Assembly (NCBI GenBank): GCA_902610175.1
Contig: CACLUR010000002.1
Location: forward strand, 231,116-295,115
Length of the DNA stretch: 64,000 bases
Direction: 5' to 3'
Source of the DNA: an uncultured Alphaproteobacteria bacterium
Lineage (GTDB): Bacteria; Pseudomonadota; Alphaproteobacteria; HIMB59
Shown here: in pieces, positions 1-64,000 of the stretch
Layout of the letters: each line of letters starts with the position of its first letter
Numbering within the stretch: position 1 is the first letter of the stretch
Translations under genes and position numbers: made by a program
The notes under the pieces: generated by a model
The model's input: the letters and a program-made list of their open reading frames with translations, nothing else
The model's database searches: none
Told to the model about the DNA's origin: nothing

Positions 1-314
1 ACAAAACAAAGTGTTTTTGTCATTCTCTCTATAGAAGGAATTCCAATAAGCTCATCTCCTTTTTGTGCAGAAAAAGTAAAGTGAGTATTCATTGATATTG
101 TTACGCATGGTCTATTACCAAACGACTTATATGCAGCATTGCCCATAACATTATCCAAAAAAGACATCAAAAAGCCGCCATGGGCAAAGTTTCCAGAATT
201 TAAATGCTTCTCAGAAACTGTCATTCTATACTTATGTTGATTATTTTCTAATTTTGTTTCTAACTCTCCAAGTAATTGTGAGTATGAAGATTTTGATATT
301 AACTTCCAGGTCAT
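1..314 (-). CDS. PaaI/4HBT-type hotdog thioesterase (3' part outside window)
   Basis: The reading frame starts at an ATG at 312-314 (protein begins MTWKLISKSSYSQLLGELE) and runs off the left edge, giving about 104 residues. The segment SGNFAHGGFLMSFLDNVMGN matches the HGG...D core of PaaI-like acyl-CoA thioesterases, where the Asp/Asn region activates water for thioester hydrolysis. It is followed by a beta-strand-like stretch (CVTISMNTHFTFSA), as expected for a hotdog fold. The gene is divergent from the gamma-glutamyltransferase gene, with a 69-base gap. The substrate cannot be told. The C-terminus is missing, so total length and any fused domain are unknown. Confidence 0.75.
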   Translation of the reverse strand, partial: MTWKLISKSSYSQLLGELETKLENNQHKYRMTVSEKHLNSGNFAHGGFLMSFLDNVMGNAAYKSFGNRPCVTISMNTHFTFSAQKGDELIGIPSIERMTKTLCF

Positions 315-323
315 ATATAACTT

Positions 324-329
324 TATAAT
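324..329 (+). promoter_or_regulatory. candidate -10 box before the GGT operon
   Basis: A perfect TATAAT lies 55 bases upstream of the ATG at 384 in the short divergent gap. No convincing -35 box is visible, and in DNA this AT-rich such hexamers occur by chance, so this is a weak call. Confidence 0.25.
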
Positions 330-383
330 GCAATCATTTAAAAAAGAAATAATTTATGGAATGTCGTAAAATTATTATTTGTA

Positions 384-2135
384 ATGAATAGATCTTACAG
401 AATAGTAGGTAATAGCTCTAACAGTTTTATACCGAGTTATTCTGGAACAAACGGTGCTATAGCAACTCATTCAAATCTATCATCAATTACTGCACATAAT
501 ATCTTAAATGATGATAAAGGTAATGCCTTTGATGCTGCAGCTGGAGCTATGTTAGTTGAAGGCCTTGTAAATCCTCAAATGTTTGGCATGGGAGGTGAAG
601 GAGTAATGATTTTAAAGCCCAAAGACCAAAGTCCTCTTGTCTTAAATGGTAATACTATATCTCCAAAAAAATTTAATTTTTTAAATTTAGTTACAAGAGG
701 ATACACAGAAGTTCCTGATGAGGGAATTTTATGTGCTGGAGTTCCAGCAGCATTTTCTAGTATTTTTAGAATGTTGCAATTATATGGAAAACTAGATTTT
801 AGGACTATTTCTAAATATGCTAAAGAATACGCAAAAGAGGGATATCCTTTACACACTGGAATAATAAACCAAAATAAATTTGGGTTAAAAAGTCTAAAAG
901 GTAAATTTATAAAAGAGTGGAAAAATTCTGCAAAACTATATTTAAAAAATAATAAAATTCCAAAATTAGGAAGTTTATTTAGAAATTTGGCTTACGCAAA
1001 CTTAATAGATTATCTTAATAATTATGAAAAAAAAATCATAGGATCTCGAAGTAATAAATTTAATAAATTACATGAAGCTTTTTACAAAGGCGATGTTGCA
1101 AACTCAATTTTAAAATATTCACAAAAAAATGAAGGGCTTCTTTCAAAAGAGGATTTTGAAAACTTTAATGTGAAATTTGAAAAAACAATTTCAGAAAAAT
1201 ATGGTGATTATCAAGTTCACAAAACTAATTTCTGGGGACAAGGATTAACTAGTTTAATGATGTTGAAAATGCTCAACAAACAAAAAATTAAATCACTTAA
1301 TTCAGCAAGTGATATCCATAAATTTACAGAAATTTTAAAATTAACTTTTGCTGATAGAGAGATGTATTTCACTGGTAAGTACAATTCAAAAGTCAAAGCC
1401 AATCACCTATTAAATGACTCTTACCTTAATAAAAGAATGCAATTAATTAAAGAGAGGGCAATTGACTCTATAATTCCTGGGAACCCCCTTTCTAATAAAT
1501 CATTGCTTCCAATTGAAAACGATATTAAACCATGGGGAGCTGGCACTGTTCATATAAGTATTATAGATAAAGATAATAATGCTATATCGTGTACACCAAG
1601 TGGTGGATGGATAAGATCAAATGAAGTGATTAATGAATTAGGATTTCCCTTAGGTAATAGATTAATGACGTTTTATTTATCAAAACCAGGTCATTTAAAT
1701 TTTATAGCACCTGAACAACAACCAAGGACAACATTGAGTCCTACTTTAATTATCAATCAAAAAAAGAAAGAGATTTTAAGTTGTGGAACAATGGGTGGTG
1801 ACGCTCAAGATCAGTGGCAAGCACAATTTTTAATGAATTATATATTTTCGAATAAGTCTATTGACCAAGCATTAAATGAACCAAGAGTTTCATCAGAGCA
1901 TTTACCTGCTTTTTTTCACCCACATGATCCAAATTTGAAACAATTACTTTTAGAGGAGCGACTTTCACCCTTTATTTCTCAATTAAATAAAAAAGGACAT
2001 AAATGCCTTAAAACTACAGACTGGAGCGAAGGTTTTATTTTGTGCACTAGAAAACAAGATAAAATTTATGATGCATATGCAGATATTAGAAGTTATAAGA
2101 GTCAAATATTTCAAGCACAGGCATTAGCATGGTAA
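384..2135 (+). CDS. gamma-glutamyltransferase family protein
   Basis: N-terminal nucleophile hydrolase that removes the gamma-glutamyl group from glutathione or related peptides. It is 583 residues, close to the family norm. The N-terminal part has the expected HNILNDDKGNAFDAA segment. The autoprocessing site before the small subunit is GTVHISIIDKDNNAISCT, which aligns with the TTH motif of E. coli GGT, so Thr388 is the expected nucleophile (Val389 replaces the second Thr). Near the C-terminus, PRTTLSPTLI and CGTMGGDAQDQWQ match the conserved Gly-rich substrate site. No clear signal peptide is seen, so a cytoplasmic location is possible. It overlaps mazG by 7 bases, so the two are translationally coupled. 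The natural substrate is not certain. Confidence 0.88.
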   Translation: MNRSYRIVGNSSNSFIPSYSGTNGAIATHSNLSSITAHNILNDDKGNAFDAAAGAMLVEGLVNPQMFGMGGEGVMILKPKDQSPLVLNGNTISPKKFNFLNLVTRGYTEVPDEGILCAGVPAAFSSIFRMLQLYGKLDFRTISKYAKEYAKEGYPLHTGIINQNKFGLKSLKGKFIKEWKNSAKLYLKNNKIPKLGSLFRNLAYANLIDYLNNYEKKIIGSRSNKFNKLHEAFYKGDVANSILKYSQKNEGLLSKEDFENFNVKFEKTISEKYGDYQVHKTNFWGQGLTSLMMLKMLNKQKIKSLNSASDIHKFTEILKLTFADREMYFTGKYNSKVKANHLLNDSYLNKRMQLIKERAIDSIIPGNPLSNKSLLPIENDIKPWGAGTVHISIIDKDNNAISCTPSGGWIRSNEVINELGFPLGNRLMTFYLSKPGHLNFIAPEQQPRTTLSPTLIINQKKKEILSCGTMGGDAQDQWQAQFLMNYIFSNKSIDQALNEPRVSSEHLPAFFHPHDPNLKQLLLEERLSPFISQLNKKGHKCLKTTDWSEGFILCTRKQDKIYDAYADIRSYKSQIFQAQALAW

Positions 2136-2902
2136 AAAAAAAGAACAAATTAGATGATTTAATTAATGTTGTGAAGAGACTAAGAAATCCAAAAAATGGA
2201 TGTCCATGGGATATACAACAAACTTCCAAATCATTAGCAAAGTATACTTTAGAGGAAGCATATGAAGTTATCGAAGCAATTGAGTCAAATAATAGCAAAG
2301 AACTAGAAGGAGAGCTTGGCGATTTATTACTACAAGTTATTTATCACTCAGTTATTGCTGCTGAAAAAAAGAAATTTTCAATTGAAGATGTCATTGATAC
2401 AAGTGTAAAAAAAATGAAATCTCGTCATCCTCATATTTTTATGCGCGATGAGTCAATTAAAACCGTTCAAGATGTTAATGATTTTTGGGAAACACAAAAA
2501 AAATTTGAAAGAAAAAAGAAAGGTGCTAAATCTGTTTTAGATGGTGTAAGTGTAAATCTCCCTGCTGTTACACGTTCACTTAAGCTTCAAAAAAGAGCTG
2601 CAAAAGAAGGATTTGATTGGAAAAATGCAAATGGAACCTTGAAGAAGGTAAAAGAGGAATTAAATGAGCTTTCAAATGAAATGAAAACAAATAATAAGAG
2701 AAAAATTAAAGAGGAATTAGGAGATTTATTATTTTCTTGTATTAATTTATCAAGAAAATTAGGACTTGATACTGAAACAATTATTAGGAACTCTAATAGG
2801 AAATTTGAGAAAAGATTTAAAAAAATGGAAAATACAATGAACAAAAAAAAATTGAAATGGAATTTGAATAATTTGGAGAGAGAATGGCAAAAATCAAAAT
2901 AA
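2129..2902 (+). CDS. mazG: nucleoside triphosphate pyrophosphohydrolase MazG
   Basis: Hydrolyses NTPs to NMP and pyrophosphate, a house-cleaning role. Two MazG helical domains are visible. The first (about residues 15-115) has NGCPWDIQQT, LEEAYEVIEAIE and GELGDLLLQV; the second (about 160-250) has KEELGDLLFSCINL. The paired EExxE and ExxD acidic sets that bind magnesium are present, as is the HPHIF motif. The length of 257 residues is normal for the two-domain form. It overlaps GGT upstream by 7 bases and the TolC gene downstream by 19 bases. Confidence 0.95.
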   Translation: MVKKKNKLDDLINVVKRLRNPKNGCPWDIQQTSKSLAKYTLEEAYEVIEAIESNNSKELEGELGDLLLQVIYHSVIAAEKKKFSIEDVIDTSVKKMKSRHPHIFMRDESIKTVQDVNDFWETQKKFERKKKGAKSVLDGVSVNLPAVTRSLKLQKRAAKEGFDWKNANGTLKKVKEELNELSNEMKTNNKRKIKEELGDLLFSCINLSRKLGLDTETIIRNSNRKFEKRFKKMENTMNKKKLKWNLNNLEREWQKSK

Positions 2903-4158
2903 TTTTTTTAAGCACATTCTTTTTATTTTTTTCAAAGGGTATTTTATCCTATGAAATAACTGATTTAATTAAAATTCTTGTCGAAAAAAATGAAACAAAC
3001 TCTCAATTTAAGTATGACAATTTGATTGATGATAAAAATTTAGAATTAGCTGATACTCTCTATATACCAGAAATAGATTATTCGTTTTCTATTTCAAACA
3101 GTACAACTAGCACTGACTCTACTTCTACAGTAAACGCAGATACTCATACATTAAGTGCTACGGTAAACCTCTATAACGGTGGGTTTAGTCAGTTAAATTT
3201 AATTACTACGCAAACTAGAAATCAAGCTTTTGACTATCTCAGAGAGTATCAAAAAGAGTTATTAATCAAAGAACTCCTAAACGGTTATAGTAATTTACAG
3301 ACATTGATCTTTAAAAAGAAAAATCAACAATTGAATTTAGAATTTTATAGAAAGAAAGTCTTAGAGGCTGAAATATTATTTAAGGCAAACAGAATTACAA
3401 AAACAGAAGTATTAGATTTAGAAAATGAACTATTAGAAGCACAATCTGTGTCTTTAGATTATGATAGAAAAATAGATAATTTAATGCTTCAAGTTAGTAA
3501 GTTACTTGATCTAGATATTTATGATGAAGATGTAAATTTTGATTATGTGATAGACGTATCTAATGCACAAATTAGTAAGAAATTATTTTCAGAATTGATG
3601 AATTCCTCTTATGGCCAATATCTCTCTTTTATTGAAAATACATATTTACCTGAACTAGAGATGAGTAAAAAAAATTTGAGACCTTCTGTTGACCTAACCT
3701 ATTCCCTAAGTGAGAGCAATAATTATTCTGCAGCAATTGATCATAGAAGATCTTCATCCTTATCACTATCTTTAAGCGTTCCTATTTATGATGGATTTAA
3801 AGATGAAAATAATTTTGATATTGAGGAATATAATTATCAAAAAAAATTATTAGAGCATAAAGACTTAAAGAGAGACTTACTTAATACTTACTTAGAGTCT
3901 TGGAACAATTATGATTTTTATTTAAATAAAATAAACAACCAAGAAAAAATAATTGATAGCTTAGAATTAAAATTACAAGGTAATGAAATTTTATATAAAG
4001 CCCAAAAAATAGATATTACACAACTTATTGAAAGTAAGAATGAATTAAATGATGCTCATAACATCTTATTAGATTTGAAATCTTCAAAAAAATATTATTT
4101 AATAGATATTCTAATACTAAACGGGGATCTAAATACAATTATTAATGGATTGGGATAG
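2884..4158 (+). CDS. TolC-family outer membrane efflux protein
   Basis: Outer membrane channel of the TolC family, 424 residues. A signal peptide is visible (hydrophobic stretch IIFLSTFFLFFSKGILSYE, cleavage probably near residue 22). Two repeats follow, each with long coiled-coil helices and serine/threonine-rich beta strands: SATVNLYNGG near residue 95 and SLSVPIYDGF near residue 300 are the paired strand/turn elements typical of TolC repeats. There is no adjacent membrane-fusion or inner-membrane partner, so it either serves pumps encoded elsewhere or a type I secretion system. It overlaps mazG by 19 bases and the LysR gene by 14 bases. Confidence 0.87.
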   Translation: MAKIKIIFLSTFFLFFSKGILSYEITDLIKILVEKNETNSQFKYDNLIDDKNLELADTLYIPEIDYSFSISNSTTSTDSTSTVNADTHTLSATVNLYNGGFSQLNLITTQTRNQAFDYLREYQKELLIKELLNGYSNLQTLIFKKKNQQLNLEFYRKKVLEAEILFKANRITKTEVLDLENELLEAQSVSLDYDRKIDNLMLQVSKLLDLDIYDEDVNFDYVIDVSNAQISKKLFSELMNSSYGQYLSFIENTYLPELEMSKKNLRPSVDLTYSLSESNNYSAAIDHRRSSSLSLSLSVPIYDGFKDENNFDIEEYNYQKKLLEHKDLKRDLLNTYLESWNNYDFYLNKINNQEKIIDSLELKLQGNEILYKAQKIDITQLIESKNELNDAHNILLDLKSSKKYYLIDILILNGDLNTIINGLG

Positions 4159-5038
4159 ACTTAAAACATTTTATCACGTAGCTACAGCAGGTAGTATCTC
4201 TAGAGCTATGGATACTATTCACCTTAGTCAATCTGCTATTACTAGACAAATTCAATCTCTTGAGCATAGTTTAAAAACCAAACTATTTAAAAGACACACA
4301 AAAGGTATAACTCTAACAGAGCAAGGTTCCTATCTTTTTGAAGAAACTGAAAAAATTTTTGCTGATTTAAATTCTATAGAAAAAAAGATAGTTGAATATA
4401 AGTCAGTTCCAACTGGTAACCTCTCTATTAATACTACTGTTGCTTTTGGATCGATGTGGCTAAGCCCTAGAATCAATGAATTTATTCATGAATACCCAGA
4501 AATTAATCTTAAACTAAACTATTCTGAAGATGAGCAAGATATGCTTCGCCAAGATTATGATATTGGTTTATGGATGCGAAAACCAAGACATTTAGATTTG
4601 GTTTCAAAGCACATAGCAACAATTAAATACCATATTTATGGATCTGCGAATTACATAAATGAAATGGGTATGCCTTTGAGAAGATCAGAACTAAATAGTC
4701 ATAGATTAATTACATATGGCATTGGAAAACCATCCCCCCTTTCTGACACCAATTGGATACTGAAGACTGGTGTTAAAAAAAACCAAAAAAATAGAAGACC
4801 TCATATTACAATTAATAATTTATATGGTTTATTAGTAGCTGTTGAAACTGGTGCAGGTTTGGCTGCATTACCTGATTATATGGCCCAACATAAAGCCCAT
4901 CTTGTTAAAGTACTACCAGATATAGAAGGACCAAGTTACGATGTTCATATGGTTTATCATGAAAACCTAAAAGGGAGTTTGAAACTGATAGCTTTTAGAG
5001 ATTTTCTTATGAATAAAATAAGCCAGTGGAGATTTTGA
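4145..5038 (+). CDS. LysR-family transcriptional regulator
   Basis: The N-terminal winged helix-turn-helix (residues 1-62) has the classic LysR pattern: WDRLKTFYHVATAGSISRA, LSQSAITRQIQSLE and GITLTEQGSYL. Residues 90-290 form the periplasmic-binding-protein-like effector domain, with INTTVAFGSMWLSPRI at its start and ETGAGLAALPDYM near the end, as in GcvA-like members. The length of 297 is normal. It overlaps the TolC gene by 14 bases, so it is probably the last gene of that operon. The next gene (aminotransferase) is on the same strand behind a terminator-like hairpin, so its target cannot be assigned from position. Confidence 0.93.
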   Translation: MDWDRLKTFYHVATAGSISRAMDTIHLSQSAITRQIQSLEHSLKTKLFKRHTKGITLTEQGSYLFEETEKIFADLNSIEKKIVEYKSVPTGNLSINTTVAFGSMWLSPRINEFIHEYPEINLKLNYSEDEQDMLRQDYDIGLWMRKPRHLDLVSKHIATIKYHIYGSANYINEMGMPLRRSELNSHRLITYGIGKPSPLSDTNWILKTGVKKNQKNRRPHITINNLYGLLVAVETGAGLAALPDYMAQHKAHLVKVLPDIEGPSYDVHMVYHENLKGSLKLIAFRDFLMNKISQWRF

Positions 5039-5059
5039 CTATCAAAATTTTCTTTTTTT
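5032..5059 (+). terminator. intrinsic terminator after the LysR gene
   Basis: A 7-bp stem (ATTTTGA at 5032-5038 pairing with TCAAAAT at 5042-5048, 3-base loop) is followed directly by a run of about ten T interrupted by one C. The stem includes the LysR stop codon. The stem is AT-rich, hence weak, but the geometry is right. Confidence 0.5.
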
Positions 5060-5083
5060 ATTAAAAATATACATTAAAAAAAC

Positions 5084-6238
5084 ATGAATAACTTATTAAA
5101 AACTTACAAGTTTAGTAATTTTAGAGTAGTAAAGGGTAATGGATGTTATTTATACACCTCTGATAAAAGAAAATTATTAGATTTCTCAGCTGGAGTAGCG
5201 GTTAATTCTCTTGGATACAATCATCCAGTTGTTAGAAAAAGTTTACAAGATCAAATAAAAACTGGTATCACTCATTTATCTGGTTCTCAAATGCATGAGT
5301 TTAAGACCAAATTATCTAAATTATTATCTAAAAATTCTAATAAGGGAGATGTTTTCTTTTCTAATTCAGGTGCTGAAAGTATTGAGGCTGCTTTAAAAAT
5401 TGCAAGAAATTATGGAAGTAAAATAGGAAGAGATGAAATTATTGCTATGACCTCGTCTTTTCATGGGAGAACAATTGGCGCCCTATCCGTAGGAAGTAAT
5501 AAAAAATATAAATCTAATATTGGTCCAGTACCTGGAAAAGTTAAGTTTTGTAAATTTAATGACGTTTCTCATCTTAAAAAACTTGTAAATAAAAAAACAG
5601 TAGCAATCATCATAGAATTTGTTCAAGGGGACGGAGGTATAAATATTTGCAGTAAGAATTTTGCAAAAGCTATAAAAGGGATATGTAAAAATAATAAAAT
5701 TTTGCTTATTGGGGATGAAATACAAGGTGGTATAGGTCGAACTGGTAAAATATTTGCTTACAAACATTACGGTGTCAATCCAGATATTATAACCTCTGCA
5801 AAAGGCCTAGGTTCAGGCATTCCCATAGGTGCTACTATAGTTAAAAAAAATATATCCAAAATTATTTCTACTGGTTTTCATGGCTCAACTTTTGGAGGTG
5901 GTATGCTTCAGACTAGAGTTTCATATAATGTTTTTAGAACCATAAATAATAAAAGTTTTTTAAATAAAGTACTGATTAATGGTAATTTATTATCTTCTCT
6001 AATAAAAAAAATGCACCTCTTACACAAAGATAAAATAATTGATACAAGATGTTTGGGTCTTATGGCTGGTGTAGAGTTTAAAAATAATCAAATCGCATTA
6101 AAAACATATGAAAAAATGTCAAAAAATGGGCTTATTTCAACTCTAATTCAAGGGAATATAATTCGTCTTACACCTCCTTTGACTGTTTCAACTGGAGAAA
6201 TAAGAAAGGCAATAAAGATAATAACTCAATCGTTGTAA
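5084..6238 (+). CDS. argD: acetylornithine aminotransferase-like class III aminotransferase
   Basis: PLP-dependent omega-aminotransferase, 384 residues, matching ArgD length. Visible signatures are FSAGVAVNSLGYNHP, FSNSGAESIEAALKIAR, SSFHGRTIGALSVG, the cofactor aspartate in GDEIQGGIGRTGK, and the PLP lysine in TSAKGLGSGIPIGAT, followed by GFHGSTFGG. It would convert N-acyl-glutamate semialdehyde to N-acyl-ornithine, or act on succinylornithine or a related substrate. It converges on the ArgB-like gene with a 2-base gap and lies next to ArgC-like and P-loop genes. It is the only member of that set on the + strand. The exact acyl substrate is inferred from context only. Confidence 0.85.
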   Translation: MNNLLKTYKFSNFRVVKGNGCYLYTSDKRKLLDFSAGVAVNSLGYNHPVVRKSLQDQIKTGITHLSGSQMHEFKTKLSKLLSKNSNKGDVFFSNSGAESIEAALKIARNYGSKIGRDEIIAMTSSFHGRTIGALSVGSNKKYKSNIGPVPGKVKFCKFNDVSHLKKLVNKKTVAIIIEFVQGDGGINICSKNFAKAIKGICKNNKILLIGDEIQGGIGRTGKIFAYKHYGVNPDIITSAKGLGSGIPIGATIVKKNISKIISTGFHGSTFGGGMLQTRVSYNVFRTINNKSFLNKVLINGNLLSSLIKKMHLLHKDKIIDTRCLGLMAGVEFKNNQIALKTYEKMSKNGLISTLIQGNIIRLTPPLTVSTGEIRKAIKIITQSL

Positions 6239-6240
6239 TT

Positions 6241-7089
6241 TCAATAATCTAAAGATTGTTTTTGAAATACAGTACCAATTCCCTCTTCTGTCTCTAACTC
6301 ATTTATAAGAGCATTTTTTATTTCTCCACTTATAATATGAATTTTTTGAACACCTTGATTTAGAGCTTTTAATGAGTTTTCGACTTTTACAATCATCCCG
6401 TTAGAAATAATTTTCTCATCAAATAGTTTTCTTGCCACATTTTCATCAACTGCAGAAATTCTTTCTCCTTGTGTATCTTTGATAAAAGGGACATCAGAGA
6501 TAAAAATTAGCTTACTAGCTGAGAGGTTTATTGCTAATTCAGTAGCAATGGTGTCAGCATTAACATTTAATACTTCAGATGTATTTTTATCTAAAACTAA
6601 ACTTGGCATAATTATCATATCATGTTCTTTAAATAAGTTTTTAATTTGTAAAGCATCAACTGTAACGATGTCTCCGACTTGTCCATAATCAATGTCATCA
6701 ACTACATCTCTTCGTTTTGCTGCAATAAAGTCTTTCTTTGAAATAGGAATTGGAAAATTTCTGATATTATATCGAGAACTCAAGCTAAAAATATCTATTA
6801 AAATTTGGCCAGATATTTTTTTTGCAGCCTCTATGTCTGTAGGAGATGTTACTCTTCTACCATTTATTTTTTTTGGCTCAATACCATGTACATTGATCAT
6901 ATAGTTATCTAGCTGTCGTCCAAATCCAAAGACTAAAACAACTTTTAACTTCGAAATAGAGTTTAATAATTCTTTTATGTCGCTTATAACATTATCTATA
7001 CTATCTTCATTATCGCAAATTTTACCACTAACTTTAATGACAAGTATGGAATTTTGTAATATAGATTGGTAAAAACTTTGATTTTTCAT
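6241..7089 (-). CDS. N-acetylglutamate kinase homologue with atypical glycine loops
   Basis: Amino acid kinase family, 282 residues, the right size for ArgB or LysZ. Catalytic lysines are kept (Lys19 in VIKVSG, Lys235 in GMIVKVENSL), as are the NVNADTIATELA motif with Asn177 and the NGRRVT arginine Arg79. Two signature loops deviate: the usual KxGG is KVSG, and the usual HGGGPQ substrate loop is FGFGRQ (residues 54-59). These loops hold the acylated amino acid and phosphates, so the substrate may be a different N-blocked glutamate or aminoadipate. Its start overlaps the ArgC-like stop by 1 base. It is likely co-transcribed with the reductase and P-loop genes upstream of it. Confidence 0.8.
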   Translation of the reverse strand: MKNQSFYQSILQNSILVIKVSGKICDNEDSIDNVISDIKELLNSISKLKVVLVFGFGRQLDNYMINVHGIEPKKINGRRVTSPTDIEAAKKISGQILIDIFSLSSRYNIRNFPIPISKKDFIAAKRRDVVDDIDYGQVGDIVTVDALQIKNLFKEHDMIIMPSLVLDKNTSEVLNVNADTIATELAINLSASKLIFISDVPFIKDTQGERISAVDENVARKLFDEKIISNGMIVKVENSLKALNQGVQKIHIISGEIKNALINELETEEGIGTVFQKQSLDY

Positions 7090-8081
7090 TATAAATATAG
7101 CGGTATCATTTGTTTCAATCCTAATGATTGATCAAGATCAAAAATTATATTCATACATTCAATAGCATTACCTGAAGCACCCTTTACTAAATTATCTAAA
7201 CAAGCCTCTACAACAAAGTGCCTCTGATCTTTGAAAGACAATGAAATATCACAATAATTTGAACCAACTACATTAGAGAGCTTAGTATTATTTTGTATTC
7301 TTATAAAAGGAGAAGATTTAAAACAATCAACTAAGCTTAAATTTAAAGACTCATGAGTTACATCTTCAAATGTTTCTATGTGACTTGTTAGATATATACC
7401 TCTGGAGAAAGGTCCCGACAGTGGAACAAATGATAGAGTCTCCTTTAAATTAGGAAAAGATTGATAAATTTCTCCTAAATGTCGATGTGAATTTATATTG
7501 TATGAAAAAATATCTTTAGATCTTGTCGAATGATGATTTTTATTTGAGGGATTTTTACCACCACCACTTGATCCAGTTATAGCAGTAATAGATACTTTTT
7601 TAATTATAGATTGAAATGGTAATAAAGATAGTTGAGCTGTTAGTGCAAAACAACCAGGATTGGATATGTTAGAAGATTTTTTTATGTCATCAATTGAATT
7701 TTCAATAAATCCATATTGAAATTTATTTTGAATATCAGCATCAAAATTTGTTTTGTAATATTTGTTATAATCCTCTTGATTAGCAATCCTAAAATCAGAA
7801 CTTAGGTCTATAATTTTAACTTTTGATAATAATTCTTTGACATATTCATGGGCTGAACCATGAGGTAATGATAAAAAAACACAATCGAGATTTTTAAATT
7901 CATCAAGATTAGATGTCTGTAAATCTTTCAGATTTAATGACTGTAAATGTGGAAATTCCTCATCTATTTCCATTTCTCTTTGAAATATTTTTGATAATTT
8001 AACTTCAGGATGCACAGAGAGAATTCTAATTAGCTCGATACCTAAATAACCATTTGCTCCAATTATTCCTACTTTAATCAT
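7089..8081 (-). CDS. argC: N-acetyl-gamma-glutamyl-phosphate reductase (ArgC/LysY family)
   Basis: Reduces an N-acyl-glutamyl-phosphate to the semialdehyde with NADPH. The Rossmann start is GIIGANGYLG, the hinge is IDLSSDFR, the catalytic cysteine Cys144 is in NPGCFALTAQL, and the catalytic histidine region is NSHRHLGEI (198-204). The length of 330 is normal. The loop SSGGGKNPSNKNHHSTRS (171-188) has an HHxxR pattern that resembles LysY-type enzymes, which act on LysW-bound substrates, more than ordinary ArgC. No LysW carrier is seen in the window. It overlaps the P-loop gene by 8 bases and the kinase gene by 1. Confidence 0.85.
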   Translation of the reverse strand: MIKVGIIGANGYLGIELIRILSVHPEVKLSKIFQREMEIDEEFPHLQSLNLKDLQTSNLDEFKNLDCVFLSLPHGSAHEYVKELLSKVKIIDLSSDFRIANQEDYNKYYKTNFDADIQNKFQYGFIENSIDDIKKSSNISNPGCFALTAQLSLLPFQSIIKKVSITAITGSSGGGKNPSNKNHHSTRSKDIFSYNINSHRHLGEIYQSFPNLKETLSFVPLSGPFSRGIYLTSHIETFEDVTHESLNLSLVDCFKSSPFIRIQNNTKLSNVVGSNYCDISLSFKDQRHFVVEACLDNLVKGASGNAIECMNIIFDLDQSLGLKQMIPLYL

Positions 8082-9120
8082 TATTAATCCTATTAATTAT
8101 CTTAGCGAAAACATTGACATGGTTAGTTGAATTATAAATATTTAAAAAATCTAAATTAGGTATAGAAAATTTATCAATTGATTGCTTATAAGCAGATACA
8201 TTATTAGTTACAGGGCCACTGATTATCAGTAATTTGCTGTCTAAATTATTTGATTTTAAATTTTCTATAATATTTACTGCTCCTGATACGTCATAAGCGC
8301 AAATTACAATTACTTCAATTGACTCTGTAATATCAGTATTTTGAATTATTTCTTTAGTTCCATAATCGCCATGATAACCATCACCTAATTCCATTAGAAT
8401 TATCTCAGCGTCCTCAGACATATTGCTAATAATTGATGCTGAACAACTTTGTATGGTTTTTTTATCATTCATACAGGTACTCGGCAGACCGTAATCTACA
8501 AAATCTGATGTTTTATAAGCACCATTATCCTCATAAGAATATAAATCTTTTTGTGAAGCGGTACCTGCTAGTTTACATGCATTAATTTTCTTAAAATAAT
8601 TACTAAGAGTTTTGATTATAAAGGATGTAACAGTAGTTTTACCAGAGTCAATACCCGTTCCTATGACTGCAATAGATGGTACTTTGTTTTTAATTTTCAT
8701 TTCTTTAATTTTTGAATAATCAACTAGATTCAATTGTTTGTTACTATTATCTACAACCGATCCAAGGACTTCACATTCTGTAGCTGGTCCCAGAAGAATA
8801 TTAAAATCTTTACAATTACCAATTACTCCACCTAAATTTAAAATGTGAATTTTATCGTGTTTATTTAATTCAGTTGGAACAGAACCTGTCATCCCTGAAG
8901 AAGCAATTCTATTACCCAATGCACCAACAATAACATCTCCCTCAGTTAATTCAGTAATTCTTCCAGAGACTAACTCCAATTTATTATAATTAGGATTGAC
9001 TGAAATTACTTTAACAGCAATTAATTGACCTTGATTACAATCAATTACATCTGAAATACTCAATTCATCAATATTATTGATGTTTTTGAGAACAGAACCT
9101 ATTTTTTTTGTGTTAATCAT
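8074..9120 (-). CDS. P-loop protein linked to arginine-type genes, possibly DUF1611/BioD-like
   Basis: A 348-residue protein of two parts. Residues about 25-125 look beta-rich and glycine-rich (LGNRIASSGMTGSVP, LNLGGVIGNCKDF, GPATECEVLG). From 147 on there is a P-loop NTPase-like domain with Walker A IGTGIDSGKTT (Gly154-Thr163), then KLAGTASQKDLYS, TSDFVDYGLPST and LMELGDGYHGDYG. This order recalls DUF1611 and dethiobiotin-synthetase folds. DUF1611 proteins of the DgcN type are reported to N-acylate glutamate, which would fit a first step before the kinase and reductase. It is the first gene of the − strand run leading into the ArgC- and ArgB-like genes. The family assignment is tentative and the function is inferred from context. 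Confidence 0.6.
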   Translation of the reverse strand: MINTKKIGSVLKNINNIDELSISDVIDCNQGQLIAVKVISVNPNYNKLELVSGRITELTEGDVIVGALGNRIASSGMTGSVPTELNKHDKIHILNLGGVIGNCKDFNILLGPATECEVLGSVVDNSNKQLNLVDYSKIKEMKIKNKVPSIAVIGTGIDSGKTTVTSFIIKTLSNYFKKINACKLAGTASQKDLYSYEDNGAYKTSDFVDYGLPSTCMNDKKTIQSCSASIISNMSEDAEIILMELGDGYHGDYGTKEIIQNTDITESIEVIVICAYDVSGAVNIIENLKSNNLDSKLLIISGPVTNNVSAYKQSIDKFSIPNLDFLNIYNSTNHVNVFAKIINRINND

Positions 9121-9196
9121 CTTAAGGTTGGTTTTATATAATTATCAAGAATATAAGCAATATTTTATTTGATTTGAAATATGAGTAAAAATAATA

Positions 9197-10384
9197 CTAA
9201 AGCTTTAGATTACGTACATTTTTAGCTGCCTGACGAATTCTTTGCTCGTTTTCAACCAGTCCTATCCTAACAAAACCCTCGCCATATTCGCCAAAAGCAA
9301 TGCCAGGAGAAACAGCTACATCAGCTTTAATCATTAAATCTTTTGCAAATTTTAGAGATCCTTTATTTTGGTACTTTTTGGGGATTGGCGCCCATGCAAA
9401 CATACTAGCTGAAGGACTAGGAATATCCCACCCAGACCTTGACATAGACTCAACTAAAACATCTCGCCTACTCTCGTAAGTTGCCCGAATACTTGAGACA
9501 CACGTTTGAGGACCATTAAGTGCTGTTGCTGCTGCAACTTGTACTGGTGTATAAGCACCATAGTCTAAGTAAGATTTAATTTTTGTTAAGGCTTCAATTA
9601 GTTTTTTATTTCCAACGGCAAAACCTATTCTCCAACCAGCCATAGCGTAAGTTTTTGACATAGAAGTAAATTCAACAGCAATTTCTTTAGCTCTATTTAC
9701 TTGGAGAATTGACGGAGGTGGTTTCTTATCAAAGTATATCTCAGCATAAGCAAGATCTGATAAAACATAAACATTATACTTCAAAGCCATCTTAACTATT
9801 TCTTTATAAAAATTTAAGTCAACTACTTGAGCTGTTGGATTAGATGGAAACGATACAATTAGAGCTACTGGAGATGGAGTGCTATTTCTTATAGATCTAT
9901 CTAATCTTTCAAGATAAGTTTCTGGATCAAAAACTCCATCTTTCATTGTCTGTAAATGTCTTAATGATGCACCTGCAATAATAAATCCATAAGGGTGTAT
10001 AGGGTATGAGGGGTTGGGAGAAATAATAATGTCTCCTGGTGTTGAAATTGCTTGAGCTAAGTTAGCTAAGCCCTCTTTTGAACCCAAAGTTACTATAACT
10101 TCACTATCAGGATTTAATTTTACACCAAATCTTTTCTGGTAATATTTCGCTTGAGCTTTTCTTAGTCCAGGTATTCCTTTACTTACAGAATATCTTCCAG
10201 TTCCAGGTTTATCTGTTACTTCTTTTAATTTATCTCTAATGTGTTTTGGTGTAGGCATATCTGGGTTGCCCATACCAAAATCAATTATATCTTTTCCATT
10301 CTTTCTAAGTTTTGCTTTAAGTTTATTTATCTCTCCAAATATATAGGGAGGTAAACGATCAATTCTGTTAAAATCATGCTTCAC
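9197..10384 (-). CDS. class I/II aminotransferase, AlaC / LL-DAP aminotransferase-like
   Basis: PLP aminotransferase, 395 residues. Seen are the N-terminal DRLPPYIFGEINKLK and IDFGMGNPDMPTP of the alphaproteobacterial AlaC/'LL-diaminopimelate aminotransferase' subgroup, FPSNPTAQVVD, the cofactor aspartate in SDLAYAEIYF, and the PLP lysine Lys244 in SMSKTYAMAGWRIGF. Members of this group usually make alanine from pyruvate or act near methionine and lysine metabolism. It stands alone, with gaps of about 75 bases on each side. The amino donor and acceptor cannot be settled from sequence. Confidence 0.88.
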   Translation of the reverse strand: MKHDFNRIDRLPPYIFGEINKLKAKLRKNGKDIIDFGMGNPDMPTPKHIRDKLKEVTDKPGTGRYSVSKGIPGLRKAQAKYYQKRFGVKLNPDSEVIVTLGSKEGLANLAQAISTPGDIIISPNPSYPIHPYGFIIAGASLRHLQTMKDGVFDPETYLERLDRSIRNSTPSPVALIVSFPSNPTAQVVDLNFYKEIVKMALKYNVYVLSDLAYAEIYFDKKPPPSILQVNRAKEIAVEFTSMSKTYAMAGWRIGFAVGNKKLIEALTKIKSYLDYGAYTPVQVAAATALNGPQTCVSSIRATYESRRDVLVESMSRSGWDIPSPSASMFAWAPIPKKYQNKGSLKFAKDLMIKADVAVSPGIAFGEYGEGFVRIGLVENEQRIRQAAKNVRNLKL

Positions 10385-10457
10385 AATAATTAAAATAGAT
10401 TTTTTTAAAAATATCTAAAGTATTAAATTTACAATTACCATTTATTTAAAAAATTAG

Positions 10458-10763
10458 TTAGGATATTATTTTATTTTTTTCGTTATCCACTATTACTGGG
10501 CTCTCATAATATATAATTTCTGGTTTAGAGTAGCGTTCTGTAATCCACTTAATTCTATCTTCACTAAACCATGTTTTTGCATTTTCTATTGTTAAAAAAG
10601 TGTAGACTCCCCCAGCAAATCCATTTTCAATATCTGCAATATAATTTTTTCTCAGAAGCCCCTCTACATCTATATACATTTCAGAAGTTTCAATAAATTT
10701 TTCTTTAAGAGTTTTTAAATTAAGATCATCAGATATTTTAAATTTAACTAGAACTGTGATCAT
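10458..10763 (-). CDS. YdhR-like small dimeric alpha/beta barrel protein
   Basis: A 101-residue protein beginning MITVLVKFKISDDL and containing IDVEGLLRKNYIADIENG followed by FAGGVYTFLTIENAKTWF. The 'pGLlxKxf' and 'aGGvYxwxt' pattern is that of the YdhR / putative monooxygenase family, small ferredoxin-like dimers. No catalytic residue can be pointed to, and the substrate is unknown. It lies alone between the aminotransferase and guaA genes. Confidence 0.6.
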   Translation of the reverse strand: MITVLVKFKISDDLNLKTLKEKFIETSEMYIDVEGLLRKNYIADIENGFAGGVYTFLTIENAKTWFSEDRIKWITERYSKPEIIYYESPVIVDNEKNKIIS

Positions 10764-10815
10764 AGGTTTCTAATAATACTAAAAATTAAATATTTAATTA
10801 CAATATTTCTTTTTT

Positions 10816-13838
<3,023 letters not shown>

Positions 13839-13860
13839 TTATATTAAAATCAAGATCTGA

Positions 13861-14205
13861 CTAGGATAGTTTTCTTCCGTCATTGAGACCAGCTTCATAG
13901 TCTAATGGATCTACATCATCTAAGCACCCAAGATTAATACCCATACCATTTGGGTCAGTTCTTCTATTGTGGTGAGTGTATATCCCGCAATGCTTGCAAA
14001 AAAAATGTTCAGCTAAGTTTAGATTAAATTGATAAAGAGATAGATCTTCTTTTCCCTTTAAAAGTTTAAAATTAGATTTAGGAACCATTATCATTTTTGC
14101 ATTTTTTCTAATACAAATGGAGCAATTGCATTGCATTATTTTTTCAAGATCAGAGTCAATCTCAAACTCAATAGCTTTACAGTGACACGATCCTTTATGA
14201 AGCAC
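13861..14205 (-). CDS. GFA / CENP-V family zinc protein
   Basis: A 114-residue protein of the glutathione-dependent formaldehyde-activating (GFA) fold. The zinc ligands are visible: GSCHCKAIEFE near the start, MQCNCSICIRK in the middle, and FFCKHCGIYTHH toward the end. Despite the family name, most members have no proven formaldehyde activity. It overlaps the alpha/beta hydrolase gene by 11 bases, so both are probably one transcript with the sulfhydrylase gene upstream. Confidence 0.85.
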   Translation of the reverse strand: MLHKGSCHCKAIEFEIDSDLEKIMQCNCSICIRKNAKMIMVPKSNFKLLKGKEDLSLYQFNLNLAEHFFCKHCGIYTHHNRRTDPNGMGINLGCLDDVDPLDYEAGLNDGRKLS

Positions 14206-15004
14206 GGCTGTTTTCTTTAAAGAAATTTTTTAAAATATTTTTAGTTTCACTCGCCGTTTCTAAAATAGACATATGTCCAGACTCTTCTAGAACGACTGTT
14301 TTTGATCCCTCTATATTTGAAGCTAATTCTAGACCCACTTTTTTAGGAGTCATTTTATCATGTTTGCCTACGATACATAAAGTTGGGTGTTTAATACTTT
14401 TAGCAGCAGTTTCACCATTAGTGTATTTATCGCAAGCATTGAAGTCTGCACCAAGCGTGCCGTCATTATTTGAAGATACCAACTGACCGCCCATACCTAA
14501 ATGACTTAATCCTGGAACAGGATGGCCACCTTTATGACCTAAAGGTCCATGAACCCAATCCATCATAAGATCAACTGCTTTTTGATCTTTATTTAATGCT
14601 AAGTCTAAAAGTTCAGTGTTCATCTTCATTGACATAGATCCATTGATTAGTGCAAGTAAATCTAATTTCTCAGGATGTCTTTGTGCAAATTCTAATCCCA
14701 CCAAACATCCCTGTGAATGACCAACATACGATGCTTTATCAATACCTAAAGATGTTAATAGGTCTGCAACCCAATCAGCCATCTCCTCAATCGTTTTTAA
14801 TGGTGGTCCTTCGGAGTCACCATGGCCTGGTAAATCTACTGCAATTGTATTGTAACCATGAAATGCAAAGTATCTTGTTTGAAGCACCCATGTGACATGG
14901 CTCAAACCACTACCATGAACAAATACAATCGAAGGTTGATTTTTATCTATTTCTCTTCCACTAGATGTGTAATATGCCTCTTTTCCATTAACTTTAAGCT
15001 TCAT
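14195..15004 (-). CDS. alpha/beta hydrolase
   Basis: A 269-residue alpha/beta-fold hydrolase. VFVHGSGLSHVTW forms the oxyanion region, VDLPGHGDSEGPP follows, and the nucleophile elbow is VGHSQGCLVG. The acid is probably Asp in IVGKHDKMTPKK, and the base is His in ESGHMSILET. The full Ser-Asp-His triad is therefore present. The substrate is unknown. It overlaps the GFA gene by 11 bases and the sulfhydrylase gene by 4, suggesting one operon. The pairing with O-acetylhomoserine sulfhydrylase could mean ester or thioester cleavage, but this is a guess. Confidence 0.88.
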   Translation of the reverse strand: MKLKVNGKEAYYTSSGREIDKNQPSIVFVHGSGLSHVTWVLQTRYFAFHGYNTIAVDLPGHGDSEGPPLKTIEEMADWVADLLTSLGIDKASYVGHSQGCLVGLEFAQRHPEKLDLLALINGSMSMKMNTELLDLALNKDQKAVDLMMDWVHGPLGHKGGHPVPGLSHLGMGGQLVSSNNDGTLGADFNACDKYTNGETAAKSIKHPTLCIVGKHDKMTPKKVGLELASNIEGSKTVVLEESGHMSILETASETKNILKNFFKENSRAS

Positions 15005-16314
15005 TTAGAGGCTACAAGTCTCGGCTTTTGAGATGCTCTGAAACCATTTTCAAAGTCATTAATTATGTCATCCATGTCTTCCAAGCCAACAGAAAAACGT
15101 ATCATATCTTCAGTTAAACCTGCCAACTCTAATGATTTTTTATCCATTTGAGAGTGAGTGGCAGATGCTGGATGAATAACTAGTGATTTTGCGTCGCCAA
15201 CGTTAGCTAAATGTGATGTTAGTTTTAAAGAGTTTATAAATGCGTGACCAGCTTCTTTACCACCCTTAATTCCAAACGCTATCATTGAGCCAGCTCCCTT
15301 AGGCATTAATTTTGCAGCTACTTTATGATCAGGGTGATCCGGTAAGCTTGGATGATTGACCCAAGAAACACTTGGATTGTTACTTAAGTAATCAACCATT
15401 ATTTTAGTATTGGATAAATGCTTTTCCATTCTCACTGAAAGTGTTTCTATTCCTATTAAAATATTAAATGCATTAGTTGGGCTCATACATGGACCAAAGT
15501 CTCTCATTCCCTCTGCCCTTGCTCTCATAGTAAATGCTGCTGGACCAAATTCTTCTGCAAAAGAAAGACCGTGATAACCATCATATGGTTCAGTCATTGT
15601 TGGAAACTTATCTCCCTTAGTCCAATCAAAGTCACCCTTTTCAACAATTATACCCCCCATTGAAGTGCCATGACCTGCCATCCATTTTGTTAGAGAGTGT
15701 GTGATTATATCTGCTCCTAATTCAAAGAGATTACACAAATATGGTGTGTTAAATGTTCCATCGACCATTAAAGGAATACCAGCGTCTTTTGCTATTTTGG
15801 AAATTTCAGGTAAATCCATAATTTCTATGCCAGGATTACCAATCAGCTCACCCCAAATACATTTTGTATTTGGTTGAATTGCTTTTTTAAAACCCTCTGT
15901 GTCTCTGGGCTTGACAAAAGTTGTTTCAATACCAAATCTTTTTAAAGTTAGTCTCAGTAAGTTAAAAGAGCCTCCATACAATTGCGATGAGGAAACTATA
16001 TGATCACCTGTACTACAAATATTTAGAAGAGCTAGCATCATTGCGCTCATACCAGAGGCAGTAGCTAAAGCAGCAGAGCCACCCTCTAAAGCTGCAACTC
16101 TTTCTTCTAGAACAGATATAGTGGGGTTGGATATTCTACTATAGATATGGCCACCCTCCTCTAGATTAAATAAAGCAGCTGCGTGATCTGCATCTTGGAA
16201 TAAGTATGATGTTGTTTGATATATTGGAACGGCACGGGAGCCAAAATTTTTATCTGGCTGATGCCCACTATGTAAAGTTTTAGTGTTAAATTTATATGTT
16301 TTTGGATCGGTCAT
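15001..16314 (-). CDS. metY: O-acetylhomoserine aminocarboxypropyltransferase (sulfhydrylase)
   Basis: PLP enzyme of the Cys/Met metabolism family. It makes homocysteine from O-acetylhomoserine and sulfide, or methionine with methanethiol. YSRISNPTISVLEERVAALEG, GMSAMMLALL, SSSQLYGGSFNLL and the PLP lysine in THSLTKWMAGHGTSMGG are all visible. The insert DFGPCMSPTNAFNILIGIET is typical of MetY rather than the shorter MetB/MetC. The start at the ATG at 16312-16314 gives MTDPKTYKFNTKTLH, the usual N-terminus; another ATG at 16329 would add five hydrophobic residues. No SAM riboswitch is seen in the 72 bases upstream of the gene. Confidence 0.93.
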   Translation of the reverse strand: MTDPKTYKFNTKTLHSGHQPDKNFGSRAVPIYQTTSYLFQDADHAAALFNLEEGGHIYSRISNPTISVLEERVAALEGGSAALATASGMSAMMLALLNICSTGDHIVSSSQLYGGSFNLLRLTLKRFGIETTFVKPRDTEGFKKAIQPNTKCIWGELIGNPGIEIMDLPEISKIAKDAGIPLMVDGTFNTPYLCNLFELGADIITHSLTKWMAGHGTSMGGIIVEKGDFDWTKGDKFPTMTEPYDGYHGLSFAEEFGPAAFTMRARAEGMRDFGPCMSPTNAFNILIGIETLSVRMEKHLSNTKIMVDYLSNNPSVSWVNHPSLPDHPDHKVAAKLMPKGAGSMIAFGIKGGKEAGHAFINSLKLTSHLANVGDAKSLVIHPASATHSQMDKKSLELAGLTEDMIRFSVGLEDMDDIINDFENGFRASQKPRLVASK

Positions 16315-16401
16315 ATAAAAATATAACATAGATTTTTTAATGAAAGTAATAGAAAAAAAGTCTCAGTTTTGAGGTTTATGTAGAAAAGACATAATCTCTA
16401 A

Positions 16402-18129
16402 TTAATAATTTGTAATCCACATGGTTTGATAGGCCTTTAGAGTAATAGTTGATTTAATATCAATGATTATCTCATTAGAAATTAAATCCCACCATTCATT
16501 TGATGCTATTAGATTTAATTCTGACAAATCTAAATATTGGAACACATTAGTTACATTACTTACACAAAATATCGACTGTCTTTTATCATGACTCTGTCTC
16601 CAAAAACCAAAAAAGTTCTTACCTAAATTAAATGTAAATTGTGTAGCATTTGGGTGAAAAGCTGCTTGGTTTTTTCTAATGTCAATAAGTTTTGATAACT
16701 CATTATAGATTTGAAAATTTAGAGTATCATTATCAATAAGTAATTTATCGATTACATCATAGTTCCATGACCTTCTGTTGATAGATCTCTTATTATTTGT
16801 TATTTCAACTTGTTTATAGTCATTTGTTGATCCAATAAGACTGTGAATATAAATAGCAGGTATACCCTCGATGCCTAACATTATGGAGTGACAACATATA
16901 AATCTCTCTAATTGCATGTGATCTGCACCAAAAAAGGTACCTTTAAGTGCGTCCAATAAAGAAATATTAATTTCATACACTGACTCAGTGTTATCTACTT
17001 TTTTTCTTTTAGTGGTTTGGCCACCAAAATCAGTCATGATATCTACCAATGTGTCTCTTTCTTTATCAGTCAAAATACCTTCAGTGGGTCTGAGACCAAT
17101 TCCATCATGAGAGGCTATAAAATTAAAATAAGAGGTATTATCTTTTGCAGGGGGCATGCTCATTGACCATTTTCTAATAGCTGTGCTATCACCCATTACT
17201 AATGTCCATAACAATAAAGGTGGTAAAGCAAAATTATATATTGCATTAGCTTCATCGTTTTCTCCAAAATAACTAAGATTTTCTAAATTAGGTAAATTTG
17301 TTTCTGTAATAAGAAGAGTATTTTTACTATATGCATTTAAAAGAGTTCTTATGAGTTTAACTACTTCATGTGTTTGAGGTAAGTTTAAACAATTAGTTCC
17401 ATACTCTTTCCACAAAAAAGCAATGGCATCTAATCGAAATACTCTGATACCATTTTTTAAATATAAATGAATTAATTTAATAAAGAAAAAAAGAACCTTG
17501 GGGTTTTTAAAATTAAAATCAACCTGATCATGACTAAATGTGCACCATAAATAAAAAGTTTCGTCATTGATTGCATACTCTTTAAATAGATCTGAACTTC
17601 TTGGACGCACCACACTTTCATATCCTTCTTGCACATTTTTTAGTTTAATAAAGAAATTTTTGGTATCTTCTTTGTTTTCGATAAAGTTTTTAAAATATTT
17701 ACTCTTTATAGATGCATGATTTATAACTATATCACTCATTACTCTAAAATCTTTTGACAATAATTTTATATCCTGCCAATTACCTAAATCAGGTCTTACT
17801 ATTTCATAATCTGTTATTGAAAATCCGTCATCAGAACTATATGGGAAAAATGGTAAAATATGAACATTATTGAAGTAGTTCTTACAATATTTATTTAAAA
17901 ATTTAGAAAGTGCATTTAATTTATTATCTGAAGTTTTTACTATTGAGTCACCGTATGTTATTAAAAAAATATCTTTTTGTGACCAATTAGGCTCAGTAAT
18001 ACCCTGATCTTTATTTTCAAATAGATCTAAAACTTTATTAATTAGCTTTAAGATCTCATTTTGATCTAAAATATCTTTATAAATTATTTGAAAGTGAATA
18101 TTTAAATTATTTTTTAATTCTTCTCTCAA
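16402..18129 (-). CDS. GH13_18 glycoside phosphorylase, likely glucosylglycerate phosphorylase
   Basis: A sucrose-phosphorylase-like enzyme, 575 residues. The retaining GH13 triad is visible: nucleophile Asp234 in FRLDAIAFLWKE, acid/base Glu276 in LLITETNLPN, and stabiliser Asp342 in FIASHDGIGLRP. YGDSIVKTS and LPFFPYSSDDGFSITDYE are typical of subfamily 18. Members act on sucrose, sucrose 6-phosphate, glucosylglycerol or glucosylglycerate. Since it lies one base after the glucosyl-3-phosphoglycerate synthase gene and close to a glycerate kinase gene, I infer it splits glucosylglycerate with phosphate into glucose 1-phosphate and glycerate. Sucrose remains an alternative substrate. It is the last gene of the operon. 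Confidence 0.85.
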   Translation of the reverse strand: MREELKNNLNIHFQIIYKDILDQNEILKLINKVLDLFENKDQGITEPNWSQKDIFLITYGDSIVKTSDNKLNALSKFLNKYCKNYFNNVHILPFFPYSSDDGFSITDYEIVRPDLGNWQDIKLLSKDFRVMSDIVINHASIKSKYFKNFIENKEDTKNFFIKLKNVQEGYESVVRPRSSDLFKEYAINDETFYLWCTFSHDQVDFNFKNPKVLFFFIKLIHLYLKNGIRVFRLDAIAFLWKEYGTNCLNLPQTHEVVKLIRTLLNAYSKNTLLITETNLPNLENLSYFGENDEANAIYNFALPPLLLWTLVMGDSTAIRKWSMSMPPAKDNTSYFNFIASHDGIGLRPTEGILTDKERDTLVDIMTDFGGQTTKRKKVDNTESVYEINISLLDALKGTFFGADHMQLERFICCHSIMLGIEGIPAIYIHSLIGSTNDYKQVEITNNKRSINRRSWNYDVIDKLLIDNDTLNFQIYNELSKLIDIRKNQAAFHPNATQFTFNLGKNFFGFWRQSHDKRQSIFCVSNVTNVFQYLDLSELNLIASNEWWDLISNEIIIDIKSTITLKAYQTMWITNY

Positions 18130-18130
18130 C

Positions 18131-19342
18131 TTATGAGTTATCTTCTTTTACAGCTTTATTAAAGCTATCTAGGATTGATGGATCTGCACTCTCAATTCTT
18201 CTCCAGGTTGGGATATTAGGATTTTCACTTGGAGAATCTAAGAATATCTTACCTGCTTCAATAATATTTTGTGCAAACAGCTCAACCATTTCTTCCTCTT
18301 TATGTACATCAAAGTCCAAACCGTTCATTTCAGCGTCTGTTTTGTAAATTTGAACCATATCAAGAGCCATACGAAAATAAGTTGCTTTTAATGAACGAAA
18401 TTTTTCATGAGAAAATACCTGACCTTGCGTGGCTAATTTTCTAAAAATTGCTTTAGATATATCGATGGTCATTTTAGAAAGACCTTTTTGTCTGTTATTT
18501 TTTGAAACTTCCTGGTGTTTATGCTCATATGTTTCAGCTAAATCCACTTGGCAAATACGATTATTAGCAAAATTTCTATACATTTCAGATAGTATACCTA
18601 CCTCCAAGCCCCAATCATGTGGAACTCTGATGTCATTTAATAAATCATACTTGAATGAAAATTCACCTGCTAATGGATACTTAAATATATCTAAAAAATT
18701 AAGATATTCATTATAACCAACCATTTTTTGTAAAGATTTCACTAAAGGTGTTACTAGTAATCTTGTAACTCTTCCGTTCATTCTTCCCTGCGCTACACGT
18801 GGATAAAAACCTTTACAAAAATCGAAAGAAAACTTTGGATTTGCGATAGGATAAAATAATTTTGCTAATAAATTTTTATCATAAGTTACAATATCACAAT
18901 CGTGCATAGCTACTGTCCCAGAATCTTTCAAAGAAATTACAAAACCCATGCAGTACCAAATATTTCTACCCTTTCCTTTTTGCACTGGAGATAAATCTAA
19001 ATTAGATAAAACTTGATCTATTTTTTTTAGTCTTGGACCGTCATTCCAAAGAATATAAGTATTTTGTGGTAAGACGGAAAAAAACTTTTTAGCTTTTAAA
19101 AATTCATTTTTATTTGCTTGATCTAGGCCAATAACTACGTTTTTGATATACTTTACTTTTTTTAAAGTATTAACAATATAAGTCAAAGCTGGTTTTTCTA
19201 ACTCTGAATAAAGAGAGGGTAAAATTAAAGTCATAGGAGATGTTTTTGAAAAAGATATAAGATCTTTTTCAATCTGTTCAATTTTTTTTGTATTAAAGTT
19301 ATGAAGGGTTGCTATGACACCATTTTGATGAAAATCAGGCAT
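18131..19342 (-). CDS. gpgS: glucosyl-3-phosphoglycerate synthase (GT81)
   Basis: Transfers glucose from an NDP-glucose to 3-phosphoglycerate, the first step to the compatible solute glucosylglycerate. It is 403 residues. The start MPDFHQNGVIATLHN is characteristic of bacterial GpgS. MTLILPSLYSELEKPAL forms the nucleotide-sugar fold, and the metal-binding DxD is in AMHDCDIVTYD (Asp148, Asp150). GLEVGILSEMYRN and the QVDLAETYEHKHQ region follow. It is packed between the phosphatase gene (1-base gap) and the phosphorylase gene (1-base gap). Glucose rather than mannose donor use is inferred from family resemblance. Confidence 0.9.
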   Translation of the reverse strand: MPDFHQNGVIATLHNFNTKKIEQIEKDLISFSKTSPMTLILPSLYSELEKPALTYIVNTLKKVKYIKNVVIGLDQANKNEFLKAKKFFSVLPQNTYILWNDGPRLKKIDQVLSNLDLSPVQKGKGRNIWYCMGFVISLKDSGTVAMHDCDIVTYDKNLLAKLFYPIANPKFSFDFCKGFYPRVAQGRMNGRVTRLLVTPLVKSLQKMVGYNEYLNFLDIFKYPLAGEFSFKYDLLNDIRVPHDWGLEVGILSEMYRNFANNRICQVDLAETYEHKHQEVSKNNRQKGLSKMTIDISKAIFRKLATQGQVFSHEKFRSLKATYFRMALDMVQIYKTDAEMNGLDFDVHKEEEMVELFAQNIIEAGKIFLDSPSENPNIPTWRRIESADPSILDSFNKAVKEDNS

Positions 19343-19343
19343 T

Positions 19344-20177
19344 TTAAAAAATTTTATTATCCAATGTTTTATTTAATTTATATAGGACTTGACGCCAACC
19401 GTCAGGTGCAAACTTTGATGATTTTATTATATTTTTTTTATTTGAACGCAATTTAGGAAAATATCCAGATCGATTTTTTATAAGACAAGGGTAACTAGCA
19501 GAATTTAACATATCTATATCATTTTTACTGTCGCCAAGAGCTATAGTATTTTTAGAGTATGTACCATAAAATTGATAATCATATGCATGAGATATTAACT
19601 TTTTAGCTATTCTTTTGTTGCATACAGACGAAACTTGCATGAATCTACTACCTTGTATTAATACTCCTTGTTTTTCAGATTTAAGCGCATTTTTAAATTT
19701 TTTTAAATTTACCAAGCTATCTTCCCAAAGAATAATTTGACTAGCCTCTCTATTTAGCATCTTACTCGTATCATCTAAGTTTGTGTATTTTTTTAAAATC
19801 TTAGAGGAAAGATCTTGGGCAATTAAAAAATTATATTTTTTTTGTTTCTGTTTTAAAAATTGATACCAGTTCTTTGAAGATAATTTAGCAATTCTAAGTT
19901 TCCAATATATATCAAAAGAGGATGAGTTTTTAATTTTATTAAATCTTATTTTTGGAAAATATAAAACTGCACCATTTTCAGCACTAAAGGGCATATTTGA
20001 TAACTTCAATTCTTTTAGTAATTTTTTACATTCACTGAATGTTTTACTAGTGTTAAAAATAATTTCATTTTTGTTATTGATAATTGTAGAGATCATTTTC
20101 TCATTATTTCCAAATGAATAATTATTATGATCTAGAAGAGTTCCATCGAGATCAGTAAAAATAAGATATCTTTTCAT
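19344..20177 (-). CDS. HAD phosphatase, glucosyl/mannosyl-3-phosphoglycerate phosphatase type
   Basis: A 277-residue HAD-IIB protein. Motif I is IFTDLDGTLLD with both catalytic aspartates (Asp9, Asp11), motif II is FNTSKTFSECK, and motif IV is IALGDSKNDIDMLN. This is the MpgP-like family that dephosphorylates mannosyl- or glucosyl-3-phosphoglycerate. Placed between glycerate kinase and GpgS genes, it is expected to release glucosylglycerate. It overlaps the kinase gene by 4 bases. Sucrose-phosphate phosphatase is a related alternative but does not fit the neighbours. Confidence 0.87.
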   Translation of the reverse strand: MKRYLIFTDLDGTLLDHNNYSFGNNEKMISTIINNKNEIIFNTSKTFSECKKLLKELKLSNMPFSAENGAVLYFPKIRFNKIKNSSSFDIYWKLRIAKLSSKNWYQFLKQKQKKYNFLIAQDLSSKILKKYTNLDDTSKMLNREASQIILWEDSLVNLKKFKNALKSEKQGVLIQGSRFMQVSSVCNKRIAKKLISHAYDYQFYGTYSKNTIALGDSKNDIDMLNSASYPCLIKNRSGYFPKLRSNKKNIIKSSKFAPDGWRQVLYKLNKTLDNKIF

Positions 20178-21028
20178 TTATATGTAATATTCTTTATAGA
20201 TTGGTTTTTATCTAAAATTATTAGAACATTACAATAACTAGGAGTGGTCATAGACATCCATTTAGATAACTTCTCATAATATTGAATAAATTTATAAAGT
20301 TTCTTTTTAAGCTTATTATCGTTACTTAAAGAGCGAAGGTCCAACTCTTGTTTATATTTCCAATTAATAACATTTTCCCAATTTGGTAACTTAATAAATA
20401 CATAATAATTAAACTTATTGAAAATTTTTTGATAATCATCTAAGAATTTATTATAAGCTGTTCTCCAAATGAAGTTTTGGTCTTTATTTTTTTCTAACTC
20501 ATTAATATTTTGATTTAAATATTTAGTATCAATTGTTTTTGAACCAACACACCATCCTTCTAAAATGATTAAATCAGCTCTACTAATTTTTCTTTTATAT
20601 TTTTTTGTATTATCAGTTACCTTGTCAAATGTGGGTAAATATACAGGGAATTTCTTACCCCTCAATTGATCAATAGTTTCATATAGCAATTTAAAATTAT
20701 GAGTACCAGGCACACCTCTGGTTTCGAATAAATTTGTCTTAAATTTTTTAGCTAATTTTTTTCTTTGATAAGAAGATAAATAGAAATCATCAATACTCAA
20801 TATAACAACATTCTTTGAATAAAATTTTTGAAAATATTTTTTAATTATTAGAGATAATGTCGATTTACCTGACCCTTGAGATCCTGCAATCATAACTGTT
20901 TTTTTGTATTGTAACTTCATAAACAACCTCAAGTAGGTATCATTAATCTCATCAAAACTTAGCATTTTTCCAGTTAACTTTTTAAGAGTATATTGGATAA
21001 AGTATAATTTAGAGTTAATTTCAGACAT
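20174..21028 (-). CDS. D-glycerate kinase (GLYK-type P-loop kinase)
   Basis: A 284-residue P-loop kinase of the plant/yeast glycerate 3-kinase type. Walker A is IAGSQGSGKSTLS (Gly49-Thr57), followed by VVILSIDDFYLS, ETRGVPGTHNFKLL, YLPTFDKVTD and LIILEGWCVGS, the usual motif order. It would phosphorylate D-glycerate to 3-phosphoglycerate. That closes a loop with the phosphorylase (which frees glycerate) and GpgS (which uses 3-phosphoglycerate). It is preceded by a 107-base gap that holds a small AT-only hairpin. Confidence 0.87.
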   Translation of the reverse strand: MSEINSKLYFIQYTLKKLTGKMLSFDEINDTYLRLFMKLQYKKTVMIAGSQGSGKSTLSLIIKKYFQKFYSKNVVILSIDDFYLSSYQRKKLAKKFKTNLFETRGVPGTHNFKLLYETIDQLRGKKFPVYLPTFDKVTDNTKKYKRKISRADLIILEGWCVGSKTIDTKYLNQNINELEKNKDQNFIWRTAYNKFLDDYQKIFNKFNYYVFIKLPNWENVINWKYKQELDLRSLSNDNKLKKKLYKFIQYYEKLSKWMSMTTPSYCNVLIILDKNQSIKNITYK

Positions 21029-21033
21029 ATTTA

Positions 21034-21060
21034 AATAATATCATTTAAAAAGATATTATT
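21034..21060 (-). terminator. AT-rich hairpin before the glycerate kinase gene
   Basis: A perfect 9-bp inverted repeat (AATAATATC at 21034-21042, GATATTATT at 21052-21060, 9-base loop) lies five bases before the kinase start codon, between it and the permease gene. There is no strong U-run after it, so it may be an mRNA structure or an imperfect terminator rather than a true end. Confidence 0.3.
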
Positions 21061-21135
21061 AAAATTTCATCCAACAGATAAAATAAAGTAAATTTGTTTT
21101 ATAATTTAGATTTAGATATTTTTATTAAATATTTA

Positions 21136-22017
21136 TCAGCCTTTTACAGCTCCAGCAGTAAGACCACTTATAAGTTGACGCTGAAAAAACCATATAATCA
21201 TGAACAAAGGGGCGGTAGCAGAAACAACACTAGATACTGCCCACATGTAGTTTCCACCATGCTCAATAGTTCCTAAAAATGCATTTATTTTTGGAACCAT
21301 TGTATAGTTCTGTTGATTAAGCAATAAAGCAGTAACAGTAAAATCATTATATGCTAACATCATACTGAACAAGCCTGCTGTCACAACTCCGGGCCACATG
21401 ACTGGCATAATAATATAACGAAACGCTTGAAAATAAGAGCATCCATCAATTAATGCGCTTTCATCTAATTCTTTTGGAACTGTCTTAAAAAAAGAATAAA
21501 GAAGCCACAAGGTAAAAGGTTGATTAATGGCAACTAACACAATAATAGTGGTAGGTAAAATTCCCCATATGTTTAATTGAAAAAAAGGAAATAAATATCC
21601 TGAGACTAAAGTAATGTGAGGCATAGCTCTAAATATCAAAGCAGCTATTAAAATATAAAAGGTATATTTATATGTTGATCTTGACAAAGCATAAGCACCT
21701 AATGTTCCAAGAAATAATGAGATTGATACTACTGATACAGTGACAATCATTGTATTCAATGAAGCTCTCCAAAACTCACCTTCAAACCATGACTCTACAT
21801 AAGCTTTTACAGTTGTAGTTGCACCTGTTTCAATCAATGTATTGAAACCCGTTAAAGCATATGTCCACTCAGCTCTTGAAAAAAAATCTGCTTTTACTTT
21901 GAAAGAGCCCCATAAAGTCCAAAGAAAAGGGAAAATTGAGATAGTGAGCCAAAATAAAATAAAAATGCCATTGAAAATAATAAGTTGCTTCGAGTACTTA
22001 TTTAATTTTGTATCCAT
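21136..22017 (-). CDS. sugar ABC transporter permease, MalG type
   Basis: A 293-residue inner-membrane permease with six predicted helices, for example IFNGIFILFWLTISIFPFLW near residue 14 and MIVTVSVVSISLFLGTLGAY near residue 90. The conserved EAA loop is visible as ELDESALIDGCSYFQAFRYI, which contacts the ATPase. It ends in the WFFQRQLISGLTAGAVKG tail typical of MalG/UgpE-like proteins. It directly follows the MalF-type gene with no gap. No ATPase gene lies nearby. The substrate is likely a glucoside or glucosylglycerate, from neighbours only. Confidence 0.92.
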   Translation of the reverse strand: MDTKLNKYSKQLIIFNGIFILFWLTISIFPFLWTLWGSFKVKADFFSRAEWTYALTGFNTLIETGATTTVKAYVESWFEGEFWRASLNTMIVTVSVVSISLFLGTLGAYALSRSTYKYTFYILIAALIFRAMPHITLVSGYLFPFFQLNIWGILPTTIIVLVAINQPFTLWLLYSFFKTVPKELDESALIDGCSYFQAFRYIIMPVMWPGVVTAGLFSMMLAYNDFTVTALLLNQQNYTMVPKINAFLGTIEHGGNYMWAVSSVVSATAPLFMIIWFFQRQLISGLTAGAVKG

Positions 22018-23046
22018 TTATCTTTCAGTCCTAAATTCTTTCCATGTTCTTATTAAAACTGGTGTAAGTAAAAAGGCTATTCCAATTATGGTAAGCATAG
22101 ATGTTGCTCCTGCAGATCCAAAGAGCATTTTATTTTCATTTCTTAAATCTTGATAAATCATCCATGATAAAGATTGAGCAACACCCTCCGCAGAAAAACC
22201 AATTATGGGTTCGAAAACCCTAAAATTATCCATTAGGCATATTAACATTATAAATGTCGCTACAGGATAAAGGTGAGGAATAACTATATAACGCACCCTT
22301 TGATATCTAGAAGCTCCATCTATGTAAGCAGCCTCTATTGGGTCTTGAGGAACTGTTTGAAGCGCTGCATAAAAAACAACAAAAGCAAATGGAGTGTTAT
22401 GCCATATCCCATAAATTATTAGAGTAATCCATGTTAAATTACTGGATGCTTTCAAAGAGAGATTGGGGTCATCAAATAAAATTTGAATAGAAGCACCAAT
22501 TATACCTTGCGAGTCAATCATCCAAAACAAAACTAGAGATCCAATTAAGGGAGTCACAATCATAGGTAGAATTGTTCCAAAAACTATGAAGCCTTTAATG
22601 ATTTTAGATAAAGTGTTCACACTCAAAGCCACGATAAAACCTAATATTATTACTGGAGGTGTAACAGCAAAACAAAAAGTTAGAGTAAATAAAAGAGCTT
22701 TATAAAAAGGAAGATTTAAAACAATATCTTTAAATTCACTCATTGATGATGATGTATTCCAAGCTTCCCCTATTTCATCGAATGCTAGATGATTTCTGTC
22801 AGTATAGGTACCAAACCCATTAAACCTCCCTAAAGGATTTTCCTGTCTTAATTTTTCAGTCGCCTCAACATCAACGCGCACATTTGTTTTACATCCAAAA
22901 GGATCACAATTTTCAACTTCCATTAAGATCTGTTCAGTTTCAATATGTAATGATTGAAAAAAGCTAGATACAATTGGTAGGCCAATAAATAAAATCATAG
23001 CTAGGCCTGTGGGTAGAATAAACCAAAAGAAAGTTTTATGAGGCAT
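22018..23046 (-). CDS. sugar ABC transporter permease, MalF type
   Basis: A 342-residue inner-membrane permease. The first helix is FFWFILPTGLAMILFIGLP. A periplasmic loop of about 80 residues (40-120) carries a CDPFGC cysteine pair that could form a disulfide. The EAA loop is DPIEAAYIDGASRYQRVRYI. The final helix is followed by a short basic tail. It lies ten bases beyond the U-run of a strong hairpin after the binding-protein gene, so its expression is probably a fraction of that gene's. Confidence 0.92.
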   Translation of the reverse strand: MPHKTFFWFILPTGLAMILFIGLPIVSSFFQSLHIETEQILMEVENCDPFGCKTNVRVDVEATEKLRQENPLGRFNGFGTYTDRNHLAFDEIGEAWNTSSSMSEFKDIVLNLPFYKALLFTLTFCFAVTPPVIILGFIVALSVNTLSKIIKGFIVFGTILPMIVTPLIGSLVLFWMIDSQGIIGASIQILFDDPNLSLKASSNLTWITLIIYGIWHNTPFAFVVFYAALQTVPQDPIEAAYIDGASRYQRVRYIVIPHLYPVATFIMLICLMDNFRVFEPIIGFSAEGVAQSLSWMIYQDLRNENKMLFGSAGATSMLTIIGIAFLLTPVLIRTWKEFRTER

Positions 23047-23056
23047 TTAATTACTT

Positions 23057-23091
23057 AAAAAAAAGAGTGGACCATATCAATGGACCACTCT
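23057..23091 (-). terminator. intrinsic terminator/attenuator between binding protein and permeases
   Basis: Read on the − strand, AGAGTGG pairs with CCACTCT (7 bp), then one mismatch, then CCAT with ATGG, closed by a 4-base loop (hairpin 23064-23091), followed by eight U (23057-23064). This is a textbook rho-independent terminator. It sits between the binding-protein stop and the MalF-type start, which favours high binding-protein to permease ratios. Confidence 0.85.
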
Positions 23092-23114
23092 ATCAAATTT
23101 AATATAGCTATGTT

Positions 23115-24350
23115 TTATAAAAAACCCTGCTCAGTAGCCTTGGCTATGTAAGCAGCTTCAACATCAGCTAATGCTTTTTCAGCTGACTCATTGCCTTGAA
23201 GAAATTCTACAAGTTCTGTACTCAAAGCACCGTGCATCAAGCTCATATGTGGAAAACTAGGGTAAGGTGTTGTACCTCTACTAGCAGCATCCACAACTGG
23301 CCCTGCAGTATCACCAGGTGTGTAACCTTTAATTAACCACACAGTTGCATTAGGATTGTTATTAGCTAAATCAGTTGATGAAGCAGCTCCAACTAAAGCT
23401 CTAAATGAAGCCTCTGCATTTTCATCAGATGTGTTTGTAGCAATTGCAATTCCATCCCACCAAAGAGTGGTTGCAGGTTTGCTACCACCGCCTACAGTAG
23501 GTGATGGGGCTAATCTTGTATCAGCTTTGATATCTTGATCACCTTCATCATCAAGTAAAGATGCAGCACCTGAGTTCCAAACATGCATTAATGCAACGTT
23601 ACCAGACTCCCACTCTTCTTTAACAGCATTTGTATCTTGTGTTAAAAAATCAGGATTACTTAACTCAGTTAATTTTTTAATAACATTCAAAGCTGCAACA
23701 CCTTTTTCGTTGTTCACATTAGGCTGAGCAGATCCTGATTTAAAAAACTCACCACCATGACCAAGGTACATGTTCACAAATTCTTGACCAAGATTCCATC
23801 CAGACTTGAAAGCTCCTGCATATGGATTGTCCATAACTCCAGCTGCTTTGATTTTTTCAGCAGCAGCAATTACCTCTTCATAAGTAGAAGGAACTGCTAT
23901 TCCTAAATCGTTAAGAATACTCTCTCTGTACCAAAGATGTTGTGCGTTTGCCATAAAAGCTACAGCATAAATCTTTCCATCAATTGTAATCTTTTGATTT
24001 TCATTTAAGTTTGAACCGTATTTTTCAACTAAATCATCAAGTGGACGAATTAAACCGTCATTCATTAATGGTGTAATTGAGCCATTAGTAACTAATTTAG
24101 CTGAAAATTCAGCAGGATTTGCTGATAAGGCAGCTACTTGTAATTTGTTATGATCAACAGAGTGCGTAACATTAAAATCTGCATCTGGACCAGCGCAACT
24201 TTTTACTTCATCCATAAAAATTCTGTATGTAGTAAATTCGTTCGCTAAAATATTTATTGATCCGTTTGTTACACCACAAGGTGAGTGACTACCTGCAAAA
24301 ACGCTAGTAGATGCAAACGAGATCAATAAAGCTAACATTAGTTTTTTCAT
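23115..24350 (-). CDS. extracellular solute-binding protein, sugar ABC transporter (family 1)
   Basis: A 411-residue periplasmic binding protein with signal peptide MKKLMLALLISFASTSVFAG (cleavage after about residue 19). It contains the lobes typical of carbohydrate-binding family 1 proteins: KYGSNLNENQKITIDGKIYA, FMANAQHLWYRESILNDLGI, and LMHVWNSGAASLLDD. It has a cysteine pair (CGVTNGS and the CAGPD region). Base composition is less AT-rich than its neighbours, as expected for a highly expressed gene. An SD-like AGAGGA precedes the start. It is the first gene of the glucosylglycerate/sugar transport transcript. Confidence 0.93.
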   Translation of the reverse strand: MKKLMLALLISFASTSVFAGSHSPCGVTNGSINILANEFTTYRIFMDEVKSCAGPDADFNVTHSVDHNKLQVAALSANPAEFSAKLVTNGSITPLMNDGLIRPLDDLVEKYGSNLNENQKITIDGKIYAVAFMANAQHLWYRESILNDLGIAVPSTYEEVIAAAEKIKAAGVMDNPYAGAFKSGWNLGQEFVNMYLGHGGEFFKSGSAQPNVNNEKGVAALNVIKKLTELSNPDFLTQDTNAVKEEWESGNVALMHVWNSGAASLLDDEGDQDIKADTRLAPSPTVGGGSKPATTLWWDGIAIATNTSDENAEASFRALVGAASSTDLANNNPNATVWLIKGYTPGDTAGPVVDAASRGTTPYPSFPHMSLMHGALSTELVEFLQGNESAEKALADVEAAYIAKATEQGFL

Positions 24351-24389
24351 TTATTTCCTCTTCTGTTTATAAGTAAAAATATAATCTTA

Positions 24390-24395
24390 ATTATA
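24390..24395 (-). promoter_or_regulatory. candidate -10 box for the sugar binding-protein gene
   Basis: TATAAT on the − strand, 40 bases upstream of the start codon and preceded by TTAGG. A weak TTACAT lies about 20 bases further upstream. The box plausibly drives the transporter and glucosylglycerate genes. Confidence 0.35.
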
Positions 24396-24454
24396 CCTAA
24401 TAAACTTAAATTAAAATGTAAGAGAAATGGTCGCGGAAATTATGATATTCTTTC

Positions 24455-24874
24455 TTATTTAAAACTAAGACCCATTTGTTCAAAAACACCATGGTTATCG
24501 ACCATTACATAATTATCCATAAATTTACCATTTTTAATTGTCCAAAAGTCAGAAAATTGCATTTTAATTGCCTTTCCAGTTGGTTTTACTCCTAAATAAG
24601 TACCGCTATGAGTTCCAGTTAAATAACCCGTCGCACTTATCCATTCACCTTCTGCGACAACAATATCATTTTTTACATGATAGTCTGGAAATGCCTCATA
24701 AAAAGGTTTGAGAACCTTATATTTAAAATTTTCAATTCCGTGAATATCACCAAAACCTGGAGGTCCATGCCAAATCATATCATCGTTCCAATATTTATGC
24801 TGTGCCTCTAAATCTTGTGCATTCAAAGCATCGTACATATTTTGCAGCAGTATTTTATTTTCATTTATATTCAT
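24455..24874 (-). CDS. single-domain SnoaL/NTF2-like protein
   Basis: A 139-residue protein of the SnoaL-like (NTF2 fold) family: YDALNAQDLEAQHKYWNDD, MIWHGPPGFGDIHGIENF, FPDYHVKNDIVVAEGEW, TGTHSGTYLGVKPTGK, and a closing DNHGVFEQMGL. SnoaL folds include polyketide cyclases and small hydratase or isomerase-like enzymes, but many members have unknown reactions. It overlaps the next double-SnoaL gene by 4 bases and is the downstream partner in that operon. It resembles the B-type halves of the larger proteins in this island (MIWHGPPG against MIWWGPGG). Confidence 0.88.
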   Translation of the reverse strand: MNINENKILLQNMYDALNAQDLEAQHKYWNDDMIWHGPPGFGDIHGIENFKYKVLKPFYEAFPDYHVKNDIVVAEGEWISATGYLTGTHSGTYLGVKPTGKAIKMQFSDFWTIKNGKFMDNYVMVDNHGVFEQMGLSFK

Positions 24875-26010
24875 TTTTTTTCCCCTAAAATTTGTATTAA
24901 GATTGCCAATTCATTGAAACCAGTCCATTCTTTTACAATTTTATTATTTTTAATTTCCCATTGTGTAATGCCCCAGAGATAACATTCTTTATTAGATGGT
25001 TTACCATAAATTCCATTTCCTTTGTGAGTTCCCACAGCACCCCAACGAATTGACACTAAATAACCATCTTTACTATTTCCCATCCAATATAGATCTTCAA
25101 CACTTAGTGCAAGGTCAGGAAATGATGCAATTAATGAGATTATAAAATGTTTAAGCTTAGGTATTCCAACAAATTTTCGACTAGTTGAACCTTCAAATTT
25201 TATATTTTTTGTATAAACGCTATCAATAGCAGAAAAATTTCTTCTATTCCAAATAGTATCAAAAACCGCATGCACAAATTCTCTAATGTTTTTAATTTTA
25301 TCAGGTATAGCGAAACTTATATGCTTTAACTTTTTAATATTTCTTTTGGGTTTTGAATTTCTAAAATCAGGAGCAAATGGACCAATATTTCCTTTATTAG
25401 CAATTTGTATTGCTACTTCATTTAAATCTAAGCCTAATTGTTTTATTAAACCTGCAGTATCATAAACAACATTTTCGTAATATATTTCATTATTTTTTGC
25501 TACACAGTTTGCAATACAGAACAACCTAACTGATTTACCTGTTGGTTTGGCAAAATTACTATAACCGGTGTTAGTGCCTGTAATTATAGTTCTGTGTGAA
25601 GTATGAAAACTAGTTTTGTCGTCTCCTGCCCATATAACCTCATCAGCATATAATCGAATGTTCGGGAATGCGTTATTAGTATGAACTGTATCAGAGACAA
25701 TTTTTTCAGATCCGAATTGTAATCCAAGTTCATCCCAAACACGACATTTTGGGCTATAAGTATCGTATATATAGCCAATATTTTTTTCTTCCCATATGCT
25801 GTATGTAATTCTGACAATATAATCAATTATATTTTTATATTGTTTTTCAAATCCCTGCATTGACTGAAATGGTAAATTTTTAGGGTTTGGATTTAAAGAT
25901 TTAGCATTACCACCTCCACCATAGGATTTAAGAGAGATATCAAAATTTTTTGGCATTTGATGATCTTTTAAAGGGGTTGGTTTTAAATCTTTAATTAGAG
26001 TTTTTTTCAT
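24871..26010 (-). CDS. double SnoaL-domain protein, A type (copy 1)
   Basis: A 379-residue protein with two SnoaL/NTF2-like halves. The first half (about 60-195) contains YIVRITYSIWEEKNIGYIYD, VIWAGDDKTSFHTSHRTI and FAKPTGKSVRLF. The second (about 235-375) contains VFDTIWNRRNFSAIDSVYTK, LIASFPDLALSVEDLYWMG and IYGKPSNKECYLWGITQWE. The same order occurs in the protein at 28944-29915, so they are paralogues. The first 50 residues are a proline- and basic-rich extension. It is divergent from a B-type double-SnoaL gene across a 95-base gap. The reaction is unknown. Confidence 0.85.
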   Translation of the reverse strand: MKKTLIKDLKPTPLKDHQMPKNFDISLKSYGGGGNAKSLNPNPKNLPFQSMQGFEKQYKNIIDYIVRITYSIWEEKNIGYIYDTYSPKCRVWDELGLQFGSEKIVSDTVHTNNAFPNIRLYADEVIWAGDDKTSFHTSHRTIITGTNTGYSNFAKPTGKSVRLFCIANCVAKNNEIYYENVVYDTAGLIKQLGLDLNEVAIQIANKGNIGPFAPDFRNSKPKRNIKKLKHISFAIPDKIKNIREFVHAVFDTIWNRRNFSAIDSVYTKNIKFEGSTSRKFVGIPKLKHFIISLIASFPDLALSVEDLYWMGNSKDGYLVSIRWGAVGTHKGNGIYGKPSNKECYLWGITQWEIKNNKIVKEWTGFNELAILIQILGEKK

Positions 26011-26105
26011 AAATAAATGTACTAATACTATTAAATAAAATTCAAAGCAATAATTTTATATAAAATGAATATTATTATTTTTTCTTTTGTATTATAAATA
26101 GACTA

Positions 26106-27110
26106 ATGTCTGATTTTCAGAAAGAAAAATCATTAGTATTAAATTTTATAAATGAAGTTGATAATGCTACTGAAAATAACTTAATTGAAATAATTTCTAA
26201 GTACGCATCTAATAATTTTAATATGAAATGTACACATCCTTTTAACGAAATAATAGGCATTGAAGAATTTGCAACAAAATTTTGGTTTCCTATAAAAAAA
26301 TCATTTAAGCCTATCCAAAGGAGAATGGATATCTTTTATGCTGGCACAAATTTAGTTGATAATCATTCTTCAAAATGGGTTGTGAATATGGGACATTTAC
26401 TTGGAAGTTTTAATTTTCCTTTTTTTGACATTCAACCAAATTTTAAAACTGTAATGTTATGGTATTGCGAGTTTTATAAAGTAGAGGATAACAAAATACA
26501 AGAAGGTGCTTTTTTTTTAGACATTTTAAAATTTATGCAACATTTAAATTTATCAGTTGTCCCAGAGTCAACGGGGATGATTGGCTTTAATCCAGGACCT
26601 AAAACACATCAGGGTTTATGCTTTGATAAACAAAGTGAAATAGAAGGAAAGAAAACTCTTGACCTTATAATGAGAATGGCAAATCGATTAATTGGTGAGG
26701 GGATGAGGACAACAATTCAAGATCTACATAAAGACTGGCATGAGGACATGATATGGTGGGGACCTGGGGGTATTGGTGCATCATATACCTATGAAGGTTA
26801 TTTAAAAGGTCACACGGGCCCTTTTGAGGATAATTTAGATTTTATTGATTTCTCTGGACATATACTTGAAAACTCAGAGGGCAATTATGGTGGATGGTTT
26901 GGTTGGCCAAATTTAAAAATGAAACCAAAGGGTAATTACATGGGATTCAAACAAGACACAAATCTTATTGGGGAGATGAGAGTTGTTGACCTTTATAGAA
27001 GAGATGGAGATAAAATAGCAGAAAATTGGATATTAATTGATCATCTTCATTTTTTAGAATGTGTGGGCATTGATTTACTTGAGAGAAATAAAAATGAAAA
27101 TTCTAAATAA
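26106..27110 (+). CDS. double SnoaL-domain protein, B type (copy 1)
   Basis: A 334-residue protein with two SnoaL-like halves. The N-terminal half (1-160) has a loop built on CTHPFNEIIGIEEFATKFW and LGSFNFPFFDIQPN. The C-terminal half (about 190-325) has LHKDWHEDMIWWGPGGIGAS and RRDGDKIAENWILIDHLHFL. It pairs by sequence with the protein at 30978-32087, sharing (M)WWGPxGIG- and ENWxxIDxxH-like elements. Aromatic- and glycine-rich loops suggest a hydrophobic ligand pocket. Its 3' end overlaps the convergent MetE-like gene by 8 bases. Function is unknown. Confidence 0.83.
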   Translation: MSDFQKEKSLVLNFINEVDNATENNLIEIISKYASNNFNMKCTHPFNEIIGIEEFATKFWFPIKKSFKPIQRRMDIFYAGTNLVDNHSSKWVVNMGHLLGSFNFPFFDIQPNFKTVMLWYCEFYKVEDNKIQEGAFFLDILKFMQHLNLSVVPESTGMIGFNPGPKTHQGLCFDKQSEIEGKKTLDLIMRMANRLIGEGMRTTIQDLHKDWHEDMIWWGPGGIGASYTYEGYLKGHTGPFEDNLDFIDFSGHILENSEGNYGGWFGWPNLKMKPKGNYMGFKQDTNLIGEMRVVDLYRRDGDKIAENWILIDHLHFLECVGIDLLERNKNENSK

Positions 27111-28233
27111 CTTTTGAAGCGAGTTTAGTACCCTCCACTAATGCAATCAGTTTTTCATAACAAATATTTTCATCAATTTTTCCAAAGCCTGCAAAGGTAC
27201 TAAAGCCACAATCAGTCCCAGCCATTAATTGTTCTTTAGGTACAACTGTTGAGTACTTTATTAATCTTTCAGCTACTACTTCCGGGTGTTCTACAAAATT
27301 AGATGTAGAGTCAATTACGCCAGGTACTAACACTTTATCTTTTGGTAATTTTATTTCTTCAAAGACTTTCCACTCATGTGCATGACGAGGATTAGATGAC
27401 TCAATCAAAAAATATTTAATTTTTGATTTTAGAATTATAGGTAATATTTTTTTAAGAGCAATATCATGAGTATGTGGTCCCTCATAATTACCCCAACAAA
27501 TATGCATTCTTGTTTTTTCAATATCAACATTTATTAAAGCATAATTTAAACACTCAATTTGCATTTCAGCTTTTTTTAAAAAATCTTCCTCAGATAGATC
27601 TTTAAAATTCATATGCCTAGCTAGGGCTAAATCTGGACAGTCTAATTGAACATGAATATTTGCATTAGTAATTTGTTCATATTCATTTGCCATAATACCA
27701 GAGAGTTTATTTAAGTATTCATCATCACTAGCATAAAATTTATTTGGCATAAAAACATTAATAACACCCGGTGATGCTGCATTCATAAATGCTTTTGCAT
27801 GATCATACTTTTTTAAGGCGTTGCTAAAATTTTCAATATCATTTAACAAAGAAAAATTATCTTTTATTTTTAATTCATTGGTGCAACATGGTCTTGAATA
27901 AGTAGGTGTTCCACCACTAATAGTTAACTTTTCCTTATAATCTGGAAAATCGTCTAAATCGGCAGGTGCTCTTCGTTCACTTTCTCCTGAAAAACCGTCA
28001 ATTCTATCCTTGATATAAGTGGCATAACTAATCTTGCTCATCTCACCGTCACTTATGAAATCTAACCCCACTTCGAGTTGTCTTTTTACAATTTGCTCAA
28101 CATTTGAGTTTAAAATATTTCCAAATAATTTTTTGTTGTATTCTTCACCCTTATCCTTGGCAAAGAGATATTCTGATAGTTCTTTGGATCTTGGTAAGCT
28201 CCCAACGTGTGTTGTCAAAATTTTAGATGCCAT
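27103..28233 (-). CDS. MetE C-terminal-like (cobalamin-independent methyltransferase core) protein
   Basis: A 376-residue single-barrel homologue of the C-terminal catalytic domain of methionine synthase MetE. It lacks the N-terminal half of true MetE (about 750 residues). The zinc ligands of the family can be placed: His244 and Cys246 in RMHICWGNYEG, Glu278 in LIESSNPRH, and Cys342 in GTDCGFSTF. The N-terminus TTHVGSLPRSKEL is typical of such core proteins. It may demethylate a small methylated compound or bind a thiol substrate; it need not make methionine. It is the last gene of a − strand run after the RraA-like gene (5-base gap). Confidence 0.83.
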   Translation of the reverse strand: MASKILTTHVGSLPRSKELSEYLFAKDKGEEYNKKLFGNILNSNVEQIVKRQLEVGLDFISDGEMSKISYATYIKDRIDGFSGESERRAPADLDDFPDYKEKLTISGGTPTYSRPCCTNELKIKDNFSLLNDIENFSNALKKYDHAKAFMNAASPGVINVFMPNKFYASDDEYLNKLSGIMANEYEQITNANIHVQLDCPDLALARHMNFKDLSEEDFLKKAEMQIECLNYALINVDIEKTRMHICWGNYEGPHTHDIALKKILPIILKSKIKYFLIESSNPRHAHEWKVFEEIKLPKDKVLVPGVIDSTSNFVEHPEVVAERLIKYSTVVPKEQLMAGTDCGFSTFAGFGKIDENICYEKLIALVEGTKLASKVI

Positions 28234-28238
28234 AATAA

Positions 28239-28940
28239 TTATGAATTGATAAATTGTTTATACTTATCTAAGAATTGTTTTTTCGAAAATTTTTTATTTT
28301 TTCTTAAGAAATCAAAAATTATTTTTTCTTTTTTTATCATTTTTTTTATAGCCAATGGTAATTCGATTAAAAAGTCTCTTTTTATTATAACAGCGCCGTG
28401 CATGTCTGCATGAATAAGGTCGTCAGGTCTTACTTTCATATTAAAAATATCAACATTGCAATTAATTTTATGAATTTGATTGTATCCATGCCCTACTCTT
28501 ATTTCACCACTTAATATTTGAAACTTTCTATTTATCTCCTGTAAATCTCTCATTGCTCCGTTTGTTATAGCTCCAACAAATCCAAAATTTAAATGTATAG
28601 ATGCATTAAGTTCACCCCACCATGCACCAATTGTATTAGTCTTATCCTTATCCTCGATAACACAAATCTTAGGGTAGTTTCCTTCGAACATATACTCGTA
28701 ATATTTATCTCTATTTTTTATTATATTTGTATTTTTCTTTTTTCTGGATGTAATAATTGCTGTTTTGGCAAAACCAATAATTGGTTTTAAACTCGGATTT
28801 AGACAATGCATTGTTTTTTGTGTGTGTCCTTTTGATCGTAGAGTTGTATCTAATAATTCTAGTGAATTTGAAATAGTTGGAGTGTCAAAATTTCTAATGT
28901 ATTCAATAATTTTCTTTTCTCTTTTTGTTAGTAGTTTCAA
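28239..28940 (-). CDS. RraA / HMG-aldolase-like protein
   Basis: A 233-residue protein of the RraA fold, which includes 4-hydroxy-4-methyl-2-oxoglutarate/oxaloacetate aldolases. The active-site pattern is AWWGELNASIHLNFGFVGA, then TNGAMRDLQEI with the Arg131-Asp132 pair, and late RPDDLIHADMHGAVII. Glu110 and the RD pair are consistent with a divalent-metal aldolase or decarboxylase. It lies between the A-type SnoaL gene (3-base gap) and the MetE-like gene, so it is likely a step of the same pathway. Confidence 0.82.
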   Translation of the reverse strand: MKLLTKREKKIIEYIRNFDTPTISNSLELLDTTLRSKGHTQKTMHCLNPSLKPIIGFAKTAIITSRKKKNTNIIKNRDKYYEYMFEGNYPKICVIEDKDKTNTIGAWWGELNASIHLNFGFVGAITNGAMRDLQEINRKFQILSGEIRVGHGYNQIHKINCNVDIFNMKVRPDDLIHADMHGAVIIKRDFLIELPLAIKKMIKKEKIIFDFLRKNKKFSKKQFLDKYKQFINS

Positions 28941-28943
28941 TTG

Positions 28944-29915
28944 TTATCCAGTTTTTAATAAAATTTGTTTCCAAATTATTGTTTCATCAAACAAAACCCA
29001 CTCATTTTTGATCCCTCTTGGACCAAATTCAGCCTGAGAAATTCCCATTATATGAATATTTGCATTACTAGGATCAGAAAATAATCCGGGTCCTGAATGA
29101 ATTCCCTCTAGTGACCATCTAATGGATGCCTTTTTATACTCATTTTTTTCCTCTAAATAGCTTATATGTTCAACTTTAAAAATTGAATCCGGAAACATAG
29201 ATCTTAGTGAAGACCAAAAACTCTTTACCTCATCTACCCCTAATGCTTTCTTGCCTCCAGGCTGTTCTTGATTGACTGATCGATCATAAACTTTATCTAT
29301 TATGTTAAAATTATTATTAAATATTTCCTTTAAAATGTTAGCATAATCTATTCCAGTATTGTTTGTTGAGATCGGTATTTGTATATATTTTACTTTATGT
29401 GAGGTATTGTTATTAAAGGGAGCTGGGCATTTATCTTTACCGCCTTGATTTTCAATCACTTTTGCTGCATGTTTTTTAGGGTCAATGTTTAACTGCCGCA
29501 CAATAGCACCCTGGTCTCTTACAAGCCATTCATCGTAAACCTGGTTATTCTTGCAAGCACAATCAGCTATTACTCGATACTTGAGAGTTTTACCAGTAGC
29601 GTTTCCATAAATACCATCATTTAAATGCGTCGCCTTAGATAAAATTCTATGTGATGATAAATATCCATGTTCTTCATTACCAATCCAAATAACATCTTCG
29701 CCTAATAACTGTCGATCTGGAAATTCATTCAAAGTGGCATAAGTAGCTTTCACTACAGCATCAGGGCCATATATTACACCGTCTGGAGATCTAACTGGAA
29801 TACTCTCAGCATAATAGTCTCTAATTGACTCAACATCTTTATTTTCCCAAATTTGATATGTTATTTTAAATATATAATCTGGTAGATCTAAAAATTTATT
29901 ATCAAAACCTTTCAT
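28944..29915 (-). CDS. double SnoaL-domain protein, A type (copy 2)
   Basis: A 323-residue paralogue of the protein at 24871-26010. Half one (1-140) has YIFKITYQIWENKDVESIRD, DVIWIGNEEHGYLSSHRIL and GNATGKTLKYRVIADCACK. Half two (180-320) has ILKEIFNNNFNIIDKVYDRS and LRSMFPDSIFKVEHISYLEE, ending WVLFDETIIWKQIL. It lacks the 50-residue N-terminal extension of copy 1. It sits two bases after the bicupin gene and 3 bases before the RraA-like gene in one tight transcript. Function is unknown. Confidence 0.85.
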   Translation of the reverse strand: MKGFDNKFLDLPDYIFKITYQIWENKDVESIRDYYAESIPVRSPDGVIYGPDAVVKATYATLNEFPDRQLLGEDVIWIGNEEHGYLSSHRILSKATHLNDGIYGNATGKTLKYRVIADCACKNNQVYDEWLVRDQGAIVRQLNIDPKKHAAKVIENQGGKDKCPAPFNNNTSHKVKYIQIPISTNNTGIDYANILKEIFNNNFNIIDKVYDRSVNQEQPGGKKALGVDEVKSFWSSLRSMFPDSIFKVEHISYLEEKNEYKKASIRWSLEGIHSGPGLFSDPSNANIHIMGISQAEFGPRGIKNEWVLFDETIIWKQILLKTG

Positions 29916-29917
29916 TA

Positions 29918-30892
29918 TTAGAGGTTTTTTTGTCGTATAATAAAGATACTTCCTTCTTGATTGCTAATATTTTTTAAACTTCTATTTGATCCTCTGGGAG
30001 ACGAGAAAGAGTCGTTTGGTCCAATTGTGGTTTTTTGATCATTGCAAGTTACTTCCCATTCACCTTCTAAACATAAATAAACTTCAGACTCTTTTAATGT
30101 GTAAGGATGAATATGAGCATTATTACCTTTTAACATCGTCAAACCAAAACCTGTATTATGGTCTATGTTTGGCTCAAAATCTTTGTTATGAACATTAAAA
30201 TGGTCAATGTAATTTAAAATTGAATTAGAGTCATAATGTTCATCATCTTTTAAATATTTATCCTTATTTTCATAACGTATTACATATTTTTCAATTTCTT
30301 CAGAAGTGTAATGATCGAAAGACTGTAAATCTTTTTCTTTAATAGGTTCAATGGCAACTTTTCCATCTGGAATTTTATTCTTATCAAGATCAACTAAGGT
30401 ATTATCATTTAATAAAACCATTCCAGACTCTTTTGCTTTTTCTAAAACTTTTGGTGTCCACGTTATCACACCAGGATCATTTTCTCCTAGAACAACAAAT
30501 ATTAATGCATTTTCATCACTAACATTTTGAAATCCTCGAAACATATTTGTGGGAAATGAAGCAACATCTCCTTTGTTTAAAACTACTTCGCCCTCTTTAC
30601 CATCTTTGCCCCAATAAAAGCGCCAAGAGCCTGAAAATATCAAAAATACTTCTGCAGTAGTGTGGCTATGAAGTCCCGATCCGTTCATTGGAGCGGCACT
30701 TACTGCACCGATATTGAAACCATGTTCTTCAGCTATCTTGACGTTTTGCTTGGTATCCTCACTCACTCCAGGACCAACTATAGAATAATTCAGTCTATCT
30801 TGATGCCCTTTAAGCTTCCCTTCTACAAACGGAACTTTACTTGGAACTAGCTCATTAAACTTTACCAAACGACTGTTGATATCCTGCGTCAT
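29918..30892 (-). CDS. bicupin protein
   Basis: A 324-residue protein with two cupin barrels. Cupin 1 (about 55-135) has GSGLHSHTTAEVFLIFSGSW, with His75, His77 and Glu81 as likely metal ligands. Cupin 2 (about 240-320) has NAHIHPYTLKESEVYLCLEG, with an equivalent His/His/Glu set, then the IGPNDSFSSPRGSNRSLKN loop. Both sites look intact except that the usual second-motif histidine of cupin 1 is replaced in FPTNMFRGF. It could be a dioxygenase or isomerase of the gentisate/bicupin type. It is the first gene of the − strand operon and is divergent from a B-type SnoaL gene. Confidence 0.85.
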   Translation of the reverse strand: MTQDINSRLVKFNELVPSKVPFVEGKLKGHQDRLNYSIVGPGVSEDTKQNVKIAEEHGFNIGAVSAAPMNGSGLHSHTTAEVFLIFSGSWRFYWGKDGKEGEVVLNKGDVASFPTNMFRGFQNVSDENALIFVVLGENDPGVITWTPKVLEKAKESGMVLLNDNTLVDLDKNKIPDGKVAIEPIKEKDLQSFDHYTSEEIEKYVIRYENKDKYLKDDEHYDSNSILNYIDHFNVHNKDFEPNIDHNTGFGLTMLKGNNAHIHPYTLKESEVYLCLEGEWEVTCNDQKTTIGPNDSFSSPRGSNRSLKNISNQEGSIFIIRQKNL

Positions 30893-30977
30893 TAATTAGA
30901 TTTTAAATTTCCTCAATTTATTAAATATTATTTAAATTATAAAGTTAATCAAAGTAATATTTATTTATATTAGATAG

Positions 30978-32087
30978 GTGAGGCAATATAACTTGAGCGA
31001 AATTAAAAATTTTGATACCGGTATTCCAATTAAAAATGGTGCAAAAATTATAAATTTGGACCCTAAAGAAAATATATTAAATAAAAAAAAAATTAGAAAT
31101 CTTCTCAAAAAAATTTCTGAGTCCAAAGATAGTGATTTAAGTCAAAATATAAAGAATGCATATCATGAAAATGCTGAAATCTATGCATTCCACCCTGTAA
31201 ATCATATAAAAGGCATTGATGAAATAATTAATACCCTTTGGAAACCTTTACTGAATTCTTTTCCAGATTTAGAGAGAAGAGATAATTTAATAATTGGAGG
31301 GAGTTTTCAAGATAGGGTTTATGTCTCAACTGTTGGTCATTTGACTGGCACTTTTGTCAATCCATGGTTAGGAGTTCCCTCTAATGGTAAAACTATTCAT
31401 TTACGAATTTGTGAAGTTCATCAAATAGAAAATGAAAAAATAATCAATTCTCATATGTTAATTGATATAATGGATTTTATAAGGCAAGCAGGTTTTTGGC
31501 CAATTAACTCATCTTTAGGTATAGAAGAAATGTGGCCAGGACCCATTACTGGAGACGGAACAACCTTTGAAAACCTAGATTCTGATTTATCAGCTAGAAC
31601 TCTTGATCAGGGTCTTACGATGCAAAGAAGTTTAGATATAAAACCAGAAACTGAGACTGGAGCTACTAAAGATAGTGTTAGACAGAAATTAATTAACCAC
31701 CCTCAAAAAGATTATTGGCATCCGAAAATGATGTGGTACGGACCATGTGGTATAGGCACTGCTAGAGGTTTAAAAGGTTTTATTGAGCATCATCAGCTAC
31801 CATTTAGATTGACTTTTAAAGAGAGAAATTATTGGAAAATTGGTCATTACATTGAAATAGGTGATGGTAATTATTCTATGACAGGAGGTTGGCACAGTAT
31901 TCAAGCAACACACGGTTCAAGTGATTGGCTAGGATATCAACCTACTAATAAATTAGTTACCATGAGAGTAATGGATTTTTATTTACATAATGAGGGTCTT
32001 ATTAGGGAAAATTGGGTACCAATAGATATTGTCCATATTTTATTTCAATTAGGAATAGATGTACTCAAATTAGTTCATAAGAAATAA
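30978..32087 (+). CDS. double SnoaL-domain protein, B type (copy 2)
   Basis: A 369-residue paralogue of the protein at 26106-27110. Half one (about 40-175) has [40 protein letters not shown] and [18 protein letters not shown]. Half two (about 235-365) has [20 protein letters not shown] and [19 protein letters not shown]. The given start is a GTG; an in-frame TTG at 30993 (MSEIKN) fits better, because AGGTGAGG (30976-30983) would then be its ribosome site with a 9-base spacing, and it matches the MSDFQ start of copy 1. Function is unknown. Confidence 0.83.
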
Positions 32088-32089
32088 AA

Positions 32090-33415
32090 ATGACGGTTGA
32101 ATTTATCAAAAAAAGCTTAAATGAAAAACAAAGAGCTGAAGAAAACAATAAAATTAAAGCAGTTGTTGAGAACACTTTAAAGGAAATTGAATTAAAGGGA
32201 GATAGCTATGTAAGAGAATTATCAGAGAAATTTGATAAATACTCACCTAGTTCATTTAGATTATCTGAGGATGAAATAAGTAAATTAGTGGATGAAGTTT
32301 CTGATAATGACAAAGAAGATATTAAATTTGCACAAAAACAAGTTCGATCGTTTGCTGAGGCACAATTAAAAAGTTTAAGTGAAATTGAGGTGGAAACTCA
32401 ACCAGGTGTAATTCTTGGACATAAAAATATACCTGTTCAATCTGTTGGCTGTTATGTTCCTGCTGGAAAATTTCCAATGGTGGCATCAGCTCATATGTCT
32501 GTAGTCACTGCTTCAGTTGCTGGAGTTCCTAGAATAATAGCAACAACACCTCCCTATCAAGGAAAACCAAATGCTGCTGTAGTTACAGCTATGAAAATGG
32601 GAGGAGCCCATGAAATTTACGTTTTAGGTGGAATGCAAGGTGTTGGATCTATGGCTATTGGAACTGAAACTATAGAACCAGTAGATATGATTGTTGGTCC
32701 TGGAAACGCATACGTTGCGGAAGCAAAAAGACAATTGTTTGGTAAGGTCGGTATCGATTTATTTGCTGGTCCTACTGAAACAATGATTATCTGCGATGAT
32801 ACCGTAGATGCAGAGATATGTGCTACAGATCTTCTTGGACAAGCAGAGCACGGTTATAATTCACCTGCAATAATGATTACTAATTCAAGAGATTTAGCGA
32901 CAGAAACAATAAAAGAAATAGATAGACTGCTCAAAATTTTACCAACAAAAGATACTGCTGGAGTTAGCTGGAAGGATTATGGTGAAATAATTTTGTGTGA
33001 AAGTTATGATGAAATGTTGATGAAAGCTAATGAGATAGCTTCAGAGCATGTTCAAGTTATGACAGACAGAGATGAATGGTTTTTAAAAAATATGACATCT
33101 TATGGAGCACTTTTTTTGGGTGCAAGAACAAATGTTGCGAATGGAGATAAAGTAATAGGAACAAACCATACTTTACCGACAAAAAAAGCTGGAAGATATA
33201 CAGGTGGTTTATGGGTTGGTAAATTTATAAAAACTCATACTTATCAAAAAATTACAACTGATGAAGCAGCTACAAAAATTGCAGAATATGGATCAAGATT
33301 ATCATATTTAGAGGGTTTCATAGGTCATGCCGAGCAATGTAATGTTAGAGCAAGAAGATATGGTGGTATTAATGTAGCATATGGAAAACCAGTATCCAAA
33401 ATAAAACCAAAGTAA
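32090..33415 (+). CDS. histidinol dehydrogenase-family enzyme, HpsN (sulfopropanediol dehydrogenase)-like
   Basis: A 441-residue NAD-dependent alcohol/aldehyde dehydrogenase of the HisD fold. Zinc ligands and catalytic residues align with E. coli HisD: Gln251 and His254 in [12 protein letters not shown], Glu319-His320 in ASEHVQVM, Asp353 in [15 protein letters not shown], and His413 in EGFIGHAEQ. The stretches [24 protein letters not shown] and [18 protein letters not shown] fit the HpsN-type subgroup, which oxidises 2,3-dihydroxypropane-1-sulfonate or similar alcohols, better than the biosynthetic enzyme. No other his gene is nearby. It is 2 bases after the SnoaL gene and overlaps the SDR gene by 1 base. 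The actual substrate is not proven. Confidence 0.85.
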
Positions 33416-34182
33416 TGTATTTAAAAAGTTTAAGTCTCAAGAAAAAAATAGCACTAGTGACTGGTGCGGGAAAAGGTATTGGAAGAGCTTCAGCTATTGC
33501 TTTAGCGGAAGCAGGTGCTGATTTAATAATTTTAAGTCGCACTGAAAAAGAGCTAATTAAAGTTAAAAAAGAAATAAACAAATTAAAAAGAAAATGTGAA
33601 TTTTATGTTTGTGATTTATTTGATTTTGATCAAATAACTGAAGTTTTTTCAAAAATTAATAGATTAGATATTTTAGTAAATAATGCGGGAACAAATATAC
33701 CTGAATTTTTTATCAAAATTAAAAAAGAAGATATGGATTATATGGTTGATTTAAATTTGAAAGCTTCTTTTCATGTAGCACAATTAGCATCTAAAAAGAT
33801 GTTGGAGTCCAAAAATAGAAAAACGAATGGAGGAAGTATCATTAATATGTCCTCCCAGCTAGGCAAAGTTGGAGCACCAAATAGAAGTACTTACAATATG
33901 ACAAAATTTGGTATTGAGGGATTAACTAAAGGAATGGCTCTTGATTTAGCTTCAAGAAATATTCGTGTCAATTCTGTTTGTCCAACGTTTGTTGAAACTC
34001 CAATGGTAAAAAAGTTTTTTATCAATAAAAAATTTAAAAAAGAAACTTTAAAAAATATTCCACTTGGTAATTTTGCTACTGAAAGTGACGTAGCTACTGC
34101 AGTTGTATATCTAGCATCAAATGCTTCATCAATGATTACAGGTTCTTCGATAGTAGTAGACGGTGGTTGGACTACTAAATAA
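33415..34182 (+). CDS. short-chain dehydrogenase/reductase
   Basis: A 255-residue classical SDR. The cofactor loop is TGAGKGIG (16-23), NNAG is at 89-92, and the catalytic set is Ser146/147 in NMSSQLG and Tyr160-xxx-Lys164 in YNMTK. It ends with MITGSSIVVDGGWTTK, typical of FabG/gluconate 5-dehydrogenase-like enzymes. The arginine in ILSRTEKE after the second strand suggests NADPH use. It begins in the stop of the HpsN-like gene (TAATG), so the two dehydrogenases are translationally coupled and probably act in sequence. Confidence 0.92.
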   Translation: MYLKSLSLKKKIALVTGAGKGIGRASAIALAEAGADLIILSRTEKELIKVKKEINKLKRKCEFYVCDLFDFDQITEVFSKINRLDILVNNAGTNIPEFFIKIKKEDMDYMVDLNLKASFHVAQLASKKMLESKNRKTNGGSIINMSSQLGKVGAPNRSTYNMTKFGIEGLTKGMALDLASRNIRVNSVCPTFVETPMVKKFFINKKFKKETLKNIPLGNFATESDVATAVVYLASNASSMITGSSIVVDGGWTTK

Positions 34183-34212
34183 AATTAGTAATTAAAAAAT
34201 TTAGATAATTTT

Positions 34213-34866
34213 ATGAAAGCAATAATTTTTGGATCAATTGGAACTTTAGTAGAAACGTCTGATGTTCAAAGACAGTCATTTAATCATGCTTTTAAGGAAA
34301 TGGGATTAGATTGGTATTGGGATAAAAATAACTACAAAAAATTACTTAAAAAATCAGGGGGAAGAAATAGAGTTGAATATTTTGCAAATATTAATCATAA
34401 CACAGTAGACTCAAAAAAAATAAGAGAACTAAAAACTCAATATTTTAATAGATATTTAAAATCTAATACTATTAATCCTAGAGATGGTGTTTTAGAGGTT
34501 ATCAAGTATGCTAAATTAAATAATATTAAAATTGGTCTGGCATCAACAACTTCAATTGAAAATATAGATGCTATTTTCACAACACTTAAAGATAAAATAA
34601 GAAAATCAGATTTTAATTTTATTGGAAATAATAAACTTATTAAAAGAGTGAAACCTTACTCAGATATTTATTTTGAAGCCCTTAAAAAATTAGGTGTAAA
34701 AGAAAGTGAGTGTATAGCAATAGAGGACTCAGTTGAAAGTGCAATATCAGCTTATAAAGCTAAAATTGAATGTTTCGCATATCCTGGATTATTTCATCTA
34801 GACGATGATTTCAGTTTTTGTAAAAAGTATTTGAATAAATTAGATATTTCTATTTTTGAAAATTAA
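34213..34866 (+). CDS. HAD-like protein lacking the catalytic aspartates
   Basis: A 217-residue protein with the full layout of a beta-phosphoglucomutase/CbbY-type HAD. However, motif I is IIFGSIGTLVET instead of hhhDxDGT: the nucleophile Asp is Gly7 and the acid/base Asp is Ile9. Motif II (GLASTTS), the motif III lysine (RVKPYSDIYFEAL) and motif IV (IAIEDSVESAISA) are all retained. It therefore cannot form the usual phospho-aspartate. It may be a binding or regulatory pseudoenzyme, or use a different chemistry. The surrounding residues ETSDVQRQSFNHAF and LDWYWD look well conserved rather than decayed. It is 30 bases after the SDR gene. Confidence 0.85.
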   Translation: MKAIIFGSIGTLVETSDVQRQSFNHAFKEMGLDWYWDKNNYKKLLKKSGGRNRVEYFANINHNTVDSKKIRELKTQYFNRYLKSNTINPRDGVLEVIKYAKLNNIKIGLASTTSIENIDAIFTTLKDKIRKSDFNFIGNNKLIKRVKPYSDIYFEALKKLGVKESECIAIEDSVESAISAYKAKIECFAYPGLFHLDDDFSFCKKYLNKLDISIFEN

Positions 34867-34959
34867 TAAATTAACTTTAAATCTTCTTATTGTATTAATG
34901 GGTATATTTAATTTATTTAATCTGAAAATTTGACTAAAATTGAAAGATAACTTTAAATT

Positions 34960-34964
34960 AGGAG
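34960..34964 (+). promoter_or_regulatory. strong Shine-Dalgarno site that decides the start at 34972
   Basis: AGGAG lies 7 bases upstream of the ATG at 34972. An earlier ATG at 34968 is in another frame and stops after 9 codons. A TTGACT at 34930-34935 could be a -35 box for this gene. Confidence 0.5.
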
Positions 34965-34971
34965 ATAATGA

Positions 34972-35256
34972 ATGGTCAATATGCTTGTAACAATTAATAT
35001 TTCAAAAGGATGGGAAACTTGGTCTGAAATGGCTAAAGGTTTAGAGCCAAAAATGAATGAGGTTGGTTCTAAAATCATATGGGCTGGCTGTAATGCAGAC
35101 GAGAGTGCGGTCTATGTATTAGTGGAGATGAAAGATCCATCTTTTATTAAGTCTTTTGGAGAAAGAGAAGATATAGTTAAGATTAGAGAGACCGCAGGTG
35201 CAGATGTTTCATCAACAAAGCCCATAGCCCAAATAAGTAATTACTTCATGGGTTAA
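34972..35256 (+). CDS. small conserved-looking protein of unknown function
   Basis: 94 residues, beginning MVNMLVTINISKGWETWSEM, with YVLVEMKDPSFIKSFGERE in the middle. The alternation of strands and helices and the size suggest a ferredoxin-like dimeric alpha/beta barrel, perhaps related to DUF3764-type proteins. No catalytic residue can be recognised. It has its own good ribosome site and probable promoter and is not tightly linked to the HAD-like gene (105-base gap). Base composition is less AT-rich than the neighbours, which may reflect good expression. Confidence 0.65.
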   Translation: MVNMLVTINISKGWETWSEMAKGLEPKMNEVGSKIIWAGCNADESAVYVLVEMKDPSFIKSFGEREDIVKIRETAGADVSSTKPIAQISNYFMG

Positions 35257-35315
35257 AATTTTTCAACAACGATAGAACTTACTAATCACTAAAGTGCAGA
35301 TATTATAAATTAAGA

Positions 35316-35392
35316 TGGCGCGCTCTGCAGGATTCGAACCTGCGACCCTCTGCTTAGAAGGCAGATGCTCTATCCAGCTGAGCTAAGAGCGC
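35316..35392 (-). tRNA. tRNA-Arg (anticodon UCU)
   Basis: On the − strand the sequence folds as a cloverleaf. The acceptor GCGCTCT pairs with AGAGCGC, the D-arm has TAGCTCAGCTGGATAGAGC, the anticodon loop CTTCTAA gives UCU, and the T-arm holds GGTTCGAATCC. The 3' CCA is encoded at 35316-35318. It lies between the small protein gene and the livG-like gene. Confidence 0.96.
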
Positions 35393-35455
35393 ATTTATTG
35401 GAATATTTACCACTTCAACTTTATATTTTCTACTTTAATATGCATTAATTTTTAA

Positions 35456-36232
35456 ATGAACAATATTTTAATAAAAGTCGAAAATTTAGTGAAAACATTT
35501 GGTGGATTAGTTGCACTAAATGATTGCTCCTTAGAAATTAAGGATAAAGCTATAACAGGAATTATTGGACCTAATGGGTCTGGTAAGACTACTTTATTTA
35601 ATGTAATTACTGGTAATCTTAAACCAGATACTGGTAAAGTTTTCTATAATGGTGTTGAAATAACAAATGAAGAGTCGCACGACTTATTTCATTTAGGGGT
35701 ATTAAGAACATTTCAAATTGCACACGAATTTTCAAATATGACAGTTATTGAGAATTTAATGGTAGTGCCAGGTAATCAAAAAGGTGAAAAGCTTCTTTAT
35801 TCGCTGATGAATAGTCAAAAAATTAAAAAAGAAGATGAATTAATTAAAGATAAAGCCATGGAAGTATTAAAATTTTTAAAAATTGAACACCTTAAGAATG
35901 AAAGAGCTGGAAATCTATCCGGAGGTCAAAAAAAACTTTTAGAATTGGCAAGGACAATGATGGTAGATGCTAAAATAGTTTTTTTAGATGAAGTTGGTGC
36001 AGGAGTTAATAAAACACTCCTTAGAGACATAAGTGACTCAATTTTAAAACTTAATCAAGATAAAGGTTACACATTTTGTATGATTGAACACGATTTTAAT
36101 TTTATAAGTGAACTGTGTGACCCTGTAATTGTTTTAGCTGAGGGATCAGTACTTTTTAAAGGTTCTGCTGAGGACGTAAAGTCAAATGAACAGGTTATCG
36201 AGTCTTATTTAGGTAAGGGTTTAAAAAAATAA
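35456..36232 (+). CDS. livG: branched-chain-type ABC transporter ATPase (LivG)
   Basis: A 258-residue ATPase. Walker A is GPNGSGKTTLF, the signature is NLSGGQKKLLELA, Walker B is KIVFLDEVGAGVN, and the switch histidine is in MIEHDFNFI. The initial TFGGLVALNDCSLEI is the LivG signature. It pairs with LivF and the LivH/LivM permeases for hydrophobic amino acids, amides or related compounds. It overlaps livF by 1 base. Confidence 0.93.
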   Translation: MNNILIKVENLVKTFGGLVALNDCSLEIKDKAITGIIGPNGSGKTTLFNVITGNLKPDTGKVFYNGVEITNEESHDLFHLGVLRTFQIAHEFSNMTVIENLMVVPGNQKGEKLLYSLMNSQKIKKEDELIKDKAMEVLKFLKIEHLKNERAGNLSGGQKKLLELARTMMVDAKIVFLDEVGAGVNKTLLRDISDSILKLNQDKGYTFCMIEHDFNFISELCDPVIVLAEGSVLFKGSAEDVKSNEQVIESYLGKGLKK

Positions 36233-36933
36233 TGTTTTTTTCTGCTTCAAATTTAACTGGTGGATATGGAGGTGTAAACATTATCGAAGAGTGTTCTTTT
36301 AACGTTAACAGAGGTGAAATAGTGTCCATTCTAGGTCCAAATGGTGCTGGTAAATCAACAGCAATGAAAGCAATGCTTGGTATACTTGACTTAAAAAATG
36401 GAAACGTTGTGCTTGATGGAAAAGATATCACAAAACTCAAAACACAAGATAGAATAAAGTTAGGTATATCCTTTGTACCTCAAATTAAAAATATTTTTAC
36501 AGAATTAACAGTAAAAGAGAACTTAGAGATGGGTGCTTTTTTAAATGATACTAATTTATCAACAAGATTAGAGAGGATGTATGATTTATTTCCTATAATT
36601 AAAGAGAAAAAGGATCAATTTGCAGGAGAATTATCAGGTGGTCAACGACAGCAGGTTGCAATCGCAAGAGCTTTAATGACTGAGCCAGATGTTTTAATGT
36701 TAGATGAACCAACTGCAGGGGTTTCACCGGTAATTATGACAGAATTATTTGAGCACATATTAAATATAAAAAAACAAAACATAGCTATACTAATGGTTGA
36801 GCAAAATGCCCGCCAGGCTTTAGAAATATCTGATCGAGGTTATATCTTAGTGACAGGTAAAAATGCTTATGAAGGCAAAGGTGATTACCTTCTAAATGAT
36901 AAAGAGATTAGAAAGGCTTTTTTAGGAGGGTAG
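36232..36933 (+). CDS. livF: branched-chain-type ABC transporter ATPase (LivF)
   Basis: A 233-residue ATPase. Walker A is GPNGAGKSTAM, the signature is ELSGGQRQQVAIA, Walker B is DVLMLDEPTAGVSP, and the switch region is MVEQNARQALEISDRGYIL, which is LivF-specific. It is the second ATPase of the heterodimer. It ends directly before the LivH gene with no gap. Confidence 0.93.
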   Translation: MFFSASNLTGGYGGVNIIEECSFNVNRGEIVSILGPNGAGKSTAMKAMLGILDLKNGNVVLDGKDITKLKTQDRIKLGISFVPQIKNIFTELTVKENLEMGAFLNDTNLSTRLERMYDLFPIIKEKKDQFAGELSGGQRQQVAIARALMTEPDVLMLDEPTAGVSPVIMTELFEHILNIKKQNIAILMVEQNARQALEISDRGYILVTGKNAYEGKGDYLLNDKEIRKAFLGG

Positions 36934-37944
36934 ATGGATTTTTTAAACTCAATCATACTTCTAACTAATTTTATTATTGTGCCTGGAATAACTTATGGAT
37001 CACAGTTGGCTTTAGGCGCGATTGGGGTAACACTTATTTATGGTGTTTTAAGATTTGCGAACTTTGCTTATGGAGATTTAATGGCTTTTGGAACAATGAT
37101 TGTAATCCTTTTTACTTGGTTTTTACAATCAAAAGGAATTACGTTTGGTTTACTTCCAACCGCTTTACTAGCATTACCAATTGGTATCCTATTGACAATT
37201 GCGGTGAGTTTATTTTTTGACAAAACAGTATTTGAATATTACAGAAATAAAAAAAGTGATCCCGTAACATTTATAGTTGTTAGTCTTGGTATTATGTTTG
37301 TTTTAAACGCAGTTGTTAGAATTATCATTGGACCAAACGATATAAACTTTATGGATGGACATAAATTTATTATGAAAGCTAGAGAGTTTAAGCAAATGAC
37401 AGGATTAAATGAAGGGCTAGCATTAAAATCAACTCAAGTGATAACATTAATTGCAACAATTGTTACTTGCTCCGTACTTTTTTATTTTTTAAATAAAACA
37501 AAAACAGGCAAATCTATGAGAGCTTATTCAAATAATGAGGATCTAGCATTGCTATCAGGCATTGATCCTAAAAAAATTGTTTTACTGACCTGGATAATCG
37601 TTTCAATTTTAGCTACTGTCGCTGGAACATTGTATGGATTGGATAAAAGTTTTAAGCCATTCACTTATTTTAATAACCTTCTTCCTATTTTTGCAGCAAC
37701 TATTGTTGGTGGTATTGGAAATCCTTTAGGTGCATTTTACGGGGGATTTCTTATTGCTTTCTCTGAAATAGGTCTTACCTACGCATATAAAAAATTTTTT
37801 AAGTACATCATGCCTGAAGGTTTAGAACCAAGCACACTAATACAATTTATCTCTACTGATTATAAATTTGCGATCTCTTTTGCAATATTAATAGTTGTTC
37901 TTATTTTCAGGCCAAACGGTATCTTTAAAGGAAAAGTCATATGA
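36934..37944 (+). CDS. livH: branched-chain-type ABC transporter permease (LivH)
   Basis: A 336-residue membrane permease with eight or so hydrophobic helices. QLALGAIGVTLIYGVLRFAN near residue 26 and YGDLMAFGTMIVILF are LivH hallmarks, as is LPIFAATIVGGIGNPLGAFY near residue 245. It overlaps LivM by 4 bases. The substrate cannot be told from the permease. Confidence 0.92.
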   Translation: MDFLNSIILLTNFIIVPGITYGSQLALGAIGVTLIYGVLRFANFAYGDLMAFGTMIVILFTWFLQSKGITFGLLPTALLALPIGILLTIAVSLFFDKTVFEYYRNKKSDPVTFIVVSLGIMFVLNAVVRIIIGPNDINFMDGHKFIMKAREFKQMTGLNEGLALKSTQVITLIATIVTCSVLFYFLNKTKTGKSMRAYSNNEDLALLSGIDPKKIVLLTWIIVSILATVAGTLYGLDKSFKPFTYFNNLLPIFAATIVGGIGNPLGAFYGGFLIAFSEIGLTYAYKKFFKYIMPEGLEPSTLIQFISTDYKFAISFAILIVVLIFRPNGIFKGKVI

Positions 37945-39311
37945 TCAAAAATTCTGACTTTAAAATTTGTTTCTCAGTAATGACTATTTTAACCATTTTA
38001 GTAGGTTTATTTCAGTCATGGGGTATTGCATTATCAATGTTAAATCTCTGTCTTATCTCTGCTGTAATGGCGATGGGAGTAAATATTCAATGGGGTTTTG
38101 CTGGTTTAATTAATTTTGGTGTAATGGGTTTTTTGGCCATTGGAGGGTTAGCTACTGTTTTAATTTCAGTTCCCCCTGTTCCTGAAGCCTGGAGTGCTGG
38201 TGGTATTGGAATTTTAATTTCTGGTTTATTTTTATTCTCAGTTGTTTTTAGTGTTTTAATAATTAATAAAAGACTTCCTAATCATAATTATAAAAATTAT
38301 TTTATATTCTTAATCATAATTTTATCTATACCATTACTTAAATTTATAGCTGGTCCATCAATTAGCAGAATTGAGTCAATTAATGCAGCGACATCAGGTT
38401 TTTTAGGCGGGGCTAATTTACCAATTATATTTTCATGGTTTATTGGTGCAATTCTGTGTGCCCTAGTAGCTTTTGTCGTAGGAAAGGTTTGTTTAGGATT
38501 AAGGTCTGACTATTTAGCAATATCAACATTGTTAGTCTCAGGAATAATTATAACAATTGTAAAACATGAGGAGTGGCTATCAAGGGGTGTAAAGAATGTT
38601 ATTGGTTTAAAGAGACCAGTTCCATATGAAGTGGATTTACAAAATTCTGAATGGTTTATAAAACTTGTTGAATTTTTAAACTCCTCAAAATTATCAAATG
38701 TCCTTGATTTTGAGGAAAGAGCCTCTTTACTTAATCAACTTGTAATCTCCTCTTCTGGAGTATTTGTAAAGTTATGCTTTAGTCTAATCTTTTTAGCTGT
38801 TGTACTAATAATTCTATATTTCTCTGAGAAAGCCCTGAACTCTCCATGGGGTAGAATGATGAGAGCTATTAGAGATAATGAAGAGGCAGCAAAAGCCATG
38901 GGTAAAAATGTTGTAAAGCAGCACCTTTTTATTTTTATGTTAGGTTCTGCAATTATTGGATTTGCAGGGGCTATGCTAGTTACCTATGACGGTCTTTTCA
39001 CCCCATCAAGCTATCAACCTTTAAGATACACTTTTTTAATATGGGTCATGGTCTTATTGGGAGGCACAGGTAATAATTATGGGGCTATATTGGGAGGTTT
39101 TGTTGTTTGGTTTATATGGATACAGTCTGCTCCATTCGCACTACTTGTAATTAATATATTCACGAGTCATTTAGATGAAACAAATTACATTAAAGAACAT
39201 CTTCTAAATAGTGTTCCATACTTTAGATATTTAATGATGGGACTCGGCCTGCTTTTGGTAATGAGATACAGGCCAAAAGGATTATTGCCAGAAAAAATTA
39301 TAAAAAATTGA
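37941..39311 (+). CDS. livM: branched-chain-type ABC transporter permease (LivM)
   Basis: A 456-residue permease, longer than the simplest members because of extra segments at about 75-135 and 215-265. GVNIQWGFAGLINFGVMGF is the LivM start motif, RMMRAIRDNEEAAKAMG is the cytoplasmic coupling loop, and VLLGGTGNNYGAILGGFVVW follows. It ends MRYRPKGLLPEKIIKN, as usual. It is the last gene of the four-gene transport run; the binding protein faces it from the other strand. Confidence 0.92.
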   Translation: MIKNSDFKICFSVMTILTILVGLFQSWGIALSMLNLCLISAVMAMGVNIQWGFAGLINFGVMGFLAIGGLATVLISVPPVPEAWSAGGIGILISGLFLFSVVFSVLIINKRLPNHNYKNYFIFLIIILSIPLLKFIAGPSISRIESINAATSGFLGGANLPIIFSWFIGAILCALVAFVVGKVCLGLRSDYLAISTLLVSGIIITIVKHEEWLSRGVKNVIGLKRPVPYEVDLQNSEWFIKLVEFLNSSKLSNVLDFEERASLLNQLVISSSGVFVKLCFSLIFLAVVLIILYFSEKALNSPWGRMMRAIRDNEEAAKAMGKNVVKQHLFIFMLGSAIIGFAGAMLVTYDGLFTPSSYQPLRYTFLIWVMVLLGGTGNNYGAILGGFVVWFIWIQSAPFALLVINIFTSHLDETNYIKEHLLNSVPYFRYLMMGLGLLLVMRYRPKGLLPEKIIKN

Positions 39312-39319
39312 TTAATAAT

Positions 39320-39348
39320 TTTAGCCCCACCAATATGATGGGGCTAAA
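39320..39348. terminator. bidirectional hairpin terminator between livM and the binding-protein gene
   Basis: A 10-bp perfect stem (TTTAGCCCCA at 39320-39329, TGGGGCTAAA at 39339-39348) with a 9-base loop lies in the gap between two convergent genes. Flanks are AT-rich with short T-runs on both sides, so it can end both transcripts. Confidence 0.75.
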
Positions 39349-39357
39349 TTTAAAATA

Positions 39358-40533
39358 TTATCTTTGAGCAACGTCGGTAAACTTACCGCCCTCAATTCCT
39401 TTTTCAAGGAATGCTCCAAACGCTTCACCAACTTCTGTAAAGTTAACATCAGTTGCGCCGTCATAGTCAACTGCAAATCCTGCACAAGCTAGCTCAAGAC
39501 CTTTTTTTAGCTCTCCAGCATAAATCTTTGTACCAGGGCCGTTGGCTACATCCATAACATTTGCTGCTACAGTTGCGCTATCATCTGATCCACCTTTACA
39601 CATCGCAAGCATAATTAAAGCAGCAGCGTCATATGACTCTCCAACATAGACTGATGGGTCAACACCATTAGCTTCAGCGTACGCTTTAAATTTCATAGCT
39701 CCAGCTCCTAAAGAACCAGGCATAGATCCAAAAGAACCATCTAGGTCAGAACCAAATGTGTCTGTTAATGATTCACCGATCATCCCGTCAGATAGAACAA
39801 AAGTATCAAAAGCTCCTGTATCTAATGAACCTTGAATTATTTGATTTCCACCTTGATCTAGGTAACCAATTACTACTAATGCGTCACCACCAGCAGATGA
39901 AAGAACACCTACTTCAGCACTATAGTCAGCTTTATCACCTTCGTGAGCTGTTTTAGCAGTAACTTCAATGCCTCTGGCAATTGCAGCAGCTTCGTATACA
40001 TCAGCTAAACCGACACCATAGTCTGTGTTAACATAAGTAATTGCAACACTAGAAATACCTCTGTCACTTGTAATATCAGCTAATACTTCTCCACCTCTAG
40101 CATCAGATGGAGCTGTTCTAAAAAACAAACCATCATCTTCTGCTGTTGTTAGAGCAGGTGATGTGGCAGATGGTGAAATCATTGGTACACCATTTGGAAC
40201 AGCTACATTTGAAAGCACTGCACCTGTAACTCCAGAACAATCCGCGCCCATAATGGCTGTTACACCTTGTGATATTAAAAATTCAGCTGCAGATGCTGCT
40301 GCTGCTGAGTCAATACATGTAGAGTCAGCTCTAATTGAACTAACAGTTGAACCACCTAATAATGCACCAGAGTCTGAGGCCTCATTAAAAGCTAGTTCAG
40401 CTCCTGCAGCCATACCTGGTGTTAATGATTCAATAGGTCCTGTAAAACCTAAAATAATGCCAACTTTAACCTCTTTAGCGTATGACGTGCTAAACATAAA
40501 TAAAGCAAGCAGAGTAGTAATGAACTTAATCAT
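39358..40533 (-). CDS. livK: branched-chain-type ABC transporter substrate-binding protein
   Basis: A 391-residue periplasmic protein of the LivJ/K (peripla_BP_6) family. The signal peptide is MIKFITTLLALFMFSTSYA. EVKVGIILGFTGPIESLTPG and GAELAFNEASDSGALLGG are the usual N-terminal ligand-site motifs, and an SPSATSPALT loop follows. It has a cysteine pair (TCID, ADCSG) and a second pair (MCKGG, ELACAG). It is richer in GC and alanine than its neighbours, as expected for a very abundant protein. AAGGGGGAAAG precedes the start. It is convergent with livM and has its own promoter. Confidence 0.93.
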   Translation of the reverse strand: MIKFITTLLALFMFSTSYAKEVKVGIILGFTGPIESLTPGMAAGAELAFNEASDSGALLGGSTVSSIRADSTCIDSAAAASAAEFLISQGVTAIMGADCSGVTGAVLSNVAVPNGVPMISPSATSPALTTAEDDGLFFRTAPSDARGGEVLADITSDRGISSVAITYVNTDYGVGLADVYEAAAIARGIEVTAKTAHEGDKADYSAEVGVLSSAGGDALVVIGYLDQGGNQIIQGSLDTGAFDTFVLSDGMIGESLTDTFGSDLDGSFGSMPGSLGAGAMKFKAYAEANGVDPSVYVGESYDAAALIMLAMCKGGSDDSATVAANVMDVANGPGTKIYAGELKKGLELACAGFAVDYDGATDVNFTEVGEAFGAFLEKGIEGGKFTDVAQR

Positions 40534-40576
40534 TTCTTTCCCCCTTATTAATTAATAATTATGCTGTGATAATAGT

Positions 40577-40582
40577 ATTATA
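40577..40582 (-). promoter_or_regulatory. candidate -10 box for the Liv-type binding-protein gene
   Basis: TATAAT on the − strand, 43 bases upstream of the start codon, in the 73-base gap before the gene. A clear -35 box is not seen. Confidence 0.35.
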
Positions 40583-40606
40583 TTTAGAAAAATGAATATT
40601 TAATTA

Positions 40607-40915
40607 CTAATGTGTCCAAGAAGTTTTTCTTGTATTTGAGAAATTACTGGCATAACTCTTTGGTTTTACTTGTTTATAGGATTGATCGACAACCCTGAAT
40701 TGATATGAGTTCTTTTGACACCATAAAATAGCGTCATCTAAGCTGTCAAAGTTTAATTTTAATTGTTTAGTTGTGTTTTTTGAGCTATTCCATCCCATTA
40801 ATACATCCTTTTGAAGGCTAGGATCAAACTCAAACTCAATTATCCACATCTTAGTTTTTTTTAAGCCTGATTGCATATTGGTTTTTGAAGGACGCTTGAT
40901 TGTGACTTTTTTCAT
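40607..40915 (-). CDS. NDUFS4-like complex I accessory subunit
   Basis: A 102-residue protein of the 'ETC complex I subunit conserved region' family. Features are KRPSKTNMQSGLKKTKMWI at the start, MGWNSSKNTTKQLKLNFDSL in the middle, and a KSYASNFSNTRKTSWTH end, which matches the terminal '(K)xYadNF...R...WTH' of NDUFS4/18-kDa subunits. In alphaproteobacteria it is an accessory subunit of NADH:ubiquinone oxidoreductase. It is immediately beside tRNA-Pro, 8 bases away, an arrangement seen in other alphaproteobacteria to my knowledge. Confidence 0.88.
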   Translation of the reverse strand: MKKVTIKRPSKTNMQSGLKKTKMWIIEFEFDPSLQKDVLMGWNSSKNTTKQLKLNFDSLDDAILWCQKNSYQFRVVDQSYKQVKPKSYASNFSNTRKTSWTH

Positions 40916-40923
40916 TTTTTTTT

Positions 40924-41000
<77 letters not shown>

Positions 41001-41052
41001 AGTATTGAATATATATACTTTTGTCTTATAAATAGTCAAACAGTTAAATCTT

Positions 41053-41628
41053 ATGCAAAAAGTAACCAAAATTAAAAAATTACTCATATCAAACAGCTTT
41101 TTCAAATTTTGGAAATATCAATTTTTGGTTCACAGTTACAACAAGAAAATAAAACCTTATAAGATTTTTAGAGAAATACTAAATGTCGGAGATGTAGTAT
41201 TTGCTCTTTGTTTTAGCACTGAAGAGAAAAAATTTTACTTGATCAAACAATTTAGACCATTTTACTTTGTCAGAAATAAAACATTAAAATATGAAATTGT
41301 AGGGGGATTAGTAGATAAAGGTGAGTCACTAATTAGTGCTTTAAAAAGAGAAATCAAAGAAGAAATAGGAGTAAAAACAAAAAAAATTTTAAAATTAACC
41401 TCTTACTGTCCAGTACCAGGATACTCAGATGAGATAGTTCATGTTTATTATGCAGAGGTAGAGAAAATTAAGCTAAAAACTCTTTATAATAGAAAGGAAA
41501 ATGAAGAAATAAAAATTTTTAAATTAAGTCATGCTGAATTAAAAAAAATTAATGATAGTAAATCTATACAAAACGTCTTAACAAAAATTTCTATTTATGA
41601 GTATTTTAAAAAATTTAAAAAGAGTTAA
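41053..41628 (+). CDS. NUDIX hydrolase, ADP-ribose pyrophosphatase type
   Basis: A 191-residue NUDIX protein. The box is present and intact: GGLVDKGESLISALKREI followed by KEEIG (Gly-x5-Glu-x7-Arg-Glu-x2-Glu-Glu). FYLIKQFRPFYF upstream and TSYCPVPGYSDEIVHVYYAE downstream are the elements that bind ADP-ribose in this group. It may hydrolyse ADP-ribose or another NDP-sugar. It converges on serA with a 14-base overlap. Confidence 0.9.
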   Translation: MQKVTKIKKLLISNSFFKFWKYQFLVHSYNKKIKPYKIFREILNVGDVVFALCFSTEEKKFYLIKQFRPFYFVRNKTLKYEIVGGLVDKGESLISALKREIKEEIGVKTKKILKLTSYCPVPGYSDEIVHVYYAEVEKIKLKTLYNRKENEEIKIFKLSHAELKKINDSKSIQNVLTKISIYEYFKKFKKS

Positions 41629-42556
41629 CGTTATTTACAACCTTGTTTTCTTTTAAAAAATCAGCTACTTGATTTGCTACGTCAATTGCTACATTAGATT
41701 GTGCTTCTTTTGAAGATGCTCCTAAATGAGGTGTGAGTAGTAAATTTTTAGCTCCAAACATTACATTATCAGTTGCAGGTTCATTTTCATAAACATCAAT
41801 AGCAGCACCTGCAATTGTCTCATTATTGAGAGCATCTTTTAAATCAGTCTCATTAATCAAACCACCCCTAGCACAATTTATAATCACTGATGAAGGTTTC
41901 ATTGTAGATAAAGTTTCTTTGTTGATCATATATTTAGTCTCATCATTTAATTTTGTATGAAGAGAAATAATATCAGACTCCTTAATTAATTGTTCAGTTG
42001 AAACTTTTTTTACATCAAATTTTGACAAATCATCATCGCTTGCTGATTTAGAATTAGTTATAATTTTCATTCCAATTGTTGAGCATATTTCAGCAACTCT
42101 TTGACCTATGTTTCCATAGCCTACGATACCAAGTTTTTTTCCTTTTAGTTCAGTTCCAATAAACTTAGGTTTTTCCCACTTACCTTGGTGAGTTGAATCG
42201 TTAGCTAGATGAATATTTCTCATAATTGAAAACATTAAACCGATAGTTAACTCTGCTGTTGCCTCTAAGTTTCCAAGAGGTGTATTCATCACAAGAATTC
42301 GATTTTTAGTTGCTTGATCTAAGTCAACGTTATCAACTCCAACTCCAGCCCTACCTATAACTTTGAGGTTTTTACAATCAGCGAGAATATCAGATGTCAG
42401 TTTAGTTGCAGATCTTATTAAAATGCCATCATATTGATCAATCACAACTTTGAGTTCCTCAGGAGACATCCCAGTTTTGATATCATAATCAATTTGTTTT
42501 GACTTTAAGACATCTTCTACCTTATCACTCATCTTATCAGAAATTAAGATTTTCAT
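41615..42556 (-). CDS. serA: D-3-phosphoglycerate dehydrogenase, short form
   Basis: A 313-residue D-2-hydroxyacid dehydrogenase. The NAD site is GKKLGIVGYGNIGQRVA, with the catalytic Arg in NCARGGLIN, the Glu in YENEPA, and the His in LTPHLGASSKEA. The C-terminal ACT and ASB domains of long SerA forms are absent, so serine feedback is probably missing. It starts inside the serC stop (TAATG), which supports a serC-serA serine synthesis operon. It makes 3-phosphohydroxypyruvate from 3-phosphoglycerate. Confidence 0.92.
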   Translation of the reverse strand: MKILISDKMSDKVEDVLKSKQIDYDIKTGMSPEELKVVIDQYDGILIRSATKLTSDILADCKNLKVIGRAGVGVDNVDLDQATKNRILVMNTPLGNLEATAELTIGLMFSIMRNIHLANDSTHQGKWEKPKFIGTELKGKKLGIVGYGNIGQRVAEICSTIGMKIITNSKSASDDDLSKFDVKKVSTEQLIKESDIISLHTKLNDETKYMINKETLSTMKPSSVIINCARGGLINETDLKDALNNETIAGAAIDVYENEPATDNVMFGAKNLLLTPHLGASSKEAQSNVAIDVANQVADFLKENKVVNNVNSF

Positions 42557-43716
42557 TATTTATACCTTCCCATTGTTTCAAAAAATGACCATTCAATCCA
42601 TGGTAAAACTTTTTCAATGTCAGATGCTTCAACAGTTGCACCTCCCCAAATTCTTATCCCTGCTGGTGCATCTTTATATGCATTAATGTCGTACCCAGCG
42701 TCCTCTTTCTCTAATGTAGAGCATATTTCTTTCACAAGTTTTTTTTGATTATCACTATCTAAAGCTACAAAGTCAGGATGTGTAAACTTAAAACATATAC
42801 TAGTTGAAGAATATGTATGTGGGTCAACAGCTAAAAACTCTACCCAATCTCTCTGATCAATCCATTCCTTAATGACTTGTAGATTTTTTCTTGATCTAGA
42901 TATTAATTCTTTTTGCCCACCTATTTCAATACACCAGTTCAATGCATCCAATGCATCTTCTGCAGCGAGTAAGGAGGGAGTATTTATAGTAGCTCCTTCA
43001 AAAATTTCTTTGGAAAACTTCTTGTTTTTAGCTAATTGAAAAATTTTTGGCATTGGCCAAGGTGGCTCATAAGTTTCAAGTCTTTCAACTGCCCTTGGTG
43101 ATAGAGCAATCATACCGTGTGCAGCCTCTCCTCCCAAAACTTTTTGCCATGACCAAGTCACAACATCTAATTTTTTAAAATCCATATCCATAGCAAACAC
43201 TGCTGAAGTAGCATCACAAATTGACAAACCTAATCTATTATCTGGTATCCAATCTGCGTTGGGAATGCATACACCTGAAGTAGTGCCATTCCATGTAAAA
43301 ACAACATCATTATCAAAATTTACTTTTGATAAATCAGGAAGTTCGCCATAGCTATCAGTTTTATGAACTGTTACATTCTCTAATTTTAACTGTTTTGTGA
43401 TATCCTTTACCCATGTTAGACCAAAAGTTTCCCAACCACATACTTCTACATCTTTTAAACCTAGAAGGCTCCACATAGCCATTTCTATTGCCCCAGTATC
43501 AGAGGCAGGAACGATTCCTACTAAATAATCATCTGGTAACTCTAAAACTTGCTTCGATTTAACAATTACTTCATTGAGTTTTGCCTTACCGCTTTTTGCT
43601 CTATGCGATCTACCTAAAACGGCATCGTTTAAAGCTTCTAACTTCCATCCAGGCCTTTTAGAACAAGGTCCCGAGGAAAAAAATGGATGATTTGGTTTAA
43701 TGGTAGGTTTTTGCAT
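42556..43716 (-). CDS. serC: phosphoserine aminotransferase
   Basis: A 386-residue PLP transaminase of the alphaproteobacterial/Methanosarcina-like SerC type. Features are [35 protein letters not shown], the cofactor aspartate in [14 protein letters not shown], and the PLP lysine in [17 protein letters not shown]. It converts 3-phosphohydroxypyruvate and glutamate to O-phosphoserine. It lies 29 bases after the DUF1015 gene and overlaps serA by 1 base. Confidence 0.96.
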
Positions 43717-43745
43717 AATTAATATTTCTCCTTAGCCTTTGTGAA

Positions 43746-44888
43746 CTATTCAAGTATTTTGTAAAAAAATAAACCATCTAGTGGTTTGGGTTCAAACCAG
43801 GTAGCTTTAGGTGGCATAAATTTCAAATTTTTAGAGTATTCTATCACTAAATCCATGCTAACTGGTCTCATTAATGTCGATAAATCTGTTATACCCGTAT
43901 CAACTTGATTAATCAAATAATCAGTGCCTAATGAGGGTGGGACGAATTCGACCCTTTGATCACTAGTTTCGTCCTGAATATTCAATATTTCCTTCAAGAC
44001 AAACTCACCAAAATCAATACAGTCAGCGCCATTTGTGGAGAAATCGTTTTTCAAATCTATTTTAAAAAATTTACCCTGATAATAGATTACAAAAAAGCGT
44101 TCTATCTTCTCATGATATTTTAGCTCTTCAACATGAAAATATGTTTTTAAATCAGATATAAACGAATCTTTATTGTAAGCATCTGGAAATTTAACACATC
44201 TATTATAGGCTAGGTTTAAGCATTTAGATTTTGGAAAAACAATAGATAGAAATTTAGTATCTTTATTAACATCTAATTGAGCAAAGCCCTCTATTCTATG
44301 ATGGCCATCTGCAACAAAAAGTTCCTTAAAATTAATACCAGTGAAATCGGTGTTAGTCTTGTAAATTGAGTGAGTGTACTTACCAGATTTAAACTTTATT
44401 AGTGGTTTTTTATCATGATGAATATCAAGGTTTAAATCTATATTTTCATCATCGTAAAAAAGGTAAATAGGTGACAATTGAAATTTTACTTTAGATAATT
44501 GATCAGCTCTTTCTTTGCCTTTACTGACTAAAATTTTTTCATGAGGCTTTATATTTCTATTTATGTAGTCTTGTATATTTAACAAGGAAATTAACCCTGT
44601 TTGAGAATGACCGTCTGAGTCTATTCTATATAAAAAATATTCATTTTCAGATTTATATATAATTTTTTCATCGATAAGTCTTTGGTAATATTTCTTTGAT
44701 AAATCAAAAAATTCATTATCAGAAAGACTTTTATTAAAATAAATATCAGGCCTTAGAATTTGTAAAAGATTGAGCTTATGGATCTGATCAGAGTTAAAAT
44801 TATAGTCAATGATATCTGTGCTAGGTGAAATAATTGATTGTAGATATTTATTGTTAAGTACATAAGTATTTGGTAATAATGGCTTCAT
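43746..44888 (-). CDS. DUF1015 family protein
   Basis: A 380-residue protein of the DUF1015 family. The invariant motif is ELFVADGHHRIEGFA (about residue 190), with a C-terminal MPPKATWFEPKPLDGLFFYK. Members often sit with serine biosynthesis genes, as here directly before serC and serA. The reaction is not known; a role in phosphoserine or serine handling has been suggested for relatives only by gene order. A 29-base gap separates it from serC. Confidence 0.88.
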   Translation of the reverse strand: MKPLLPNTYVLNNKYLQSIISPSTDIIDYNFNSDQIHKLNLLQILRPDIYFNKSLSDNEFFDLSKKYYQRLIDEKIIYKSENEYFLYRIDSDGHSQTGLISLLNIQDYINRNIKPHEKILVSKGKERADQLSKVKFQLSPIYLFYDDENIDLNLDIHHDKKPLIKFKSGKYTHSIYKTNTDFTGINFKELFVADGHHRIEGFAQLDVNKDTKFLSIVFPKSKCLNLAYNRCVKFPDAYNKDSFISDLKTYFHVEELKYHEKIERFFVIYYQGKFFKIDLKNDFSTNGADCIDFGEFVLKEILNIQDETSDQRVEFVPPSLGTDYLINQVDTGITDLSTLMRPVSMDLVIEYSKNLKFMPPKATWFEPKPLDGLFFYKILE

Positions 44889-44890
44889 TT

Positions 44891-44980
44891 ATGAACAGAA
44901 ACAAAGCACCGTATTATTTTGCTTTAGTAGTTGCTTTGATCTTCTTTTTTTATGGAATATTTTCAGTTTTAATTCACTAA
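44891..44980 (+). CDS. possible 29-residue single-helix membrane microprotein
   Basis: An ATG-to-TAA frame encodes 29 residues: a short basic start (MNRNKAPYY), then one hydrophobic helix (FALVVALIFFFYGIFSVLI) and a final His. It exactly fills the + strand gap between two − strand genes, beginning two bases after the DUF1015 start and overlapping the next stop by 4 bases. The composition is that of a membrane stub such as CcoQ- or CydX-like proteins. No clear ribosome site or promoter is visible, so it may be chance. Confidence 0.35.
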   Translation: MNRNKAPYYFALVVALIFFFYGIFSVLIH

Positions 44981-45279
44981 TCTTCTTTGTTTGTTGAATT
45001 TGGAAGATTTTTTTCTTCATACCAAATAGATTTATCAGGAATGTTGCCATCCCATAAATAATTCTCGTAGTCAAATTTTGGCATACCTTTGTCTGATCTT
45101 TCATAATAGAGTCCGAACTCTCTGCAATATTCTGATAATTGATCTGCCTCAATCTCTAATATATTTAGTTTTTCCCATTTTTTTGATGATGCAACCCATT
45201 TAAAACCTTTAGATTTTAACCAGTCCTTGTGATAGTAAGTTTCAGAACCTGATACTGCGAATGTAATATTTTCACTCAT
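44977..45279 (-). CDS. small protein with a DUF5710-like K-x-x-G-F-K-W motif
   Basis: A 100-residue protein (start at the ATG at 45277-45279, preceded by AAGAGG at a good distance; an upstream in-frame ATG would add 19 unlikely residues). The beginning TFAVSGSETYYHKDWLKSKG is followed by FKWVASSKKWEKL. This 'K-x-x-G-F-x-W-x(4)-K-x-W' arrangement is like DUF5710 modules found in phage and DNA-primase proteins. The C-terminus is acidic and rich in Trp/Tyr. It overlaps the oxidoreductase-like gene by 8 bases. No function is known. Confidence 0.7.
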   Translation of the reverse strand: MSENITFAVSGSETYYHKDWLKSKGFKWVASSKKWEKLNILEIEADQLSEYCREFGLYYERSDKGMPKFDYENYLWDGNIPDKSIWYEEKNLPNSTNKED

Positions 45280-46099
45280 AAAGAACCTCTTGAAATAATT
45301 TGTACGGATAATATGTAAAAATAGATAATTTTTCAAAAGAATTTTTTGAATTTACAAAAGAATTTAGATCTTTGAGGTTATATATTGGCATATTGGGCGT
45401 AAATTCCTTTTGTTTGTCTAATTTGTTTGAATTGTTATCTAAGTTATTAGTTAGTGTAACGTTGATTTTTAAATTATCATTGATCTCAATATAGCAGTTA
45501 AAGTTAGATAATTTGTTAGTAATCTTATCAAGAATTTTTTCATTTTTAAAAATTGATATTTTTTTTTCACGATATTGGTAAATTAAATAAAAAAGATCAG
45601 GGCATAATTCAAACAATACATCTTTACTATATAAACTATTCTCAAATTTATTAAGATTTTGAAAAGTTTTTGTGTAATTAATAATGTTTTGTTTTAATGA
45701 ATCCTCGTATAATTTTTTAATATTTGTCTCGTCAATTAAAAAAAGGTTGTTAATTAATTTTGAATTGATCAATTTATTATAATATTTCAGGTCATTTGAA
45801 TTACTTACAATTGGATAATCAGTTATAACTTTAATATTATTTTTTAAACAAAGATAAATATATTCAAACTTTATGCCAGATGGTAAAAAATTCAAAATTA
45901 TATCAACGCCTTTATCTTTAATAAGATCTTCATAAGCGCCATAATATTTTTTGAAATTATGAGTCTCAGCAAATTTATGAGCAACCTCAATATTCCTCGA
46001 GCTATTAGCATATAAATTAAGAGTGCTTGATAGTTTATTTTTTTTTATAAAGTCAATTGATTTTTGATCTGAACTCAATATAGCTAAATTGCTTTTCAT
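45272..46099 (-). CDS. degenerate Gfo/Idh/MocA-like protein
   Basis: A 275-residue protein whose residues 35-100 look like the Rossmann half of Gfo/Idh/MocA oxidoreductases: AHKFAETHNFKKYYGAYEDL, GVDIILNFLPSGIKFEYIYL. The GxGxxG cofactor loop is missing (AILSSDQKS instead), and the EKP catalytic lysine motif is replaced by TDYPIV (Asp94-Tyr95-Pro96). The C-terminal half is short and very rich in Asn and Lys. It may have lost dehydrogenase activity. It is followed by the DUF5710-like gene with an 8-base overlap. Function is unknown. Confidence 0.6.
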   Translation of the reverse strand: MKSNLAILSSDQKSIDFIKKNKLSSTLNLYANSSRNIEVAHKFAETHNFKKYYGAYEDLIKDKGVDIILNFLPSGIKFEYIYLCLKNNIKVITDYPIVSNSNDLKYYNKLINSKLINNLFLIDETNIKKLYEDSLKQNIINYTKTFQNLNKFENSLYSKDVLFELCPDLFYLIYQYREKKISIFKNEKILDKITNKLSNFNCYIEINDNLKINVTLTNNLDNNSNKLDKQKEFTPNMPIYNLKDLNSFVNSKNSFEKLSIFTYYPYKLFQEVLYE

Positions 46100-46122
46100 A
46101 AATTTTTTATTATAATCCTTGA

Positions 46123-46548
46123 ATGAAACAGGTTTTTTTAAGCTATCACGATATACATACTGATTGTATTAAATTAGCAAAATTAATTAAAAAAAAATAT
46201 AAACCTAAAAAACTAATTCTTATATCTAGGGGTGGCCTAATACCAGGGTCTATTATCGCTAATTATTTAGGAATTCAAGATATTGATGTTATTGCCCTTA
46301 AAACGTACTCAGACAGGAAAAAAAATACTGATATTAAAATTTTTAAAAGAATTAAGTCTAAAAAAAAACTTGTAGTAATTGATGATTTAGTTGACAGCGG
46401 TGATACAGCAAAAATAGTTAAGAATATGATGCCAAACTCAAAATTTGTTGTCTTGTATGCTAAGACTTCAGGAAAAAAACAAGCCGATCTTCATTTATAT
46501 GACTTTAAAGATGAAGACTGGCTTGTTTTTCCTTGGGAACAGGATTAA
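46123..46548 (+). CDS. gpt: xanthine-guanine phosphoribosyltransferase
   Basis: A 141-residue type I phosphoribosyltransferase close to E. coli Gpt. LSYHDIHTDCIKLAKLI at the start, ISRGGLIPGSIIANYLGI, the PRPP loop VVIDDLVDSGDTAKIVKNM, VLYAKTSGKKQADL, and the terminal WLVFPWEQD (as in Gpt 'W..FPWd') are all present. It salvages xanthine and guanine to XMP/GMP. It is on the opposite strand but next to the BMP-type purine/nucleoside importer genes, which supports a salvage role. Confidence 0.93.
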   Translation: MKQVFLSYHDIHTDCIKLAKLIKKKYKPKKLILISRGGLIPGSIIANYLGIQDIDVIALKTYSDRKKNTDIKIFKRIKSKKKLVVIDDLVDSGDTAKIVKNMMPNSKFVVLYAKTSGKKQADLHLYDFKDEDWLVFPWEQD

Positions 46549-46562
46549 ATATTTATTTTATT

Positions 46563-47633
46563 CTATTGAGGTACCTCTCCGTCTATACCTTGAACATAGA
46601 ACATCATAGAGGCCAACATACCATCATCAGCTACTTCGCCCTCTTTAACAACTAGTTCACCAGCTTGATTATAAATTGGCCCTTCAAATGAATGAAGAGT
46701 TCCATTTTCAATTGCAGTCTCCATATTTTTTGCTTCTAAAATTAAGTCTAATGGTAAGAGTTTTGTGTTATAAGGTGACATTTCTACCATACCGTCCTTA
46801 AACCCATGCCATGTATCTTCGGAAGACCATGTACCATCAACAACTGCTTGTGCTTTTGCAGCGTAGTAGGGTCCCCAGATGTCCTCAATTGAAGTCATAT
46901 GAGAATTTGGGCAGAAAGCCTCTTGATTTGAAGCTTGACCAAAAGCAAGAACACCAGCTTTTTCAGCGGCTTGGCAAGGAGCATATGAGTCAGTATGTTG
47001 AACGATTATATCTGCTCCTTGATTTATTAAAGTGTTAGCTGCATCAGCCTCTTTTCCAGGATCATACCAAGAGTAATTCCAAATGATTTTAATTTTTACA
47101 TCAGGATTGACTTTAGAGGCAGCTAGATAAAATGCATTGATTCCTCTTATTACCTCTGGAATAGGAAAAGAAACAATGTATCCAATAGTATTAGTCTTTG
47201 TCATTTTACCAGCAATGTGTCCAATAATAGTTCTACCCTCATAAAATCTTGCAGAATATGTTGAAACATTATCCGTTCTCTTAAAACCAGTTGCATGCTC
47301 AAATTTGACATCTGGAAACTCTTTTGCTACTTCAAGAGTTTGATCCATATAATTGAAAGATGTTGTAAAAATTAGATCATGACCTGATGCAGCTAATTTT
47401 CTTATAGCTCGAACTGCATCTGCATTTTCTGGAACATTTTCTATATAGGTAGTTGAAATTGAATCTCCTAGTGCATTTTCCATATAAATTCTGCCTTGAT
47501 CATGCATATATGTCCATCCGTGATCACCTGGAGGACCAATATAAATAAAGCCAATTTTCTTTTGATCAGCGTGAACTGCAGATACAGAAATTACAGCTAA
47601 AAACGAGAGAATAGTTAGTATTTTTCTTAACAT
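46563..47633 (-). CDS. BMP-family purine/nucleoside ABC transporter binding protein
   Basis: A 356-residue periplasmic protein with signal peptide (MLRKILTILSFLAVISVSAVHA). KIGFIYIGPPGDHGWTYMHD is the standard start of BMP/Med-family binding proteins, followed by FTTSFNYMDQTLEVAKEFPD, GRTIIGHIAGKMTKTNTIGY and WSYWDP-like sequence near residue 180. Relatives bind nucleosides or purines. It has a 150-base 5' gap with its own promoter-like box and operator-like repeat, and follows the two permease genes. Confidence 0.9.
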   Translation of the reverse strand: MLRKILTILSFLAVISVSAVHADQKKIGFIYIGPPGDHGWTYMHDQGRIYMENALGDSISTTYIENVPENADAVRAIRKLAASGHDLIFTTSFNYMDQTLEVAKEFPDVKFEHATGFKRTDNVSTYSARFYEGRTIIGHIAGKMTKTNTIGYIVSFPIPEVIRGINAFYLAASKVNPDVKIKIIWNYSWYDPGKEADAANTLINQGADIIVQHTDSYAPCQAAEKAGVLAFGQASNQEAFCPNSHMTSIEDIWGPYYAAKAQAVVDGTWSSEDTWHGFKDGMVEMSPYNTKLLPLDLILEAKNMETAIENGTLHSFEGPIYNQAGELVVKEGEVADDGMLASMMFYVQGIDGEVPQ

Positions 47634-47668
47634 ATTTAAATCCTATCTTTTTAAAATTAATAAAATTC

Positions 47669-47674
47669 ATTATA
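47669..47674 (-). promoter_or_regulatory. candidate -10 box for the BMP binding-protein gene
   Basis: TATAAT on the − strand, 35 bases upstream of the start codon at 47633. It suggests that the binding protein is made from a separate promoter as well as from the transport operon. Confidence 0.4.
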
Positions 47675-47682
47675 GAGCTAAT

Positions 47683-47701
47683 TTCATTAATAAATAATGA
47701 A
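47683..47701. promoter_or_regulatory. operator-like inverted repeat
   Basis: A perfect 7-bp inverted repeat with a 5-base spacer (TTCATTA-ATAAA-TAATGAA) lies just upstream of the -10 box at 47669-47674, so a bound protein would cover the -35 region. Size and placement suit a dimeric repressor, but no such regulator is encoded next to it. Confidence 0.35.
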
Positions 47702-47783
47702 TCTAGTTAATAATAAATATGTGATTAATTTATAACAAAAAAGAAATGGATGCCCTTTGTCTGAAAAAAAATAAGTGGATAAC

Positions 47784-48653
47784 CTATTGATTTTTTTCAA
47801 AAGGTATATTTAAAGATGATGGTGCACTAAGTTTAAGTCTAATTTTGTTGGATGAAATAAAAACTAATACAATAATTGTCGCCAAATACGGCATCATGTT
47901 AAAAAATTGACCGGGTAATTTTACACCTATGGCTTGAAGGTTCATTTGCATAATAGCAACGCCTCCAAAGATATAAGCACCAACTAATAGTCTCCAAGGC
48001 TTCCAAGTCGCAAAAACAACTAAAGCAAGAGCTATCCAACCCCTGCCAGCAGTCATACCCTCTTGCCACATTGGGGCATAACATATTGAAATGTAATAAC
48101 CTGCTAGAGAACTCATAACACCACCGAAAATAATAGTTAAATATCTTGTTTTTATTACATTATATCCCAATGCATATGCTGAGTTATGATTTTCACCAAC
48201 AGCTCTGACTATGAGGCCAATTTTTGTTTTTGATAAAAAATAAGCAACAAAAAAAACTAACAAAAAAGAAATCACTATGAAATAGTAAGGATTTAATCCA
48301 TCTATGGGTGTTCCACCTAATTTTTTACCAAGCATCGCGCTTAAACCAATACCAAAAATAGTTAATGCTAATCCAGTCGCTATTTGATTAGTCATAAGGT
48401 TTAAAACTAGAAAAGCAAATATTCCTGATAAAATTACACCAGATATTATTGATAAAAATAAGGAATAGAAATAATTACCAGTTAAAACTAGAGTAATAAA
48501 TCCTGTTACTGCTCCAACTAACATCAATCCCTCTAATCCGAGATTGAGTACTCCACTTTTTTCAGTAACCAACTCGCCAATACCAGCAAAAACAAGAGGT
48601 GTTGTTGATATTAAAACTATATTTAAGATACCTATGATTAATTCGATACTCAT
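47784..48653 (-). CDS. BMP-type ABC transporter permease (second)
   Basis: A 289-residue inner-membrane permease of the RbsC/YufQ type. The helix pair near the start, then TEKSGVLNLGLEGLMLVGAV (about 30-49), is the typical motif of nucleoside-type permeases, followed by NQIATGLALTIFGIGLSAML. GLIVRAVGENHNSAYALGYN is the coupling loop. It overlaps the upstream permease gene by 4 bases. Confidence 0.9.
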   Translation of the reverse strand: MSIELIIGILNIVLISTTPLVFAGIGELVTEKSGVLNLGLEGLMLVGAVTGFITLVLTGNYFYSLFLSIISGVILSGIFAFLVLNLMTNQIATGLALTIFGIGLSAMLGKKLGGTPIDGLNPYYFIVISFLLVFFVAYFLSKTKIGLIVRAVGENHNSAYALGYNVIKTRYLTIIFGGVMSSLAGYYISICYAPMWQEGMTAGRGWIALALVVFATWKPWRLLVGAYIFGGVAIMQMNLQAIGVKLPGQFFNMMPYLATIIVLVFISSNKIRLKLSAPSSLNIPFEKNQ

Positions 48654-49711
48654 TTAATGAATACCTTATATTTATTTAAAAAATCTGTGCCTAACAAAAA
48701 GAATAGAACTAAACCCTGGAATACAAAACCTACTGCGGAGGGTATCTTTAAAAATAATTGTGCATCCTCAGCGCCTAAATATGTTAATGCAATTAACAAA
48801 GAGGATAAAATTATACCAAAAGGGTTCAATCTCCCCAAAAATGCAACAATAATTGCAGTAAAACCATAATTAGGAGAAATATCTCTGTACAATAAACCTA
48901 TGGGTCCTGAAACCTCAAATAGCCCAGCTAACCCTGCGCTTGCTCCACTTATTATAAATGTATAAAAAATTAAATTTTTATATTTAAAACCGGCGTATTG
49001 AGATGCTTTTGAACTTAAGCCAGTAACTCTAAGTTTAAATCCAAATAATGTTTTGTTGAAAATAATATAAGTTAACAAACAAATTATTAATGCAAAATAA
49101 ACACCAATGTGAACACGAAGGCCATCAATTAATACAGGGAGTCTTCCAGCATCAGGAAAAGGCATCGATTTAGGCAAACCATATCCTGCAGGATCTTTCC
49201 AAGGACCAACAACAAAATAATCCAGAATAAATAGAGCCACATAGGTTAACATCAAACTAGTTAAAATTTCATTTGTATTAAATTTTGTTTTAAGAATAGC
49301 AGGTATAGTTGCCCAAAATGCTCCTCCTATGGCGCCAAATAAAATCATTAATGGAAGTAAAAAAACACTTGTTGAGTCATTAAATAATAGTCCAATACCG
49401 CCACCAAATATTGCCCCCATTGTTAATTGCCCCTCAGCCCCTATATTGTAAATGTTGTTTTTGAAACAATAAGATAATCCTAACGCTATAATTGCAAGCG
49501 GTGTAGCTTTTACAAATAATTCCGAAATACCGTAAGAATTCGAAATAGGACTAATAAAAAAAATTTTGAAAGACTCAATAGGACTTAAATCTAAAATAAA
49601 AAAAATAAATGAGCCAAAAAATAAAGTTAGAGCAACGGCAACTAATGGCGACAAATAAAATATTAAATTTGAGTAATCCTCTCTTAATTGTACTCTAATC
49701 AAAAAGACCAC
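48650..49711 (-). CDS. BMP-type ABC transporter permease (first)
   Basis: A 353-residue permease of the YufP/NupB type. Seen are FKNNIYNIGAEGQLTMGAIF (about 85-104), FNTNEILTSLMLTYVALFIL, FGFKLRVTGLSSKASQYAGF, and YGFTAIIVAFLGRLNPFGII. It has about nine hydrophobic segments. It overlaps the ATPase gene by 17 bases, an unusually long overlap that supports coupled translation. Confidence 0.9.
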   Translation of the reverse strand: MVFLIRVQLREDYSNLIFYLSPLVAVALTLFFGSFIFFILDLSPIESFKIFFISPISNSYGISELFVKATPLAIIALGLSYCFKNNIYNIGAEGQLTMGAIFGGGIGLLFNDSTSVFLLPLMILFGAIGGAFWATIPAILKTKFNTNEILTSLMLTYVALFILDYFVVGPWKDPAGYGLPKSMPFPDAGRLPVLIDGLRVHIGVYFALIICLLTYIIFNKTLFGFKLRVTGLSSKASQYAGFKYKNLIFYTFIISGASAGLAGLFEVSGPIGLLYRDISPNYGFTAIIVAFLGRLNPFGIILSSLLIALTYLGAEDAQLFLKIPSAVGFVFQGLVLFFLLGTDFLNKYKVFIK

Positions 49712-51197
49712 CCATATACTTGCCTAATTTAGCAATATTTATATCCTCTACATTTAACGGGTTTGATAAAGACCCCTCATATAAAACCGATATTTGGTGA
49801 CAAACTTCTAGTAATTCATCTAAATCGTGTGAGATAATAATTATAGATACTCCCTTTTGTGATAATTCTACTATTGTTTTCTTAATAAATGCTTCAGAAC
49901 CTGCATCTATGCCCCATGTAGGTTGAGATAGAATTAATAGCTGAGGATTTGACATAATTTCTCTTCCAATAATAAATTTTTGAAGATTTCCTCCAGATAG
50001 TTTACCAGCTTTGACATGATAAGAAGGAGTATCAACATTAAAATTTTTTATTACATCACTTGCATAAGAGTTAATCTTTTCAAAGTTTATAAAATCACCT
50101 TTCTTAAATTCACTTTTATGGTTCATGCTTAAAAATATATTTTCAGATAAAGACATCTCTGGCACTGCACTGTGACCTAATCTCTCTTCAGTAACATATG
50201 AAATAGATAGAGATTTTCTCTGAAATGTTGATAAATTATTAATATTCAAATCTTTGAAAAAAATATCTCCACTAAATTCATAATCGTTTTCATTTAGTAA
50301 AATTTCCATTAATTCTTTTTGTCCATTTCCAGCCACTCCAGCTATGCCAAAAATTTGTCCCTTTTTTAAACTTAAATCAATTTTATTTAAATTAATTGTA
50401 AATGGATCTTTAGATTGAGTTGATAAATTTTTAATATTAAAAATTTCCTGAGAAAAATTAATGTTACTTTCATGTTTTACTTCGGACACTTTATAACCTA
50501 ACATTTTATATCCTAAAGTTTCAGGATTTTCATTTTGTGTCGAAATTGTGCTTACTACTTTTCCATTCCTCATAATTGTTACATAATCAGACAGATTTAT
50601 TATTTCTTCTAATTTATGGGATATAAAAATTACTGTTAATCCGTCTTTTACTAAATTTTTTATAATTTTAAATAATTTACTAATTTCATCTGGTGTAAGA
50701 ACAGAAGTTGGTTCGTCCATGATTAGAATTTTGGGATTATTCAATAATGATCTAACAATTTCTACGGATTGCCTCTGACCAACAGATAGAGAACTTATAG
50801 GAGAATTTAAATTTAAGTTAAAACCGTACTTATCACAAATTGTCTTAGACTTATCTTTTAATTTAGTTAAAGATATATTTTCATTCATACCAAGAATTAA
50901 ATTTTCAGCAACAGTAAGTGACTCAAATAAACTGAAATGTTGAAAAACCATATTTATACCTAAATTTTTTGCAGTAGATGGTGAATTAATTATTGCTAAA
51001 TCAGAATTTATTAAAATTTCACCACTGTCAGGTTTTACATGACCATATAAAATTTTTACTAATGTTGACTTTCCAGCGCCATTTTCACCCAAGATAGCAT
51101 GGATTGATTGCTCTTCGATATTAAAGGATACATCATCATTTGCTATAACACCGGGATAGGATTTAAAAATATTTTTAAATTCAACTATAGATTGCAT
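49695..51197 (-). CDS. BMP-type ABC transporter ATPase, double-domain (RbsA/YufO type)
   Basis: A 500-residue protein with two ABC domains. Domain 1 has Walker A GENGAGKSTLVKIL, signature SSLSVGQRQSVEIV, and Walker B ILIMDEPTSVLTPD. Domain 2 has the degenerate Walker A GVAGNGQKELMEIL, which is typical of the second half in this family, signature KLSGGNLQKFIIG and LLILSQPTWGIDAGS. It is the first gene of the transport run ATPase-permease-permease-binding protein. Confidence 0.93.
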   Translation of the reverse strand: MQSIVEFKNIFKSYPGVIANDDVSFNIEEQSIHAILGENGAGKSTLVKILYGHVKPDSGEILINSDLAIINSPSTAKNLGINMVFQHFSLFESLTVAENLILGMNENISLTKLKDKSKTICDKYGFNLNLNSPISSLSVGQRQSVEIVRSLLNNPKILIMDEPTSVLTPDEISKLFKIIKNLVKDGLTVIFISHKLEEIINLSDYVTIMRNGKVVSTISTQNENPETLGYKMLGYKVSEVKHESNINFSQEIFNIKNLSTQSKDPFTINLNKIDLSLKKGQIFGIAGVAGNGQKELMEILLNENDYEFSGDIFFKDLNINNLSTFQRKSLSISYVTEERLGHSAVPEMSLSENIFLSMNHKSEFKKGDFINFEKINSYASDVIKNFNVDTPSYHVKAGKLSGGNLQKFIIGREIMSNPQLLILSQPTWGIDAGSEAFIKKTIVELSQKGVSIIIISHDLDELLEVCHQISVLYEGSLSNPLNVEDINIAKLGKYMGGLFD

Positions 51198-51256
51198 AAA
51201 TATTAATAGATTCCTTTTTTTAAAGATTAAATTGTTTTTTTTAATTTAGGATAAAA

Positions 51257-51844
51257 TTATAAATATAATGGTTCTGAGTCGTAAGATGACCAAAGATACC
51301 ATGTTACAATAGTTGAATAATTTCGCCATTTGTTAGAATGAAAAGATAATTTAGTTAAATTTTTATCTTTATAATATTTCTTATAGGCATTAATAAAACC
51401 AAGGTCTCCTAATGGCATTATGTTAGGCAAACCTAAATAAAATATAGAGAACATTTCAGCAGTCCATTTACCAATGCCAAAAATTTGAATTAAATTATTG
51501 TTTACTTTTTCAAAATTACTGTTGCTTAACTTTATATCAGTTACTAAATGATAATTATCTAGAAGTGAATATAAACATTTTTTCTTATTTTTACTTAAAG
51601 GTAGATTTTTTATTTTACTTTTATTAGTTTTAAAATTTTTAAAGTTTATTGGACCAATTATACTCTTAGAGTTTTTATAAATAGACATAGCAGCAGAAAC
51701 AGATATTTGCTGAGAACAGATAGATTTAAATAAAACATCAAATTTATTATTATTTGTTTTTAATTGATGTTTTGGATTATAGTAATATTTAAAAACAGGG
51801 TCATTCTTTAATAAATAAGTACAACCTTTTTTCCAATAATTCAT
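51257..51844 (-). CDS. DNA-3-methyladenine glycosylase II (AlkA-like)
   Basis: A 195-residue HhH-GPD glycosylase. The helix-hairpin-helix is QIFGIGKWTAEMFSIF, and the catalytic Asp is in MPLGDLGFINAYK. CSQQISVSAAMSIYK is the typical early motif. It lacks the extra N-terminal domain of E. coli AlkA, as do many small homologues. It removes alkylated bases from DNA. It overlaps the reductase gene by 4 bases. Confidence 0.9.
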   Translation of the reverse strand: MNYWKKGCTYLLKNDPVFKYYYNPKHQLKTNNNKFDVLFKSICSQQISVSAAMSIYKNSKSIIGPINFKNFKTNKSKIKNLPLSKNKKKCLYSLLDNYHLVTDIKLSNSNFEKVNNNLIQIFGIGKWTAEMFSIFYLGLPNIMPLGDLGFINAYKKYYKDKNLTKLSFHSNKWRNYSTIVTWYLWSSYDSEPLYL

Positions 51845-52710
51845 CGATCATTAAATGACTTAACTAGACTTGAAGTATCATAATTTTTATAAATTGTATT
51901 TTGTAAACTTTTATACTTTTTAAAGACACTTTTTGTAAGATTTAAATTTAAATTAGATTTTTTTGCTTGTTGTAAAACATATTTTAAATCTTTAGTCATT
52001 AATTCTGTAGAAAAACCAAAATTAAATTTATTTTTGGTGAGTGTTGGATACCTGTTAGTAAATTGCCAGGAATTAGCTGCTCCATTTTTTATAGCATTAA
52101 AAATTTTTTTTTGATCAAGATTATTTTTTTTACTAAAAAGATAAGCCTCTGATATAGAGTATAAAATACCACAAATTAAAATTTGATTAGTAAATTTAGT
52201 TAATTGACCTGAACCTAATTTACCCATATGCGTAATACTTTTAGAGTAAAAGGAAATTATACTTTTTGATTTATTAAAGTTTTGTTCAGTTCCACCAACC
52301 ATTACTGATAAAGAACCTTTTTTAGCACCCTCTTCACCACCTGTAATAGGAGCATCTAAAAATTTTAATTTTCTTTGTTTAAATGACCTAGAAAGTAGAT
52401 CAATTTGTCTTAATGATATAGTTGAGTGATCGATAATAATTGAATTTTTGTTAAAATTTGAAGTTTTTACAAATTTATTAAAGAAAGTATTAACTGCGTT
52501 ATCATCTTTTAAGCAAGAAATAATATAGTCAAATTTTATATCATTTTTAAAATTATAACTTTCAGCTATAAATTTTTTTTTCCATTTATGTTCAACTGAC
52601 TTAGTTCTATTAAATATAAAAAGTTTAAAATTTTTATTTTTGGACAAATATCCAGCCATATGGAAGCCCATTTTTCCAAGACCAACAAATAGAATTTTAT
52701 AAGTTGGCAT
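51841..52710 (-). CDS. 3-hydroxyisobutyrate dehydrogenase-like reductase
   Basis: A 289-residue beta-hydroxyacid dehydrogenase. The NAD(P) loop is LFVGLGKMGFHMAGYL, the substrate motif is FLDAPITGGEEGAKKGSLSV, and the catalytic lysine is in GSGQLTKFTNQIL. Substrates in this family include 3-hydroxyisobutyrate, tartronate semialdehyde and succinic semialdehyde; this one cannot be assigned. The gene is unusually rich in AT with many Asn/Lys. It overlaps the inositol-phosphatase-like gene by 14 bases. Confidence 0.88.
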   Translation of the reverse strand: MPTYKILFVGLGKMGFHMAGYLSKNKNFKLFIFNRTKSVEHKWKKKFIAESYNFKNDIKFDYIISCLKDDNAVNTFFNKFVKTSNFNKNSIIIDHSTISLRQIDLLSRSFKQRKLKFLDAPITGGEEGAKKGSLSVMVGGTEQNFNKSKSIISFYSKSITHMGKLGSGQLTKFTNQILICGILYSISEAYLFSKKNNLDQKKIFNAIKNGAANSWQFTNRYPTLTKNKFNFGFSTELMTKDLKYVLQQAKKSNLNLNLTKSVFKKYKSLQNTIYKNYDTSSLVKSFNDR

Positions 52711-53413
52711 AAAAAATTATTTTTTTTTCTAATTTTGAATAATCAAAATCCATATTTGGAAGATTTGTTTCAAAGTTTAATAGTTTTAAAAAACTCATAG
52801 CTGGAAATAAATCCCAAATTTTTGATCCGTAGACAGTTAAAAAAGATCTTTCACCCTCTATAGCTTCAATTACATCGTAGCCAATTGATCTTGATCTTAT
52901 TTTCTCTGTGTAAGAAGTAATTATATCTTTAAAATAAATTTTGGCATGTTCACCTAAAAATCCAATTTGATTGCTATAATTTTGGGGCTTTATTTGCTTA
53001 TGGTTTTTAAATATTGAATTGTTATGAGTGTGGTAAAAAATATCACTAATAGGATCATATATTATAGCAAATTCACATTTAGTAGATTTGATAAATGATA
53101 TCATTATTGCTACTTTATTAATACCATTGATAAAATTTCTTGTTCCATCAATCGGGTCTACTGTTAAATATTCATTTTTTTTAATTAATTCTGAGTTACC
53201 CTCTTCAGAGATGATATTAGAAAATCCAATAGTTTTAAAATAATCAATTAGCTCATTCTCTATGATTACATCGTAACTAGTAACTTTAGAATTATCCTCT
53301 TTAGTTGAAACCTCATTGTCACTTAGTTTTCCAATATTTGGAATTATTATGTTTGTAGCAATTTTCTTCAAGAAGATATGAGTGTCTAAAAAAAAATTAT
53401 TATCAATCATCAT
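52697..53413 (-). CDS. inositol monophosphatase-family protein
   Basis: A 238-residue member of the IMPase/CysQ/FBPase fold. Metal-site motifs are ISEEGNSE (first Glu), TVDPIDGTRNFINGI (Asp-Pro-Ile-Asp-Gly-Thr), and late GSKIWDLFPAM (the final Asp, in WD). The length is somewhat short. Substrate could be inositol phosphate, histidinol phosphate or PAP. It overlaps TrkA by 11 bases. Confidence 0.85.
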   Translation of the reverse strand: MMIDNNFFLDTHIFLKKIATNIIIPNIGKLSDNEVSTKEDNSKVTSYDVIIENELIDYFKTIGFSNIISEEGNSELIKKNEYLTVDPIDGTRNFINGINKVAIMISFIKSTKCEFAIIYDPISDIFYHTHNNSIFKNHKQIKPQNYSNQIGFLGEHAKIYFKDIITSYTEKIRSRSIGYDVIEAIEGERSFLTVYGSKIWDLFPAMSFLKLLNFETNLPNMDFDYSKLEKKIIFYANL

Positions 53414-54731
53414 TAATTATTTTTTCTAAAACATGGGAGTCTTTTCGCGATACACTTAAAATTAATATATCGTTATTCAAAGGGATATGATCATCATTTT
53501 TTAACTCTAATGTTTCATTTGTTAGGGTACAAATGTGACTGATTACTTTAGATTTTTTTATATTTTCATATATCTCATTTTTATATTTAATTTCATAAAT
53601 TATGTACTCCTCTTTAAAAATAGAGTGGTACGATAAAAGAGATCCTTTAGAAATTTTTTCAATAATTCTTGATGTTGTTAACTCTCTTGGGTTAATAATA
53701 ACGTCTATGCCCAAATCATTAGCAAAAGACGAGTATGACTCATTATTAATTACTGATATTACAGATTTAGATCCTCTTTTTTTAGCTATTATTGACAATA
53801 TTGTATTAATTTGATCATTATCTGTGACGGTAATTACTAAATCAGAATTGTTCAGTTTTATTTCCTCATACAAAGTTTGATCGAGAGCGTCACCATGAAA
53901 GATTGTTGTATTTTTGAGTAAACCAGCTAAAAAATTACACCTTTCTTTATCTAATTCTAAAATTTTCAAATTAATTTCTTGATCATCTTGTTCAATTAAA
54001 GTTGATAAATTTTGACCAATATTTCCACCACCAACAATTAAAACATCTAATACATAGTCTTTAAAGCCAAAGAACTTTATAAGTTTATTCAAATATTTTT
54101 TCTTTATTAATAAGTAAAGTTGATCTGAGATTGATATATTTTTAAAATCGAAATTTATTTTATCATCTTTACTGTGGCCTAAATAACAAAGGTTATTGGT
54201 TTTGAAGAAAACTTTAATTTCTTCAAAAGTATGATTTTTAAATAAGTTAGATGATTGCATTCCAATTAATAAATAATCTTGAGTTATTAAAGACTCACTA
54301 AAAAAAGCACCAGGCAAATGAATTTTTTCAAATATATTATTTGAAACCTCCCATTCGGGAGAAATAATATGGTCTAGAAAACTATTTGACTCAATTAATA
54401 ATGATTTATTTTCATCTAAAATTAAATTTTGATTTCTTACCCTTGCAATTGATTTATCGACTTTAAGAAATTCTTTTGCAAATTTGCTTGTTATAATATT
54501 TTTTTCATCACTTCGTGTAACAGCAATAAAACAATCAATTTTAGATTCAAAATTTTTATAGAATGATGGATTTAAGGGATCATCATAAATTGTTTTAATA
54601 TCATATCTCTCAGATAAATTTTTTAACTCATTGACATCATTATCTAACAGAAAAACGTTTTTTCCTTGTTCGGATAATTTTTTTGCAAGATTTGCACCAA
54701 CTATTCCTGAACCAAGTATAAGTATATTCAT
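53403..54731 (-). CDS. trkA: Trk potassium uptake regulator TrkA
   Basis: A 442-residue cytoplasmic NAD-binding regulator of K+ uptake. It has two RCK units: the first begins MNILILGSGIVGANLAKKL, the second VLIVGGGNIGQNLSTLIEQ (about residue 220), each followed by a TrkA-C-like region. The TrkH channel gene is not in this window. It is 1 base from ntrX (start within the stop), and trkA next to ntrYX is a common alphaproteobacterial arrangement. Confidence 0.93.
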   Translation of the reverse strand: MNILILGSGIVGANLAKKLSEQGKNVFLLDNDVNELKNLSERYDIKTIYDDPLNPSFYKNFESKIDCFIAVTRSDEKNIITSKFAKEFLKVDKSIARVRNQNLILDENKSLLIESNSFLDHIISPEWEVSNNIFEKIHLPGAFFSESLITQDYLLIGMQSSNLFKNHTFEEIKVFFKTNNLCYLGHSKDDKINFDFKNISISDQLYLLIKKKYLNKLIKFFGFKDYVLDVLIVGGGNIGQNLSTLIEQDDQEINLKILELDKERCNFLAGLLKNTTIFHGDALDQTLYEEIKLNNSDLVITVTDNDQINTILSIIAKKRGSKSVISVINNESYSSFANDLGIDVIINPRELTTSRIIEKISKGSLLSYHSIFKEEYIIYEIKYKNEIYENIKKSKVISHICTLTNETLELKNDDHIPLNNDILILSVSRKDSHVLEKIINDD

Positions 54732-55978
54732 TAGTCTATTTTTATTTTAAGAGATTTAACTTTGCGATATAGAGATACTCTATCTAGTTTAAGCATTTTG
54801 GCAGTCAAAGTCATGTTGAAATTATTTATTTTTAATTTTTGCAAGAGATAATCTTTTTCAAATTTATCCTTAGCTTCTCTGAAATTTAAATCATAAAGAT
54901 CAGTACTATCTATGGAATTATTCATCAAATCTACAATTAAGTTTTTTGATACAAATAAACTATTGTCTGTTAAAAGTCCTGTTATATTTTCAGAAAGATT
55001 CATTATTTCAAATATGTTTCCAGGCCAAGTATGATTTAATAATAATTTCTGGACTTCATCATCGATTTTAATTCTATTATCAAATTTCTTTTGTGAAAAA
55101 ATATTTAAATAATGCTTAAAGAGTGGAAAAATTTCATCTTTTCTTGTAGTTAATGGATTTAATATAACTCTATGATCAATATTATTTACAAATGGATCTT
55201 TCATATCTATTTTTTTACTATCAAATATTATAGATGCATTTATTTTTTTACTTTTTACTAAATTTAAATAATTCAATAGTTCAATTTGGTTAAAATTTTC
55301 ATAATCATTTAAATAAATAGTAAAATAATTGTGTAATGAACTTAATTTTAATAGGTCAGACTCATTCATTAAATTTTCATTTAAGTTTATAAAGGTATCA
55401 GGATTATTTGAGGATAAATTCATATGGATAGTATTTGCAAGAAAATTTTTTCCTATGCCATTAGGCCCAATTATTAAAATAGATGAATTATTTTTTATTT
55501 TAGAAAGTGTTTTAAAAACATTATTAATATAGTTACCGTAACCAATAGTGTCTATCTTTGAGTGAAATGAAATTTTATTTCTATAATTATTAATTGTAAC
55601 ACGTTGCTTTAATTCGAGTAGATTTTTTTGGATTATATGAATAAGTTTTTTAGTTTCAAATGGCTTTTCAATAAAGTCGTTCGCGCCAGCTTTAACAGAC
55701 TCTATTGCATTATCTATATTTGCATGGCCACTAAAAGAAACAATTACTAAATTTTCATATTTATATTTTAAATACTCAATTATATCTATCCCTTGTTTTG
55801 TGCTATTTTTTAGCCATAAATCAACTAATACTACGTCATAATCAAAATTTCTTTGTTCAAGATCAGAAAATTCTTTATATGAATTAGCATATGTAACCTC
55901 ATAACCTTGTTTAGAAAGTATAAGTGAAATTTGTTTGCAAATTTCTAGTTCATCATCAATTACTAATATTTTAGTCAT
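54731..55978 (-). CDS. ntrX: NtrX-type response regulator with degenerate AAA+ domain
   Basis: A 415-residue protein, shorter than usual NtrX (about 450-470). The receiver (1-120) has the phosphoacceptor Asp53 in VVLVDLWLK and Lys105 in FIEKPFE. The central domain keeps a P-loop (GPNGIGKN, 171-178) but lacks a GAFTGA sigma-54 loop, and the Walker B is unclear (YFTIYLNDYENF). The C-terminal Fis-type helix-turn-helix (about 365-412) is intact: FNMTLTAKMLKLDRVSLYRK. It probably binds DNA without activating sigma-54 polymerase. It overlaps ntrY by 8 bases. Confidence 0.9.
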   Translation of the reverse strand: MTKILVIDDELEICKQISLILSKQGYEVTYANSYKEFSDLEQRNFDYDVVLVDLWLKNSTKQGIDIIEYLKYKYENLVIVSFSGHANIDNAIESVKAGANDFIEKPFETKKLIHIIQKNLLELKQRVTINNYRNKISFHSKIDTIGYGNYINNVFKTLSKIKNNSSILIIGPNGIGKNFLANTIHMNLSSNNPDTFINLNENLMNESDLLKLSSLHNYFTIYLNDYENFNQIELLNYLNLVKSKKINASIIFDSKKIDMKDPFVNNIDHRVILNPLTTRKDEIFPLFKHYLNIFSQKKFDNRIKIDDEVQKLLLNHTWPGNIFEIMNLSENITGLLTDNSLFVSKNLIVDLMNNSIDSTDLYDLNFREAKDKFEKDYLLQKLKINNFNMTLTAKMLKLDRVSLYRKVKSLKIKID

Positions 55979-57995
55979 AAAAAATTATTTCAATTTTAAA
56001 ACCTGAATAACTGTTCGTTGTTATATTCATCTTATATGAGTTGTCAGTAATTATTTTATTTATTAAAGATAATCCTAATCCAGATGAATTTTTTGTTGAA
56101 AAATATGGTTTAATAAGATCATCAATATCACCATCGTATCCAGGACCATTATCAAAAAAAGTTAAAATTAACTTTTTGTCTGTTTTTTTTAAAGTTATAT
56201 CAATTTCAGGTTTGTTTGTTATTTCTAAAGCTTCAATTGAATTTTTAAAAAGATTGTTAAAAATTATATCTAAATATGAATGATCAAAATTAACAAATAA
56301 ATTATCTTCAATTTTATAATTTATATCTATTTTATCATAATTTCTTTTATACTCCTCTATATAAACTAAACAAATTTCTGATAAATTAAGTTTAGTAATA
56401 TTTGCTTTTGGTAATCTTGCATAAGTAGAAAATTCATTTACAAGATTTTGGATTAAAAAAATTTGTCTCTTAATTGATTTAATTGAATTAATTAATTCTT
56501 CATCTTCAAGTTGGCTTTCAATAAATTCTGTTGATAGAAGCATAGGTGTAAGTGGGTTCTTTATCTCATGTGAAATTTTTCTAGCAAGATCTGCGATTGC
56601 ATTATTTTTTTCTGCAAATATTATATCAGTGTAATCATTAAAAATTATTATTTGATCAAATAAAGAATTATTATCAATAAAAATAGATTTAACAAAAAAA
56701 TACTTTTGAATATTTTTCAATTTAACCTCTAAATTAATTTCATATGATTTTTTATAAAAATTTTGACTATGATTAAAATGGTTTGAAAGCAATTTAGTAA
56801 AGTTTTCAAATGATGTATTTTTTTCGCTACTAAATATAGTGGATGCAGAATTTTCAAAAATCATTGATTTATTATTTAAGACGAAAATACCATATGGTGA
56901 ATTTTCTATAATATTGTTTATAAAACTTAATTGATCATTAATAGTTGCATTAACATCCTGTAAACTATTTTTTTGATTAATTATAGTTTTACTCATTTCA
57001 TGAAAAGAGTTTGTTAATACAGAGATATCGTCTTTATCAATTAATTTTTCAAATTCTTTTTGTTTATATTTTCCTTTCCTTAGATCTATAATTGAGTTAT
57101 TTAAATCTCTTATTGGTTTGGCCAATCTAAAACTAAAATTTGTCCCTATTATGATGAATATAAAAATTAAACTTGTAGAAAGAATTATATAGATAGTAAA
57201 AAAAGTTATTTGAATATCTCTTTTATTATTATCAATTGAATTTATAGCTTCGTATGATTGTATAATATTCTGATAATAATTTAATGTTTCTAAATCAATA
57301 TTTTTTAGTAAAAGTAAATAATTTGAGTCATTCAAATTTACTTTGGAGAAAAGCTGATCATTTGAAAAAAATATTGTGATATCGTTTTCACTTTTTGAGC
57401 TAGCATCTTTTAAATTTACATCAGATAAAAATATTTTTTCATCCGAAAAATGTTCTATAAATTCATTACCATTATTATAATTGTATACGGTTGTGATATT
57501 AAATCTTTGTATAATATCCCTATCTATTAATCTTTCAGAAAGAACATAATTTCTTATAAACTTTGAGTCTGTTATAAGATCTATTTCAGTTTGATTAATG
57601 TATTTCTGTGCCAATTGATAAGAGTTATTTACTGTAGATTTGAATGCAGGACCTAACCAAGTGCTTACTTCAATATTAAAAAAAATAGCAGATGCTAGCA
57701 GTATTATTCCACTTGGAATAATAGAAAAAAGACCAAAAAAAAGAAAAAATCTATTAAAAAGTCTTAGGCCTACTACCTCTCGATTTTTATATTTAAAATA
57801 ATTAATAAGAAAAATTGATAAGTACAAAAGAAGTATTAATAAAAATACAAAATCAGCTATTAAAATATATTGAATAAGCTCAGCATTACGAACTATCTCA
57901 TTTGATGAAATAAGTGAATATACAGTTAAAGAAAAAAGCGTTATAAAAATAGAAATCAATATAAATGCAGAAAATTTATTGAAATAATTTGACAT
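55971..57995 (-). CDS. ntrY: NtrY-type sensor histidine kinase
   Basis: A 674-residue membrane histidine kinase. Predicted helices are at about 8-29, 40-67, 79-106 and 263-289. A periplasmic sensor region of about 150 residues lies between the last two. HAMP (about 290-340), PAS (about 355-460), H-box ARKISHEIKNPLTPMLLSTE, N-box NNLFKNSIEALE, and G-boxes FFDNGPGYDGD and SGLGLSLINKI follow. It phosphorylates NtrX. Its start overlaps the divergent ispDF start by 7 bases. Confidence 0.94.
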   Translation of the reverse strand: MSNYFNKFSAFILISIFITLFSLTVYSLISSNEIVRNAELIQYILIADFVFLLILLLYLSIFLINYFKYKNREVVGLRLFNRFFLFFGLFSIIPSGIILLASAIFFNIEVSTWLGPAFKSTVNNSYQLAQKYINQTEIDLITDSKFIRNYVLSERLIDRDIIQRFNITTVYNYNNGNEFIEHFSDEKIFLSDVNLKDASSKSENDITIFFSNDQLFSKVNLNDSNYLLLLKNIDLETLNYYQNIIQSYEAINSIDNNKRDIQITFFTIYIILSTSLIFIFIIIGTNFSFRLAKPIRDLNNSIIDLRKGKYKQKEFEKLIDKDDISVLTNSFHEMSKTIINQKNSLQDVNATINDQLSFINNIIENSPYGIFVLNNKSMIFENSASTIFSSEKNTSFENFTKLLSNHFNHSQNFYKKSYEINLEVKLKNIQKYFFVKSIFIDNNSLFDQIIIFNDYTDIIFAEKNNAIADLARKISHEIKNPLTPMLLSTEFIESQLEDEELINSIKSIKRQIFLIQNLVNEFSTYARLPKANITKLNLSEICLVYIEEYKRNYDKIDINYKIEDNLFVNFDHSYLDIIFNNLFKNSIEALEITNKPEIDITLKKTDKKLILTFFDNGPGYDGDIDDLIKPYFSTKNSSGLGLSLINKIITDNSYKMNITTNSYSGFKIEIIFYD

Positions 57996-59128
57996 TAAAT
58001 AACTCTAAAATTCATTTTATACTTCTAGCAGGTGGTAATAGTTTACGATTTTCATCTAATACAAATAAGCTTTTAGCAAAATTTAAAAATAAAAATTTAT
58101 TAATACATAATATTGAATTTATTAAAGAACTTAAATTTAAAAAGATAACCCTTATAATTAATAATCTAAAAAACACTAATATTAACATTTTTAATGATTT
58201 AGAAGTAATAAAAGGAGGAAAAACAAGATCAGAAAGTGTTAAGAAAGCTTTAAACAAATCCAAATTTAAATCAAAATATGTAATCATACATGATGCAGCT
58301 AGACCGTTAAATTCTCAAAAATTAATCAAAAACATAATTAAAAATTTATTAGAAAGAAATTATGATTGTGTAGTACCTTATACCAAGTGTTCTGATACTG
58401 CTATTGTTGGACACTATAATATTGACAGAGAAAAACTTAAACTAATTAAAACACCTCAAGGATTTATCAAAAATAAAATTACTCTTTTACATAATAAAAA
58501 TAAAAGAAAGTTATTAACTGACGACAGTCAACTTTTCAGGAATGAAAAAAATAAATTTAAAATTAAATATTTATTACAAAATGAAATAAATTTAAAAATT
58601 ACATACAAAGATGAATTAGTTTCATTAAATAAATTAGTTGAAAAGAATATCTTAGTAGGAATTGGTTATGATATTCACAAAACTATAAAAACTAATAAAA
58701 ATAATTTAATAAAACTTGGTGGTGCAAAAATAAAATCAAAAGTAAAAGTTATTTCTCACTCAGATGGAGATGTAATACTTCATGCCATCACAGACTCTAT
58801 TCTAGGTGCGCTATCTCAAAGAGATATAGGTACCTATTTTCCTAATAACAAAAAAAACTTAAATAGAAATTCAATAGACTTTTTAAATTATGCTTTAAAC
58901 AAAATGAATTTTAAGAAAAAGATGATCAATAATATTGATCTAATGATTGTTTCAGAGGAACCTAAAATTAATCCTCATTTTAAAAAGATTTTAGAAAGTA
59001 TTTCAAAGAACCTTAATATAAATAAAAATAGTATTTCTATAAAAGCAACTACAAATGAAAAATCTGGATTAATAGGTAGTGGCGATTTTATAGCCTGTTG
59101 GTCAAATGTTTCTCTGAGAGAAAACTAA
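57989..59128 (+). CDS. ispDF: bifunctional IspD/IspF (MEP pathway)
   Basis: A 379-residue fused enzyme, the usual alphaproteobacterial form. IspD half (1-220): [35 protein letters not shown] and VIIHDAARP. IspF half (223-379): [12 protein letters not shown] with the metal site Asp-x-His, [40 protein letters not shown]. It converts 2-C-methylerythritol 4-phosphate to the CDP form and later to the cyclodiphosphate. The start is a TTG at 57989; no ATG lies near the conserved N-terminus. It is divergent from ntrY with overlapping starts. Confidence 0.94.
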
Positions 59129-60033
59129 ACTACTTTTTTTAGTTTTTCAAAATCTTCATCTGCATGATAACTTGACCTTGTCATTGGTGATGAGGAAATC
59201 ATTTTAAATCCTAAATTTAAGCAAACATTATAAAGACTTTTAAACTCATCGGGAGAGTAAAACTTATGAACTTTTTCATGATGAACAGACGGTTGTAGAT
59301 ATTGGCCTATAGTAACAAAATCAATATTGGAATCTTTCATATCTCTTAGAACTTCTATTATTTCTGAATAATCCTCACCTAACCCAACCATAATACCAGA
59401 CTTTGTGAATATTGATCTATCGAACTCTTTAACTTCTCTTAAAAGTCTTAAACTCTCAATATAATTAGAACCAGGTCTGATTTGTTTATAGATTCTTGGA
59501 ACTGTTTCTAAGTTGTGATTAAAAACATCGGGCTTCACCTTTGCGATATCAATGTAGTTTCTATTTTTTCTTAAGAAATCGGGTGTTAAAATTTCTATTG
59601 TTGTATTATTAGATAGTTCTCTTATATACTTAATAGTATCAATAAAATGCTGAGCACCACCATCAGGTAAGTCATCTCTGTCTACACTTGTTACCACAAC
59701 ATGTTTAAGACCTAATTTTAAAACAGATTTGGCAACGTTAAGAGGTTCCATTGGATCTGGTGGCTCAGAGGGTTTGCCTGTTTTTACATTACAAAATGCA
59801 CATGCCCTAGTACAGGTATCTCCTAATATCATAAAAGTTGCATGTTTTTTTTCCCAACATTCTCCAATATTTGGACATGCAGCTTCTTGACAGACAGTAA
59901 CTAAGTTATGAGATTTAACTATATCTAGCGTCTCAAAATATTTTTTTGATGTTGGTGCTTTTACTTTTAACCAATTAGGTTTTTTAATTGTTGTAGGATT
60001 GAATTTTTTAATTTTTTCTGGATGTCTGATCAT
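59125..60033 (-). CDS. lipA: lipoyl synthase
   Basis: A 302-residue radical SAM enzyme. Both Fe-S clusters are visible: the auxiliary cluster in [13 protein letters not shown] and the radical SAM CxxxCxxC in [41 protein letters not shown] and [11 protein letters not shown] are characteristic. The C-terminal [13 protein letters not shown] holds the Ser ligand motif. It inserts sulfur into octanoyl groups of lipoyl domains, and its position beside lpd and pdhC (2-base gap) fits this. Confidence 0.97.
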
Positions 60034-60035
60034 GT

Positions 60036-61409
60036 TTAAAAATGTAAAGGTTTTTCAAAAGCTGATAAGACGCTTTCATGAATAGACTCTGATAAAGTTG
60101 GATGCGCAAAAACAGTATTAATAAATTCATCTTCTGTTGACTCAGATGAAATAGCTAAGCCAAATGTGGCTATCATCTCTGTAACATCAGGTCCAATAAG
60201 GTGTGCGCCCAATACCTCTCCGGTCTCAGAATTAAAGAGCGTTTTAACAAAACCATATGAGTTAGACATAGTTTGTGATTTACCATTTGCTAAAAATGGA
60301 AAATTACCCGTCTTGTAGGGAGTGTTATTGTCTTTAAGTTGTTGTTCAGTGAAACCAACAGTAGCTATTTGTGGTAGGCTATATATACAACCAGGGATAT
60401 GATTTTCTTTTGGTTTATGAGTATCATTACCTGTTGATATATGAGTGACACAATTTATAGCATCGTGCATGGCTTTATGTGCTAGCCATGGGGCACCAAT
60501 AATATCACCAATTGCATATAAACCATTAATATTTGTCTCATAATTATGGTTTGTATTTATATAGCCGGTATCAGATAGATTTAAGTTAAGAGAATTTATG
60601 AAGTCTTTATCTAAGTTAGGTATCACACCTACAGATAATATTAATGCTTCACATACTACATTTTGGTCAATGTTTTTAAAGCTTACATTCTTTTTATCTT
60701 CAACAATTTTCTCAATTTTTGCATTTAACTCAAATTTAATACCCTTTTTTTCAAATATTTTTTTTGCTTCATTTGAAATATCGTTATCAAACTGAGGTAA
60801 AATCTTATTTTGAGACTCAAAAACTGTAACATCCGAACCTAAGGCATTATAAATACTTGCAAACTCTATTCCAATAGCTCCTGATCCGATAATACATAAT
60901 TTCTTTGGAAGAAATTTAGGTATCATTGCTTCTTTGGAACTCCAAATTAAATTAGAAAATTTAATGTCACCAATTGTTCTAGGTTTGCATCCCGTAGCAA
61001 TAATCATATTCTTAGAGGAAATTTCATCTGAAGTTGTATTTACAATGAATTCATTATCTATTTTTTTGGGATATGCTCGATATTTATAAATATCTATTTT
61101 ATTTTTTTTCATGAGAGAATTAACGCCCTTTGATAAATTATCAGATGCTGTTCTTGACATTTCAACAACTTTATCAAGAGCAATTTTAGTAAGATCTTTC
61201 TTATCAAGCCCAAAATGATTAGCTTCTTCCATGAATTCTGCTGAATGTAGTAATGATTTAGTTGGAATACACCCCCAATTAAGACATACACCTCCAAGTT
61301 TGTCCTCCTCAAACAAAGCAACCTTCATACCAAGTTGTGCAGCTTTTATAGCAGCAACATAACCACCAGGACCACCGCCAACTATTGTTAAATCATACTT
61401 AATTGCCAT
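60036..61409 (-). CDS. lpd: dihydrolipoamide dehydrogenase (E3)
   Basis: A 457-residue flavoprotein disulfide reductase. The FAD motif is [19 protein letters not shown], the redox-active disulfide is in [16 protein letters not shown], the NAD site is [20 protein letters not shown], and the C-terminal His-Glu pair is in [15 protein letters not shown]. It reoxidises dihydrolipoamide of the pyruvate complex. It overlaps pdhC by 11 bases. Confidence 0.97.
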
Positions 61410-62682
61410 CTGAAATATTTTCTAAATTTTGTACAATACTAGAAAAAAATTGTGATGCTAAAACTCCATCAACAGCTCTATGATCACATGATAATGTCAA
61501 ATTTATAAAACTCCCTATTTCAATCTTACTTTTGTCCACATAAACATCCTCAAAAATCTGCCCTACTGCTAATATGTATGTTTGTCCTGGTAAAATAATA
61601 GCATCAAAACTGCGGATATTAAATGAACCTAAATTAGATATACTTATGACACCATCTGACAGATCAGAGGGAGAAAGTTTATTATCTCTTGTTAAATTTA
61701 TTTTTTCATTAAGATTGGTGTTTATTTCATTTAAATTAAAATTATTTACCTTTTTGATTACGGGCATTTTTAAGCCAAACTTAGAGTCAACGGCAATACC
61801 AATATTATGATCTTTATTAATTATAAATTCACCATTATCCTTGTATGTACAATTTGAGTCTGGAAATGCTTTGAATGCATTTGATATAGATTGCATTAAT
61901 ATTGCGTTTAAAGAGTATTTATTACCTTTTAGTTTTTGATCTTTTCTAAATTTTAATAGAGTAGCCATATTCACTCTAGTATTTAAATAAAAATGTGGAA
62001 TGTTATTTTTTGAATGTGTTGTTGCTTTTGCAATAGCCTGTCTTAATCTATTAATATTTGGACTTTTAGACAAATAATTCGAGTTTGATACGTCTCTTAA
62101 AATAATTCTATTATCTGGACCAGTACCTTTTAATTTTAACAAATCTATAGATTTTTCATTTGATATTTTTTTGGCAATTGGAGATATAAATACTCTTATA
62201 GCGCCATTATCAAAAGTTTCATTTATATCAAGATCATCGGTACGTATTCTTCTTGAAATCGATTTTATTTTTGAAATATCAATATTTTTTCTTTGAGCTA
62301 TTTTTTTTGCTAAGGGTGTAATTAATATTTTATCTGATACCAAATCTTTATCATTTTCAGAAGGTTTTATTTCTAAGGTTTGTATATTATTATCTGAATT
62401 ATTATTTTTTAGAAAATTATTTATATCCTCTTGGGTAAAAGTCAAATCATCTGAAATTATTGCGACTAATTGATTAACATTTGCTGTTTCACCTTCCTTG
62501 GATATAATTTTAGCAATATATCCATCTTCTGGTGATTCGTATTCCATTGTGGCTTTATCTGTTTCAACTTCAAATAAAACCTCACCACTCAATATTGGAT
62601 CTTTTTCATTTTTTATCCATTTAACAATTTTACCCTCCTCCATTGTGGGAGATAAAGCTGGTAAATTAACTTCATATAACAT
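61399..62682 (-). CDS. pdhC: dihydrolipoamide acetyltransferase (PDH E2)
   Basis: A 427-residue E2. The N-terminal lipoyl domain (1-80) has the lipoyl lysine Lys43 in FEVETDKATMEYES. Two E3/E1-binding-domain-like segments follow: TPLAKKIAQRKNIDISKIKS (about 119-151) and SPIAKKISNEKSIDLLKLKG (about 163-198), the second with the canonical GTGPDNRI. The catalytic domain ends with SCDHRAVDGVLASQ (His401, Asp405). The first binding segment lacks GTGP, so it may be degenerate. It begins immediately after the pdhB stop region (1-base overlap). Confidence 0.96.
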   Translation of the reverse strand: MLYEVNLPALSPTMEEGKIVKWIKNEKDPILSGEVLFEVETDKATMEYESPEDGYIAKIISKEGETANVNQLVAIISDDLTFTQEDINNFLKNNNSDNNIQTLEIKPSENDKDLVSDKILITPLAKKIAQRKNIDISKIKSISRRIRTDDLDINETFDNGAIRVFISPIAKKISNEKSIDLLKLKGTGPDNRIILRDVSNSNYLSKSPNINRLRQAIAKATTHSKNNIPHFYLNTRVNMATLLKFRKDQKLKGNKYSLNAILMQSISNAFKAFPDSNCTYKDNGEFIINKDHNIGIAVDSKFGLKMPVIKKVNNFNLNEINTNLNEKINLTRDNKLSPSDLSDGVISISNLGSFNIRSFDAIILPGQTYILAVGQIFEDVYVDKSKIEIGSFINLTLSCDHRAVDGVLASQFFSSIVQNLENISDGN

Positions 62683-64000
62683 TAATTTATATATGACACT
62701 TTTTTAACAGCAGATACAATTTCATCAGTGTTTGGTAATGCCAATTTTTCTAAATTTTCTGCATATGGCATTGGTACATCTTTTCCGCTAACTTTAATTA
62801 TTTCTGAGTCAAGGAAATCAAAGCAATTTGATTGGATTAAATAAGATAAGTGTGATCCAAAACTTGTAGTACCAAAGCCATCCTCAACAATTACAACTCT
62901 ATTAGTTTTCTTAACAGATTTATATATCAATTCTTCATCTAGAGGTTTAATTGATCTTAGATCTATAATATCAGGACTAATCCCTAGTTTTTCAATTGAT
63001 GGAAGAGCGTTTAATATTCTTTGAACAGACATTGAAAAACCAATAATAGTTACATCTTTGCCCTCTTTAATAAGATTGCCTTTACCTATAGGAATTAAAA
63101 AATCGTTCTCTTCTGGCACGTTGGTTTTTTCTTTATAGAGTAATTCATGTTCTAAAAAAACAACAGGATTGGGATTTCGAATAGATGATTTTAATAAACC
63201 TTTTGCATCTCTTGCATTTGAAGGTGCAATTACTATCAAGCCTGGAATATGAGAGAACCAAGATATAAAACATTGGCTATGTTGTGCTCCAACTCTAGCC
63301 GCAGCACCATTTGGGCCTCGAAAAACTATAGGAACATTTATTTCTCCACCCGACATGTATAAAGATTTAGCGGCAGAATTAACTATTTGATCAATTGCTT
63401 GCATAGAAAAATTAAAAGTCATAAATTCACAGATAGGCTTAAGTCCTGCCATAGCTGCTCCAATAGCTAAACCTGTAAAACCATGCTCTGAAATAGGAGT
63501 GTCTAAAACCCTTTTTGATCCAAATTTATCAAGAAGCCCTTGGGTTACTTTATATGCACCATCATATTCAGCCACCTCTTCTCCTAAGAGAAAAACGTCT
63601 TTGTCTAATTTCATTTCTTCTTCAATAGCTTGATTCAATGCCTCTCTCATAGATATTTCTTTTTCAGACCAATTCTTTTCACCTGAATTTTCTTTTGTTT
63701 GATTTAAAAGAGAATTCATTGAAATATTTACTTCTGAAGCAAGGGGTTCAGATTCTTTGGAGGAGACTTGTGGAGATTTTTCAATAGGTTTTTCTGGTAT
63801 CTCCTCTATTTCCTCACCATCAACTTTAAGAAGAGCTATCTCAGTATTAACAATTATATTTTCAGTGCCCTCTTTAACTAGTATTTTCTCAACTTTACCA
63901 TCATCGGGTGACTCTAGTTCCATAGTAGCTTTATCAGTCTCAATTTCTGCTAAAATATCTCCTGAAACTACACTATCTCCCTCTTTAACTAACCATTTTA
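62682..64000 (-). CDS. pdhB: pyruvate dehydrogenase E1 beta with N-terminal lipoyl domain (5' end outside window)
   Basis: The frame stays open to the right edge, so the start lies beyond 64000. About 439 residues are visible. The N-terminal part is a lipoyl domain (KWLVKEGDSVVSGD, then EIETDKATMELESPDDGK with the lipoyl lysine). An acidic, Pro/Glu-rich linker follows. The E1 beta domain starts at about MREALNQAIEEEMKLD and shows EVAEYDGAYKVTQGLLDKFG, DTPISEHGFTGLAIGAAMAG, and the C-terminal VVIVEDGFGTTSFGSHL. The lipoyl-PdhB fusion is a common alphaproteobacterial feature. E1 alpha is expected upstream. Confidence 0.96.
   Translation of the reverse strand, partial: KWLVKEGDSVVSGDILAEIETDKATMELESPDDGKVEKILVKEGTENIIVNTEIALLKVDGEEIEEIPEKPIEKSPQVSSKESEPLASEVNISMNSLLNQTKENSGEKNWSEKEISMREALNQAIEEEMKLDKDVFLLGEEVAEYDGAYKVTQGLLDKFGSKRVLDTPISEHGFTGLAIGAAMAGLKPICEFMTFNFSMQAIDQIVNSAAKSLYMSGGEINVPIVFRGPNGAAARVGAQHSQCFISWFSHIPGLIVIAPSNARDAKGLLKSSIRNPNPVVFLEHELLYKEKTNVPEENDFLIPIGKGNLIKEGKDVTIIGFSMSVQRILNALPSIEKLGISPDIIDLRSIKPLDEELIYKSVKKTNRVVIVEDGFGTTSFGSHLSYLIQSNCFDFLDSEIIKVSGKDVPMPYAENLEKLALPNTDEIVSAVKKVSYIN

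Follow-up and report, generated by a model that had tools for sequence, protein, structure and literature searches.

What is the role of a gene island in which five SnoaL-like proteins are interleaved with a bicupin, an RraA-like protein and a MetE-core protein? The question is raised by a window of 64,000 nucleotides from an uncultured alphaproteobacterium of the HIMB59 lineage (assembly GCA_902610175.1, contig CACLUR010000002.1), where the ORF list and Pfam profiles place these genes at positions 24455-32087 (all coordinates are those of the window). A sequence-only reading proposed that they act together to degrade a methylated compound that forms a ring or lactone, and knew of no described pathway with this set. 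Likewise, a search of the open-access literature found no description of it, and SnoaL does not occur in the body of PMC9040609. Many microbes of sea and soil carry the island, which most likely serves the use of a methylated, sugar-like compound.

SnoaL proteins and extent of the island

All five SnoaL genes named in that reading exist as open reading frames: the single-domain SnoaL A (24455-24874, minus strand; 86.7 bits to the Pfam SnoaL profile), the double-domain type I proteins B (24871-26010, minus; 79.8 bits in two stretches) and D (28944-29915, minus; 69.8 bits), the latter being the most conserved member, and the double-domain type II proteins C (26106-27110, plus; 38.1 bits in two stretches) and E (30978-32087, plus, GTG start; 65.2 bits in two stretches). 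With 38.1 to 86.7 bits, all exceed the PF07366 cut-off of 28.4 bits. The domains of C are the weakest, 38.1 bits being the score of the whole protein; in the genome scan, C gave just one stretch, which lay under the cut-off. The internal doubling of B, C, D and E, which with A makes nine domains, had also been claimed, and it is borne out by their halves aligning with one another and with A. The N- and C-halves of B pair with those of D (33 and 30% identity) and the halves of C with those of E (26 and 28%), while A is nearest to the C-halves of C and E (26 and 28%). Relatives of E are present in the same cluster of other genomes.

D, the only SnoaL modelled, gave an AlphaFold model with pLDDT 96 in which the helix-strand pattern occurs twice. 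Its fold matches are one-domain SnoaL-type proteins, including AclR, IdmH and SnoaL, with a TM-score by target length of 0.70-0.81 for the AclR and IdmH chains. H97 and D118 are invariant in 41 aligned sequences, and in a more diverse set of 47 representatives H97 is retained in at least 90%; we take this pair in the N-half to be the His-Asp pair of SnoaL-like cyclases. The island proteins share domain family and fold with the polyketide cyclases SnoaL, AclR and IdmH, but differ from them in being mostly double-domain, several per cluster and in a catabolic setting. Against the SnoaL/DnrD methyl-ester cyclase model NF033407 (cut-off 200 bits), A scored 27.3 bits and B-E gave no row.

The clustering of SnoaL genes is not a matter of chance, since eight of the nine PF07366 matches of the genome fall within one 7.6-kb stretch; seven of the nine are above the cut-off, six of them in the island. 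The interleaved bicupin, RraA-like and MetE-core genes, also recognized earlier, match their Pfam profiles above the cut-offs. The ORF coordinates give intergenic gaps of 5, 3 and 2 bases in the minus-strand run, in agreement with the spacing of 2-5 bases first reported. Two A+T-rich divergent gaps, one of 95 bases between SnoaL B (minus) and SnoaL C (plus) at 26011-26105 and one of 85 bases between the bicupin (minus) and SnoaL E (plus) at 30893-30977, are probable promoter regions.

The unit extends beyond 24455-32087: an importer on the left (21136-24350) and two dehydrogenase genes on the right (32090-34182) recur in the same clusters of relatives; the whole island spans about 21.1-34.2 kb. 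The sequence-only reading had its genes right, but did not count as members the importer and, on the other side, the HpsN-like dehydrogenase with the short-chain dehydrogenase/reductase (SDR). The importer comprises carbohydrate-type permease B (21136-22017, minus), sugar-type permease A (22018-23046, minus) and a sugar-type, CUT1-like solute-binding protein (23115-24350, minus). Both permeases have relatives in the same clusters, B being 47-70% identical to those of Ensifer, Rhizobium, Ruegeria, Vibrio and Rhodobacteraceae MAGs and 37-38% in most Acidimicrobia-type MAGs. The binding protein has 28 distant PDB matches, most of them named sugar binders (best 49.6 bits), and cluster relatives at 39-52%, or 27-30% in Acidimicrobiia MAGs. 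No close ATPase is encoded within the window; MalK-like ATPases of the genome are 44% identical to that of the Ruegeria cluster. In lineages that have no importer (L146, L147, L190, L191), the cluster contains sodium:solute symporter, MFS and TonB-receptor genes.

The HisD-superfamily dehydrogenase (32090-33415, plus) has sulfopropanediol 3-dehydrogenase and (R)-DHPS dehydrogenase as its best solved relatives (E 1e-103 to 2e-110) and aligns with HpsN over residues 5-434 of 441 (E 2e-110). Next to it lies the SDR gene (33415-34182, plus; adh_short_C2, 197 bits), which recurs with HisD. In DHPS oxidation, an HpsN-type dehydrogenase likewise stands beside an SDR. However, the island HisD belongs to a distinct group further from HpsN (373 bits), and no sulfonate genes were noticed among the annotated neighbours; a DHPS or sulfonate pathway was judged unlikely on these grounds. 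The companions of the HisD are SnoaL, cupin and MetE. A HAD-type phosphatase/mutase gene (34213-34866, plus; HAD_2, beta-phosphoglucomutase family) is a possible further member that recurs in AEGEAN-like and SAR11 loci, with no match in the annotated plasmid relatives.

Conserved residues and distribution

The bicupin (29918-30892, minus; Cupin_2, 64.1 bits in two stretches) gave a model with pLDDT 91.5 that has the fold of quercetinase-type dioxygenases, the best match being quercetin 2,3-dioxygenase (Foldseek E 5.7e-17, TM-score 0.55). It shares with YxaG and oxalate decarboxylase the two-barrel fold (TM-score about 0.5-0.57) and HxHx3E in the N-terminal barrel, but identity is 9-15% among the 50 matches listed. 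H75, H77 and E81 are invariant in 38 representatives, as is R119 at the fourth ligand position, so that the His-His-Glu-His set, which we take as the definition of the quercetinase metal-ligand motif, is incomplete, Arg replacing the fourth His.

In the RraA-like protein (28239-28940, minus; 63.7 bits), G128, R131 and D132 are invariant in 17 representatives and form G-xx-R-D, presumably the active-site motif of RraA-like aldolases of the HMG/CHA type. Its membership, as first proposed, holds for this island but is not constant: an HpcH/HpaI-type aldolase takes its place in some relatives, and neither type was found in any of the 18 SAR11 loci.

The MetE-core protein (27103-28233, minus; Meth_synt_2, 52.8 bits) resembles a methionine synthase free of the folate domain. 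Aligned to MetE and MesD structures, it shows at the sequence level the residues of a core methionine synthase: the zinc-ligand positions H244, C246, E278 and C342 and the homocysteine positions S12, E64 and D198 do not vary in any of the 24 aligned sequences, S12 and E278 being kept in at least 90% but not all of 35 representatives that include distant ones. The mapping follows PMC7857596, E278 being placed by alignment and spacing. According to the same paper, the core (folate-independent) methionine synthases MesA-MesD, for which zinc and homocysteine positions are named, consist of the catalytic barrel only (PMC7857596); the island protein shares this barrel and these residues, but unlike them lies among genes for import and breakdown. 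It is far from structure 3rpd, named there as MesD (22.9 bits by itself and 54.7 bits when a profile is used). The MesD partner MesX (PF08908) has no match in this genome, nor in any of 14 control genomes. A role as the sole methionine synthase was ruled out by three PF02574 frames in the genome (four rows, two within one frame) and by the patchiness of the island in the genus, where 28 of 52 genomes, this one included, have a match better than E 1e-50; among the 10 genomes with a completeness of 90% or more, 6 have one.

Relatives of SnoaL D are encoded in at least 581 stretches of a genome collection. Outside the order, 19 alphaproteobacterial genomes have a SnoaL D at 40% identity or more; of these, the cupin is found in all 19, MetE in 18, HisD and the importer in 16 each and LacI in 15, counted as matches inside fetched stretches, many of which were ended by contig ends; one unsearched 3.2-kb locus (L137) was tallied as a miss. 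That the genes act together, as had been proposed, agrees with the recurrence of the same set in many lineages; the proposal was to fail if homologues were usually found apart, and the co-occurrence search found otherwise. Carriers include the HIMB59/AEGEAN-169 type, SAR11, Rhodobacterales, rhizobia and Acidimicrobiia MAGs, with annotated clusters in Marinovum algicola, Octadecabacter arcticus, Ruegeria conchae and Vibrio pelagius. Loci L026-L105 were sorted by the analyst into AEGEAN-like, SAR11 and other; L047 is labelled Euryarchaeota, and L027 and L034, labelled Pelagibacteraceae, were placed with the AEGEAN-like loci by identity. Gene order is retained across AEGEAN-like and SAR11 loci, rhizobia and Rhodobacterales. 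SAR11 loci show a minimal form of the island in which D and E are the only SnoaLs found; this form and the wide spread of the set had been overlooked. The HisD of the window is 69-74% identical to those of three plasmid islands, in Ensifer, Rhizobium and Ruegeria; a different type, only 45-48% alike, occurs in 5 of the 44 AEGEAN-like loci having a HisD match and in all 14 HisD-bearing loci among the 18 of SAR11.

The surroundings of other MetE relatives served as a control: where identity is 33-46%, the 15 stretches inspected contain no match to SnoaL D, cupin or HisD, and the haloarchaeal, Pantoea and Rhodococcus relatives examined have no island around them. The MetE comparison covered nine close places, of which L164, L166, L167 and L168 were chosen for SnoaL D and five for MetE alone. 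MetE is absent from the stretch of some full clusters (Ensifer L021, Paracoccus L111), which implies that certain versions either do not need methyl removal or have it carried out by genes at another place; an amidase is present in MetE-less clusters of Sinorhizobium, Martelella and Roseibium.

HIMB59/AEGEAN-169 and SAR11 bacteria are abundant in the ocean. Carriage of the island by these two major oligotroph groups (abundance: excerpts of PMC10308909 and PMC11366302), by Rhodobacterales and rhizobia and by Acidimicrobiia MAGs suggests that the substrate is probably common.

Proposed import and breakdown pathway

With a probability of roughly 0.55, the island encodes a self-contained pathway for import and breakdown of a small methylated, polyhydroxylated, hydroxymethyl-bearing compound, either a polyol or an enolic ring. 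Every reaction proposed here is inferred from protein families. The substrate would be taken up by the sugar-type ABC importer, after which the HpsN-like dehydrogenase would turn CH2OH into a carboxylate and the SDR oxidise a secondary alcohol. The MetE-core protein may then transfer a methyl group, from an assumed donor, to homocysteine, and the bicupin, a probable metal enzyme, may isomerise or oxidatively open an enolic intermediate. The SnoaLs could provide acid-base chemistry on the intermediate (tautomerisation, dehydration, hydration or retro-aldol), D and E being the putative basic pair, because no other SnoaLs were found in SAR11 loci, and B, C and A extending it. A lactone or enol-lactone would be opened by a PcaD-like hydrolase, which many relatives encode and in which the Ser-Asp-His positions are kept; a search that had no positive control did not find it in this genome. 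Finally, an RraA or HpaI aldolase would release pyruvate or a similar keto acid.

As judged from sequence, such a pathway is supported by the recurrent gene set, the kept order, the negative MetE control and the sugar-type importer with LacI, as well as by the invariant MetE positions, the aldolase motif and the conserved Ser-Asp-His positions of the hydrolase. The other transporter genes of importer-less lineages and the LigM/DesA-type O-demethylase genes near more distant MetE relatives also speak for it. The breakdown of a methylated ring or lactone, as first suggested, fits the MetE positions and the lactonase-, aldolase- and enol-lactonase-like partner genes of relatives, whereas substrate, reactions and methyl removal by MetE are still inferred. 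Weighing against the pathway are the missing fourth ligand His of the bicupin, the incomplete conservation of S12 and E278 in the wider MetE set, the PcaD-like hydrolase not found in this genome, the MetE-less and the amidase clusters and the divergent HisD types; the co-travelling of genes could also reflect shared regulation. If the methyl group were passed directly to homocysteine, the breakdown of dissolved organic matter would be tied to methionine supply. The four annotated carriers make the substrate directly testable.

Alternative substrates and roles

In the least improbable alternative, algal or plant polymers supply an O-methylated sugar, uronate or lactone that is degraded by a non-phosphorylative route, with SDR oxidation, a lactonase, SnoaL and cupin replacing the usual dehydratase, and an HpaI or RraA aldolase. 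It would suit the LacI regulator and CUT1-type importer, an Amidohydro_2 gene that adjoins the SnoaL C of Ruegeria and resembles L-fuconolactonase (123 bits against a cut-off of 400), an Ensifer HpaI near keto-deoxy sugar-acid aldolases with scores below cut-offs, and OtnK with an aldolase in Ensifer NER9. However, neither a sugar-acid dehydratase nor a kinase nor a glycoside hydrolase was seen to recur in the annotated loci or among the top 45 entries of the cluster list, and to our knowledge the known sugar routes would leave five SnoaLs and a quercetinase-like bicupin without a role. It is also unlikely that the MetE-core protein is only a methyl-disposal or methionine-salvage partner, with methyl-folate supplied by a GcvT-type demethylase elsewhere, in which case the island's own substrate could be without a methyl group at the SnoaL step. 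LigM/DesA-type O-demethylase genes do occur near more distant MetE relatives (3 of 15 stretches; a true DesA lies 6 kb from one in a Sphingobium plasmid), a DmdA-like gene in the island of L086 (368 bits against a cut-off of 410), a DmdA operon 3 kb from the Marinovum island and ten GcvT-domain rows above cut-off in this genome, but the protein has no folate domain and a GcvT-type gene is found in single islands only.

The boldest substrate candidate is a mycosporine or gadusol-type ring, a methoxy-cyclohexenone polyol with CH2OH; we consider it improbable. HisD would oxidise CH2OH, demethylation would give a reductone opened by the quercetinase-like bicupin, SnoaL and hydrolase would rearrange the product, RraA/HpaI would cleave a hydroxy-keto acid and amidase versions would act on amino-acid conjugates. 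Each functional group thus has a matching enzyme family, and the bicupin's best fold matches are dioxygenases acting on an enolic ring; yet the basis is purely chemical, the amidase versions have no MetE in the stretch even though every such ring bears a methoxy group, and the open-access literature, as available in part, showed neither catabolic genes nor a gene link. The fuller claim, that the island is a bacterial route for complete breakdown of such sunscreens in SAR11, AEGEAN-169, Rhodobacterales and beyond, is more speculative still: a further core methionine synthase family would move the ring methyl straight onto homocysteine, and paired double SnoaLs would pass the fragments of the opened ring to the aldolase. 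Kojic acid, ascorbate and betaine-lipid head groups were set aside on chemistry alone.

A biosynthetic cluster resembling those of classical SnoaL cyclases is suggested by fold matches that are mostly polyketide cyclases, but is extremely improbable: it was ruled out by the importer in most versions, the aldolase in many and the lack of synthase genes among annotated neighbours, to which the low score against the methyl-ester cyclase model (27 bits vs. 200) and the small, streamlined genome may be added. A methoxy-aromatic (lignin; syringate/gallate) pathway was likewise rejected, as no ring dioxygenase, LigM/DesA or VanAB is among the ten island genes scanned, and a GcvT-type gene occurs in individual relatives only, although LigM/DesA-type genes lie in the stretches of some distant MetE relatives. 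A close parallel is the linear syringate pathway of Pseudomonas NGC7 (mga genes), where the SnoaL-like NTF2 protein MgaD, a predicted tautomerase, a hydrolase and a CHA aldolase act on a methoxylated ring (PMC12314914, in part). It differs in its aromatic substrate, VanAB demethylase and ring-cleaving dioxygenase, and MetE, HisD and a sugar importer were not seen in the available part of that report (PMC12314914). Glucosylglycerate genes, not seen in annotated relatives and treated as neighbours only, adjoin the island in this genome as well as in several SAR11 loci.

Gene content and layout

The genes that the sequence-only reading had placed at 24455-32087, together with their coordinates, were confirmed by open frames, Pfam and NCBIfam: SnoaL A (24455-24874, minus strand), SnoaL B (24871-26010, minus), SnoaL C (26106-27110, plus), a MetE-core protein (27103-28233, minus), an RraA-like protein (28239-28940, minus), SnoaL D (28944-29915, minus), a bicupin (29918-30892, minus) and SnoaL E (30978-32087, plus). 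The tight spacing of the minus-strand run also stood, the gaps between bicupin, SnoaL D, RraA and MetE being 2, 3 and 5 bases. SnoaL B overlaps SnoaL A by four bases, and the 3' ends of SnoaL C and MetE overlap by 8 bases. Cutting the double SnoaLs into halves reveals two types, B with D (type I; N-halves 33%, C-halves 30% identity) and C with E (type II; 26% and 28% between corresponding halves). Thus, each of the two A+T-rich divergent gaps (95 bases between SnoaL B and C, 85 bases between bicupin and SnoaL E) is flanked by a type I operon and a type II gene. Single-domain SnoaL A is closest to the C-half of E (28%) and that of C (26%), and eight of the nine PF07366 matches in the genome lie inside the island.

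The window has a G+C content of 29.9%, and its source assembly comprises 1.385 Mb with a completeness of 94.6%; the genome probably belongs to the HIMB59/AEGEAN-169 group. The island is patchy within the genus (28/52 genomes), and a tRNA-Arg gene (35316-35392) is located just past its right end; both features would be consistent with a tRNA-associated exchangeable island. The MetE copy of the same-genus genome G038 (C1:268431-269554) is interrupted by several stop codons, which means that at least one lineage has a decaying island. A 94-aa open reading frame at 34972-35256, 98% identical in two relatives, matched nothing in Pfam or NCBIfam within the applied limits.

Conservation of the gene set

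When SnoaL D served as the query of a pattern scan, relatives were encoded in at least 581 stretches; we kept the best 80 and sorted them into 47 AEGEAN-like, 18 SAR11 and 15 other loci. Some loci share 96-98% identity at SnoaL D, and a MarineAlpha5 locus is also related. Co-occurrence counts are lower bounds, because many stretches stop at contig edges. Among these 80, cupin, MetE, HisD and importer are found in 47, 45, 44 and 37 of the 47 AEGEAN-like loci, in 18, 17, 14 and 17 of the 18 SAR11 loci, and in 13, 11, 8 and 12 of the 15 others, respectively. Among the AEGEAN-like loci, 39 have an island-type HisD (≥60% identity), five have one of a 45-46% type and three lack HisD; all 14 SAR11 copies show 46-48%. 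The SAR11 SnoaL complement is D and E only (17/18; the remaining locus is cut, with D visible), and most SAR11 loci carry cupin, MetE, importer and a HAD gene.

Among 386 evenly drawn alphaproteobacterial genomes, SnoaL D occurs in 30, including its own, and 27 of these lie outside the window's order. The stretches fetched from the 27 contain cupin in 23, MetE in 19, HisD in 20 and importer in 17. At SnoaL D identity of at least 40% (19 out-of-order genomes) the counts are cupin 19, MetE 18, HisD 16, importer 16, LacI 15, SDR 14, alpha/beta hydrolase 9 and RraA or HpaI 6. With MetE as the query, 34 of 397 genomes of a phylum draw match, own included. We inspected 24 of the 40 places listed outside the own genome (9/22 at ≥49% identity, 15/18 below). 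SnoaL genes are present in all nine stretches at ≥49%, including the five that had been retrieved solely on account of MetE. In the 15 stretches at 33-46%, SnoaL D, cupin and HisD matches are all lacking; a single-domain NTF2 gene occurs in four of them and a gene of the LigM/DesA type in three. Gene groups were also ranked by how often they occur in loci with more than 42% G+C; among the top 45, TonB receptors recurred in nine loci and an MFS group in five, and no other group was linked to the island. TonB receptors, MFS and sodium:solute symporters are seen by Pfam in L146, L147, L190 and L191, loci of other genomes.

A tblastn search with SnoaL E matched 23 of 72,556 plasmid records. By annotation, importer and SnoaLs form one block in Ruegeria conchae, Marinovum algicola, Octadecabacter arcticus, Paracoccus alcaliphilus and Vibrio pelagius. 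The first four blocks also hold HisD, cupin, alpha/beta hydrolase, an RraA-type gene (under a different product name in Marinovum) and a regulator, named LacI in three of them. SDR is annotated in Ruegeria, Octadecabacter and Paracoccus, and MetE in Ruegeria, Octadecabacter and Marinovum (each 3/5). The window's HisD shares 69-74% identity, and its permeases 39-65%, with the Ensifer, Ruegeria and Rhizobium islands. Together with the annotated blocks, this makes 21136-24350 (the importer) and 32090-34182 (HisD, 32090-33415, and SDR, 33415-34182, both plus) part of the unit. In the stretches from the Martelella, Sinorhizobium and Roseibium relatives (L107, L110, L112), MetE is missing and an amidase is encoded; Martelella and Roseibium also have a second HisD. 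These clusters perhaps serve a related pathway whose substrate bears an amide.

Residues, folds and links to C1 chemistry

The SnoaL D model (pLDDT 96.0, pTM 0.92) resembles AclR, IdmH and SnoaL in each domain separately. H97-D118, the likely catalytic pair, is conserved in the N-half; the C-half retains the His alone. The bicupin model (pLDDT 91.5) is closest to quercetin 2,3-dioxygenase and oxalate decarboxylase, at a TM-score of ~0.5-0.57 and 9-15% identity. All 38 representatives keep H75, H77 and E81 in its N-terminal barrel and R119 at the expected fourth ligand His position. HisD aligns over its full length with sulfopropanediol 3-dehydrogenase. G128, R131 and D132 are conserved in RraA, which is replaced by an HpcH/HpaI-type aldolase in Ensifer NER9, Priestia and Deinococcus (annotation; Pfam for Ensifer). 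The PcaD-like alpha/beta hydrolase of relatives keeps S64 and H213, with D185 in at least 90%. The Ruegeria cluster has an additional fuconolactonase-like protein.

The MetE-core protein consists of the catalytic domain only (Pfam). S12, E64, D198, H244, C246, E278 and C342 are invariant in 24 aligned members, one of them archaeal, and S12 and E278 are conserved in at least 90% of a wider set of 35 representatives. The conserved residues line up with the zinc- and homocysteine-binding positions in MetE and MesD structures, as named in the available part of PMC7857596. The MetE-core protein appears to represent an additional family of core methionine synthases. On a Sphingobium plasmid, the gene 6 kb from MetE encodes a genuine DesA, the syringate O-demethylase (834.9 bits, cut-off 800); in Halobellus, a DesA-like gene (470 bits, below cut-off) is 14 kb from MetE. 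One gene of L086, an island without a cupin match, is DmdA-like at 368 bits (cut-off 410). The Marinovum island has a DMSP demethylation operon that begins 3 kb away from it. Such neighbours argue for C1 chemistry and are compatible with both direct demethylation and methyl disposal. The whole 1.4-Mb genome has ten GcvT-domain rows above cut-off, which suggests heavy use of methylated compounds. An O-acetylhomoserine sulfhydrylase, a homocysteine source, is encoded at 15001-16329 (674.8 bits, cut-off 636), ~5 kb left of the importer.

Proposed route and flanking genes

The gene set, its conservation, the residues and the folds are established. From them we infer that the genes together degrade a methylated polyol or enolic ring along one coherent route, with the putative reactions and order given here. 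Uptake would proceed via a sugar-type importer under a LacI regulator, oxidation via two alcohol dehydrogenases, and a methyl-transfer enzyme would handle the methyl group. The bicupin and acid-base SnoaL proteins would act within the route, and a lactone-type hydrolase and aldolase would complete the breakdown. Several observations, however, speak against this route: the Ensifer (L021) and Paracoccus (L111) clusters have no MetE in the stretch, an amidase occurs among relatives without MetE, and a search without positive control gave no PcaD-like hydrolase match in the window's genome. In G030, a genome of the same genus, the island contains a weak hydrolase match (21%) and a LacI match, so the set may have been trimmed in the window's lineage.

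The gene set is not described in the open-access literature searched, nor mentioned in the available parts of the AEGEAN-169 papers PMC10308909 and PMC11366302. Among described chemistries, the linear syringate route comes nearest; there, according to the available part of PMC12314914, a SnoaL-like protein, a hydrolase and CHA aldolase act in series. We regard the island as a catabolic operon with an uncommon combination of genes and claim no new mechanism.

In two orders, the island is flanked by genes of the glucosylglycerate type. The window has glucosyl-3-phosphoglycerate synthase-like, phosphatase-like and sucrose-phosphorylase-like genes (16402-21028), and the SAR11 locus L077 has a gene resembling glucosylglycerate hydrolase as well as another sugar importer (1639-7919), all below curated cut-offs. 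In many AEGEAN-like loci (e.g., L035, 2926-6495) the HisD end adjoins sulfate-activation genes, namely an inositol-monophosphatase-family gene, a PAPS-reductase-domain gene and a GTPase/APS-kinase fusion.
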